64,000 bases of DNA from Sipunculus nudus (taxonomy: Eukaryota; Annelida; Sipuncula; Golfingiida; Sipunculidae): contig CM049310.1 of NCBI GenBank assembly GCA_026874595.1, forward strand, positions 1,426,001 through 1,490,000. Direction: 5' to 3'. The notes under the pieces were generated by a model, which worked only from the letters and a program-made list of their open reading frames with translations, did not search any database and was not told the origin of the DNA. Below are positions 1 through 64,000 of the stretch, in pieces. Both the position numbers and the translations under genes were made by a program. The stretch's first letter is position 1, and every line of letters begins with the position of its first letter.

Positions 1-575
1 TATTAAACATTTTGGCCATATGATTTCAGAGAAGAAGTTTTCTGTAACCCTCAGTGTGATACAGGCACTGATGACCCCGTACAACAAAGGCCGATGCAGG
101 TGGCGCCACCAATACCTCAATTTCAGATATGACCTATGTGACCAACATTGGCATAAAATTTGGTGATGATAGCTACAGCCGTTTCTGAGATTTAAATTTA
201 AATATGCTTTTTTGCACAGTTAACAAAGTTTAGCCTCCTGTAAAAATCTCCGAACTGGAACCATTCGAACAAACTTGAGAAAGATTGTTCCAGGGATCAT
301 TTCTGTGAAATATTGGACAATTTAGCTGGACAGTTTCGGAGAAGAAAATTTTTTAAGTTTTTTTAGCTTTTTCCCTATAGAATCTAAGAAAATGCAATTA
401 GAAAAAAATAAACAAAATCCAATATAGTTTTTTGGATGACTGAATATTTGCAGAAAATTTGGTGATGCTAGCTCCTGCCGTTTTTGAGATAGCTATGGTT
501 AACGTACAGACGACACACGACGCACGATGGACGACGCCGCACCATCACATAAGCTCACAGGTTCGCTAATGAACC
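1..575 (-). repeat. Interspersed composite element, inverted copy, cut by window edge
   Basis: Reverse complement matches the start of the elements at 15253 and 20870: the opening GCGAACCTGTGAGC, CGTC-rich stretch, the block with TTCTTCTCTGAAAC, and the palindrome GGTGGCGCCACC at 99-110. The rest lies left of the window. Confidence 0.75.
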
Positions 576-1335
576 CCCCAAATATTACCTTATATTTTGA
601 AAAGAGATGGGGGCCCAATCTGTATTCAAAATAATAGGTAAAATAAATACATGTTTGTAAATTTGACCAAAATTTATAATTTATTGAGACCAATTCAATA
701 GACTTTCGCATAATAAAATATAAAAGGTGTGGTTATATGTTGTGTAAGTGCCAAATCTAAGAGTTTTTTAGTTTGGCATTAAGAGTATGAGCTTAAAGGA
801 TCATTCTTGACTTGTAGTTAGAATTAAAAATTTCTATCAATTGTGTCTTATTTAATATAACTCTGCTATAAATCCATGTATCTGACATATTTGTCATAAC
901 TTTGAAACTTGTATGCTAAAAAAGGAACCGGGTGTAAGACAGGATTATCAGCATTTACCGTAAACTTTGCCATTTTGAACGGCTATTTCATAATTTTCAT
1001 GCTAGGTTAGTATGTGCTTGGGAAAACAACAAAAAGCCATGTAGGACAAAACAGGCATTTTAGACAACGCATTATTCGACGGGTTAAAACTTTCATACAA
1101 TTAGGACAGGTAGATATGATGTCCCCATGGACCTTTCACATTTCTAGAGTGCAGGACACTAGGTCATATTCGTGTCGCAAGTGCAATGCCCTAGATGGAG
1201 CCTCTTAAAAGGAGGACATATGCTACTGAAAGTGAGATCAGTAGTGATAGTGTTCCCATCTTAGTGATAATTTATTCTTTTTACAAATTGACAGGTTTTT
1301 ACAGGATACTGTATATAGCTGTACATTATTTTCAG
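576..1335. other. Upstream of first DUF5054 exon, no gene recognised
   Basis: AT-rich single-copy-looking DNA. Two short open frames (1014-1208 and the part of 1195-1335 before the splice acceptor) have no family features. The missing first exon of the DUF5054 gene may be here but cannot be identified, or may lie left of the window. Confidence 0.4.
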
Positions 1336-1426
1336 ATATGCAGTGGGCAGGTTTTCCAGTTTGATCAGAGTGGACGTCCACTAGAGAACCAACAGAAGGT
1401 GCACATCATCTACATGAACCACCTTG
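1336..1426 (+). CDS. DUF5054 gene, exon with metal-site His (H of HxD)
   Basis: Acceptor TTATTTTCAG before 1336 and donor G|GTAAGG after 1426. The exon encodes ICSGQVFQFDQSGRP... and ends in YMNHL plus one base. It starts in phase 0 and ends in phase 1. The intron falls between His-Leu and the Asp of the H-x-D metal motif. An earlier exon with the start codon is not evident in 1-1335. Confidence 0.8.
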
Positions 1427-4400
1427 GTAAGGTTCCTCATGGCAGGGCAGCCAGGATTATCAGTCTCTCAAATACACATTGTGTTCTGCTGGTAAAAATG
1501 TGGATGGCAGGCAGTCGTTAGCAATTAATATGCAAACATGTTGATAGAATTGACAAGAAAATTACATAATGCTCCAATGCAACCAGGGCTAACCATAATG
1601 TTAAAATATATCCACTCCAAAATATTTAAATACACTCCGATGTTAGTCTAATATTACTGAATAGGATGCAAAGCCCACAGCCTTGCAGTCACGAGTGCAA
1701 TACTTTAACCAAGATGTTACCAATACTTAAATCGTGATGTTACCATCTATATTCCCACCATGCTCTGTCCAACACTACGGTCTTGTTTATTTCCAGATGT
1801 CGGTTATAATGGAATTCCAAAGACGGGGTTCATCAACAATGTGCTGAACGCCTACTTCCAGGAGTATTTTCCTCGAGCTATTAATGTTGCTCACGAGCTG
1901 AAGGACAAAGGTTATGTGGAGACATTCATCTACACCACTCACCCCTGGCTGGTCAGCATGTACATGGACTGTCCTCCAAATCTGGAACTGGCAGGGGTCA
2001 AACTACAGGTACTATAGTGCATGTATATTTATTCATACACCTCCATAGATCAACAGCTCATATACTTTCATGTGTCTTTTATATATATATATATATATAT
2101 TGGGGGGGGGGGGTTACAGAATCTAATTAATTAATGGTAATGGTGTTCTAAGATTACTAACATATAGGTCATACTAAAAAAATAAATTGTTAACAAATGT
2201 GTGAAATTCCATTGAAAATTTACAAAGCCCAGAGTAAATACCTGTGAAATGTTGCATGCTCATTGAAACATTACAGAACTACCTGAATTCTTTAAATGAA
2301 CAATACAAAGTTTAATCAGTTTGAAAAAAAAATCAGTGGACCTGTGATTAAAGTGTTCATTATTCACATTAAACCTATTAATTTGTTTGGGGCAAAAGCA
2401 CGGCAAACAGCAACATCATTGAGGATGAAAAATATCATAACTTTGTGCAGTTCTCTCAATCAATTTCCAATTTAGCTTTGGCCCTGTTTGTTATGTACTG
2501 TATAAAGTTGTATGAACTATAGACAGAAACCAGCTTTCAGAATGACTTTTATTGTAAAACTTATTACTGAAATTTTTGCCAAATATGTATTTTTGAGATG
2601 TGTAATATCTAAGCTAACTGTCATCAGTTTATGATCCAATTTTCAGTGTCCAAATGCCACCGAGAAGGCAGACTTTGTTAAGGCCGTGAATGACGGCTAC
2701 ATCACATGGCATGCTGGACCAATGAACATGCAGATAGAAAACTATGCGGACCCTGACCTTTTCACCTTTAGCCTCAACATGAGTGCAGAGCTAGATAAGA
2801 TGTTCAAGATCCAGAGACCAACTCGTGTCCTGAGCCAGCGAGATGTTCCAGGTAAAAAGGTTATCTTATAAACCTCTCGCTATTGGCAACTGTATAACAA
2901 ACATCTTTCTTTTATGAAACTTTGAGGCAGGTTCTGGAAATGTCAACACAGAATTTTGTTACCTCTCTAATACAGGTGCATCTTTATTACAACTATTTAT
3001 AACAAACATCTCTTTTCTATTGACACTTGGGGTAGTTCCTGGAAAGGTAATCTCAGATTTGTGATACCTCTTTAGTACAGATGCATCTCTATTATCTCTC
3101 TGTACTACAGACACCTTTCATTTATGAACACTTTGAGGCAGTTCCTTGAAATGAAATCTCAGAATTTATGTTACTTCTTTGGTAGATTTGCTTCCTATAG
3201 CATCTCTGTATAACAGACACCTCTTTTATGAACACCTGAGGGGTGGTTCCTAGAAATGTAATATCAGTTGTTTGTTACAGGTCTCTCCAGTACAGATGCA
3301 TCTCTATAACATCTCTGTATAAAAGACACCTCTCTTTTATGAACACCTGAGGTGGTTCCTAGAAATTTAATCTCAAATGTTTGTTACAGGTCTCTTCAGT
3401 ATATATACATCTCTATAACATCTCTGTATAACAGACACCTCTCTTTTATGAACACCTGAGGTGGTTCCTAGAAATGTAATATCAGATTTTTGTTACAGGT
3501 CTCTCTAGTACAGATGCATCTCTATAGCATCTCTGTATAACAGACATCTCTCTTTTATGAACACCTTAGGGGTGGTTCCTAGAAATGTAATCTTAGATGT
3601 TTGTTACAGGGCTCTCCAGTACAGATGCATCTCTATAACATCTCTGTATAACAGACATCTCTCTTTTATGAACACCTGAGGGGTGGTTCCTAGAAATGTA
3701 ATCTTAGATGTTTGTTACAGGGCTCTCCAGTACAGATGCATCTCTATTACATCTCTGTATAACAGACATTTCTCTTTTATGAACACTTGAGACAGTACCT
3801 GGAAAAGTGATTTCAGAATTTTTCTCAGGATAAAGTCAGTTAGTTTGAATAAAAGACAGGTCAGCTTGAGACATTCTGTGTAATATCAAAATGGGCAACT
3901 GGATGATTGGCCTTTCCAGGCACATTGAATACTAGTGTACATACACACAAAGCATTGCTGGGTTCTTAGTTTCACTTAGTTGAAAAAAATAATAAAACTT
4001 TAGATAGACAACTTCGGCTGAGCACCATGACCCCTGATTCTGTGTTTTGATGTGACCTTATCTTTTGTTTATGCTTTTTAGGGATGACCCAGGCTGCTAT
4101 CCCACACATGGTGAAGAGCGGTATCACTGCAGTATCCGTTGGAGTGAACAACATGACGCCCCCACCAGCTGTACCCAACCCTTTTGTGTGGGAATTTCAA
4201 GGTCAGAGTGTCATTGGAACTTGGCATAAAGGTAAGTTTTCATTAACAAAACAATAGTGTTAATACAAATGGTTTCTTTTAGCATCAAGTGATTACTGAC
4301 TCATGCGCACTTCTTAAGTACCGGTAGCTTTTTGTCTTTGCTGGTATGTTAGCCGAAATGTGATGCGTTTCATGAGAAAATCTCCACTGCCATGGATTTC

Positions 4401-7400
4401 GGATGATACTTTTACAATAGTACATGTATCACCAATAATCTAAATGTGATGCTCCGAAGAAGAAACCATAGAAATAAACAAAGCAATGTATAAATCCTAT
4501 CTCCTTGAGAACCATTATAGTTTCCATATGTCTTGCTGAAAGCTGTCAGTCATGGAAACTATAGGAGACGGGCATGTTAGGGCTACCCAGCAAAGACAAA
4601 TTAAAAAAAAAACATACAGGGAGATTTTTCCAGTGTGCTGAGTTTGAATAGAATTTTTTTGCACATTCTAGTTTTCATTAAAAAGTAATCAGACAAATTC
4701 AAAGAGTGACATGGTCCATGTAAACAGAGGCTGTCCTAAATGAAGAAACATTTTATTTCCCTATCAATCAATAATCATTAAATCTGTAAGTAATACTTTG
4801 CCATGATGAACAACAAATAAATTGCAGGTGGATATCCCAACAACCCAGGCCCAAACCCCTCAAGTCCTGGCGGCCTGTCACGTGATGACTGTGTGGTTGT
4901 AGATGGAGTACCAGATGTTCTGTGCTTTGCATTCAGGACAGACAACAGTGGACCACCAATGAATGCTGCGGTAAGTGCTGTCTTGTAAAGCCATTATTTT
5001 TAACTTTGCCTGATGTACCAAGGTCAATAAGATTATAAGGTTATAAGAATAAATGATTGTCAGTGTTCATCTCATGCCTTTGAGAATAAGTAGTACAACC
5101 GGTAGAATTGAAATTAATGTCCTGCTTTTGAATATTGAGTTTATTATTATTATGGCCAAATGAGTGAGTTCTCAATGCCAGTTGCACATGCACATTACTG
5201 GCCCTCTTGGTAGTAAAGGATGGAAATTAATTTCTGAACAGTATAACAATATGCCAGAAGGAAAAACAACATAGCAGTTATTGTGGCATCCTTTGTGCAC
5301 AAAATGTACTGGTAACTGAGTAAAATATTTTATAAAAAAAATATCCAGAATATACAATGATTGACATGGTTGCTCTTTAAACACAATACAGTTAACCTGT
5401 TTCAGGAGGTGCTTGGATATTATGAGATCTTACGTGGTCAGTTCCCTGGGGCAGTCCTTCAAGCCTCCACACTAGAGAGCTACATTACTGCTTTGCTTCC
5501 TCACAAATCCACACTGCCAAAACTGAGTAACGAGATAGGCGACAGCTGGATCACAGGTATTGCAGCCGATCCCAGGAAAATGGCCGAGTATCGAGCAGTT
5601 ACACGGGTTCTCAAAGAATGCATTCAAGCAGGTGAGATATAGAATTAAGAAAGGTGGTTTACATACAGCCTTAACAGGACAAATACAGAATAATATTAAA
5701 ACAGTTATTAAAAACAGTTTATAAACTAAATGACTCCTCAAAATTCTTGTTACCCATTAAGCAGATAAAGAGTAAGAGATAATGTACCAAACATTAAAAA
5801 TTGTGGAAAAATATGATGGACATTAACATTTATTCAAACTTTTAAATTATCCTACCTGTGCCAGGTAGCAAAGGTACTATGTTTTCATCATTGTTGGTTG
5901 ATTTGTCGGTTAGCAGCTGTACTCAAATAGTTGTGAATAGATTTTGATCAAATTAGTGAAATTACAAGGGTCAAAGCCAGTAATTTTTGAGGTAACCTTT
6001 AAAGTATTCTCTGCCATTATGAGATGGAGCAGCCTTAAGGGCGACCATTGTCACTGGTATTAGGGGAAGCTTTAGGTGTCATTACTGTTTGAAACCCCTA
6101 TATCTCAATTCAGTTCAAAAGTGCTTTAAATTCATAAAAGAAACAACAAAGTATACATTATTTTAAACCTGGTACTGTGATCTTTCTGATAGTATACATG
6201 TTTGTTTTATCATTTCATTCATTTTCACATGATTTTGTAACATGTAAAAAAAAATAAAATTTTTAAAAGGTACAATATTTTAAGCCCCCAGTAAGCCCTC
6301 TGTCATGATTCTATCTATCCTTAACTGAAATTTTAAATTTTCATTCAAGAAATTGTTGAATAAAAACCTAAAATTTCATATATTTCCTGCACTTATATTG
6401 CACACACTAAAGTTTGATCAGGGTCCTGGTAATATTCTGTATCTGGTGATCTAGAATGTTGATTTAGGTATATATGCTGTCTCAGAGTACTTTCTAGTTA
6501 CATTTTTAATTTGTTTTCAGGAGGATGTTCATACAGTGATCCCAGAATAGCCAATGCTAGTCGTCTGCTGACCAAGCTGCCAGAACACACATGGGGCCTG
6601 CCCTCTGTTGGAGACACCATAAACTGGTCTAACGAACAGTTTGACAAAGCAAAGACTAGTGAGATAACAGTGTTTAGGTTTTCAAGGAAATAAATCCCTA
6701 ATTTTTTCCCTGAATCTTCCCTGATAATTTTTAGCTCAGCTGACTATAAGTCATCTGAGCTATAGTGGTGGTCCATTGTCTGTCTGTCAGTTAGACTGGC
6801 ACGTTTTGAAACCTTTAGACCTAGGAATCCAAAATTTTGCATACTGTTTGATGTCCCAAAGATCTCCTAACAAACCAAAAACTGGGTCACTGTGACTTCG
6901 TTCCATCAAGAAATTAAGGAAAACCTCAAATTTCCAAGAAAAACCTATTATCAAACTTCAGGACTGCCTAATATCAAAACCACTGATTGGTTTGTCTTAA
7001 TATTAACCAGGAGTATTCTCCTATATATTTCCTATATATTTGCCAGAAATTAGGTCCATTAAGTGTAATCTCTTTAAGTTATGGGCCCGAACATAATGGA
7101 CTTTGTAAAAAATCAGGAAAAATATTTACTCACTTTACGTGAAAATTACTGAAGCCAGAGACTCCCCCCCCCCCCCCCCCAAAGTATATAACTTTGTTTA
7201 ATTAGGATTCCATTGTTGACCCAAAATTAGATCTGAATTTAAAAAAAAGTTTAAGTTATAATCATTAAAAATGAAAATTAGTACCTTAGATTTGCTCATC
7301 TTTGACCATGGCACTTTTTTTTTCTGTGGGTAATGTTGATTTAATTTTCATAGCATGTAAACATAAGTATTTAATCTGTTTTAATCTGAAATTTAAAAAT

Positions 7401-10400
7401 CAAAGCCTGAAAATTAGGCTAGTTATTGAATTTTTTCTTGAGGCTCTATTGTAGTAACTTGCTTTGTGCAGATGCAGGCAGCCTACTCCTGGTCACTGGA
7501 AATCAGCTATGCCAGGGTTCCTGATTTGTAACAGGTCACTAGGGGGGACCTCTGCTGTGACAGCGGCACAGTTATTCTCATATCAACTCCACCCCCCCCC
7601 CCCACCCGCCCCACCAAGTGTTATGCAGTAATTGTTTGCACTGTATTTCTTTAATTGTAATGCTGTGTCCACTCAAATATACAAATCTTTTCTTGAAAAA
7701 GTATTTCATGGAGTTATCTGAACATGGAACATGCCATGTTGTGTCAGTGTAGCATTTTTAAAGAAATCAATATTCTATTAAATGATTTTAACAAATTGAA
7801 ATAGAATTAAACCCATAAGTATGCATAAATTTATAAAATATGAAGCAAATTTTTTATAAATAAATGCACAATTGAAAATTGATATATCTGAATCAAGTAT
7901 TATTTTTTAGATATTAATTGTTTTGCAAATTTAAAAAATATATTTTTGTGATAAAAAAATAAATACATGTGTATGCATGATGTTGTGTTATCTGACAAGA
8001 TTGAGATTCATGATGCTGCAGTTAAGAATTATAAATCAACTTTTTATATTCAGATATATATGTTATATTGGAAATGTATAGAAATATAAACTTAAAATAA
8101 AAAAAAATGATGTGATAAAAATATTAGGATCTAATACAAGTATTTGTTCATTATTTTCCTGCCTCAGCAGATTTGGAGATCAGGCTTTGTTTGGCCTGTA
8201 TGTAAATGTAGAAGTGTTGTAAATCCCTCCATATCCCCCCCCCCCCCCCCCCCCCCGTTGCCATTAATTTCTTTGATCCCGTGCACTGAGACAATAATTT
8301 TTATTTGAAATGTGTATAATTTAATTTTTAAAAAAAATTTAGATTAGAAAAAAAATAAGATCTAATTGAAACATATTCTTGCATCAGGAGAATGTATCAT
8401 AAAGTGACCAGCTCTGTCTGTCCATCATCTCTCCTTTATCATTATCATAAATGAATTAAATGAAATACATGTATTTCCTTTAAGCACTGTTGAAATAACT
8501 TTCATATGCCGTATGTGCATGGATTTAAGCTATTAAAGTCTGAACTTTGAAAGCAACTTATATATTCAGTTGTGTAATATTGCAGTAAACATTTAGTGAA
8601 AATCCTACTGATTCTCTGTAGCTTGCAGCTCCAACTTAAGATGCTAAAAAATAATTTCAACCAAAATTTGAGGCTGAACATGAGGGGTTGTCTTATACAC
8701 AGGGTCGTCTTATACACGCATAAATACAGAATGTATATACACTAAATAATACAGAGATGTTGCAATTCCAATCATTACAACTCCCCCCCCCCCCCCCCCA
8801 CACCACCACCATCAAATCCTGCACTTGTTGGATGGGGACTTAGTTACATTTCAATGGTATACATTTTATTAAATAAAAAATGCATATATCTTATTGTTCA
8901 TATTGTAAAAAAATAGATCCAGTTGAATAAATGTGATAACTACTGAACTGTCAACAGTTTATCAAAAAGCCAACCACTGATCATGGTAATAATATACATC
9001 TTATGGTCACAAACTGCTCACATGCTTCAATTTTAACATTAGGAAATGCATGGTTTGGTCAAAAAAAATTATTTGCAACAATTTCTTACTCATCAGTACA
9101 AACCAATCATGTCAACCAGCCATGGCCTAAAATACCTTTTCCTCTTAGACATTATCTCCATTTGCTATTATTTTAGATTTTTACCGTCAAGGTCAACTTC
9201 AGCTGAGCACAGTGACCCATGGGTCCCTTGTTAAAATTTCAGATTCAGGCTAGTTGTATACTTTAGATTTCTTAAATGTTGTTGCTAGGAACAGCAGTTG
9301 CAGTGAAAATGACACTGCTGATGTGTATTGAATCTCAGGGAAATTGTTACAAGAACATAGCCACCAAAGTGAATAATAATGTGGGTATGAGACTAAATAT
9401 ATCATATTTAATAAAGGTCAAAACCTGAGGGCAAGTTAGGGTTTAGAACAAAATCACATAAACATAAACAAGATAACAGACCAGGACCACATAATCTATA
9501 TACATAAACAAGATAACAGACCAGGACCACATAATCTATATACATAAACAAGATAACAGACCAGGACCACATAATCTATATACATAAACAAGATAACAGA
9601 CCAGGACCACATAATCTATATACATAAACAAGATAACAGACCAGGACCACATAATCTATATACATAAACAAGATAACAGACCAGGACCACATAATCTATA
9701 TACATAAACAAGATAACAGACCAGGACCACATAATCTATATACATTAACAAGATAACAGACCAGGACCACATAATCTATATACATAAACAAGATAACAGA
9801 CCAGGACAACATAATCTATATACATAAACAAGATAACAGACCAGGACCACATAATCTATATACATAAACAAGATAACAGACCAGGACCACATAATCTATA
9901 TACATTAACAAGATAACAGACCAGGACCACATAATCTATATACATAAACAAGATAACAGACCAGGGCCACATAATCTATATACATTAACAAGATAACAGA
10001 CCAGGACCACATAATCTATATACATAAACAAGATAACAGACCAGGACCACATAATCTATATACATAAACAAGATAACAGGCCAGGACCACATAATCTATA
10101 TACATTAACAAGATAACAGACCAGGACCACATAATCTATATACATACGCTCACAGAACTGGAAAAGACAATTGTATAGATCAGAACAGAATAAGCAAGAA
10201 TGTGTTTACAGAAAAGAAACATATAAATAAGTCCATATTTTGGCATCCTTCCATCAGTGGTCATTTCTACTCACAGCAAAACTCTTCCAGATGGGCACTG
10301 TGGGACGGCAAGCACTACTTGCTCAACTGTCAAACCTCAAAATCAAATTTTGTTACATTTCAAGGACACATCTTCTATTTATATTTCACATGAGTATGCT

Positions 10401-13400
10401 TTTAAAACATTATTTACTCTGTGATGTCCTTACCACAAAACACCCATGTTTATGCTTTTTTAAATAATTCTAATCCAACATGCTTGAACAGACTACACGC
10501 TGGTGTGTGCTCAAGTTGCGGTGCATTTTGGGGTTCAGATTGTTATGCCCACAATCCCTACACAACAGTTGTACAAGTCATAGAGTCAGTTCAGTGTGAT
10601 ATCATGGATGCTATTTATTAAAGTTAGACATGAAAACAGATCAGAATCACAGAAATCTACATATGCTTACAGGTCTAAACCACAATAACCAAACTGGGAT
10701 TTGACATGACAACAAAGCCTAAATGTGTTTACAGAGCAGAACTACAAGAACTGTGCCATGTCATGGGCAGAGCAGAGAGGGTTCACGTATGTAGCTGTTG
10801 ATGCGATGGGTAACCACTCCGTGGTTCCTGCCATGGTGGCAGCACTGAAGGAATTGAAGCCAGAGGAACCATTCCTGGAGGGTGAGGACATTATTTCTAT
10901 ATTTTAAATGGCATGTTTACAGTATAAATAAAGATGTTACTCAATTAAAGTAACCATTCCTGGAGGGTTAGGACATATCTTACATTACTGCTCTATTTTA
11001 AATGGTGTATACACGGCCATGTGTTCAGTATATAGAGGCTTGACTTTTTAAAAATTTAATCTTTAGACTAATATTAGTAATTGTTTTCACCAAAACAAGG
11101 ACAAAGTTTTGTGGATATTATGTTTTTGACAAGGTTCCACCAATGAAACCTGGCATTGTTACTCGCTGTCACAACTCGCACGCTGTGTACATATATATCC
11201 CAGGAACAAAGTCCAAAAATCTCAAAGTCTAGGGGTTTTTTTTTAACAAAAACAAGTTTATTTTCCAAACTCACAAATGGCTTTTGCCTACCGTTGACTA
11301 GTTCCAGTCTTACAAACAATACTTCAAGAACACACAGTTCTCTGGCTTTTGCCCACCGTTAACTGGCTCTAACTTCACACATATACAGTCCACAAATCTT
11401 CTAATGCCCTCCTTGGTTGAATTTAAAACTCCTAGGAACAATACTTGTCCTAAAAATCAGAACATGACAACACACCCTGTCTGGTGCAAACTGCACAACA
11501 CGTCGTCCGCAAAGACACGTCTCCAGTGTATCGGACATCTAGACTAACTCTCTCTGTCTAACCCAGTCTGCCTTGGAAATGGCCTTTTTAAACCTCTACA
11601 GTATGGAAACTACAGGAATATTCTGGAAATATCTACATACCTTTGACACTTCTCTATCCATGGAAACTTATTACTCAGCCCCCCAGAAGCATCTAGAATC
11701 TCCTGTCAGCTGAATCATAACAAACCGTGGTCTAGTGGTTCAATGTATTTAGCTGAAATTTTGTGTTTGCCATCTGTTCGTCTTAGTGATTGGTTCAACA
11801 TAATGGGATGAAATTGTGCATACCCACAGATCTTGGATACCTCCATCTTGTATTCAAGACTGCAATTGTTTTTGTGTGGTGTACATTTGCTTTAGGTGAA
11901 AATTGCTCATATCTCAGGAGTGGTTCAATGTATTGGTCTGAAATTTGGCATGTACATCCATCTTGTAGAGTTTTCTCATATACCAGACAGATGGTGCCAC
12001 CTACCTTACCATTTTCTGAGTATAAATTAATGCCTTTTCTCAGGAGTGATTTGCCATATTGGCCTGAAATTGTGCATGTCCATAGGTCTTGGATACCTCC
12101 ATCTTGTATTAAAGACTGGTGATGGCATCTGCAGTTGTTTTTGTGTGGCGTTAATCTGTATGTTTGCTTTAGGTAAAAATTGCTCATATCTCAGGAGTGG
12201 TATAGTGTATTGGTCTGAAATTTGGCATGTACATCCATCTTGTAGAGTTTTCTCATATACCAGACAGGTGGCGCCTCTGACCTTCCCATTTTTATAGAAT
12301 AAATTAATGCCTTTCTCTCAGGAATGATTTGCCATATTGGCCTGAAATTGTGCTTGTCAATAGATTTCAGATACTTCCATCTCATACTTAATGCTGCTGG
12401 TGGCATCTACAATCGTTTTAGCCTGGCGTCCATCCGTATGTTTGCTTTGGGTGAAAATCTCTCATATCTCAGGAGTGGTTCAATCTATTGTTCTGAAATT
12501 TGGCATGTCCATCCATCTTGGAGAGTTTTTTTATACATCAAACAGGTGGCACCACCTTCCTTCCCGTTTTCATAGAATACATTAATGCCCCTTTCTAGGG
12601 AGCTATTTGCCCTATTGGCCTGAAATTGTGCATGTCCATAGATCTTGGACACCTCCATTTGGTATTCAAGACTGGTGGCACCATCTACAATTGTTTTTGC
12701 GTGGCATCCATCTGTCTGTTTGCTTTGGGTAAAATTGCTCATATCTGAGGAGTGGATGGATATATCTTTTGTTTTTATAGAATACACTGATGCACTTTTT
12801 CTTGGCCTGAATTCTTGCATGGTTTATTCATCTGTAGATCTGTGTTGGGTGAAAATGGCACAAATATGACTTATGAGGAGTTTGATTGGCATCAATGATG
12901 CCACAAATTTTTAGTCAAGTCATTTCAGGAACATTCCATGCCTTACTTTACCCAGGCCTCTGTGATATGGCAGATACACGTAATTGCTTGCCCCTATTCT
13001 AGTTTTTAGCTCAGCTGACTGTAAGTCATCTAAGCTTTAGCAATCACTCTTTGTCCGTCGTCCGTCCGGTTGTCAGGCTGTCCGGTCGTCTGTCCGTTCA
13101 CAGGGCACAAATTGTAACCGCTGCACCTGGAATCTTCTAACTTTATATCCAGAGAGGTACATGAAAGATCTCCTTGGAAACCTAGAATAAGGTCTCTGTT
13201 ACCCATATTCTCGGATCTATGGGGCTCTGAAGTACCCCTCAGAATAATGGAAAATTTGACACAAAAACTCAATTATCTGAACAACTAATGAATTGATCAC
13301 CATAATTCCCTGCATGGATATTGATCATGGAGTGTTTCATCAGTTTCTGCAGACTAGTGGTGCCACCTGTATTTTTTCGATTTTTTACGATTTTTTTCTC

Positions 13401-16400
13401 TATTTTTGATACCTTAAAAGATGTGGTCATCTGTAAAGACTGGACCTAGAATCTTCTATCTTGACATGCGGGGAGGCCCATTAAAGTCTCCTTGGAAACC
13501 TGGAATTAGGTCTCTGTTACCCATATTCTTTGAGCTATTGGGCTCTGAAGTACCCCCCAAAATAATGGAAAATTTGATACAAAAACTCAAGTATCTGAAC
13601 AACTAATGCATTGATCAGCATGATTTTTGGCATGGATATTGATCATGATGGAGTGTTTCATTAGTTTCTGCAGACTAGTGGCACCACCTGTATTTTTTCA
13701 ATTTTTACGATTTTTTCCTCTATTTTTTAGACCTTTAAAGATGCAATCATCGGTTAACAGGGCACAAATCATAATGACTGGACCTAGAATCTTCTTACTT
13801 GACATCCAGGGAGGTCCATGAAAAGTCTTCTTGGAAACCTTAAATTAGGTCTCTATTACATATATTTTCCAAGCTATGGGGCTTATAAGTACCTGCAGAA
13901 TAATTGAAAATTTGATACCAAAGCAGGGCACAAATCATAACCATTGGACCTAGAATCTTCTATTTTGACAACCAGGGAGGTCCATGAAAAGTCTTCTTGG
14001 AAACCTTAAATTAGGTCTTTATTACCTATATTCTCCAAGCTATGGGGCTTTTAAGCACCCCTCAGAATAATTAAAAACTTGATACCAAAGCAGGGCACAA
14101 ATCATAACCATTTGACCTAGAATCTTCTTACTTGACATCATGAGAGTTCCTCTAAGTTCCCCTCAGAAACCTGAATTGAGGTCACTGTGTCACCTATTTT
14201 TTCTGAGTTACAGGCCATGTTTGAGTACCCCAGAAATATTGCAAAATACACACTTATTGCCAGATTCCTTAGGAACAGCTGGATGGATTTTCATCAAATT
14301 TGGTGTGCTTATTAGTCTTGATGAACTTTAGCTAATATGCATGGACTATGATGCCACCTACCGGGTACATTATCTAAATTTGTTTGCTGTGCAAGGACAT
14401 ATTGTCAATATGCCAGTCGGCTGATCGTCATGACCCATGGTTTCAAGATATCTTTATTTGGATAGGTACACAATTACATTGATGTATGTGAATGAAATAT
14501 TTGGTATTTTTTTGGGAGTTTCAGTTAAAAAAAGCTTGTTTGAAGTGGGTAGTAAGTTGATGGGTGCACTGGGGTTAGATTGTGTTTTAAATTGTTGTTA
14601 AACTTTCTTTTTGTTCTTTTTGTGTTAACTGTTGTTAAACTTGTGGAAAGGTAAAGTTATTTTGGCAAATAGAAGATTGTAATATAGTTTGATCTTGCTC
14701 TAGTGTAGACCTCCAAATAGAAGGACATAGAATATTTTGCTTCCTGTACGCTGCCAGTTCTACTGGCTTTTGATGGTGGGAAGCATGCATTGGCATTCAT
14801 TTTGTGTATGGTGCAGCTGCCAGCCATTTCCTGAGGGCTTGACAGATGCACCAGGAGTATATAATCTTGGGTACAAAAACAAGCATTTCTTGGTCACCAA
14901 ACTGGATCAGATGATCAGTCAGTCAGTCACAAACTATCCAACACATCATCTTGCCCTCTTGTGGCCGAATCCAGCAAACAAAGCCAAAGCAAACAGCACT
15001 TTACAAATAAATGGTGCATATAAAGTAGTATGTAAAGAGAGCAGTGGGGTTAATTAAGAGAAATAAGGTTCTTCAGTATGTAGATCACCTGCCCTGATAT
15101 ATAACCTCCATAATCCTCATCTTTTACAGGGTATACCCGGGTCCCTATGGGATCAGGAAAAGTGTACAACTGCTCAGGACTTGAGATTTCATTTGGGTTG
15201 GATGGAGCAATTGACCACTTTGCATACCAGCAGGTACATACCTTTTTATTAGCGAACCTGTGAGCTTATGCGATGGTGCAGCATTGTCCGTCCATCGTCA
15301 GCCGTCCACCATCAACAGTCCGCCGTCCAGGGCTGGCTTTCCGCCATCCATGGCTGTAAGTCAGAAACCGTTGGAGCTAGCAGCTCCAAATAACATGTAA
15401 GAATTAGTCACATGTGAAACTTGGTGCCCTAGAGCTGTTTATTTGGTATCTGCATTAATTTAGATTTTATAGAGAAAAAGCTTAAAAACCTTTAAAAATC
15501 TTCTTCTCTGAAACTGTCCAGCCAAATTGTCCAATATTTCAAAGTAATGATCCCTGAAACAATTTCTCTGAAGTTTGTTTGAATGGTTCAAGTTTGGAGA
15601 TTTTTGGCCAAGTTATGGGAGGTTGAACTTAGTCATCTGTCCAAAAAAGCACACTAAAATTAATCTCTCAGAAACGGCTAGAGCTATAATCACCAAATTT
15701 TATACCAATGTTTGTCACATATGTCATATCTGATTTTGAGGTATTGGTGGCGCCACCTTCATTGATGTGTTTTTTACAAGCGAAAATTTAATTTTAAATT
15801 CTTCTTGCTTATACACTGATTTATGATGAAACTGTTAAGCTGATTGGTTTAAACTTTACAAGAATTATTCTATGGTAGGGTTCTGCAAGTTTTATAAGAA
15901 TATATTGGGTAAGTACAGTTTAAAAAAAAACATTGTAGCCAATTGAAAAAGGCTTTCTGTATTTAAAAACAGATTTGACAACATGCTGAGTTTCAGCATC
16001 CAAATCAAGAGGTCACTCAGTACAAACAGGTTGGGTCCAGACATCACCATGGCAACTGACCTGGCTCTGGGGGGGTGTCTAGACAATGTGTCTAGATGTC
16101 TAGACACAGCGTCTAGATGTCTAGACACAATGTTTAGATGCAGAATTCCCAGATTATTGGAACTATATCTTTCAACTGTTTGAAAAAACTTGGTTAGCAT
16201 TATTGGAACTATATCTTTCAACTGTTTGAAAAAACTTGGTTAGCATTTTAAGCGAATTGGGTTTATCATCAGGTCTCATGTGAACTGCTGTGCCCTCATT
16301 TTTGGTTGACCTCTGACCTTTCCTCGCTGCCCAGCGTCCATTTGTGCGTCTGTTTCCACACATAAACCTGCATATCTCGGGAACCGTTTGACCGATCAGG

Positions 16401-19400
16401 CTAAAAATTTGCACAAATGTAGCCCTTTGATAGCTTTATAACTTACACTAAAAATGGTGGCGCCACCTGCAACCATTTTTGCACAGTGTCCATCTGTTCA
16501 TATGCCTTGGGATAATATCACCCATATCTCAGCAGTGGTTTGACTTATCCACCTGAAATTTGGCAGGTTTATACATCCTGGACAGCTTTCTCGATTTATG
16601 ACAGGTGGCGCCACCTACAATCAGGTTTACTCTGTAGACATCCAAGCTCATATCTCTGGAACCTTTTGACCGATCAGGCTAAACATTTTGCACAAATGTA
16701 GCCCTTTGATAGCTTTATAACATACACTAAAAATGGTAGCGCCACCTGCAACCACTTATGCACAGTGTCCATCTGTTCATCTGCCTTGGGATAAAATCAC
16801 TCATATCTCAGCAGTGGTTTGACTTATCCATCTGAAATTTTGCAGGTTTATACATCCTGGACAGCTTTCTAGATATATGACAGGTGGCGCCACCAACATT
16901 CAGGTTTACTCTGCAGACATCCAAGCTCATATCTCTGGAACCGTTTGACCTATCAGGCTTAAAATTTTGCACAAATGTAGCTTTATAATATACACTTAAA
17001 ATGGTGGCGCCACCTGCAACCACTTATGCACAGTGTCCATCTGTTCATCTGCCTTGGGATAAAATCACTCATATCTCAGCAGTGGTTTGACTTATCCATC
17101 TGAAATTTTGCAGGTTTATACATCCTGGACAGCTTTCTAGATATATGACAGGTGGCGCCACCAACATTCAGGTTTACTCTGCAGACATCCAAGATCATAT
17201 CTCTGGAACCGTTTGACCTATCAGGCTTAAAATTTTGCACAAATGTAGCTTTATAATATACACTTAAAATGGTGGCACCACCTGCAACCACTTATGTATA
17301 GGGTCCATCTGTTCATCTGCCTTGGGATAAAATCACTCATATCTCAGCAGTGGTTTGACTTATCCACCTGAAATTTTGCAGGTTTATACATCCTGGACAG
17401 CTTTCTTGATTTATAACAGGTGGCGCCACCAACATTCAGGTTTACTCTGCAGACATCCAAGCTCATATCTCAGAAACCGTTTGACCGATTGGGCAAAACA
17501 ATTTTGCTTGTGTATAGATCTCACATAGCTCTTCATCATAGGCAAAACTGGTGGCGCCAAATGCAACCACTTATGAACACTGTCCATCTGTTCATCTGCC
17601 TTGGGATAAAATCACTCATATCTCAGCAGTGGTTTGACTTATCTACCTGAAATTTTGCAGGTTTATACATCCTGGACAATTTTCTCGATTTTATGACAGG
17701 TTGCACCACCTACATTCATGTTTACGCTGCAGACATCCATGCTAATATGCAACACACCTCACTCTATTCCCCTTACAATACACAGTATAATAGGTACAGA
17801 CCTGGGGTGTAACTATACCTTATCTCATGATATGATGTGTATCGTGATACTTAACCTACAATACAATACACAGTATAATAGGTACAGACCTGGGGTGTAA
17901 CTATACCTTATCTCATGATATGATGTGTATCGTGATACTTCACCTACAATACAATACACAGTATAATAGGTACAGACCTGGGGTGTAACTATACCTTATC
18001 TCATGATATGATGTGTATCGTGATACTTCACCTACAATACAATACACAGTATAATAGGTACAGACCTGGGGTGTAACTATACCTTATCTCATGATATGAT
18101 GTGTATCGTGATACTTCACCTACAATACAATACACAGTATAATAGGTACAGACCTGGGGTGTAACTATACCTTATCTCATGATATGATGTGTATCGTGAT
18201 ACTTCACCTACAATACAATACACAGTATAATAGGTACAGACCTGGGGTGTAACTATACCTTATCTCATGATATGATGTGTATCGTGATACTTCACCTACA
18301 ATACAATACACAGTATAATAGGTACAGACCTGGGGTGTAACTATACCTTATCTCATGATATGATGTGTATCGTGATACTTCACCTACAATACAATACACA
18401 GTATAATAGGTACAGACCTGGGGTGTAACTATACCTTATCTCATGATATGATGTGTATCTTGATACTTCACCTACAATACAATACACAGTATAATAGGTA
18501 CAGATCTGGGGTGTAACTATACCTTATCTCATGATATGATGTGTATCTTGATACTTCACCCACAATACAATACACAGTATAATAGGTACAGACCTGGGGT
18601 GTAACTATACCTTATCTAATGATATGATGTGTATCTTGATACTTCACCTACAATACAATACACAGTATAATAGGTACAGACCTGGGGTGTAACTATACCT
18701 TATCTCATAATATGATGTGTATCGTGATACTTCACCTACAATACAATACACAGTATAATAGGTACAGACCTGGGGTGTAACTATACCTTATCTCATGATA
18801 TGATGTGTATCCTGATACTTCACCTACAATACAATACACAGTATAATAGGTATATAATGAATGTTACTCATACAGGGATATCTGACAATATAAAATGATA
18901 TTTGACTGTTTCAAGACATATTTCTGCATCAGTGTATCATTACTGTCCAAGAAAAGGTCATCATGTATTTACTGGGTAAATTTGTACCAATATAATGATT
19001 TTATCACAGATTGTATTAGTATTTAGGTTTATAAATGCAACCTGTCAAACAAAAGAACATGTGAATTAAAACCACTTTTGGCCAGTCCTATGGTTGGTCT
19101 CATAACACAGGTTTCACTATATATGCTTTGCTGAGTGCCGTCTGTTTACCCTATGTATTTGAATACTTGACAGGTGGAATGGGCTGGACCCAGTAACCCT
19201 CTGGGGATGTTCCAGTACTTCTCATATAATGAGGAGGATTTTGATGCGTTTGGTAAGCAGTATAACTACAACCATCACAGTGCCGGCTTCACTAAATATA
19301 ACAGCACCATGAACGCTCATCCTGAGAGCAGGGAGTGGCCAGTGGCTGCCCAGGAACTGTACGCCAAATCAGGTTAGTGTTGGTTCACTATTAAAAGAAA

Positions 19401-22400
19401 AAATGATGGTTATACTCTGCTCATGCTTGTGTGGCTTAAATGACCATGTTCCACTCTGCTCGGGCTTGTGTGGCTTAAATGACCAGGTTCCACTCTGCCT
19501 GGGCTTGGGTGGCTTAAATGACCAGGTTCCACTCTGCCTGGGCTTGGGTGGCTTAAATAACCAGGTTCCACTCTGCCCGGGCTTGTGTGGCTTAAATGAC
19601 CATGTTCCACTCTGCTCGGGCTTGTGTGGCTTAAATGACCAGGTTCCACTCTGCCTGGGCTTGGGTGGCTTAAATGACCAGGTTCCACTCTGCCCGGGCT
19701 TGTGTGGCTTAAATGACCAGGTTCCACTCTGCCCGGACTTGTGTGGCTTAAATGACCAGGTTCCACTCTGCCCGGGCTTGTGTGGCTTAAATGACCAGGT
19801 TCCACTCTACCCGGGCTTGTGTGGCTTAAATGACCAAGTTCCACTCTGCCCGGACTTGTGTGGCTTAAATGACCAAGTTCCACTCTGCCCGGGCTTGTGT
19901 GGCTTAAATGACCAAGTTCCACTCTGCCCGGGCTTGTGTGGCTTAAATGACCAGGTTCCACTCTACCCGGGCTTGTGTGGCTTAAATGACCAAGTTCCAC
20001 TCTGCCCGGACTTGTGTGGCTTAAATGACCAAGTTCCACTCTGCTGGGGCTTGTGTGGCTTAATTGACCAAGTTATACTCTGCTTGGGCTTGTGTGGCTT
20101 AATTGACCAAGTTATACTCTGCTCAGGCTTGAGTGGCTTAAATGACATAGTAAGCACAAAGTAATCAGGTTTAAGCTCAGTGAATAAAGTGGTATGAACT
20201 TAAAATGCATTGTATGTTTATTAAGGCAAAGTATTTATACAGTTGTTTTGTCACTACTTATAGTAATGTTTTATTGACAGAATAAAGACTATAAGAGTAC
20301 AAATGTGATGAACTTTTTTTCCAGCTGCATGCAGCAGGAGGTGCGGGCTTGTGATGATAAAATGATGTTGTATTAGAGTGATATGTACTCTGCCGTGCAT
20401 GTTCCTTCTCAAAATCCCAGCAAATGGCAAGGACTATGGAACTCATGTTATTATCCAGTAGATTTTGGAGAGTGATATGACATCTGTAATGTCTGTTGTT
20501 TCTCAAATGGTTAGATTAACATTGTTACTGCATTAGGTATTGCTACCCTAAAGCTTGTAGTATAGTGGTGACTATATAAAAGGTGTTAAAACTCAAATGA
20601 TTGACAGTGACATGGATTCTTTACCTGGTTTAGCACCAGTTTTATGCTTTCAGATGGTAGCTGTGACTTCTATATGCATGTGAAGCCAGTGGATGCCAAA
20701 ACATGGGTAAAATATGGGGCCCCACAGGATGTTTGGCTGCAATATGTCGGGAGACAAAAAGATAACCCAGGCAAGATTCAGTTTATTATCTCATTTGTTT
20801 AAGGCCAAAATAAAAAACAGGTATGGTTCTCAGGCACTTTTTCTCAGAAATCAATGCGGGCGGGCGCTTTTTAGCCAACCTGTGAGCCTATGCGATGGCG
20901 CAGCGTCGTCCGTCCATCGTCAGCCGTCCGTCGTCAGCCATCCGCCATCCGCTGTCCAGGGCTGGCTTTCCGCCGTCCATGGAGCTAATTATTGGGTCTC
21001 TGCTTTAATTAAGATTATAGAGAGAAAAAGCTTAAAAACCTTTAAAAATCTTCTTCTCTGAAACTGTTTAGCCAAATTGTCCAATATTTCACAGAAATGA
21101 TCCCTGGAACAATCTCTCTGAAGTTTGTTTGAATGGTTCCAGTTCAGAGATTTTTGGCCGAGTTACAGGAGGTTGAACTTAGTCATCTGTCCAAGAAAGC
21201 ACACTAAAATTAAAATCTCATAAACGGCTAGAGCTATAATCACCAAATTTTATACCAATGCTTGTTACATATGTCATATCTGATTTTGAGGTATTGGTGG
21301 CGCCACCTACATTGATGTGTTTTTTACAAGTGAAAATGTAATTTTTAACTCTTCTACCTTATACACTGATTTATGATGAAACTGTTAAGCTGATTGGTTT
21401 AAACTTTACAAGAATTATTCTATGGTAGGCTTCTGCCAGTATTATAAGAATAGATTGGGTAAATACAGTTTCAAAAAAACATTGTAGCCAATTGAAAAAG
21501 GCTTTCTGTATTTGAAAACAGATTTGACAAAATGCTGAGTTTCAGCAGCCAAGTCAAGAGGTCACTCAGTACAAACAGGTGGGGTCCAGACATCACCATG
21601 GCAACTGACCTGGCTCTGGGGGGGGTGTCTAGACAATGTGTCTAGACATCTAGACACAGCGTCTAGACGTCTAGACACAATGTTTAGATGCAGAATTCCC
21701 AGATTATTGGAACTATATCTTTAAACTGTTTGAAAAAACTTGGTTTGCATTTTAAGTGAATTGGGTTTATCATCAGATCATATGTAAAATGCTACGCCCT
21801 CATTTTTGGTTGACCTCTGACCTTTCCTCATTGCCCAGCGTCCATTTGTGCATCTGTTTCCACACATAAACCCGCATATCTCGGGAACCGTTTGACCGAT
21901 CAGGCTAAAAATTTTGCACAAATGTAATAAAATCACTCATATCTCAGCAGTGGTTTGACTTATCAACCTGAAATATAGTAGGTTTATTCATCCTGAACAG
22001 CTTTCTCGATTTATGACAGGTGGCGCCACCTACATTCACGTATACTCTGCAGACATCCAAGCTCATATCTAGGGAACTGTTTGACCGATTGGGCCAAAAT
22101 TTTTCATGTGTATAGATCTCACATACCTCTTCATCATAGGCAAAACTGGTGTTGCCACCTGCAACCATTAATGCACAGCATCCATCTGTTCATCTGCCTT
22201 GGGATAAAATCACTCATATCTCAGCAGTGGTTTGACTTATCCACCTGAAATTTTGCAGGTTATACATCCTGGACAATTTTCTCAATTTTATGACATGTGG
22301 CACCACCTACATTCATGTTTACACTGCAGACATCCATGCTAATATGCAACACACCTTGTGCTATTCTCCTTGCCACTTAATCCATGCCTCACTCCACCCG

Positions 22401-24891
22401 TCCCACTCTGATTTCTGTGAATACACATAGTCGCTTGTGGACTACCCATGTTCTAGTTTAAAAATGTCCTAGTCTGGAACTTGCAGGTCCGAAATGTCCA
22501 TTTTGCTGAAATCATAATGACTAAGGTAGATATGCAGGACTTAAAAGGATCAATATTAAATTTTAAAAATAAACCTCCATTCATACTCCCAAACTTTGCA
22601 CAGGTTCGCATTAAGCCTGTAGGCCTTGTTTTATTTTAAATTAATTTGGTATGTTTTGATAAAAATGTCAAATGATAAGGGAAAAGCATGAAAATAACAG
22701 TTTTATTTTGCTAAATAAGTAAAAGCACTACAAAACAAAAGAAATTGTATGGTTTTATCTTCTTGAAAGAAATGTCGGAGCGGCAGCAGCTCAAAATTGG
22801 AAAGTTTTTATTGAAAATCAAAATAAAGAGTTTTGATGCGGGGATTTAAAATTGATGCGGGCGGTGCCTGAGAACCACACCTTTAATTTTTTTGGCCTAA
22901 GATGATATTTTTATTTTATTTATCACAGTTAATAATTAAACATAGTATATGTGATGAGAAATAGTCACTTTATGTGTCTGCTTTGGGTTAAGTTCTCACT
23001 TCATAGTTTTATTCATAACAAATCAATATATACTTGATAGCCTATCTTTAAATGGTAAAGTGTTCTTGGCCGACACAAAAAATGATAATGATTTTCTTTG
23101 ATGAAACATGAATTCTCAATGACATGCAAGTGGCATTGCCAAGCCAAGCCGAAAGAAGTATACGCTCATCGAGCAGCTACAGGTTGCTGTGGTCAAGACC
23201 TCAGCCCTGTGCGCTCCTTAAGCATGTTCTCTGAGCCAACAGTCGCAGTGCCACGCCAAGCCAAGCAGGGAGCCGTAGAGGGCGCCATCTTCTCTCTTGG
23301 GTTGTTGTCCTTGTTAGAAAGCTACAGCATCCACAGCCACAAAGCTAGAAGCAACCCGCATTCCCTCCACCGATCTCAGCAGCGGAGACCCAGCCATGCC
23401 ATTTGAGAGCCGAACTCGATCCTTGTGAATGACCTTACTTCAAGGCGCAAAGCCCTTTTCTTTGCGATTTCGGTCATTTGGACCGTTTAACCAGTTTCCC
23501 GGTTATGCAAGTTTACAAGTTTTTTCATCATTGGCAACAAGTGGCATTGCAAAAGCTTTAGTTTTATAAAACCACAGGATAAATGGCCCCTACATCATTC
23601 TGAAAGTGTTAACAGTATTTTCAACTTACTGGAAAGTTTAAGTTTGGAAAATCAATAGAAATTATTATACTGACTTATCTATACTAGCAGTTTTATATTA
23701 AAGAGCTTATTTTAGCGACATAACTTGTTTTATACAGGAAAAAAGAATATATATTAATTGATTGTGATTGGACCTTTACCTTTCCTAGGGGTTGACATAA
23801 CCTTGCAGATCTTCGATAAGACCAGCACACGTCTTCCTGAGGCCCTTTTCTTCAGCATATGGCCACAGTATATAGAGGGCGCCACATGGTCTGTCAGCAA
23901 ACTGGGCTATGACATTGATCCAATGAATGTACTACTGAATGGCAGCCATTATCAGCATGGTAGGTTGACCTTTTAATGACTTTGCATAAAAGATGCAAAT
24001 TATATAATTATTCCCATGGCAGTGTTTTGTGATAGACTTTGTGAACTGGTTTCTAGTTAAACTTCCACTTACCTTGAATTTGTTGAAAAAAAAAAATACC
24101 CCTTAATCTTGAAAAAGGAACTGCAGGAATTTTTTTCAATTTTGTTTTTTTAAATAAAATATACAAAAATTATATTTCATATAAACTAAAATATATAAAT
24201 TTATAAAAACATACTCTGAAGGAATTTTGTTACAATAACAGTGAAAGCAGACCCAAACTAAATATAATGACAAGATTATTTGAGGATGTGTTGTTAGCAG
24301 AAAGCAAGTTTATTACCACCAAGTAAGAAAAATCAAGTCATATGATAAAACCTATATACATCATGGGTGCAAAGAAAATATTGGGGGTTGGGGGAATGGG
24401 TGCAGCAGATCAGGCATATCAAGTATGAGTACTTCTGAGCTCACATGACCAGAATGCACCACTTGATTTATGCGGAAAGAAATCTGGTATGCAAACTAGA
24501 TGCACTAGTTCTTAATAACTTAGGGAGACATGAAGGAAACTGAAAATCATGCCTCTACTTCTGACAAAAATTGTTTCAATATAAACATAATCATTTAAAT
24601 TTTCTAAATGATTTTTTCACAGGTTCTGATGAAGGCGTAAAATACACCACCAAAGAAGGATGGTACCTCCATTTTAGCAGCCTTGATGTACCACTGGTAT
24701 GCCCTATCATACAGGGCGGCCACCCCACAGCCTTCCCCGCTCCCTTGTCTCCACTGAAGACGCCAATTGAAGGGTTCTCTTTTAACATATACAATAACAT
24801 CTGGGACACAAATTACATTCTCTGGTATCCCTTCTTGGATGGAGATGATGACTTCAAGGCAAGGTTTTCCTTACAAATAGGTCAGAAGTGA
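1336..24891 (+). CDS. DUF5054 / GH38-like glycoside hydrolase family protein, 13 exons, N-terminus missing
   Basis: Thirteen exons (1336-1426, 1797-2008, 2647-2851, 4082-4231, 4828-4970, 5406-5631, 6521-6658, 10735-10881, 15130-15233, 19174-19372, 20654-20770, 23789-23959, 24623-24891) sum to 2172 nt, 723 codons plus TGA, with matching phases at every junction. Seen: NHLDVGYNG near the start (H29, D31 counted from codon 1336), YTTHPWL, ITWHAGP (H123), QRDVPG (D167), then SVGVNN and PNPFVW, and near the C-terminus RLPEALFFS. Family knowledge: DUF5054 proteins share the GH38 alpha-mannosidase fold, with H-x-D and a later Asp and His binding the divalent metal; DVPG with following GVN and FVW segments is typical of DUF5054. 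Inference: a metal-dependent glycosidase, probably secreted or lysosomal; substrate unknown. The length fits the family, so only a signal peptide or short N-terminus should be missing upstream of 1336. The 3' end is convergent with the minus-strand gene that stops at 37070. Confidence 0.8.
1797..2008 (+). CDS. DUF5054 gene, exon with D of HxD
   Basis: Acceptor TTATTTCCAG, donor CAG|GTACTA. Starts in phase 1, so that G+AT gives the Asp of HLDVGYNG, and ends in phase 0. It encodes DVGYNGIPKTGF, then PRAINVAHEL and YTTHPWLVSMY, the characteristic first segment of the family after the metal motif. Confidence 0.88.
2080..2113. repeat. (TA)n microsatellite followed by G tract
   Basis: About 20 bases of TA repeat run directly into a 12-base G run inside an intron of the DUF5054 gene. 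Confidence 0.9.
2647..2851 (+). CDS. DUF5054 gene, exon with WH and DVPG motifs
   Basis: Acceptor AATTTTCAG, donor CCAG|GTAAAA; phase 0 to phase 1. It encodes CPNATEKADF, then GYITWHAGP (possible metal or substrate His) and VLSQRDVPG. By analogy with GH38, the Asp of DVPG is the probable catalytic nucleophile. Confidence 0.88.
3000..3830. repeat. ~110-bp intronic tandem repeat, about 7 copies
   Basis: Recurring core TACAGATGCATCTCTAT followed by CTCTTTTATGAACACCTGAG. Copies start near 3291, 3401, 3509, 3620 and 3731, with more diverged copies earlier. It sits in the intron between exons 2647-2851 and 4082-4231. Confidence 0.85.
4082..4231 (+). CDS. DUF5054 gene, exon with GVNN and FVW segments
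   Basis: Acceptor GCTTTTTAG, donor AAAG|GTAAGT; phase 1 to phase 1. It encodes GMTQAAIPHMVKSG followed by AVSVGVNNMTPPP and PNPFVWEFQG, matching the region after DVPG in DUF5054 proteins. Confidence 0.88.
4516..4563. repeat. Perfect 12-bp inverted repeat (hairpin)
   Basis: TATAGTTTCCAT at 4516-4527 and ATGGAAACTATA at 4552-4563 are exact reverse complements with a 24-base loop, inside an intron. Confidence 0.7.
4828..4970 (+). CDS. DUF5054 gene, exon
   Basis: Acceptor AAATTGCAG, donor GCG|GTAAGT; phase 1 to phase 0. It encodes GGYPNNPGPNPSSPGG and ends VLCFAFRTDNSGPPMNAA. Confidence 0.85.
5406..5631 (+). CDS. DUF5054 gene, exon
   Basis: Acceptor CCTGTTTCAG, donor GCAG|GTGAGA; phase 0 to phase 1. 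It encodes EVLGYYEILRGQFPGA, then EIGDSWITGIAADPRK. The GDSWI(T)G..ADP segment is a strong family hallmark. Confidence 0.88.
6521..6658 (+). CDS. DUF5054 gene, exon
   Basis: Acceptor TTGTTTTCAG. The donor is best placed at ACTA|GTGAGA, since this is the position that leaves the phase 1 end the next exon needs. It encodes GGCSYSDPRIANASRLL, then LPEHTWGLPSVGD. The following intron (6659-10734) holds a repeat element and the 40-bp array. Confidence 0.8.
6733..8880. repeat. Intronic repeat block with paralogous copy at 27.7-31.4 kb
   Basis: Opens with TTTAGCTCAGCTGACTATAA, the same start as the element at 13003. From about 7019 it aligns in order with 27745-27795 and then 30233-31330 (GCCAGAAATTAGGTC, GTTATGGGCCC, AGGCTAGTTATTGAA, TTCATTATTTTCCT landmarks). 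It contains several poly-C runs (near 7166, 7591, 8239, 8785). No coding frame seen. Confidence 0.65.
9456..10146. repeat. 40-bp minisatellite, about 17 copies
   Basis: The unit contains ACATAAACAAGATAACAGAC and CAGGACCACATAATCTATAT. Copies are nearly identical (occasional A/T change in CATWAAC), so the expansion is recent. Located in the intron between exons 6521-6658 and 10735-10881. Confidence 0.95.
10735..10881 (+). CDS. DUF5054 gene, exon
   Basis: Acceptor GTGTTTACAG, donor GGAG|GTGAGG; phase 1 to phase 1. It encodes KQNYKNCAMSWAEQRG, then FTYVAVDAMGNH. Confidence 0.83.
11040..11730. other. Intronic DNA, no gene recognised
   Basis: Mixed-composition stretch with two related segments around GGCTTTTGCC(T/C)ACCGTT. 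Short open frames on both strands have no recognisable features. Confidence 0.4.
11735..13002. repeat. Composite interspersed element with ~280-bp internal repeats, ends in CTAG
   Basis: Internal units alternate a block with CTCATATCTCAGGAGTGGTT and a block with TGGCCTGAAATTGTGC. The end carries CCCCTATTCTAG (CTAG 12999-13002), equivalent to the hairpin-CTAG ends at 22453 and 30229, though the hairpin is decayed here. The next element starts immediately after. Confidence 0.7.
13003..14460. repeat. Second element type with ~340-bp then ~150-bp internal repeats
   Basis: Starts TTTTTAGCTCAGCTGACTGT, directly abutting the previous CTAG end. Internal repeats carry GGACCTAGAATCTTCT and CTTGGAAACCT; later shorter units repeat GCAGGGCACAAATCATAAC. 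No coding frame of interest. Confidence 0.7.
15130..15233 (+). CDS. DUF5054 gene, exon
   Basis: Acceptor TCTTTTACAG, donor CAG|GTACAT; phase 1 to phase 0. It encodes GYTRVPMGSGKVYNCSG, then EISFGLDGAIDHFAYQQ, the start of the C-terminal beta-rich region. A composite repeat element begins within about 20 bases of the donor. Confidence 0.85.
15253..17775 (+). mobile_element. Composite non-autonomous element (copy A) with internal satellite
   Basis: Begins AGCGAACCTGTGAGCTTATG, passes a TCTAGA-rich segment (16076-16140), then about five internal units of roughly 250-280 bp, each with two GGTGGCGCCACC palindromes (for example 16456-16467, 16604-16615). It loses homology near CAACACACCTC at about 17750, where the 88-bp array begins. 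No transposase frame. Situated in an intron of the DUF5054 gene. Confidence 0.7.
16087..16108. repeat. 22-nt perfect hairpin of TCTAGA units
   Basis: TGTGTCTAGA-TG-TCTAGACACA: 10-base arms and a 2-base loop, within a cluster of five TCTAGA sites. A homologous cluster lies at about 21628-21690 in copy B. Confidence 0.8.
17776..18850. repeat. 88-bp minisatellite, 12 copies plus a partial
   Basis: CACAGTATAATAGGTACAGA recurs at 17781, 17869, 17957 and so on to 18837, exactly every 88 bases. The unit also has CTCATGATATGATGTGTATC. Copies are almost identical, with rare substitutions in the later ones. Confidence 0.95.
19174..19372 (+). CDS. DUF5054 gene, exon
   Basis: Acceptor ACTTGACAG, donor TCAG|GTTAGT; phase 0 to phase 1. 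It encodes VEWAGPSNPLGMFQYFSY, then KQYNYNHHSAGFTKYN. A 39-bp minisatellite starts only about 25 bases past the donor. Confidence 0.87.
19405..20155. repeat. 39-bp minisatellite, about 19 copies, open on both strands
   Basis: The unit contains CTTGTGTGGCTTAAATGACC and GGTTCCACTCTGCC. Because 39 is a multiple of three, both strands stay open (13-residue units such as NDQVPLCPGLCGL). It lies in an intron just past the donor at 19372, so coding is unlikely. Confidence 0.93.
20654..20770 (+). CDS. DUF5054 gene, exon with probable GC donor
   Basis: Acceptor GCTTTCAG; phase 1 start. It encodes DGSCDFYMHVKPVDAKTW, then WLQYVGRQKDNP. No GT donor preserves both frame and length. CCCAG|GCAAGA at 20770/20771 matches the GC-AG consensus and leaves the phase 1 end that the next exon requires. 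A TIR element begins at 20803, just inside the intron. Confidence 0.72.
20803..22897. mobile_element. PIF/Harbinger-like TIR element with TAA target duplication
   Basis: Left end GGCCAAAATAAAAAACAG, then GTATGGTTCTCAGGCA; right end reads, reversed, GGCCAAAAAAATTAAAG, then GTGTGGTTCTCAGGCA. Flanks are TAA (20800-20802) and TAA (22898-22900), the 3-bp duplication usual for PIF/Harbinger. No transposase frame; non-autonomous. A second repeat element is nested inside it. Confidence 0.7.
20870..22456 (+). mobile_element. Composite element (copy B) with hairpin-CTAG 3' end
   Basis: Starts TTTTAGCCAACCTGTGAGCC and follows copy A through the TCTAGA cluster and internal satellite, with fewer units. 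The 3' end has stem TAGTC / GACTA (22428-22432 and 22440-22444, 7-base loop), 8 bases, then CTAG at 22453-22456: the layout of a Helitron 3' end. Nested within the TIR element at 20803-22897. Confidence 0.65.
23120..23510. other. GC-rich block in intron, origin unknown
   Basis: Clearly richer in G+C and CpG than its surroundings, with internal echoes (GCCAAGCCAAGCC and GCCACGCCAAGCC). An open frame of 102 codons at 23098-23406 has no recognisable domain and no splice signals fitting the host gene. It may be an old inserted element. Confidence 0.35.
23789..23959 (+). CDS. DUF5054 gene, exon with RLPEALFFS motif
   Basis: Acceptor TTTCCTAG, donor CATG|GTAGGT; phase 1 to phase 1. It encodes VDITLQIFDKTSTRLPEA, then FFSIWP. 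The Lys-x-x-x-Arg-Leu-Pro-Glu-Ala stretch is a family landmark in the C-terminal domain. Confidence 0.87.
24623..24891 (+). CDS. DUF5054 gene, last exon with stop
   Basis: Acceptor TTTTTTCACAG; phase 1 start. It encodes GSDEGVKYTTKEGWYLHF, then HPTAFPAPLSPL and the terminal segment NIYNNIWDTNYILWYPF; TGA at 24889-24891. The N-x-x-N-x-W-x-T-N-Y-x-x-W-Y-P-F ending is the normal C-terminus of this family. Confidence 0.9.
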
Positions 24892-25617
24892 TGTCATTGT
24901 AGTGTAATGAAGGGCTAGTAATGAAATAAGGGTATTATAAATTCAAACTTGTGCTTAATTATCCAGTAAGCTGCTACATGTGATGTAAATTTCTATCATC
25001 TGATTAAAGAGTGGTTTTGTACAGTCAACATTTATTTCATTTATACAAGCCACAGGAAGCCACATTTTTTAATGTGAACATTTTTAAAACGTGTGATATT
25101 TTATAAAATGTTAATTTTGATAAAAAATGAATAGTTTTAAAATGTGTTGTATAGATATTTTTGTATATAATGGGTAAAGGACCATTTGTTAAGAATGTTA
25201 TACAGAAAGGATTGCGTGCATGTATTTTACTGAGATATCCCAGATGTCTGTATGCAGTGAATCTGCGTAACAACATAATTACAGTAAGTGAAAGACGTTA
25301 TGTGATAAAGTTGTGAACAGATAATCACTGAAGAAGAGCATTGCACATATATGAACACAAAAGTCAAATGAATGGGCATTGTATAAATAGGGCAGTTAAA
25401 CAGAATGAATTCCTGCTCAAGGAATTCAGGAAGGAAAAGTTAAGAAATTAGGCAAAAATCAAACAAGGTGTCTGTCTACTCATATTTCAGTTGAAGAAAT
25501 ATTATCAGTTAAAAGAAAGTAGAAATACTTAAAGTGCTCAATTTCATTTAACTAAAATTACTGGTTAAATATAGATATTTCCGTATCTGTCAGACTTTAT
25601 TTACACAAGTTATGCAT
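24892..25617. other. 3' side of the DUF5054 gene, probable 3' UTR then intergenic
   Basis: AT-rich, without open frames of interest. A canonical AATAAA close to the stop codon is not obvious, so the mRNA end cannot be set from sequence. Confidence 0.35.
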
Positions 25618-25625
25618 ATCAGTAG

Positions 25626-26052
25626 CAAGGTTGGGTCAAATACAGTGTTCCAAATACAAATACAAATAGGAGTGAGTGAAATAAATATAAATAAAAATTC
25701 AAATACAGAACATCAAAATAAAATACGCAGATGTAGGTTATACAGAATATATATAAATTATAAATTTCCAGCACCATAAATATTCATAATGTCTATTCTC
25801 ATGTAGTACTATTGTTTATTTGACTTGATGGTGTCTTTTTGGTTGTTCAAAAGTTAGGCAGTAGTTAAATTTTTAAGATTGTGACAGATATGAATATGTA
25901 TTTATACATATGTATTTGTCAGTATTTGATCAAATACATCAAAAATGGAGATCAAATACAAATATTATCATTTTGCACAACGCATTTACAATAAATACAA
26001 ATACATACTTTGACTGTATTTAAATACAAATACGTATTTGACCCCCACCCTG
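25626..26052. mobile_element. hAT-like MITE, 427 bp
   Basis: Left end CAAGGTTGGGTCAAATAC, right end (reversed) CAGGGTGGGGGTCAAATACG. Imperfect 8-bp flanks ATCAGTAG (25618-25625) and AACAGTAA (26053-26060) agree at 6 of 8. The interior is AAATACAAATAC-rich, with no coding. hAT elements start CARGG and make 8-bp duplications. Confidence 0.6.
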
Positions 26053-26269
26053 AACAGTAATAAAATATGAATAATATTGAAATATCTTGATAGAAAGGAA
26101 ACTTTGATGCACAAAATAACAATTTTTGGAGTCACAGGAGTTGACAATATGATTCAATTAGTGAATATTTTTATGTGATGTTTTTTATATGCTGATGTAA
26201 ATTTTTTCTTACTCTTGTAATGGCTTAATTTTTGTGATGCCCAAAACAGTGTTACTGGAAAACACACAC

Positions 26270-26425
26270 AAATAATGCATGTACAAAAACAAACATGCAT
26301 GTACACAAACACAAACATGCATGTACACACAAACTTGCATGTACACACAAACTTGCATGTACACATAAACATGCATGTACACACAAACATGCATGTACAC
26401 ACAAACGCAAACATGCATTTACACA
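26270..26425. repeat. 18-bp minisatellite, about 8 copies
   Basis: The unit ACAAACATGCATGTACAC contains the palindrome CATGCATG; some copies have an added ACAAAC. Open frames on both strands here are artefacts of the 18-base period. Confidence 0.9.
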
Positions 26426-26499
26426 GAAAAATGGAGGTATATATAAAATAAATCTCAAGACGACAATCCTATGTTTCACACTCACACTGGTACTCTACT

Positions 26500-27740
26500 C
26501 ATTTACCATTACTCTTGTAAATTGACATCATCTATACTTCACATTATTTTTTTGTTATACGCCCATCTATGACATGACGTATCTTGGTATACCCACCGAC
26601 CGTCTCTCCATCCATCCATTAACTTTCAATGTCGGCACGATAACTTACCTCCGCTTTGATAAATTTTCACCATAACTACATACCAATAGATTATCTCACC
26701 CAAATTTGATTATGGGCAAAATCTGTGCATATTGAACAAAGTCAGAGGTCACTAGGTTACTTTATAGTGTCACTGGAATAACATACAAGGAATATGATTG
26801 AGTGTGATAAAACTCAAAAGAGACATAAATCAATATTATATCTCGTCTGAGTTTGATGTCCAGCAAAATCCATGCATATTTAATGAGGTCAGATGTCACA
26901 AGATATGCAGTGCTCTTGTGATAATTGTAATTTTCAGTTTCAGTGTTTAAAGTTTCACAAAGTATCATTATCTGTAGAAAACATGGCTGAATCTTTGCTC
27001 TTTACTTTTGTGTTCTTTGTATCTTTTCTGGTCCCCATGCCAGAGAAGGAAATGTATATTCATGAGGTGTGCCATAATTAATTGCCATTTCTAAAACTGC
27101 ATTTTAAAATGCCTTCAAAAGTTCTAAAAAAAAACAATTGTGTCTCATATAAGGAATGTATTCTGTGTCATGTATTATAAAAAGGTATTATTCAATAATG
27201 TATGTACACTGACACCAGAGTCATGCATATTCGTGTTATTATCACCAAAGATGCTGATAGCTAAAATGTAAAGTTGCTTGGACAAGAATCATTAAGCATT
27301 AGCCTATTAGGTCATGTTGACCTATCTTGCTATAATTAATTCAAGTGCTACTAAAGAATTATTGTAATTCTAGTGATTGACACTGTCTCCTGGAGGTATG
27401 ATTTGTTACTATTCTGTGTTATATGACATCAAAATAATCAGATAATAACACGTTTGATCATTCCTTTGTACACTCACTATATATATTACATTTGATTACA
27501 GAATGTTGAGAAGCTAAGTATGATTCTTTTGTTTAATTATGTAAGCTTTTTTGAATGATCAAATATAATGTTACTCAAAATACAGAAGTGTTCTTGTGCC
27601 TGTTACCTAATGAGATACAAAGGGAAACTGCACAGACTGTTTTGAAAATCTGTGAATTTATGCAATAAAATGTGATATCTCATCTTTTTTGTTTTTCATG
27701 ATATCAGTTCTGATTACTACCAATTAATTAAACATAAATG
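26500..27740. other. Intergenic, no gene recognised
   Basis: AT-rich DNA between convergent genes, with degenerate repeat fragments near 26560-26900 (two similar blocks with ATTATCTC or ATTATATCTC, then GATTATGGGCAAAATC-type text). No coding support. Confidence 0.4.
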
Positions 27741-27796
27741 TTCCCCTATATAGTTCCTATGTACATGCCAGAAATTAGGTCAGCATTATATAATTG

Positions 27797-30232
27797 TCTC
27801 TGCTGTGATCGTTTCCGGAGAACTCCTCTGAGACTACTGGATGGATTTTTCCGAAACTTACACAAATTATCGGGTCACATGTGAACTGGTGCCTAACCAA
27901 GTGGCCTTGACTTCTGACCTTTCCTCTCTGCCCAGTATCCGTTTGTGCGTCTGTTTCCACACATAAACCCACATATCTCGGGAACTGTTTGACCGATCAG
28001 GAAAAAATTTTACACAAATGTAGCCCTTGGATAGCTTTATAACATACACAAAAAAGGTGGCACCACCTGCAGCCATTTTTGCAGTATCCATCTGTTTGTC
28101 TGCCTTTGGTTAAAATCACTCGTATCTCTGCAGTGGTTTGACTAATTCACCTAAAATTCGGCATGCGTATACATCCTAGATAGCTTTCTTGATTTTATGA
28201 CAGGTGGTGCCACCTATGTTCCATTAATGCTGCAGACATCCAAGCTCATATCTCAGGAGCCGTTTGACCAATAAGGAAAAATATTTTTTACACAAATGTA
28301 GCACTTGGAAAGCTTTATAACATACACAAAAATGGTGGCGCCACCTGCAGCCATTTTTGCACAGTGTCCATCTGTTTGTCTGCCTTGGGTTAAAATCACT
28401 CATATCTCTGCAGTGGTTTGACCAAATTACCTGAAATTTGGCATGCATATACATCCCGCATAGCTTTCTTGATTTTATGACAGGTGGCGCCACCTACATT
28501 CACGTTCATGCTGTAGACATCCATGCTTATATCTCCGGACTCGTTCGACCAATCAGGAAAAAAAATTTACACAAATGTAGCCCTTGGATAGCTTTATAAC
28601 ATACACAAAAATGGTGGCACCACCTGTCGCCATTTTTGCACAGCATCCATCTGTTTGTCTGCCTTTGGTTAAAATCACTCATATCTCTGCAGTGGTTTGA
28701 CTAATTCACCTAAAATTCGGCATGCGTATACATCTTAGATAGCTTTCTTGATTTTATGACAGGTGGCACCACCTATGTTCACGTTAATGCTGCAGACATC
28801 CAAGCTCGTATCTCAGGAACCATTTGACCAATAAGGAAAAATATTTTTTACACAAATGTAGCCCTTGGAAAGCTTTATAACATACACAAAAATGGTGGCG
28901 CCACCTGCAGCCATTTTTGCACAGTGTCCATCTGTTTGTCTGCCATGGGTTAAAATCACTCATATCTCTGCAGTGGTTTGACCAAATTACCTGAAATTTG
29001 GCATGCATATACATCCCGCATAGCTTTCTTGATTTTATGACAGGTGGCGCCACCTACATTCACGTTCATGCTGTAGACATCCATGCTTATATCTCCGGAC
29101 TCGTTCGACCAATCAGGAAAAAATTTTTACACAAATGTAGCCCTTGGATAGCTTTATAACATACACAAAAATGGTGGCACCACCTGCAGCCATTTTTGCA
29201 CAGCATCTATCTGTTTGTCTGCTGTGGGTTAAAATCACTCATATCTCTGCAGTGGTTTGACCAAATTACCTGTAATTTGGTATGCCTATACATCATGGAT
29301 AGCTTTCTTGATTTTATGACAGGTGGCGCCAGCTTCATTCACGTTCAGGCTGCAGACATTAATGCTTATAACTCCGGACTCGTTTGACCAATCAGGTAAA
29401 AAAATTACACAAATGTAGCCCTTGGATAGCTTTATAACATACACAAAATTGGTGGCGCCAGCTGCAGCCATTTTTGCACAGTGTCCATCTGTTTGTCTGC
29501 CATGGGTTAAAATCACTCATATCTCTGCAGTGGTTTGACCAAATTACCTGAAATTTGGCATGCATATACATCCCGCATAACTTTCTTTTTTTTTATGACA
29601 GGTGGCGCCAGCTTCATTTACGTTCACGCTGTAGACATTAATGCTTATATCTCCGAACTCGTTTGACCAATTAGGAAAAAATTTTTTTACACAAATGTAG
29701 CCCTTGGATAGCTTTATAACATACACAAAAATGGTGGCGCCACCTGCAGCCATTTTTGCACAGTGTCCATCTGTTTATCTGCCATGGGTGAAATCACTCA
29801 TATCTCTGCAGTGGTTTGACCAAATTACCTGAAATTTGGCATGCATATACATCCTGCATAGCTTTCTTGATTTTATGACAGGTGGCGCCACCTGCATTTA
29901 CGTTCACGCTGTAGACATCCATGCTTATATCTCCGGACAGCCATTTTTGCACAGCGTCCATCTGTTTGTCTGCTGTGGGATAAAATCACTCGCATCTCTG
30001 CAGTGGTTTGACTTTTCCACCTGAAATTTTGCATGTGTATACATCTTGGATAGTTTCTCGTTCTAATAACAGGTGGCGCCACCTACAATCATGTTTATGT
30101 GGCAGAGATCCATTCTAATATGTAACACATGTAACTCTATTTCCCCTGCCACTCAAACCATGCCTCACTTCACCCATCCCACTCTGATTTTGGCCGATAC
30201 ACTTGGTCGCTTGTTGACTACCCATATTCTAG
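27797..30232 (+). mobile_element. Composite element (copy C) with internal ~280-bp satellite, hairpin-CTAG 3' end
   Basis: Possible 5' start TCTCTGCTGTGATC at 27797. Seven or so internal units each carry CAGTGGTTTGACCAAATTAC and two GGTGGCGCCACC-type palindromes. The 3' end has stem TGGTC / GACTA (30204-30208 and 30216-30220), 8 bases, CTAG at 30229-30232. It interrupts a repeat whose intact relative is at 7019-7110, so both ends are roughly fixed by comparison. Confidence 0.65.
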
Positions 30233-31400
30233 TTTTTTAAAGTTATGGGCCCAAACATAATGCACTTTGTAAAATATCAGAAATGATATTGAAACACTTA
30301 ACATGATCAATATTGAAGCTAGTGACTTTTTTTTCAGGGATATTCTTTTATTAAATCAAGATTCAGTTGTATACCCAAAATTAGATCTGAATTTAGTAAA
30401 TTTTTAAAGTTTTTAGTATAAATATAAAATCATTACCTTTAATTTTGCCCAAATGTGACCATAGCACGTTTTTTTCTGCAAGTTCATTTGATTTAGTTTT
30501 CATAGCAGGTACATATGAAGGATTTAATATATTAAATTCTGAAATTTGAAAATAAAAGCTAAAAAATAGGCTAGTTATTGAAGTTTTTTTCAGAGGCTCT
30601 ATTGTATTCATTTGCATTGTCAAGCTCCAGGCTGCCCACTACAGCCCTGCCTTAGTAACCTTATTAGTGATGCAACACTGGTTGAGCACCCCTGCTGTTG
30701 CAGGTGGTCACTTATTCTCATTATGTCACCCCCTCCCCTCACCAAGTGTATTGCAATAATTGTTATTGTTTGAACTGTATTTCTTTATTTTGTAAAATTG
30801 TTTCCATTCCAATGTACATAACTTTTCTTGAAATAGTAATACAAGGAGGAATCAAGAAGATGCCATATTCTTGTGATGTAGCATTTAAGATAAACTTAAA
30901 AAATTCCATGTAATAAAAACATGAGAATCTAATGCAAACATTTTGTTCATTATTTTCCTACTTCAGTTGAAAGGGAATTAAAGTGATTTTCCTTGATTTT
31001 CAATCTCTTGGTCTGTTTTTAAATATTTAATAATTATGAATATTTTTTATTCTGTAAGCACTGTTGAATTTAAATTTCATATATTTCATGTATGTATATG
31101 CAAGGGTGTTGCAACCCCCACCATCTACCCCGTGCCATCGAGTCCTTGCACCTTTGGACAATAGTTGGAACTGCATAAAATTGATTAAATAAAGAAAATA
31201 TATACAGAGGTGTTGTAACCCCCATAATAACCCCCCCCCCCCTCCCCAGCACCCTGCATTAAGTCCTTCCACCTGTTGAGTGGAAATGTTATGGCAACTG
31301 TATACATTTGATTTAATAGTAAAAAAAAGGATGCAATATTTCACGTTTATTAAATATACCTGGTATGTAAATGATCCTTTAATGAAAATATGTGTTGAGG
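30233..31400. repeat. Right part of duplicated block related to 7.06-8.88 kb
   Basis: Resumes at GTTATGGGCCCAAACATAAT and follows the 7.1-8.9 kb segment with many substitutions and indels, including a poly-C run near 31231. Open frames at 31027-31425 (minus strand) arise from CAACCCCC-type repeats and are not credible genes. Confidence 0.6.
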
Positions 31401-34030
31401 TACACCCTGAGGTAAAGTACATCAATTTGATTAATTTTAGATTTAATATATGTTAATCTTAACGTTCAAAACATTTGTCCCAGTTCTGTTACTGTCCTTA
31501 GAATGACACTTGTGCTGACATCTGGTTCAGGAATTTAATAAAAATGGGACAGACTGGTCTTGATTAACAGTACAGTTCACTCAATTAAGATAAAAGTTTG
31601 GAGTTTTTAGATATATTCAAGGAGTTCAGTCTGGTTTTAATGGTGTATACATGTACCTAAATTTAGTGCAAAACCATCCAGTACAAACCAATAAATAAAT
31701 CTTGATGTTAGACCTTTTACTTTTAATGCATTTCAAGTACAGAAGAGTACACTGAGATTTTTCCTTAATCTTGTTATCTGTGTTTTTTTATATAATAACA
31801 GTATTATATAAGATGTGAACAGTGTTATTTAAGACATATTTGAAAAAAATATGAAAGACAAAACAAAAACAGTACATGCAGGAAAATAATTTATAAAGAT
31901 ACAAAGTACAAATTATAATACTTCATGTGACACATACTTTGTACTTCAACACCAGCTTTCTAACTAGGTGTATCACAGATACTGGCCTCCATACTTGTTT
32001 AAAGGACTTTTATAAGTTAGAGCGTAAAATACAAGTATTTAATATTCAGCATATTATCCTTTGCATACTTTGACTGCATTTCAGTTTGGATTTACAATTT
32101 TCAACAAGAATAAAATAACAAATATTAACAAAAATATTAAATTATACATTCTTTACACATTTATATGAACTGTAAATAAATTCTATATAAATGAATGGAA
32201 TAAAACATCTACAATACTGATAATTATAAATGTACAGTATTTTTTGTATATGTGTGCACACACAATATACACGCACTAATCATTTGCCTTGTACATGTAT
32301 GCCATGTTTGACCTGGAATGACAACAAAGGTATGTACATTTTTAATTGGTCCTGGCTTAATGAACATAATATTATAAAAATCCCATGATGTTAGTGTTGA
32401 AGAGAGTAACCAGCCTTTGGTAGTTCTGATCAATATTACTCATATAAAAATTAATACTCAGCCACTTGTACAGGCCTGCATATTTATGTATCTTGTTTAG
32501 TTGTTAATTTAGCATACTGATCTATTTATAATATATAATCAGATATGGAAAACTTACACTTATTAACTGACCTCATCATTTGCTTGGCTTTACATCCAGA
32601 GATTTGATGCCTTCATATAATGATTGTGACATTAATTATGCCAGACAAATTTATAATAGATCTTGTAAGAACCACCGCCACAGAAGTTTTGTTTTCAACC
32701 TTATCTGGTTGTTTGTTAGCAGGTATACACAAAGTACAGTACCCCAATCTCCATGAAACTTTGTGAAGGGTTGGAACATAGGTCAAAGAAAATCAAAGTA
32801 TTTATTACAGAGTATGGATCCAGATAAAGGGGTAGATCCAGGAGTTATAATTGGCCTTGGCAGAGGTATGCATTCTACTGAGTACCCCCTAGTTGTAAGA
32901 TGCTATCATGGGAGGGATTACTCAAGTCACAGGCGCTTGAATCGCTATTTGTGTTGATCTTGGTTTAAATAGTGTTCAATTTACCTTAACAACAATCCCC
33001 TACCGTTTAATGAGCTTTCAACCATGTTATATCGTTTGCCGGTACTTGTTTATATAATAGATACACAAGGCCGGCATCCAAGTCTGCGGATGAGTCTGTA
33101 TCCATTAAGTGACGATCAGACAGATTTATCCCAGATAACTATTTCCATCATTATCAACCAATCAGGTGTTAGGTTCCAGGGGGGAATTCTTACTGCTGAC
33201 CAAGATACATGGGGACTTCCTTGTTTGGGGTAACAGCTGCTTAATGGATACAGACTAGTTACAAATAAGAGCTCATTACATGTGGTACACTGTGTGTATT
33301 GGAATTGTTGATGCTTTTATAGAAAGAAGAACTGGCCATTCTTGTATTATCACCTACCTGAGAAATAAGCAGGTACACACACTGTGCAAAAATTATTGTC
33401 GGTGGCGACACCAATCTTGTGTATGAGAAAGCCATCAAAGATGCATAGAGAGGTCATAATATCAGGCCAATACATCAAACTTCTCTTAAGTCAGGTGCAC
33501 TGGGCTGACCAGGCTTAGGTGAGAAAGGCAGTTATCCCAAGTTGACCGGAACAAATTGCTAGCTTCAGCTACTGCACTGAGTGAACACTTGAACTGTACC
33601 TGGCCCACTGAGTGAACTCTTGACCTTTTGTATAATATGATACAGTTGACAGTCTGCCAAAGCTATAATTAGATACAGACTAACCTTTGGCCTGTTGCCA
33701 AATCGGAAACAGTTGGAAGTCTGCCAAGCTATTTATAGATACAGACACAATCTTGGCCTGTTTACACATACTGAAAGATTTTGGCTGCAATACCTTTATT
33801 CAAGCTGACATATTCATAATATTTTTTTTCCAAAATGTTTAAAATAATAAAAGATGCAGTCCTTTCATTGTTTAAGGTCCAATAATTCTGCCAAAAATCA
33901 TTTCATTAAACTTGAACAAAGGCCACCTAAGAATTTTTTGTGTGCAATGTAACAGATGTTAAAACAAGAGTTTTGCAGAAGAAGAATATTGCAGCCCTCA
34001 GTTTGAAATAGGCTTACTAATGGCCACAAG
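31401..34030. other. Intergenic, nothing recognised
   Basis: AT-rich, apparently single-copy DNA. Short open frames at 32763-32957 and 33024-33233 lack any family feature or splice context. Around 33590-33770 there are two similar phrases (GATACAGAC... GGCCTGTT) forming a weak local duplication. Confidence 0.4.
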
Positions 34031-34990
34031 ATCAACTTCAGCTATCTATGCCTCTACAAAAAAATCAATGAACCAAATCGACTCTTATACAATTGAAAGA
34101 ACCCTACCCTAGGATAAATCTTGTGAAAAATTAAACTATTCAGCTGGGCAGTTTCATCATAAAACATGTGAGGTTTATGCCCATAAAAATCAGGTCTATG
34201 TAGGTGGTGGCACAAAAAATGCAATGTCAAATATGAATCATGTGACCAACATTTGCACAAAACTGGGGGATTCTTGCTCCTGTTGTTTCTGAGATTGTTA
34301 TGTAAGTTTGCTTACTTGGCCAAATGACTAAGTCCAAATTCCTGCAACTCTGCCAAAATTCATCAAACCCACACCATTTAACAAATTTGAAAGAGTTTGT
34401 CTCTGGGATCATTTCTGTGAAATATTAAACAATTTAGCTGAATGATTTCAGAAAAGAAGATTTTCAAAGGTTTTTTAGCTTTTCCCCTGTATGCAAGTGG
34501 CTTCACAAAAAGCTTAATCCCACAACATTTGATATGTGACTGATTTTTGCATAAAATTTGGGGATGCTAGCTCCTGCTATTCCTGAAAAATTATGGGTTA
34601 ATATATTGATGGCCGATGACCCTCGTACAAAAAAGGTTGATGCAGTTGGCACTACCAATACCTCAATTTCAAATATGAGTTATGTGACCAACATTAGCAT
34701 AAAATTAGGTTATGATAGCACCAGTTGTTTGTGATATTGTAATTATAGGATCCCTTTTTGGACAAATGACTAAGTTCAGCTTCCTGTAACTCAGCCAAAA
34801 CTCACCAAACTGGAACCATTCAAACAAACTTGAGAAAGGAGGTTACAGAGATTATTTCTGTAAAATATTGAACAATTTTGCTGGAAAGTTCCGGAGGAGA
34901 AGATTTTTAAAGGTTTTTTATAGCTTTTTCTATGTAAAATCTAAGTCAATGCAGAGAGCAAAAAAATAAGTTCTGTACATGCCATACTGA
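34030..34990 (-). repeat. Diverged inverted copies of the composite element 5' part, two in tandem
   Basis: The sequence reads as the reverse complement of 15480-15770 twice, around 34200-34480 and 34620-34930 (TATGTGACCAACATT, GATCATTTCTGTGAAATATT landmarks). It is more decayed than the copies at 1-575 or 15253. Confidence 0.6.
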
Positions 34991-34999
34991 CTGCTCTGG

Positions 35000-36000
35000 A
35001 AAATATGAGGATATATATGGTGGTCTGGGGTTCAGAGAGCTAATTAGATTGATTTTGGTAATATCAGGGCAGATCTAAATCTTTTATGTGCATTTCTCTA
35101 TGCATTTTTAAAACTGACCTTATAGGCTAATACTGAGCAGAGATTAAAATCCTACACTTGTTTAAATCAGCAGCTTACTCTGCGTGTTGTATTTATGAAT
35201 ACAAGATATGTACATGTATGTATCTCACCACACTCAATGGATTCATTACAAGTCTTTAATATCATTTTGGTTACACCACTGCCATCTAGTGATAAATATA
35301 ATACTAACCTGACTTGGCCAAAGCTGTGGACCCAGTATCACAGACCTGATTTTAATATCACAGAATTAAACAGCGTACATATTTGGCATATACTGTTCAT
35401 TACTTTGATTAAGCATCGTGTGGAGTTACAACACACACATTTAGGGCTGTGAGGATACATCATCTCATGATATGATGTGCCTCAATACTTACCGTAAAAT
35501 TACTAACAAAAGTCGCATCCTTATTACAAGTCGCACCTTTACTTTTAGCTCTTAATTCAATGCTGTATTATATGATTCAAACAGGATGTATGATAGTTCA
35601 GGATCAAAGCCAAAATTCCTCCCTGTTCACAGAAAGATAAAACTATTTTCTTCTTATAAAACTTCTAAACCATTAATGGAATTCAGTGTTTGTTAATTCA
35701 CTGGAATAACTGAATAATTCTTCAGGAATAACTGAAAATGCATTTGAAACTACTACTTACATAAGTTTAATCCATTCAGCTCATTTCTAAATGATGGTCT
35801 CATTAAATATGGACCCTGTATTCCATCAGCTTACCAAATCAATTAAATGTTTTGAAAGGGATGTTTAATGATATTGATTTAATATTTAACTGTGTGTAAT
35901 ACTGAATCAGTTCACATGTTTATCATTACAGCCCTCGATAATATTCTTTGATGCAGTACTCTCTGGATATCATGATCCAAATAGATTATCACACAATGAT
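35000..36000. other. Intergenic, nothing recognised
   Basis: AT-rich DNA. A short stretch at about 35462-35480 (CATCTCATGATATGATGTG) matches the core of the 88-bp array unit; otherwise no repeats or coding seen. Confidence 0.4.
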
Positions 36001-36039
36001 GATGAATGACAATAACTTTGATAGTGTGGACTTGTATCA

Positions 36040-36964
36040 TGATGTCACATATTCATATCCAAACATGATCATGACATCACACCTTACAACAATGGTAAAA
36101 TATATTATATTACTGATCCATTTCTCTGATGGCATCTGCTGACATTGTGATGTCACACAATGACAGCATGACATAAATATATGACTCAACAAACCAGCAT
36201 TGTCTCACCAGGTCACTCTGACAACACCTTATTCTTACAACAACATAAACTGCACTTTAAACTTATATACCATGGATATTTGGCAAATAAAATGTGTCAC
36301 TTGGTTTCTTTTTCATGTTAAATAACATGACATATTAAACATGGGCATATACATGACACTATAACATGACAAACAAATTAAATCCAATTAAATCATCTCT
36401 TCCATGAGACCACATTTTGGTACAAAATCTGTTATTTATTAAACTACTTTCACGTGTCTTAGGTCAAGATAACATGTAAAATTTTGTATGATGAAACCAC
36501 ACATAAATCATGATGACAGCTCCAACACTGACACATGACGTCTTAGCTCCAATGCAATTTTTTCTGCAACATTACCTGATTATGTGGTTATGATGTGAAT
36601 CAAGGTTCTTTGGTAGGGCATGTCATACAGTATCATCATGACGTCACATGCATGTACCATCATGACCTCATGTGTAAACCATAATGATGTCTTGTTTATA
36701 CCATGGCAGTGCATAAGGGTTTCATTAATGTACAGTTTTGTAACAGATATATTATACTGATATTTCCAGTTCAGGTCTGACAAAGTTTGCTGATAAGGGC
36801 TGGTTCTGATGTGACACAAGTACTGTTCATGTCACTGACAAAGGGTGACATCATACTTTCACACTCAGGTCACATGAAGTGTTCATTCAGAGCCTGAAAA
36901 ATCTCACTCCTTAGACACTTATACTCTGCATGCCACAGACAGAGGATGATGTCATGATAAAACA
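36040..36964. promoter_or_regulatory. Cluster of CRE-like octamers downstream of the minus-strand gene
   Basis: TGATGTCA at 36040, 36148 and 36957, TGACATCA at 36072 and 36846, and a perfect palindromic TGACGTCA at 36639-36646, plus near matches at 36536, 36663 and 36685. CREB/ATF proteins bind TGACGTCA. Any regulatory role here is inference; the cluster lies just past the 3' end of the gene and may be in its 3' UTR or downstream. Confidence 0.35.
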
Positions 36965-37069
36965 TATATCATGCACTGTTAATGCCACTGGCGGAGCCTA
37001 ACTTATGACACAAATACTGTCCATGTCATGTGATAGTACACGTCGTCATAATATCAAACATGAGAGATT

Positions 37070-37494
37070 TTAATTTAAAGCACCTTTAAATCCTTGATCA
37101 TCTAGTATGGCTGAAACTGAAGCAGGTAAACTTCGCCGATTAGAAGTTAATCTTGCCGACTGTGATCTAGCTGGCCTTCGAACTACTGACCCACCCGGGG
37201 TCACCGGTAACATCCTTCTCATCCGCTGCTGTTGGTCTGACGGATCTAATGTCGTGAGGACTTTGTGCGATAAATTAACAAGACATTCTGCTGCACCTTT
37301 GGTGTTATGAGCTGCGGACTCCAACAGGTGGCGCTGCTGGTCTGACAATATGGACATCCCCTGCATGATGAGTTTAAGGTCCATGCCGTTACCGCTATAA
37401 GAGAAGTCACCAGGAAGACCACCGAGTTTGCATGCTGCTTTCTTTACCATGTCAGCACAGCGACACAACTTCTTCAGTGAACCTTCATCAACAG
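37070..37494 (-). CDS. Minus-strand gene, last exon with stop
   Basis: Sense acceptor GTTAATTCCAG; phase 1 start; TAA at 37072-37070. It begins AVDEGSLKKLCRCADMVKK and continues SILSDQQRHLLESAAHNT; a helical segment is followed by a basic, Ser/Arg-rich tail (RRPARSQSARL, SNRRSLPASVS) and the terminus GFKGALN. Confidence 0.87.
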
Positions 37495-40400
37495 CTGGAA
37501 TTAACAATTTCATTTCAAATTAACATTTTTTTCAGTTTATGTGCATATATTTTTATGATAACAGGCATGGAAACAGACAGTGTTAGTTTTTTACAATATT
37601 TATGTACTATACAAAAATTTCTGGGACATGCACCATACGTTTTTCTTCACTTCACTCTATGATATGAACAGCTGAAGTACTGTATATAACACATATGTCA
37701 CCAAATATCTGTTAGATACACATGGCCAACGTGATATAGATTTAGTATTGATATAACGTGGTAAATTTGCTTAATGTTTACCTTATCTCAAGTATTTGTA
37801 AAACTGACCTTCACTGAGTTGTTGGACCACCTGTGTTAGGTATGATACACTGTCAGCCAGGGCACCTATATGTGTCACCACCCCTCGGCACCGGGTGTAC
37901 AAGTGATGGAAGAAGTTGGTTGGCTTCTCCCCCTCCACATCCTTCATACATGAATCTGTCTCTCTCTAAAATGAAAAGTCATATTGTTTATGTTAGTACA
38001 AACAAGACATCCAGTATAAATGTCAGGCAGCCATTTAGGAATTGCTTTTATAGTAGGGCCTTAATAAAGGATATTTACTCTCTTTACTATTATATTACTG
38101 TTCCATTCATTCCCTTTGATCAAATTTAACAGTGTAAAAAAACTTATACACTATGAATACTTTTTAGTATGTTTCTTTCTAAATCAAAAGTAGATTTCTA
38201 ATCAATCATTAAAAATAAAACAGCAGACATTCAAACTGCAAATTCCATCAATTGAAAATAATATGTTTATCATATCCATGCATTCACTTATTTCTAAAGA
38301 ATCAAATAAAAGACATATCATGTAGCTAAATCTCAATCAGTTTACCACCTGTGCTTTTTAATGTTTAAAGACAAGTATCTGGTTCACACCTGGACCTCTT
38401 GACATCTGACCACCAGTGTTCTGGCTGTTGCCACCAAGTCTCCAGTGCTGGTCATGAGGTCTAACGCAGTCTGAAAAATAAGTCAGCACTTATAGACTGA
38501 GGAGTACACTATAATTTTTAATAAGACTGGTTGATCAGCCTTAGAGCACTCTCTGATGTGACACATGGCAGTCCTCCCCCGACGATTACTTTAAACTTAA
38601 CATTTAGTTTAAAGATGATACTCCTTAGAGCACTCTCTGATGTGACACATGGCAGTCCTCCCCCGAGGATTACTTTAAACTTAACATTTAGTTTAAAGAT
38701 GATACTCATTTAAATGTATCTTTAAGGACTGGGTATATTTTTTCTGCACACACCGATGTGAAAATGTTTATAGAATATGGCTGTTATGAACTGAAGATAC
38801 ATTAATATTTTTAGAGCGAGATTTTGGAATGTGAAATAAATTATTAAGAGAATCCAGATAAGGAGTACAACAAATCCGTTTACCATCAGGTGCTGGTACT
38901 TACCTTTGGGTTTTTCTTGTATGTATTTGCTGTATGTTCTATCTGGCTCTCACAATCCGTGATGCCCCTCAAAGCTGAGGCTAAAGTCTTGTCCACATAG
39001 TGGTCAGTACCAGTCAGACAGGCCTGCTTCATGTCAGAGCCAGGCTGAAATATAAGTTCAGGCAAAAGCTGTGGTAATGCTGTCCTTGAGGTGTCTGCAT
39101 GTACACAATTCTATTGTACACAAAATATGATAAAATACAGTCAAAAATTGCCTAATGACCACCTAAAAATGTGACCACTTTACCAAGGTCTTGGGAAACC
39201 ACCTGGTAGTAAAAATGTGACCACTTTATCAAGGTCCTTGGCAACCAACTAAAAATGTGACCACTTTATCAAGGTCCTGGGCAACCACCTGGTAGTAAAA
39301 ATGTGACCACTTTATCAAGGTCCTTGGCAACCAACTAAAAATGTGACCACTTTATCAAGGTCCTGGGCAACCACCTAAAAATGTGACCACTTTACCAAGG
39401 TCCTGAGCAACCATCTAAAAATGTGACCACTTTATCAAGGTCCTGGGAAACCAACCGGTAGTATAATGTGACCACTTTATCAAGGTCCTTGGCAACCATC
39501 TAAAAATGTGACCACTTTATCAAGGTCCTGGGCAACCACCTAAAAATGTGACCACTTTATCAAGGTCCTGGGGATTTGGTGGTTGTAATTTGAGGTTTTA
39601 CTGAACCATGAGGAATAACTGATGTTTTGAGAGACATCTTGTAGGCCTGTCTCTAATAGGCCTGTGTCTAATAGGCCTGTGAATTGCTAAGGGGACTTGA
39701 ATTCAATTTGATTTATCAATTATTGCCTTTCAATTTGATTCCCAATTTGGTTATTGTTTACAGTCACAATATTCTGTCATAGACGTATATCTACTAAAAG
39801 TTTTCATCGTATATGATGCTATAAGATTAAGACTATTATATAACTGAGAATTTATGCAGACCAAGTAATATTAAAATCTTCTGATCCAATATTGTGCTAA
39901 TATCTAATGAAGGATATAAGGTGATTTTCTTTGTTTAACAGTGTAACTTCATCATGTGTACTGTTGATATGTTCCTAGGTAACAGCTAGAGACCAAAAAC
40001 GGATGAAAATGAATGAAAATGCAACAACTGAAATCAATCAATTATTTCATGCCTGATTTGATTATTGATTAATGACTGGCTTTGATTCAATGCATCCATT
40101 ACATGATGCTTTGTTACAGCCTGAACTTCTAATATTCTATATATTTTACAAGATAGGTATGACAGCCAAGGTCTTAACATAACTTCTAGTCTGATTTAGT
40201 TTGAACTTAAAAAAAAAATTTTCGCAATAAAACAGTACATTTCCAAACTAAGTGTCTTTCAGGAAAGGTTATGTTCAAACAATAACATAAAGCAATGTCA
40301 TTATGTTTGAAACTAAATAATTCATGTATTGTACTTTGACAATTTTAATCAGTGAAATTTATCAATTAAGTGATTATTTAATGCCAAACTCTACCAGCGC

Positions 40401-43400
40401 CACCTCTGTTGTGTCAAACATGGGGGATTCCCTGAACTCTCTTTGATCGACCTTTTTACCTTACAGTAAAACCACCATGTGACATGAATGATCAGCTGAT
40501 CATCCATCCATTGACATCTAATGATTCTATCTAATTCTTTATTCAAATTTTTTTTTTATGAAACTATATAAAAATAAAAGTGTTGAGATCTAAAACAAAA
40601 CACCTTGAGGAATCAGAATACGCTTGTCAACTTGCCACATCAGGGCACACCTGCTTCGCAGATGACCACGTGCATGGTGGATTATAGTGTGCCTCACTGA
40701 TTACAGCGTGCTTTGCGGAAAGACACCCAAGGGACCTGTGCAGGGTGTGTATTAGTTACCGTATTTTTTCAAATAATTCAGAATCTGTTTTATTTCATAA
40801 ACGTAGTTTTCTGAAAATCTTAATTATTTTTTTTTACTGTGTAATTTTGAAGGAACAAACCTCGGAGCTTAGCTGTCAGGCTGGCGGTTTCATGCCGGTA
40901 GCCATCTTGCCTTGTTTTGGCATGACCGTACTGAATGGAACAACAAGAACTTTGCACCTTTTTTAGTGGTATCAAAGGAATCGCCATTAATGATATGAAT
41001 GTTGTACTATGGTGACTATTAAAATATATATATTGCCCAAAAAATGGTTTTCATATGATTGAATAGCATCCCAACATTAAAAAAAAAATGCAACTTAAAA
41101 ACCGTGGAAGACCCATTACCGCAAATCATCACCACGCGTAAAAAATTCGCAGCACCTGTTGACAATTGACTGTTTTGCCCTCCCATATTGCCCTTTACTA
41201 TGATTTATAAATATGTAATTATTGGCATTCTCAAAACATGGACAGAAAACGTACCTTTTATAATTCAGTATACCTATTCATACGATGTCATCTTTCTAAA
41301 AGTGCCAGTTTTATACTGATTGCAAGTGATATAACTATGCTGAATTCCCAAGTCATGCGATCTCAGCGTGCGTTACCTGAGTTTAAACGGGGCCACACAC
41401 ATACTAATTACTCTTTATTTCTGAAATAAAACTTTGTTATTATAATTATAATATAATGTTATATATATTATGTTATATTATTATAATATAATTGTTGTTC
41501 TTCCTTTTATTAAATTGTGTTATTGTAAACTGATTTTGTTCTTTTTGTCACAATTAACATTGTCTAACCATTCATGTGGAGTTTGTAACGGTCACTCATT
41601 TGGTTAAGGTGTGTTTTGATCTAGCGTACAAATTAATCATCAAAGAATTGTGATGAGAGCCTTGTGCCCCGGTGGTTTTCCTATGTAATTGATAATCAAA
41701 GGGATGTAGTCTCACGCATCGGTGGTCTTTCTTACACAAGCAATTATCGCTTTACCGCTCAGACTGCGACTCCTGGGAAGCGGCCCTCTCTGCACTACCT
41801 TGAGCAGTTCAGGAGTTTAACCTCGTTTCGTCTTTTGTTTTATTCAGCATGGAAATAAACTTTGATTTGGTCCTTGCATACAGAAATTTAGTTAATAATA
41901 GGCACAAAAATATTTATAAAGTTTAAGCAAAATCCCTTATAATATTTACTCCATGTGGCCTTATGAGCTGATCGGAAGTCGACAGTCAAGTATGGCGGCC
42001 TGAACGTGAGACTCGTCTATATAATGTACCATTATAATACAACGAAATCTCGTATTTAAAGATTATCTGAGGGGGAAAAACCTACAGAAATTGGTTTAAT
42101 CAAACAAACATGACAAATATTGGCACCTTGGTCTTATGTAAGGTAGATATATAAACTTCTGGCATTATTGCCCATCTATGAAACAACATCGATGGTCCAT
42201 GCTTCAGCAAAACTAATTTTACTCATTTTTTATTGTTTTATTTTGTAATTCCAAGATCATAATTATTTTTTTCTTTCAGAATTATTTGAAAAAAAATACG
42301 GTAATGTAATTAACCAATGCAGATCAAAGCCTGGCTTGCTTGTAATGGTCAAGTGCAGATACACACGGAGCTCCGCGCAAGGTGTGAGCCAGTGATGAAC
42401 TTATTGTCTGTAACCACTGGTGCCTAGATAAAGCTAGCTGACTTGGAGTTAGTAACCCGTGTCACAGATCACCACATCAACTGTTCAGTCACTGAAATGT
42501 GTCAGTTTTAAGCTACAGAGCCTCTCAGAGAAACTATACACCATGCATGTCCAATGTGTGGTGTCGCAGATTGAACCAAACAACATCATCCAAGGTACTG
42601 AGCATGATACACCACTTGCTGTTCAGTTTTGACCGGTATTCAATTTATTACATGTCAAATGAAAAATTACTGTCTCAGATAATTTACTAAGTTTAAACTA
42701 TCTCAGGATACGAACTGAATCAGACTAGATGGTAGCATCACTAATTTTTTAATTAGGTCAGAATGTAAAATTCAATATATGATTGTAGAATTTTTTACCC
42801 CTTTTTACAGATATTACAGTGTCACCTCTCTGAAAGACCACTTGTCAAATAAGACCACCTGATATCAAAACCACCCCTGAGGGACCTAAAAGCATTTACA
42901 CTGGTTATAACTGATCTGTCTCATAAGATCACCTGTGAATTAAGACAACTTTTGGACAGTAGAGTGGATGCCCTTTTAGACAGGTTTCACCATATTTTCA
43001 ATAAACCATGTTAGGATTAGTTAAATTACAAACCCTGGAGAGTAGCAGGTCTCCATTGTCATCAGAGATTTTAAGCAGATCTTCTATCTGAACACTTGAG
43101 TCGGTATCTTTGAGAGACAGGAGGGGAGTTTCCGTGGCAATAGCCAGCTCCCCACAGTACTTGCCAAGGTCATATAAAAGGTCAAGTAACTTGGTTGCAG
43201 AGTCTTGAATTGTAGCCTCGTTCTTCTCATCACAACCCTGAGGTGATAACAAATAAGACATTGTCATAAAACCATTGATGATCCTGAAACAACAGCATGT
43301 ATAACTCAAAATGTATTACATTTAAATATTTGAACTTCCTAAAATTAACCAGCCATAATTTACTTTAGCAGTACTGTACCATTTGCCTTGTAACATTTTT

Positions 43401-46400
43401 ATTTATCTTATGATTTATTTGCCTGGTGACCTAAGATTGTGGGTGTTGGTTGCCGTGACATATTAGATCCTGGGCAGTGGTTGTCTAGTTACATTTGATC
43501 ATAGGCACTGACTGCCATGACATGTAAGATTCTGGGCATTGGTTTCCTGGTAACATATTATCATTGTTATTCACTGCCAAGAAATACTGGTAATAGATCA
43601 AGGAAATCAATTGGTTTCAAGGTAACATTCAATCATGGGCACTGGTTGCAAGGTAACATCTAGGTGATTATGAGTAATGGTTGCCATGAAATATTAAATT
43701 CTGAGAACAAAATTCCAGGAATTATTTAATGAGTGCATGGCACTAGTTGTCATCGAATAGTCAATTTGGGCACTGGTTGCCATGTAACATTTAACCTATT
43801 GACCTTGAGAAAGCTGATGAGCTTTGTGCTGACACTAATGCTGGTGGTCCGGATGCTGGTGGTCAGACTGTTGACAAGCTCCGACTCCAGGGCGTCACTG
43901 AGCTTGTGTGACCAGATGGACGTGTGTGTGATGAGGAGCTCCAGGGAGGAGACTAGCTGTATGCTGGTGATGTGGTGACCCTCCAGCTCAACAGAATCTG
44001 TCAAAAATACAAAATTAAGGACAGGTCCATGACCTGCAAGTGGCACTACCCGTCACTGAATGAGGAAGCAGAGAACTACACACATCATATGGATGATATG
44101 TAACTGATTTATTACTTGTACCTAAGTGTTTTAGAAGTCAAGTTTTATATACAGGGGCTAGTAATAACCCGGAAGTCATAACATGAACATGAGATATCAA
44201 ACCTCACAGACTCTATCAAGATTTCAAAATTTCATGTTGCCTTGGAGACTGGCGGGTCCCAAACACAGATCTATCAGTTCCAAGGTTCAAGGCCTTAACA
44301 TAATACTTTGCCATATCAGCTCGGCACTCAGTGTACTACTCAGTGATATTGACAGGCACAATTCATGTGACATCACCCCTTCCAAAAGGAAATTGACAAG
44401 AATCACAAGGCGTGTCGTTTCACTATGTTCTGTAATGAACTGCCTATTAAAAAACTGACAAGAAAGTTGTTTCTGAATGTGTGAAGGTGCCAGAGCATGT
44501 GCACTTTCAAGTCTATAACTTGAAGAGTTTGTGAAAACAGAGTGACTGTACACAATTTATTGTGTTGATTACACATGTAGCTATTTAATAAAAATATTAT
44601 GAACCAGATTGTTGGCTATTGCTTTCGTATTAGCTTTGGAGAGATGTATCATATCGTGTACCTGTGGACCTCAGGATATATAAAAACAAGCAGTTAATAA
44701 CATGCTCACCTTGTTTTTGAGATCCCTCCTGTGTCTGTAAAACCTTGTCCAAAACATTGACTACCGCAAGTTTTAGTGCTTCACAATCCCTCAGCACATT
44801 ATCAGCCAATCCATACTGACTTTGAGAATCTAAAAAGATGAAAAATACAGAGTTAATAGTGTTTCTGTTATATCTTCTCATGTCAACAAATGTTTTAATT
44901 TAATTATTTAGTAGTTAAAAATATAATTTTGACAGTAAGGACCAATAAGAGCAAAACCTGGAAATTACTGAGCAAAGTCAAACATAAAGAGCGTAAAAGA
45001 ATCAGGACAATGACAAAATAGTCAATATTTTGAGGTGGTCTCTTAACCAAAGTTTTACTGTACACTTTACCTTTCATCCTGCTGAGAGTGAGACTGACAG
45101 CCTTGTAAACTTTACCTTTCATCCTGCTGAGAGTGACCAACAGGCTAGTTCACTTTACCTTTCATACTGCTGAGAGTGAGACTGACAGCCTTGTTCACTT
45201 TACCTTTCATCCTGCTGAGAGTGAGACTGACAGCCTTGTTCACTTTACCTTTCATCCTGCTGAGAGTGAGACTGACAGCCTTGTTCACTTTACCTTTCAT
45301 CCTGCTGAGAGTGAGACTGACAGCCTTGTTCACTTTACCTTTCATCCTGCTGAGAGTGAGACTGACAGCCTTGTTCACTTTACCTTTCATCCTGCTGAGA
45401 ATGAGACTGACAGCCTTGTTCACTTTACCTTTCATACTGCTGAGAGTGAGACTGACAGCCTTGTTCACTTTACCTTTCATCCTGCTGAGAGTGTGACTGA
45501 CAGCCTTGTTCACTTTTCCTTTCATACTGCTGAGAATGAGACTGACAGCCTTGTTCACTTTACCTTTCATACTGCTGAGAATGAGACTGACAGCCTTGTT
45601 CACTTTACCTTTCATCCTGCTGAGAGTGAGACCGACAGCCTTGTTCACTTTACCTTTCATACTGCTGAGAATGAGACCGACAGCCTTGTTCACTTTACCT
45701 TTCATACTGCTGAGAGTGAGACTGACAGCCTTGTTCACTTTACCTTTCATACTGCTGAGAGTGAGACTGACAGCCTTGTTCACTTTACCTTTCATACTGC
45801 TGAGAGTGAGACTGACAGCCTTGTTCACTTTACCTTTCATACTGCTGAGAGTGAGACTGACAGCCTTGTTCACTTTACCTTTCATACTGCTGAGAATGAG
45901 ACTGACAGCCTTGTTCACTTTACCTTTCATCCTGTTGAGAGTGTGATTGACAGCCTTGTTCACTTTACCTTTCATCCTGCTGAGAGTGTGACTGACAGCC
46001 TTGTTCACTTTACCTTTCATCCTGCTGAGACTGACAGCCTTGTTCACTTTACCTTTCATCCTGCTGAGAGTGAGACTGACAGCCTTGTTCACTTTACCTT
46101 TCATACTGCTGAGAGTGAGACTGACAGCCTTGTTCACTTTACCTTTCATACTGCTGAGAGTGAGACTGACAGCCTTGTTCACTTTACCTTTCATCCTGCT
46201 GAGAGTGAGACTGACAGCCTTGTTCACTTTACCTTTCATCCTGCTGAGAGTGACACACAGCCTTGTTCACTTTACCTTTCATCCTGCTGAGAGTGAGACT
46301 GACAGCCTTGTTCACTTTACCTTTCATCCTGCTGAGAGTGAGACTGACAGCCTTGTTCACTTTACCTTTCATACTGCTGAGAGTGAGACTGACAGCCTTG

Positions 46401-49400
46401 TTCACTTTACCTTTCATACTGCTGAGAGTGAGACTGACAGCCTTGGTCACTTTACCTTTCATACTGCTGAGAGTGAGACTGACAGCCTTGTTCACTTTAC
46501 CTTTCATCCTGCTGAGAGTGTGACTGACAGCCTTGTTCACTTTTCCTTTCATACTGCTGAGAATGAGACTGACAGCCTTGTTCACTTTACCTTTCATACT
46601 GCTGAGAATGAGACTGACAGCCTTGTTCACTTTACCTTTCATCCTGCTGAGAGTGAGACCGACAGCCTTGTTCACTTTACCTTTCATACTGCTGAGAATG
46701 AGACCGACAGCCTTGTTCACTTTACCTTTCATACTGCTGAGAGTGAGACTGACAGCCTTGTTCACTTTACCTTTCATACTGCTGAGAGTGAGACTGACAG
46801 CCTTGTTCACTTTACCTTTCATACTGCTGAGAGTGAGACTGACAGCCTTGTTCACTTTACCTTTCATACTGCTGAGAGTGAGACTGACAGCCTTGTTCAC
46901 TTTACCTTTCATACTGCTGAGAATGAGACTGACAGCCTTGTTCACTTTACCTTTCATCCTGTCGAGAGTGTGATTGACAGCCTTGTTCACTTTACCTTTC
47001 ATCCTGCTGAGAGTGTGACTGACAGCCTTGTTCACTTTACCTTTCATCCTGCTGAGACTGACAGCCTTGTTCACTTTACCTTTCATCCTGCTGAGAGTGA
47101 GACTGACAGCCTTGTTCACTTTACCTTTCATACTGCTGAGAGTGAGACTGACAGCCTTGTTCACTTTACCTTTCATACTGCTGAGAGTGAGACTGACAGC
47201 CTTGTTCACTTTACCTTTCATCCTGCTGAGAGTGAGACTGACAGCCTTGTTCACTTTACCTTTCATCCTGCTGAGAGTGACACACAGCCTTGTTCACTTT
47301 ACCTTTCATCCTGCTGAGAGTGAGACTGACAGCCTTGTTCACTTTAACTTTCATCCTGCTGAGAGTGAGACTGACAGCCTTGTTCACTTTACCTTTCATA
47401 CTGCTGAGAATGAGACTGACAGCCTTGTTCACTTTACCTTTCATACTGCTGAGAGTGAGACTGACAGCCTTGGTCACTTTACCTTTCATACTGCTGAGAG
47501 TGAGACTGACAGCCTTGGTCACTTTACCTTTCATACTGCTGAGAGTGAGACTGACAGCCTTGTTCACTTTACCTTTCATACTGCTGAGAGTGAGACTGAC
47601 AGCCTTGTTCACTTTACCTTTCATACTGCTGAGAGTGAGACTGACAGCCTTGTTCACTTTACCTTTCATACTGCTGAGAGTGAGACTGACAGCCTTGTTC
47701 ACTTTACCTTTCATACTGCTGAGAGTGAGACTGACAGCCTTGTTCACTTTACCTTTCATACTGCTGAGAATGAGACTGACAGCCTTGTTCACTTTACCTT
47801 TCATACTGCTGAGAGTGAGACTGACAGCCTTGTACATTTTACCTTTCATCCTGCTGAGAGTGAGACTGACAGCCTTGTTCACTTTACCTTTCATCCTGCT
47901 GAGAATGAGACTGACAGCCTTGTTCACTTTACCTTTCATCCTGCTGAGAGTGAGACTGACAGCCTTGTTCACTTTACCTTTCATACTGCTGAGAGTGAGA
48001 CTGACAGCCTTGTTCACTTTACCTTTCATACTGCTGAGAGTGAGACTGACAGCCTTGTTCACTTTACCTTTCATCCTGCTGAGAGTGAGACTGACAGCCT
48101 TGTTCACTTTACCTTTCATCCTGCTGAGAGTGACACACAGCCTTGTTCACTTTACCTTTCATCCTGCTGAGAGTGAGACTGACAGCCTTGTTCACTTTAC
48201 CTTTCATCCTGCTGAGAGTGAGACTGACAGCCTTGTTCACTTTACCTTTCATACTGCTGAGAGTGAGACTGACAGCCTTGTTCACTTTACCTTTCATACT
48301 GCTGAGAGTGAGACTGACAGCCTTGGTCACTTTACCTTTCATACTGCTGAGAGTGAGTCTGACAGCCTTGGTCACTTTACCTTTCATACTGCTGAGAGTG
48401 AGACTGACAGCCTTGTTCACTTTACCTTTCATACTGCTGAGAGTGAGACTGACAGCCTTGTTCACTTTACCTTTCATACTGCTGAGAGTGAGACTGACAG
48501 CCTTGTTCACTTTACCTTTCATACTGCTGAGAGTGAGACTGACAGCCTTGTTCACTTTACCTTTCATACTGCTGAGAGTGAGACTGACAGCCTTGTTCAC
48601 TTTACCTTTCATACTGCTGAGAATGAGACTGACAGCCTTGTTCACTTTACCTTTCATACTGCTGAGAGTGAGACTGACAGCCTTGTACATTTTACCTTTC
48701 ATCCTGCTGAGAGTGAGACTGACAGCCTTGTTCACTTTACCTTTCATCCTGCTGAGAATGAGACTGACAGCCTTGTTCACTTTACCTTTCATCCTGCTGA
48801 GAGTGAGACTCACAGCCTTGTTCACTTTACCTTTCATCCTGCTGAGAGTGAGACTGACAGCCTTGTTCACTTTACCTTTCATATTGCTGAGAGTGAGACT
48901 GACAGCCTTGTTCACTTTACCTTTCATACTGCTGAGAGTGAGACTGACAGCCTTGTTCACTTTACCTTTCATACTGCTGAGAGTGAGACTGACAGCCTTG
49001 TTCACTTTACCTTTCATCCTGTTGAGAGTGTGACTGACAGCCTTGTTCACTTTACCTTTCATCCTGCTGAGAGTGAGACTGACAGCCTTGTTCACATTAC
49101 CTTTCATACTGTTGAGAGTGAGACTGACAGCCTTGTTCACTTTACCTTTCATCCTGCTGAGAGTGAGACTGACAGCCTTGTTCACTTTACCTTTCATCCT
49201 GCTGAGAGTGAGACTGACAGCCTTGTTCACTTTACCTTTCATACTGCTGAGAGTGAGACTGACAGCCTTGTTCACTTTACCTTTCATACTGCTGAGAATG
49301 AGACTGACAGCCTTGTTCACTTTACCTTTCATCCTGCTGAGAGTGTGGCTGACAGCCTTGTTCACTTTACCTTTCATACTGCTGAGAGTGAGACTGACAG

Positions 49401-52400
49401 CCTTGTTCACTTTACCTTTCATACTGCTGAGAGGGAGACTGACAGCCTTGTTCACTTTACCTTTCATCCTGCTGAGAGGGAGACTGACAGCCTTGTTCAC
49501 TTTACCTTTCATCCTGCTGAGAATGAGACTGACAGAGTTGTTCACTTTACCTTTCATCCTGCTGAGAGTGAGACTGACAGCCTTATTCACTTTACCTTTC
49601 ATCCTGCTGAGAGTGAGACTGACAGCCTTGTTCACTTTTCCTTTCATCACGCTGAGAGTGAGACTGACAGCCTTGTTCACTTTACCTTTCATCCTGCTGA
49701 GAGTGAGACTGACAGCCTTGTTCACTTTACCTTTCATCCTGCTGAGAGTGAGACTGACAGCCTTGTTCACTTTACCTTTCATACTGCTGAGTGAGACTGG
49801 CAGCCTTGCTCACTTTACCTTTCATACTGCTGAGAGTGAGACTGGCAGCTTGTTCACTTTACCTTTCATACTGCTGAGAGTGAGACTGACAGCCTTGTTC
49901 ACTTTACCTTTCATCCTGTTGAGAGTGTGACTGACAGCCTTGTTCACTTTACCTTTCATCCTGCTGAGAGTGAGACTGACAGCCTTGTTCACTTTACCTT
50001 TCATACTGTTGAGAGTGAGACTGACATCCTTGTTCACTTTACCTTTCATCCTGCTGAGAGTGAGACTGACAGCCTTGTTCACTTTACCTTTCATCCTGCT
50101 GAGAGTGAGACTGACAGCCTTGTTCACTTTAACTTTAATCCTGCTGAGAGTGAGACTGACAGCCTTGTTCACTTTACCTTTCATACTGCTGAGAGTGAGA
50201 CTGACAGCCTTGTTCACTTTACCTTTCATACTGCTGAGAGTGAGACTGACAGCCTTGTTCACTTTACCTTTCATACTGCTGAGAGTGAGACTGACAGCCT
50301 TGTTCACTTTACCTTTCATACTGCTGAGAGTGAGACTGACAGCCTTGTTCACTTTACCTTTCATCCTGCTGAGAGTGAGACTGACAGCCTTGTTCACTTT
50401 ACCTTTCATCCTGCTGAGAGGGAGACTGACAGCCTAGTTCACTTTACCTTTCATCCTGCTGAGAGGGAGACTGACAGCCTTGTTCACTTTACCTTTCATC
50501 CTGCTGAGAGGGAGACTGACAGCCTTGTTCACTTTACCTTTCATCCTGCTGAGAATGAGACTGACAGCCTTGTTCACTTTACCTTTCATCCTGCTGAGAG
50601 TGAGACTGACAGCCTTGTTCACTTTACCTTTCATCCTGCTGAGAGTGAGACTGGCAGCCTTGTTCACTTTACCTTTCATCCCGCTGAGAGTGAGACTGGC
50701 AGCCTTGTTCACTTTACCTTTCATCCTGCTGGATGTGAGACTGACAGCCTTGTTCACTTTACCTTTCATCCTGCTGAGAGTGAGACTGACAGCCTTGTTC
50801 ACTTTACCTTTCATCCTGCTGAGAGTGAGACTGACAGCCTTGTTCACTTTACCTTTCATACTGCTGAGAGTGAGACTGACAGCCTTGTTCACTTTACCTT
50901 TCATACTGCTGAGAGTGAGACTGACAGCCTTGTTCACTTTACCTTTCATCCTGCTGAGAGTGAGACTGACAGCCTTGTTCACTTTACCTTTCATCCTGCT
51001 GAGAGTGAGACTGACAGCCTTGTTCACTTTACCTTTCATCCTGCTGAGAGTGAGACTGACAGCCTTGTTCACTTTACCTTTCATCCTGCTGAGAGTGAGA
51101 CTGACAGCCTTGTTCACTTTACCTTTCATCCTGCTGAGAGTGAGACTGACAGCCTTGTTCACTTTACCTTTCATCCTGCTGAGAGTGAGACTGACAGCCT
51201 TGTTCACTTTACCTTTCATCCTGCTGAGAGTGAGACTGACAGCCTTGTTCACTTTACCTTTCATCCTGCTGAGAGTGAGACTGACAGCCTTGTTCACTTT
51301 ACCTTTCATACTGCTGAGAGTGAGACTGACAGCCTTTTACAGTTTACCTTTCATCCTGCTGAGAGTGAGACTGACAGCCTTGTTCACTTTACCTTAAATC
51401 CTGCTGAGAGTGAGACTGACAGCCTTGTACTCTTTACCTTTCATCCTGCTGAGAGTGAGACTGACAGCCTTGTACACTTTACCTTTCATCCTGCTGAGAG
51501 TGAGACTGACAGCCTTGTTCACTTTACCTTTCATCCTGCTGAGAGTGAGACTGACAGCCTTGTACACTTTACCTTTCATCCTGCTGAGAGTGAGACTGAC
51601 AGCCTTGTTCACTTTACCTTTTATCCTGCTGAGAGTGAGACTGACAGCCTTTTACAGTTTACCTTTCAACCTGCTGAGAGTGAGACTGACAGCCTTGTTC
51701 ACTTTACCTTTCATACTGCTGAGAGTGAGACTGACAGCCTTGTACACTTTACCTTTCATCCTACTGAGAGTGAGACTGACAGCCTTGCTGCAGAATGCCC
51801 AGGGTTGCATGATCTTTGGTTTTAGTGGTGCTGCAGGCTTCAGTGACAGCTTCAGGGGGCTGGGCTGTAAATGAGGGGTATGTGTCGAGGTTACTTGTGA
51901 GAAGACTTTTGTGTTTCTGGGTGGGGGAGACTGGCCGATCTGCTTGGAGTGTGTGGTTGATGTGTCCCGTTCTGGGGGAGAATGATGACCTGACGGATAG
52001 AGAGAAAAGAACATAAAATACTCAAACAAAATTATATGATTTATTATATATATCACTGTTCAGATAAACTAGAATTGATTTGAACTCATTCATAGTTTAC
52101 ACATGCACATTTTATAGTGTTCTCATCATATTATATAACCTTGTTGTCTAAATAAATTTGAGTGAAAATACAAGCAAAATCATACCTAGTCCAAAGCTCA
52201 ATTGATTCATTATTACATAAAACACCAGATATTTTTTAAATGAGTTTTCCATTATATGAAATTTAACCCCTTCAATTTTGACAAATTTAGATTTTACCGT
52301 ATACACATAATGACATTATACAAGGCAGTTTTCATGCTTAAGATAGTTTTCATGACATACAAAAATTTACACATACCTGTCCTATATATTATTCACTCTT

Positions 52401-55400
52401 ATCTATCATATACTCTTATATACATTTATGTTAAACATGGTTTAATTATGCACTAATTAATTATCTTTAATACAAATTAACACTATACATACCTGACAAG
52501 GAATTTATTACAACTGAGCAAACCAATCATTATCTATTAAATCTAATAAATATACCAAGAATGAATTATTTGAAAGGGTTACTGCATCATAACACATAAA
52601 AATACCATCAAACTGCAGTATTATATATTTGATCCACAAAGATATTTTTTTTGGTCAGTACCATTTACAATACCTCTCAGGTATTTTTCTGGCAAAAATG
52701 GTTCCTTCCCATTTGCAGGGGTGGAAGCCAGGAAGGATCCACTTTCTTTGGCAGGGGTGGTTGGTGTTGAAAGACCTGACATAATAAACTGGCTTTCTGC
52801 TGGAAGCTCTATACTTCCTGAGCCATGAAATGATCTGGATCTGAAAATACAAACAAAGAGGGAAAGTATAACTGCCAGGGTGTGGATCCTAAGGGTAACA
52901 GTCAGGGTATGTTGTTTTACAATGACTAAGCATACACGGGGTGATTTGGTCATTCTTTCAATTCTGGCTCTTTAATCAACAATTTGATACCAATAAAGTA
53001 GTCATTTACCAGTCAAGTGGTGACACCTTAATCAACATTTGCTTTCCTTTTCTTTTAGTTTAGCTAAAGATATTTGCTCTCTAGCAAGTCCCCTAAAAGA
53101 TCTAAATATATTTACTCAAAATGATCAAATATTAGTTATGCAAACATGCTAAGTATTTTTTTAAAACATTTTGTGGAGGAACTGAGGGTAGTAGGACAGA
53201 AAATAATTTAAATAATAAAAGTTTGAACTGCAAAACAATTCTGTTTAATGTTTAACTGCCATGCAATGCAGTCAACACAACACATACAAACACACATCAA
53301 CAGCAACTATGAAACAAGAGATTAGCAACTCTTAAGAGTCCAGCTGAAACCTCCAGCCTGCAAAAGTAAAAACAGTCGGAAATAGATATATATTGCTTCA
53401 GACCTGTAGACTTGTACCCAGCTTAAATTTATTTCCTGATGGAATAGAGCAGAAACCAGTTTGAATTTAAACTGCTTTACTGATGGCTGCTAAATTGCCC
53501 TTCTTCAAATTAGATTTTTTTCAGTTTAAGGAAATCTTAGAGAGGAATTTTCATAAACAAGCAATAAAAAATCTCATAATATACACTGAATGTTTAAGGT
53601 ACTCTATATTTACTCACCTGTGTTTCTGTAGTCCTGTGTCTTTCACTGGGTACTCCTCCTCCAAGTTGTTTGAATGGTTAACCTCTGAACTTTTGACCTT
53701 GGGTTTATCTGACCCTAGCAGTTTGTCCTTGAGACTCGAAACTAACTCGCCATTGGTCAGAATGTTATTGCTCCCTTCCTTTGTCCAGGTATCAGAGGGG
53801 TCGTAATAAACTTCATCACTTATAATACTGGTCTCAGACTGTAATATACAACAGGTTTACATGTAATAATTACTAGTCAGTATATATATACATGCAAACA
53901 TGCTGGGGTGAAAATGTGTACCACAGACATGCTCAATTTAAAGTTAAGGTTTACACATTCACAAATTAGTTTATGGATGATATTTCTGGTTTGGATAGTC
54001 AGATTGGCTTCCAGCTTGATTTATTTATGACCCATCACTTAAGTAAGAAACAGTTTGACTTTCAGGGTCCAGAGGTAAATGGTAAAGGTCAGAGGAGCCA
54101 CAAGTTTAAAAGGTTGTGGATGCAGTCTGTAAATCAATCTTTTTGTCCCAAACTTTCCATCTTTCATACATGGTATACTTGCCCAAAGTGGAAGAAATCT
54201 GTAGATTTTGAAGTAACCTGGTCAGAGGTCTAGGTCACTGGACCCACCATTTTTTTAAAAGACTGTTACAATAATCTTAATGCTGCAAGTTCAGGGATAA
54301 TAAGTTCCCAGATTTTTTAATCACAAGGTCACTGGTTAAGGCTACAGGACATCATTCTGAAGAATTTCTTGAAAAATATCCTTAAAGACAAATTCAGCTG
54401 AGCGTTGAGACCAATTGTTCCCTAATTGAAGGATTCTTCCTGTCCATATTTCATCCCTTTTTATCCACAGGAGATCCCATTCCCCATATAAATCTAAAGA
54501 ACAGTGAGTGGCCCTTTGTTTCAAAGGCCTAATGTCCTACTATGAGTGGTTGTAAAGGGGCATAATCAGCTATAAAGTATGTTGAATTAACAGGAATAAT
54601 AGCTTTTTCTCTTTGAAATAAATTTGTACCTGCCAAAATATTGCCCTGAAACCATTTGCTTACTCCTGTAAATGAGTGTTAAAAACAGTGAACCAGGCCC
54701 AATCAAATGGGTCAACATAAACACAGCGTGTGCATCACCAGGCCACAACATGTGTGAATCAGGAGATGCCCTAACTGACTTAGCCCAAAAAATGTAATAC
54801 ATGTTCCGGCTGTGTGAAACACCGCCTGTTGAGGTTCACAATCGGTCCTCTGGTGACGCGGCCTTGTTATGGTAAACAGACACACATGGACTGTGTTTAC
54901 CAACCATAAAATAAACAGCTGTATACAAGGTAATGAGACTGTGTGTTGGGATGGTTTTGCAGGGAGCAATCTGAACTGAAAGTGTGAAAGAATAGGCATT
55001 ATTTATCTAATGATTATGTCACTTTAATTATTATAAAAAATATCTAAACAAAATACTAGTAAAATATAAACCCAACTTGGAGCGGATTTTACATGAAAAT
55101 AATTATGTAGGAAAAAATTAAGGAACTCAATCACATTATACATGTACATCTGGTACTGATTAAAAGATAAAAAGATAACCCTGAAGGCATCTCAATATAT
55201 TTTACATCTCCCTGGGTTCATTCAAACATCAAAAAGTACTCTCTGTACAAGGTATATTTAGGACCTGCCAATATTAATCAGTGCACAAAAAAATCAATGT
55301 GTGTTATACTGATATCCCCTATGATATTGTGTGCATTTTAAATACTTTGATTGGCTTACTCAAGAATATTCATAAACATACAAGCCCAAAGGACTGAAGA

Positions 55401-58400
55401 AAATAAACACATTTCCCTTGTGGTATCTGCTAGATCCACACGCTTGTTTAATGCATTAATTCACCAGCTGTCGACCCATAATAACTTTCATTCAGAGATG
55501 TAATGTAGCCATTATATTTAAATTCTATAAATCTGATACAATAATTACCATAGTCATGCATCTTTAAACACTATAGATGACTGATAGATCAAATCTGTTA
55601 GAAAGATTTACCATAATATCAGTAAAAAATTCTCATAATACATGGAGATATACATTCTACAGCCAGTTTTAATATAAGAATACAATCTGTACCAGAATCA
55701 TGACAAGGTTTATTATGATCAGCCACTCCTTACCTTTCTTGAGTCCATATTATCATGATTAGATAAATTTCTACTTTTCCTAAATTTACAAATAAACTGA
55801 AGAACTGTAACTTTGTATTCTCCACTCACACTCTCCACTCACATAATGTTCTCATAATAGCCATGTATAAGTGAAGCTGAAATATCAGTGTATTTAATAA
55901 CAGTTGAGTGTAGCAGTGATGAAAACAGCCAACACAAAGCCTTACAAATGATATTGACAAAGGAAACCACAAACCTGCTGGACTATTTGACCTTTCTGTC
56001 CTTGCACAATAACTCTTTCTTCCTCTCAAATCACTCCTCTAGGCCTACGGCACCATGATTAATGCATGATTAATACATGTGATCGAGAATGGGCCTGGAT
56101 TGACCAGAATGGCTAATGATATACGCTGCACAGAGCAACTGACCAGACACATTCACAAATGAACAATGTCCCAGCCTTCCACTGTGGAGTGGTGCTGTAA
56201 ACCTCCAAAATCAGGCACACCGTGAACCATCGTTGGTACACGCCGGGAAACACAGTCTTGATGAGAATATGGAATGCCCTGTCACATCACATGGATAAAC
56301 ACTGCCTGTGATATTTATAAGCGAGCGATATAACTGGAGAGCATCAGAACCAAAATGAGCACAGACCGGTCCCTCAGAGAACTGTGTATACAGTGACCAT
56401 ACTTCCAGTGTGACTGCCAACCCATGTTGGTATCCTATAGTTAAGGGCCCCAGGAGAAATAATTAATAGAGGGAATGTATTGACTTTCTATCTGGTAGGG
56501 TCGACTGAGCATCACTATCCACAGCCATCCATGATATCACCAAATCATGGGTGCACAGATGTCTGTGGCCATTGTGAGAAGTTTTACAGGACCATCCGTA
56601 TTGGCTTTCTATTATGCTTGTTATCTCGGCATTCTCCTTACAGCGCAATGATTCATCATCCAATAGATTCCATCAATTATTAGTTCATTATGCTCCGAGG
56701 CTGAGCCAGAAGCGGCTGCAAAAACCAGAGCTCTCACAAAGAACATCAACAGCCTCTTAACAGAATAATCAGCTGACCAGATATTGAATTTCAACTTTGT
56801 ACTGAATGTTTCATTTATGTGATGCCTTTAATTAAGTGTAACATCACCACAGTAAAAGCTCTCAGTAGACCACCCAACAGACAACACCACTGTAATCTCT
56901 AAGACAAAACATGGACCTAGCACAAGCAAAGAAAAAAGATCCTTAGTACAATACAAATATAAAACATATATCAAATAACTGCTCTGTCATAATATTTCAT
57001 ATTTAAGGAACAAGTCTTCCAGAGCAGATAAGAGAAATATGTTGAACTCCACCTGAACATTTCATTTAATGCCTGTCATTCACCTGCCGTTTCTGCATGA
57101 TTGATGTGATTTCTGGCTAACTCTGACGGTGTGTGCACACGTTAATGAACTGTAGTTTATTCTTGGCAGGAAATGTTTTTAAAACACCTCTGTAATGGAT
57201 GTCTGAGCTTGTTTAACTACAACCTATTATTTAACATGGTACATGCTGACACATGTTAGTTAACATGGTACATGCTGACACCTGTTAGTAAACATGGTAC
57301 ATGCTGACACCTGTTAGTTAACATGGTACATGCTGACACCTGTTAGTTAACATGGTACATGCTGACACCTGTTAGTTAACATGGTATGCTGACACCTGTT
57401 AGTTAACATGGTACATGCTGACACCTGTTAATTAACATGGTACATGCTGACACCTGTTAGTAAACATGTTACATGCTGACACCTGTTAGTTAACATGGTA
57501 CATGCTGACACCTGTTAGTTAACATGGTACATGCTGACACCTGTTAGTAAACATGTTACATGCTGACACCTGTTAGTTAACATGGTACATGCTGACACCT
57601 GTTAGTTAACATGGTACATGCTGACACCTGTTAGTTAACATGGTACATGCTGACACCTGTTAGTTAACATGGTACATGCTGACACCTGTTAGTAAACATG
57701 TTACATGCTGACACCTGTTAGTTAACATGGTACATGCTGACACCTGTTAGTTAACATGGTACATGCTGACACCTGTTAGTTAACATGGTACATGCTGACA
57801 CCTGTTAGTAAACATGTTACATGCTGACACCTGTTAGTTAACATGGTACATGCTGACACCTGTTAGTTAACATGGTACATGCTGACACCTGTTAGTAAAC
57901 ATGTTACATGCTGACACCTGTTAGTTAACATGGTACATGCTGACACCTGTTAGTTAACATAGTACATGAGCCTATGCTGACAAATGGGAAAAACATATAA
58001 CCTACATTGGTTGCATTTGTGCAGAAGTTGAAAGTTACCTTGTTGCAAAAAGCCAATTGCAAAACTGATTCATCTGACTAACAACTACATTGTATATGTC
58101 CTGTTTAATGTGTTTGGATTACTTTGTGACCCCTAGCCAACCACCACATGATAATTAAACAAGTGGATATAAACAAATCACACATGGTGGGATTAGCTCC
58201 TATTTTTATAAAAGGTTCAAGGGATTATCCTAAGTTTAAAGGCACCATATATCAGAATAGGCCCCTTTAAGGACAACTTGTGTAAAGTATACAGGATTAC
58301 TTCATGATATGTAATGTAGACAGGCTTACATCATGATATGTAATGTAGACAGGCTTACATCATGATATGTAATGTAGACAGGCTTACATCATGATATGTA

Positions 58401-61400
58401 ATGTAGACAGGCTTACATCATGATATGTAATGTAGACAGGCTTACATCATGATATGTAATGTAGACAGGCTTACATCATGATATGTAAAATAGACAGGCT
58501 TACATCATGACATGTAATGTAGACAGGCTTACATCATGATATGTACAGTAGACAGGCTTACATCATGATATGTAATGTAGACAGGCTTACATCATGATAT
58601 GTACAGTAGACAGGCTTACATCATGATATGTAATGTAAACAGGCTTACATCATGATATGTAATGTAGACAGGCTTACATCATGATATGTAATGTAGACAG
58701 GCTTACATCATGATATGTAAAGTAGACAGGCTTACATCATGATATGTAATGTAGACAGGCTTACATCATGATATGTAATGTAGACAGGCTTACATCATGA
58801 TATGTAATGTTGACAGGCTTACATCATGATATGTAATGTAGACAGGCTTACATCGTGATATGTAATGTAGACAGGCTTACATCATGATATGTAATGTAGA
58901 CAGGCTTACATCATGATATGTAATGTAGACAGGCTTACATCATGATATGTAATGTAGACAGGCTTACATCATGATATGTAATGTAGACAGGCTTACATCA
59001 TGACATGTAATGTAGACAGGCTTACATCATGACATATAAAGTAGACAGGCTTACATAATGACATGTAATGTAGACAGGCTTACATCATGATATGTACAGT
59101 AGACAGGCTTACATCATGATATGTAATGTAGACAGGCTTACATCATGATATGTACAGTAGACAGGCTTACATCATGATATGTAATGTAAACAGGCTTACA
59201 TCATGATATGTAATTTAGACAGGCTTACATCATGATATGTAATGTAGACAGGCTTACATCATGATATGTAAAGTAGACAGGCTTACATCATGAAATGTAA
59301 ATTAGACAGGCTTACATCATGATATGTAATGTAGACAGGCTTACATCATGATATGTAATGTAGACAGGCTTACATCATGATATGTAATGTAGACAGGCTT
59401 ACATCATGATACGTAATGTAGACAGGCTAACATCATGATATGTAATATAGACAGGCTTACATCATGATATGTAATGTAGACAGGCTTACATCATGATATG
59501 TAAAGTAGACAGGCTTACATCATGATATGTAAATTAGACAGGCTTACATCATGATATGTAATGTAGACAGGCTTACATCATGATATGTAATGTAGACAGG
59601 CTTACATCATGATATGTAATGTAGACAGGCTTACATCATGATACGTAATGTAGACAGGCTAACATCATGATATGTAATATAGACAGGCTCACATCATAAT
59701 ATGTAGAGCCTGTCAGGTAGATTATATCATGAACAGCACTACTGTGTTTCCTCAGGTAAATAATAAAACTTACCATAAAGTATAACTAATAAAAAATTTC
59801 AGAAAGTTCTAAGATTTCACAGAGGGTATTTGAGGAGCTGTAATTTAGGTAATTATTAACAAAGCATATTTTTAAATCAATTTAAAAGCCGAGATGAAAA
59901 AGAATAAGTAGAAACAAAAGTATATGCCTGATGCTGATGTACGAGTAACTGATGGCACAAAACAAACTGTTCATGCTGTGAAGGAGCTGTGAAAATCCAT
60001 ATACATGTCACCCCTAAGGTCAATTTATGAAACTTATGAACAATTTCCTTTCAATTTCATGCTCAATATCTGCTCACATTTGACATCTTTAACAGGCTGT
60101 AAATTGTATATCTTTAGGTCAATCAAACTTAGCATCAGATGAATAGTTCCTGGCAAGACTGATATGCAAAGATTTATTAATCTGGTTTACACAATTTCAA
60201 TGCATAATTCGGTGTACAGTGTAATTTTAAACCTGTTAATCTTTTAGCTAATTTTCAGGTTTTCTCGGTAATCTTTTAGCTCTTTAAAGTCTTTCTTTCT
60301 ATTCTTCTCTGTCATATATCGTCTCCCCTCAGATGAAAATAATTGAACAAAACTTCATACAATATTGATTGAACATCCAGGTTCAATCAATCTGGATCTG
60401 GTTCAACCTATAATGCCCAGGAATCTGGCAATTTCATAAGGACAGAGATAGTCACAGGGTCACTTACTTCATCAAGTGGTATCCTTCTTTTACACCTCAC
60501 AATGTTTGATACAGGAGATTTTTGATACAGGAGAATTTCTCCCTACTGTATATTAGGTTTATTTACTGTGTAATCACATAATCCAGATTGAATAACTACA
60601 CATTTACTGTATAAATTAAAGGTATGTGGTCATTAATTATCCTCTTACCTACAGTGAAAGTGGAGCAAGAAATACTGGTTACAATTAATTTTGCCTTCTG
60701 TTGGCCCCAAAATTATACAAATATTTAATTTTGGTGACAGTTTAAAAAAATTATATCCTAGACTTATTTCCAATTAAACTTTCATTGATGAATATGATCT
60801 GTTAGGGCAATATAGCATATTTTTATTTCAAGAATTAAAAAGTATGAGCAATTTTAATGGCAGTAAGATAATTTTATTTCGACTAGCTGGTCTGATGTAT
60901 TTACCACAGACTCTCTGGTACACAGCTCCCTTACTCCAGTGGAAATGAAGCCTGGTGATAGTTTCCCCAGCTTGTGTGACATCACTGTGGTTACTCAAAT
61001 GAGGTTCCAATTAGTTTTTTTTTACAGCCATAGAAACAAATATAACATTAATATTACCAGACAAACAGTAACATCATATTATATCCCTGGCTGATTTCCC
61101 ACAGGAATGTTTCATAAACATCCATACTCCTTAATTAGAGCAGATGTGGAAAACAAGTAAGTGTTCATTTTTCTGCAGCCAGATGGCACCACCTTCCAAA
61201 CTTCCTGGATGTGGTATTCATTATACTGCAGCAAACCTTGCAAACTTCCTGGATGTGGTGTTCATTATACTGCAGCCAGATGGCACCACCTTCCAAACTT
61301 CCTGGATGTGGTGTTCATTATACTGCAGCAAACCTTCCAAACTTCCTGGATGTGGTGTTCATTATACTGCAGCAAACCTTCCAAACTTCCTGGATGTGGT

Positions 61401-63863
61401 GTTCATTATACTGCAGCAAACCTTCCAAATTTCCTGGATGTGGTGTTCATTATACTGCAGCAAACCTTCCAAACTTCCTGGATGTGGTGTTCATTATACT
61501 GCAGCAAACCTTCCAAACTTCCTGGATGTGGTGTTCATTATACTGCAGCAAACCTTCCAAACTTCCTGGATGTGGTGTTCATTATACTGCAGCAAACCTT
61601 GCAAATTGCCTGAGTGGTGTTCATTATACTGCAGCCAGATGGCATAACCTTTAAGATTTCCTGGATGTGGTGTTTCATTATTCCATAGCCAGAAGGCACC
61701 ACCTAAATTTTATGGGTGTTTCCGTATCTGTACCTAATCTTATATGAACAGATGCGTATGCTGGACACCTGACCCAGTATTACCACAAGGCTTCATGAAG
61801 ATATCACACCATTTTGTTTGATGTGACCATAATCTTTGACAGATAGGTCCACAGCCTGTTTGGTGGCAATGTCGGCATGAATTGTATGTCATTATTATGC
61901 CATTTTGATTTCAGGTTAATATACTCAGGGTTAGGATTTATCCGGTAATTCAGACATTAGACTTAACCCCTAAGATCCTATTGTCATTTTGCTAAGTAAG
62001 GTTTACAGGCAATGCTACCAGAGGAATCAATAGAGGGGTTTGGCTTAAAGGCAATGCTACCAGAGGAATCAATACAGGATTTTGGTTTACATGCAATGCT
62101 ATCAGAGGAATCAATATAGGGGCTTGGTTAACAGGCAATGCTACCTAATCAGAGATAGGTCCACAGCCTGTTTGGTGGCAATGTCGGCATGAATTGTATG
62201 TCATTATTATGCCATTTTGATTTCAGGTTAATATACTCAGGGTTAGGATTTATCTGGTAATTCAGACATTAGACTTAACCCCTAAGATCCTATTGTCATT
62301 TTGCTAAGTTAGGTTTACAGGCAATGCTACCAGAGGAATCAATAGAGGGGTTTGATTAACAGGCAATGCTACCAGAGGAATCAATACAGGGGTTTGGCTT
62401 ACAGGCAATGCTACCAGAGGAATCAATACAGGATTTTGGTTTACAGGCAATGCTATCAGAGGAATCAATATAGGGGTTTGGTTAACAGGCAATGCTATCA
62501 GAGGAATCAATACAGGGGTTTGGTTTACAGGCAAAGCTATCAGAGAAATCAATATAGGGGCTTTGTTAACAGGCAATGCTACCAGAGGAATCAATTCAGG
62601 GGTTTGGTTTACAGGCAAAGCTACCAGAGGAATCAATACAGGGGTTTGCTTAACAGGCAATGCTAGCAGAGGAATCAATACCGGGGTTTGATTAACAGGC
62701 AATGCTACTAGAGGAATCAATTCAGGGGTTTGATTTACAGGCAATGCTACCAGAGGAATCAATACAGAGGTTTGATTGACAGGCAATGCTTCCAGAAGAA
62801 TCAATTCAGGGGTTTGATTTACAGGAAATGCTACCAGAGGAATCAAAACAGGGGTTTGATTAACAGGCAATGCTACCAGAGAAGTAAATACAGGGGTTTG
62901 ATTTACAGGCAATGCTACCAGAGGAATCAATACAAGGGTTTGACTTACAGGCAATGCTACCAGAGAAAACAATACAGGGGTTTGGTTTACAGGCAATGCT
63001 AGCAGAGGAATCAATACAGGGGTTTGATTTACAGGCAATGCTACCAGAGGAATCAATACAGAGGTTTGATTTACAGGCAATGCCACCAGAGGAATCAAAA
63101 CAGGGGTTTGATTAACAGGCAATGCTACCAGAGGAATCAATTCAGGGGTTTGGTCACAGGCAATGCTACCAGAGGAATCTATACAGGGGTTTGGTTTACA
63201 GGCAATGCTACTAGAGGAATCAATACAGGGGTTTGGTTTACAGGCAAGGCCACCAGAGGAATCAATTCAGGGGTTTGGTTTATAGGCAGTACTACCAGAG
63301 GGATCAATAGAGGGGTTTGGTTTACAGGTAATGCTACCAGAGGAATCAATACAGGGGTTTGGTTTACAGGCAATGCTAACAGAGGAATCAATACAGGGAC
63401 CCTCAGCTCTGAAGTCTAAAAAATTTATCACCAAGTTAAGTCTGTCTCCAAATTATTGTCAGTTTCTGGAATTTAAAAGGATTCTTTCCAATGCCTTTGA
63501 ATGCCAATAAAGAGAGCATGAGAGAGCCTGAACAAGCAAATTCTATAAAAGTACTTCAGAATAATGCTTTTAAACATTGATTTTTCTCAAAATTTTCATC
63601 ACTTTGGAGTTGGGGGGTGGTGCTTTCACCTGCCACTCTTCAGGGATTTCACACCCTTGGCCTTTCTCAAATATATGAACACACTTTTTCCTCTTGGGCT
63701 AACCCTGGTATTTCCTTACCTGGTACATTAAGCGTCGCATTTTCTTTAACCTCTCCTTGAACTTGGACATCGGCCACTCACAGTATATATGTAGCTTAGT
63801 GTTGGCCACCTTGATCCTCACACTGTCCTCATCTGTGACGTTGACATCAACCTTACTGAACAC
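37070..63863 (-). CDS. C-terminal part of a large helical protein, possibly a kinesin-3/KIF14-like tail; 11 exons
   Basis: Eleven exons in sense order (63863-63720, 53838-53618, 52840-52674, 51989-51753, 44829-44710, 43997-43804, 43237-43034, 39044-38904, 38470-38390, 37965-37809, 37494-37070) total 2091 nt, 696 codons plus TAA, with consistent phases throughout. The first exon encodes LHIYCEWPMSKFKERLKKMR and ends LMYQ; the second opens SETSIISDEVYYDPSDTW. A W-x-x-x-K-F-x-x-R-L-x-x-M-R-x-x-YQ segment followed by an acidic DPxDxW motif resembles the region after the FHA domain of kinesin-3 proteins, especially KIF14 (weak inference from memory). The middle is Ser/Pro/Lys-rich, probably disordered. 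From about 44.8 kb to 37.1 kb the sequence is Leu-rich and helical with a basic Arg/Ser tail. No motor or FHA exon is in the window; the 5' end lies beyond 64000. Confidence 0.75.
37809..37965 (-). CDS. Minus-strand gene, helical exon
   Basis: Sense acceptor TTTTCATTTTAG, donor GAAG|GTCAGT; phase 0 to phase 1. It encodes RETDSCMKDVEGEKPTNF, then LYTRCRGVVTHIGALADS and VVQQLSE. Confidence 0.83.
38390..38470 (-). CDS. Minus-strand gene, short exon
   Basis: Sense acceptor TTATTTTTCAG, donor CCAG|GTGTGA; 27 codons, phase 0 both ends. It begins TALDLMTSTGDLVATA and ends VRCQEVQ. The exon is recognised by phase and helix pattern, since the open frame alone would be too short to stand out. Confidence 0.8.
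38540..38712. repeat. 84-bp direct duplication, each with a 9-bp hairpin
   Basis: CTTAGAGCACTCTCTGATGT recurs at 38540 and 38624. Each copy has CTTTAAACT and AGTTTAAAG arms (38589-38597 and 38606-38614) around an 8-base loop. Located in an intron of the minus-strand gene. Confidence 0.85.
38904..39044 (-). CDS. Minus-strand gene, exon
   Basis: Sense acceptor TTATATTTCAG, donor AAAG|GTAAGT; 47 codons, phase 0 both ends. It begins PGSDMKQACLTGTDHYVDK and ends NTYKKNPK. Confidence 0.85.
39145..39575. repeat. 40-45-bp intronic minisatellite, about 10 copies
   Basis: AAAATGTGACCACTTTATCA and AGGTCCTGGGCAACCACCT recur; some copies carry an extra GGTAGT, giving the longer period. Related GACCACTT-type text recurs at 42820-42990 in a neighbouring intron. 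Confidence 0.85.
40758..42303. mobile_element. 1.5-kb terminal-inverted-repeat element flanked by TA
   Basis: Left end TACCGTATTTTTTCAAATAA (from 40758); right end ATTATTTGAAAAAAAATACG, then GTA, its reverse complement with two extra A. TA flanks suit Tc1/mariner-type insertion. Internal frames (41238-41429, 41664-41858) show no transposase. It lies in the intron between exons 43034-43237 and 38904-39044. Confidence 0.5.
43034..43237 (-). CDS. Minus-strand gene, helical exon
   Basis: Sense acceptor TTATCACCTCAG, donor CCAGG|GTTTGT; 68 codons, phase 0 both ends. It encodes GCDEKNEATIQDSATKLL, then YDLGKYCGELAIATETPL and ends GDLLLSR. Confidence 0.83.
43430..43800. repeat. Degenerate ~60-bp tandem repeat filling a short intron
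   Basis: Phrases of the form GGGCACTGGTTGCCATGTAACAT recur about six times with heavy divergence, right up to the donor of exon 43804-43997. Confidence 0.6.
43804..43997 (-). CDS. Minus-strand gene, helical exon
   Basis: Sense acceptor TTTTTGACAG, donor CAAG|GTCAAT; phase 1 to phase 0. It encodes DSVELEGHHITSIQLVSS, then SDALESELVNSLTTSI and STKLISFLK: amphipathic helix pattern. Confidence 0.85.
44710..44829 (-). CDS. Minus-strand gene, exon after the minisatellite intron
   Basis: Sense acceptor CATCTTTTTAG, donor CAAG|GTGAGC; phase 1 to phase 1. It encodes DSQSQYGLADNVLRDCEA, then LKLAVVNVLDKVLQTQEG: helical, Leu-rich. The incoming phase matches every donor in the 45-bp array, since the unit is 15 codons. 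Confidence 0.85.
45066..51790 (-). repeat. 45-bp minisatellite derived from an exon 3' end and its splice donor, about 149 copies
   Basis: In sense of the minus-strand gene each unit encodes KAVSLTLSRMKGKVN (R or S variants) and contains CTCTCAG, then GATGAAAG|GTAAAG, identical to the end and donor of exon 51753-51989. Most units are exactly 45 bp. Rare 39-bp units (46031, 47058) and 43-bp units (46251, 47278, 48131) mark higher-order repeats. Plus-strand frames of up to 834 codons (unit ETDSLVHFTFHPAES) exist only because the period is a multiple of three. The array makes up about 97% of the intron 44830-51752. Confidence 0.95.
51753..51989 (-). CDS. Minus-strand gene, exon whose 3' end seeds the 45-bp minisatellite
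   Basis: Sense acceptor CTATCCGTCAG; first available donor GAAAG|GTAAAG, giving phase 1 to phase 1. It encodes GHHSPPERDTSTTHSKQ, then LQPSPLKLSLKPAAPLKPK, and ends WAFCSKAVSLTLSRMK. The last 12 codons (SKAVSLTLSRMK) and the donor are one copy of the unit repeated about 149 times downstream, so the real 3' end could be this donor or any later one, each adding 15 codons. In unspliced sense, the frame reaches a TAA at 51652-51654, which limits readthrough to two or three extra units. Confidence 0.7.
52000..52670. other. Intron of minus-strand gene, nothing recognised
   Basis: AT-rich, no repeats or open frames of interest between exons 51753-51989 and 52674-52840. Confidence 0.5.
52674..52840 (-). 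CDS. Minus-strand gene, Ser/Thr/Pro-rich exon
   Basis: Sense acceptor TTTGTATTTTCAG, donor AGAG|GTATTG; phase 2 to phase 1. It encodes SRSFHGSGSIELPAESQ, then GLSTPTTPAKESGSF and PFLPEKYLR. Low complexity, probably a disordered linker with TP sites. Confidence 0.8.
53618..53838 (-). CDS. Minus-strand gene, exon with DPSDTW motif
   Basis: Sense acceptor TGTATATTACAG, donor ACAG|GTGAGT; phase 0 to phase 2. It begins SETSIISDEVYYDPSDTW and ends EEEYPVKDTGLQKHR with Arg completed by the next exon. The preceding intron is about 9.9 kb and carries four minisatellites. Confidence 0.83.
53850..57225. other. Large intron of minus-strand gene, nothing recognised
   Basis: AT-rich intronic DNA. Short frames at 53973-54233, 54587-54999 and 55826-56683 lack recognisable features. 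No tandem arrays until 57230. Confidence 0.45.
57230..57975. repeat. 29-bp minisatellite (family 1), about 25 copies
   Basis: The unit is ACATGGTACATGCTGACACC plus TGTTAGTTA, with alternating TTAGTAAACATGTTAC variants. No spacers, so not a CRISPR array. Confidence 0.95.
58290..59710. repeat. 29-bp minisatellite (family 2), about 48 copies, with higher-order repeats
   Basis: The unit is AGGCTTACATCATGATATGT plus AATGTAGAC, unrelated to the previous 29-bp family. The ATGTACAGTA variant recurs at 58541 and 59092 (551 = 19 units); the GATACGTAAT variant at 59408 and 59640 (232 = 8 units), showing block duplication. Confidence 0.95.
59720..61140. other. Intron of minus-strand gene, nothing recognised
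   Basis: AT-rich DNA between two minisatellites. The short minus-strand frame at 60828-61010 has no features. Confidence 0.45.
61180..61700. repeat. 44-bp minisatellite, about 11 copies
   Basis: The unit contains CTTCCAAACTTCCTGGATGT and GGTGTTCATTATACTGCAGC. Two units carry the longer CCAGATGGCACCAC insert. Period 44 cycles the reading frame, so the same peptide motif appears in all three plus frames; not coding. Confidence 0.93.
61841..62464. repeat. 312-bp tandem duplication including minisatellite edge
   Basis: AGATAGGTCCACAGCCTGTT starts at 61841 and 62153; homology runs through GATCCTATTGTCATTTTGCT and into the 42-bp units. The first copy has four units, the second leads into the expanded array. 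Confidence 0.9.
62318..63405. repeat. 42-bp minisatellite, about 26 copies, open on both strands
   Basis: The unit is GGTTTACAGGCAATGCTACC, then AGAGGAATCAATACAGGGGT, then TT. Minus-strand frame 62304-63140 encodes IPLVALPVNQTPVL-type repeats; plus frames give YRQCYQRNQYRGLV-type repeats. Intronic and flanked by non-coding DNA, so not considered a gene. Confidence 0.93.
63720..63863 (-). CDS. Minus-strand gene, first exon in window (WP..KF..RL..MR segment)
   Basis: Sense acceptor TCTATTACACAG, donor CAG|GTAAGG; phase 0 both ends, 48 codons. It begins VFSKVDVNVTDEDSVRIKV and ends KKMRRLMYQ. Upstream exons must lie beyond 64000 because the frame is already open at the acceptor. Confidence 0.85.
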
Positions 63864-64000
63864 CTGTGTAATAGACAATAACAAATGACTGACATTGTGT
63901 GATTAACATTAACATCACACTGGTCCGTGGACAGTCAGAGATAGCTGGCCCTTGGTCCCTGCTGCCATCTGGGGAGTGAAGGTGAACTAAATAATGTTTT

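Follow-up and report, generated by a model that had tools for sequence, protein, structure and literature searches.

The 6,923-nt intron that follows the third of six predicted exons in a KIF14-like gene consists, for 97% of its length, of tandem copies of its own 5' splice junction. We propose that this array is a junction-seeded minisatellite, or 'mirage', that it has probably been evolving neutrally and that the first of its many donors still ends the exon. Arrays of this kind have been described before, in a small number of genes of lancelets and humans; this one is very large, and similar arrays recur at further genes in its genome. As far as can be read from the DNA, the array shows no sign of function.

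The features discussed below lie in the window, by which we mean the whole 64,000-nt stretch that was analysed:

53618..53838, minus strand: exon before 52674-52840, with a short stretch like a paralogue exon (exon chain, sequence comparison)
52674..52840, minus strand: preceding exon, ends in phase 1 (exon chain)
51753..51989, minus strand: exon 5' of the array, 237 nt, its last 34 nt being unit 1 (splice sites, six-exon chain)
44830..51752, minus strand: intron, 6,923 nt, 97% array (splice sites, array limits, arithmetic)
45059..51787, minus strand: 45-bp tandem array, 150 units, 149 of them intronic (TRF, unit walk, donor count)
51663..51752, minus strand: stretch added by donor 3, 90 nt; donor 2 adds 45 (in-silico splicing)
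51652..51654, minus strand: in-frame TAA behind donor 3 (in-silico splicing, unit analysis)
approx. 45147..47291, minus strand: recent block duplication, 23 units, ~1,027 bp (unit-type lag analysis)
44710..44829, minus strand: next exon, in which the KIF14 four-helix bundle begins (PF23313 with the next two exons)
43804..43997, minus strand: next exon, four-helix bundle (PF23313, exon chain)
43034..43237, minus strand: next exon, four-helix bundle, 3' end tentative (PF23313, exon chain)

The array repeats a predicted exon-intron junction

TRF reports a tandem array at 45059-51787 on the minus strand with a period of 45, 150.0 copies and 96% matches, and a unit-by-unit walk from 51786 to 45060 also gave 150 units, which belong to 43 distinct types and measure 45 nt (142 units), 43 nt (five), 39 nt (two) or 44 nt (one). 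An earlier reading made from the sequence alone had counted about 149 copies; this agrees with our count, as one of the 150 copies is the exon end itself and 149 are therefore intronic. Unit 1 spans the predicted boundary, with the last 34 nt of exon 51753-51989 and 11 nt of the intron, and the exon end is identical to the unit consensus at 33 of 34 nt. The AG/GT splice signal is carried by nearly all units (AAAGGT in 144 of 150). Exact matches to AAAGGTAAAG are present in 139, which bears out the earlier statement that almost every unit has the same donor (AAAG/GTAAAG, exact in 139 of 150). The intronic part of the array, 45059-51752, is 6,694 nt long, compared with 6,923 nt for the whole intron (44830-51752).

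A 26-base core of the array, searched with at most two mismatches, has 138 matches in the window against none in 100 shuffles, and the 138 matches found genome-wide at this threshold are the same 138, with none elsewhere in the 1.43-Gb assembly. An introner-type dispersed intron element is ruled out, as the core copies are confined to one locus of the assembly. Within the array, a lag analysis of unit types revealed a block duplication of 23 units (~1,027 bp), in which stretches of 10 and of 8 units recur exactly at lag 23; a satellite-like higher-order structure was also considered, and the unit types gave block duplications only. Given such block duplications in one assembly, it is plausible that the length of the array differs between individuals.

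The host gene is KIF14-like

By its predicted protein, the host gene is KIF14-like. Exon 44710-44829 and the next two exons, when joined, match the KIF14 four-helix bundle (PF23313) with an E value of 2.1e-15 over profile positions 3-140 of 141, whereas the same exons scored singly gave a weak match or none. No kinesin motor exon is among the matches listed between the gene and its paralogue (122 of 225 and then 22 of 22 candidates scored). Exon 51753-51989 is entered and left in phase 1, has the acceptor ccgtcag/GTC and the donor TGAAAG/gtaaag, and fits into a chain of six exons that is free of stops and consistent in phase, with predicted exon limits set by us; the exon and donor named in the sequence-only reading (GAAAG/GTAAAG) thus stand as predicted. 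A short stretch of exon 53618-53838 resembles a paralogue exon that has a donor array of its own (19 residues, 58% identity, E 0.001). Elsewhere in the assembly, matches to COX1 were on small contigs and look bacterial, and a search for haemocyanin gave no match, with its controls silent as well.

Junction arrays at other genes and the direction of copying

In the paralogue, a 57-bp unit is repeated 62 times after the homologue of exon 44710-44829, with AAAGGTGAG occurring 55 times, and a 41-bp unit is repeated 42 times after the exon resembling 53618-53838, with ACTGTAAGT occurring 36 times. Further donor junction arrays were found at CHD1 (L135; 51 bp x 8.1), KIF9 (L069; 32 bp x 4.5), a kinesin neck (L085; 86 bp x 6) and a myosin (L111; 35 bp x 2). 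At CHD1 and KIF9, the exon end included in the unit encodes conserved protein sequence, which indicates that at these two genes the copying went from exon to intron. The sequence-only reading derived the array from a tandem duplication across the exon-intron boundary, and the analogy with CHD1 and KIF9 supports this; at exon 51753-51989 itself the direction of copying stays unproven, because no homologue of this exon was found in a search that included 30 kb of the paralogue region.

The lack of a homologue would also suit the reverse order of events, in which the intron already held an ordinary minisatellite and the exon was later lengthened into it, so that the present exon end would be derived from the array. 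In favour of this, arrays with a period of at least 15 make up 24% of the window outside this array. However, the exon came first at CHD1 and KIF9, and by our reading the next exon is entered in phase 1 in the paralogue as well. We consider the reverse order improbable and prefer a minisatellite seeded by the junction.

Reading frame, donors and selection

In-silico splicing with donors 1 to 7 gave 0, 0, 0, 1, 1, 1 and 1 stops, and donors past 7 take in the same stop. Donors 1 to 3 keep the frame, with 0, 15 or 30 extra residues. The stop had previously been placed at 51652 and two or three donors had been thought productive; it is the TAA at 51654-51652, and as it sits behind donor 3, three donors are productive. 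The accompanying claim that any later donor keeps the phase is true as far as the 44-nt unit at 49896 (~42 units) but not beyond, where 43-nt units shift the frame again. The acceptor-like CTCTCAG is present in 123 of the 150 units, as had been noticed, but it is weak, since equally high scores are reached by 14.7% of the AGs that lie outside the array. The array donor has A at +5 and G at +6 and scores 4.2 compared with 6.4 for the donor of the next exon, by a general scoring matrix.

The distinct variants seen in the minus-strand gene frame are 7 synonymous and 31 non-synonymous, with 29 and 103 possible, and thus the excess of synonymous variants of a coding VNTR is absent. The two open plus-strand frames have similarly neutral ratios, so that none of the three frames open in the consensus shows a sign of purifying selection by this measure. 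The donor window has five distinct variants over nine positions compared with 34 over 35 positions elsewhere (position 27 excluded), a difference that points in the direction of constraint on the donors but is not significant (Poisson 0.13).

These results bear on the idea that alternative donors insert zero, one or two fifteen-residue units into the linker that precedes the four-helix bundle and that the resulting mix of isoforms matters. The unit is 15 codons long, donors 1 to 3 keep the frame, the AG/GT of 144 units is the dual-specific motif described for UBC (PMC10809524), and the 57-bp unit of the paralogue corresponds to 19 codons and is open for about 14 units. On the other hand, the unit shows no purifying selection, a stop follows behind donor 3 and the acceptor context is weak; in addition, only three of the seven donor arrays seen have units that are multiples of three (45, 57 and 51 bp), whereas the other four do not (41, 32, 86 and 35 bp). 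The variable insertion of 15-residue units suggested by the sequence-only reading is not supported by these findings, and we regard it as unlikely. A role of the donors in misleading the spliceosome (decoys) or in binding U1 (a platform), which would slow splicing or shield the long intron from premature polyadenylation, is more doubtful still: AAAG/GT in 144 of 150 units within 6.7 kb would favour it, but the donor is a middling one, its preservation is not significant, and the decoy suggested earlier finds no support in units that lack purifying selection. A repeat protein encoded by the array, whichever strand is read, is hardly credible, because the open frames of up to 837 aa (plus strand) and 566 aa (minus strand) follow from a 45-mer that is free of stops and the variant ratios are neutral in all three frames; annotators should be wary of such by-products.

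We therefore return to the junction-seeded minisatellite and propose the following course of events. A short tandem duplication would first have taken in 34 bases from the exon end together with the first 11 of the intron, and the copies would then have grown to 150 units by slippage or unequal exchange and by the block duplications of about 1 kb that are seen in the array. As the outermost copy is kept intact, the gene would still end its exon at 51753 and join it to 44829, with which phase and frame agree. With donors that are near-identical, the choice of donor 1 would have to be made through exon definition, starting at the acceptor at 51989, and through the length of the exon. Donors 2 and 3 are perhaps in low-level use, adding 15 or 30 residues, whereas transcripts spliced from donor 4 onward would include the stop and, from what is established for such transcripts, be expected to undergo nonsense-mediated decay. 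The array itself would evolve like neutral intron sequence.

Are splice junctions preferred sites?

By eye, which is less objective, junction-spanning arrays were seen at 8 of 137 sampled exon loci, four at donors and four at acceptors. The outcome was much less favourable in an automatic scan of the first 108 loci, which took the 24 nt around each predicted boundary and allowed up to four mismatches within 600 bp: it found repeats at none of 65 donors and at two of 84 acceptors (L079, L081), and at none of 48 exon middles and 30 of 741 intron points. The scan missed L069 and L096 (second exons), L085 (donor under the score cut-off of 3), L111 (other donor picked) and L044; L135 was outside the scan and was added later. 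In the same 108 loci, coverage by arrays of period at least 15, measured from the exon core, amounts on the donor side to 1.9% within 10 nt of the exon and 1.8-3.3% deeper, and on the acceptor side to 2.8% within 10 nt and 3.1-7.6% deeper; coverage thus indicates no enrichment near junctions.

In a near-end test of arrays with a period of at least 25, the exon-side end lies inside the exon in 8 of 30 (p = 0.0002 under a 40-nt null and 0.0095 under one of 75 nt). If L069 and L096 are dropped, the count is 6 of 28 (p = 0.005 and 0.06), and without L079 as well, an exon of the KIF14-like paralogue, it is 5 of 27 (p = 0.018 and 0.14). The boundaries for this test were set after the arrays had been seen, some from a match edge (L061) or nominally (L096). 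The near-end test favours junction enrichment, whereas the coverage test does not.

Discussion

With about 144 near-identical donors behind one exon, nature has set up an experiment on the choice of a 5' splice site in a case where the sequence gives no guidance. Junction arrays recur at CHD1, KIF9, the kinesin neck and the two KIF14-like genes, and this recurrence suggests a route to intron growth and new splice sites, as proposed for lancelets at small copy numbers (PMC3087553). It is possible, although we hold this tentatively and with more doubt than confidence, that splice junctions are preferred seeds for minisatellites in this genome, that introns repeatedly lengthen by amplifying their own donor or acceptor with a few to about 40 exon bases, to as many as 150 copies, that the spliceosome has to pick one among dozens of near-identical sites and that the copies can serve as a source of new exons and introns.

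The closest known systems are the lancelet mirages, which PMC3087553 and PMC3902484 describe as minisatellite-like tandem duplications of 5' and 3' exon-intron boundaries in Adh3, BflGb6, BflGb9, TnC and PGBD5, with units of 10 to 160 bp and no apparent disturbance of regular splicing (Adh3 data, globin RT-PCR). The KIF14-like array resembles them in a unit that spans the boundary and carries the splice signal. However, BflGb6 has six and three units in two haplotypes compared with 150 copies here and 62, 42 and 22 at other sites; in lancelets splicing and allele length were examined, whereas our array is known from the sequence of one assembly and its boundary is predicted.

The minisatellite of human IFI6 (6-16) likewise provides multiple splice donors at an exon end, and two downstream units are used (Turri 1995, as cited in PMC4526556). 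Donor use is thus reported there, whereas in the KIF14-like array the donors are predicted and the frame allows donors 1 to 3. The array also differs from IFI6 in the length and number of its units. The IFI6 unit is reportedly only 12 bp long and present in fewer copies.

The dual-specific AGGT splice sites repeated along polyubiquitin UBC give a variable number of units (PMC10809524), and the KIF14-like array shares the AG/GT at a fixed place in each unit; however, UBC units are coding ubiquitin monomers, whereas here the stop at 51654-51652 closes the array behind donor 3 and no coding constraint is seen, so that an array of the UBC type, with every unit coding and in frame, was rejected. 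Earthworm metallothionein minisatellites were set aside as a parallel as well, as they are described as intronic rather than as junction arrays. In the open-licence literature, surveyed mainly by title and abstract, we found no boundary array of such copy number and none beyond lancelets and mammals. Variable tandem repeats at exon-intron boundaries in human segmental duplications, which can create new introns, are similar in being minisatellites at such boundaries, but differ from the KIF14-like array with their ~30-bp units, a mean of four copies, young paralogues and transcript support (PMC2812944).

A junction minisatellite in a KIF14-like gene

For the KIF14-like gene of the window, the limits of six exons were set in this analysis; their phases match and the joined frame contains no stops.

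Predicted exons of the KIF14-like window gene
53618-53838, minus strand, exon
52674-52840, minus strand, exon
51753-51989, minus strand, exon
44710-44829, minus strand, exon, KIF14 four-helix bundle together with the next two
43804-43997, minus strand, exon, KIF14 four-helix bundle
43034-43237, minus strand, exon, KIF14 four-helix bundle

The last three exons match the four-helix bundle when joined, with E 2.1e-15 over positions 3-140 of the 141-position profile, and give a weak or no profile match when scored singly. As no motor exon was found upstream among the matches listed in a kinesin motor profile search, the gene could be a duplicate without a motor, or its motor may have been missed.

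Tandem Repeats Finder (TRF) and a unit walk placed 150 copies of a 45-bp unit on the minus strand from 51786 to 45060, with the consensus AAGGCTGTCAGTCTCACTCTCAGCAGGATGAAAGGTAAAGTGAAC (position 27 is G or T), which account for 6,694 of the 6,923 bases of their intron. Unit 1 consists of the tail of exon 51753-51989 and the first 11 bases of the intron, and 33 of its 34 exon bases match the consensus. AAAGGTAAAG is exact in 139 units, while AAAGGT is present in 144 and CTCTCAG in 123. A dispersed element is excluded, as all 138 matches to a 26-base core (at most 2 mismatches) in the 1.43-Gb assembly lie inside the window, making the array a single-locus minisatellite. Unit types recur 23 units apart, where a fraction of 0.19 of the rarer types is identical and runs of 10 and of 8 units match exactly. 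Recurrence is weaker at a spacing of 19 units (0.10; one run of 9). These patterns indicate that the array grew partly by blocks of about 1 kb. Arrays of this kind are expected to differ between individuals.

Splice sites and selection

When spliced in silico, the frame stays open with the exon's own donor and those of the next two units, giving exons of 237, 282 and 327 nt. The stop at 51654-51652 is taken in with every one of donors 4 to 7, as it must be with any donor beyond 7; the sequence-only reading had allowed two or three productive donors, and the number is three. Its claim that any later donor keeps phase needs to be restricted, since 44- and 43-nt units shift the reading frame from 49896 onward. 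According to a splice-site matrix, the unit donor scores 4.2, a value reached by 1.2% of GTs outside the array (n=3,548), compared with 6.4 for the donor of the next exon. The acceptor-like CTCTCAG scores 0.9, reached by 14.7% of AGs outside the array (n=3,338); the predicted acceptor at 44829 has a score that 0.18% of them reach.

In the exon frame, the distinct unit variants comprise 7 synonymous, 31 non-synonymous and 2 stop changes (possible 29, 103 and 3). On the other strand, the two frames that are open also give neutral ratios of synonymous to non-synonymous variants, 8:32 (possible 27:106) and 12:26 (possible 39:91); long open frames arise in the array because the unit is stop-free. 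Within the donor window, 5 distinct variants fall on 9 positions, fewer but not significantly so than the 34 on 35 positions in the rest of the unit (without position 27; Poisson 0.13). With these values, the array acts like neutral intron sequence. We conclude that it is a real, very large junction minisatellite, most likely neutral and probably with the first donor in regular use.

Junction arrays at other genes

A KIF14-like paralogue lies further along the same contig (C5), with its bundle near 1,641-1,642 kb; motor exons at 1,702-1,722 kb probably belong to it. It carries two donor arrays directly behind exons, and the second of these exons also has a 43-bp array ending at its acceptor.

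Donor arrays of the paralogue
L001:5011-8549 (C5:1643011-1646549), 57 bp x 62 with AAAG|GTGAG (55 exact), behind the exon homologous to 44710-44829
L002:1526-3245 (C5:1649526-1651245), 41 bp x 42 with ACT|GTAAGT (36 exact), behind the exon resembling 53618-53838

Junction arrays recur in this genome. Among 137 sampled 1.5-kb loci, 108 around kinesin or myosin exons and 29 around SNF2 exons, eight have junction-spanning arrays as judged by eye. L048, whose array begins 6 nt into the intron, and L128, which has donor-like units and an unknown exon, were left out of this count.

Sampled loci with junction-spanning arrays
L069, donor side, 32 bp x 4.5
L085, donor side, 86 bp x 6
L111, donor side, 35 bp x 2
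L135, donor side, 51 bp x 8.1 (803-1224, orientation of gene)
L044, acceptor side, 43 bp x 2.4
L079, acceptor side, 61 bp x 8.6
L081, acceptor side, 31 bp x 21.9
L096, acceptor side, 49 bp x 7

L135 is a CHD1 exon ending in KSLPAK, followed by about 8 copies of its end together with its strong donor; the repeated sequence in the intron is AAATCACTGCCAGCCAAG|GTAAGA, and its copies vary. The exon end, LLRRVKKDVEKSLPAK, is identical in its residues to a CHD1 entry of the Protein Data Bank (9ear, E 7.7e-16), and the alignment of the L069 exon GETNRAISSHILNAQSSRSHCIFTIYIE with KIF9 (3nwn) reaches its last residue. At these two loci the intron copies must therefore stem from the exon; by analogy, exon 51753-51989 would have seeded its array in the same direction. 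For L085, a kinesin neck exon, the best Protein Data Bank matches end before the exon end.

Only one test points to enrichment of arrays at junctions. Counting arrays of period at least 25 whose exon-side end lies inside the exon, it gave 8 of 30 (p 0.0002 or 0.0095, depending on which of two nulls, 40 nt and 75 nt, is used). Without two second exons (L069, L096) this became 6 of 28 (p 0.005 or 0.06), and 5 of 27 (p 0.018 or 0.14) when L079 was also removed, which is not independent of the paralogue because it is a motor exon of that gene. An automatic scan of the first 108 loci for repeats of predicted-boundary sequence found them at none of 65 donors and at 2 of 84 acceptors (L079 and L081), compared with 30 of 741 intron points; it missed the arrays of L044, L069, L085, L096 and L111. 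Array coverage showed no rise at donors and was lower near acceptors.

Arrays of this kind are already known. Published work describes lancelet "mirages", minisatellite-like duplications of exon-intron boundaries in Adh3, globins, troponin C and PGBD5; splicing is reported to be undisturbed and, at Adh3, somatic length change is reported (PMC3087553, PMC3902484). Also described are boundary repeats in human (PMC2812944), several donors supplied by a minisatellite in human IFI6 (cited in PMC4526556), and UBC, where the AGGT of each unit can serve as donor or as acceptor (PMC10809524). The window array shares with the mirages a unit that spans a predicted exon-intron boundary and carries an AG/GT splice signal. 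Its copy number, and the recurrence of such arrays at conserved genes within one genome, add to its interest.

Other repeats and genes

Further minisatellites of the window lie at 9458-10146, 17774-18852, 19414-20146, 57222-57968, 58281-59705, 61191-61635 and 62314-63398; leaving the main array aside, 24% of the window consists of arrays of period at least 15. Repeats that are related to one another, about 270-340 bp long and containing GGTGGCGCCACC, lie at 16371-17748 and 27973-29938 in the window, and near the paralogue at L002:5297-8343. In a myosin gene (C2:44849337-44852248), four matches fall on the same part of the profile (about 109-153) and may be mutually exclusive exons. Small contigs, for example C60, C61, C62, C66, C72, C74, C89, C101, C123 and C130, have SNF2 or COX1 genes that lack introns and look bacterial, several nearly equal in score, and are perhaps symbiont strains within the assembly; the two matches on C130 lie inside open frames some 5,000 aa long.
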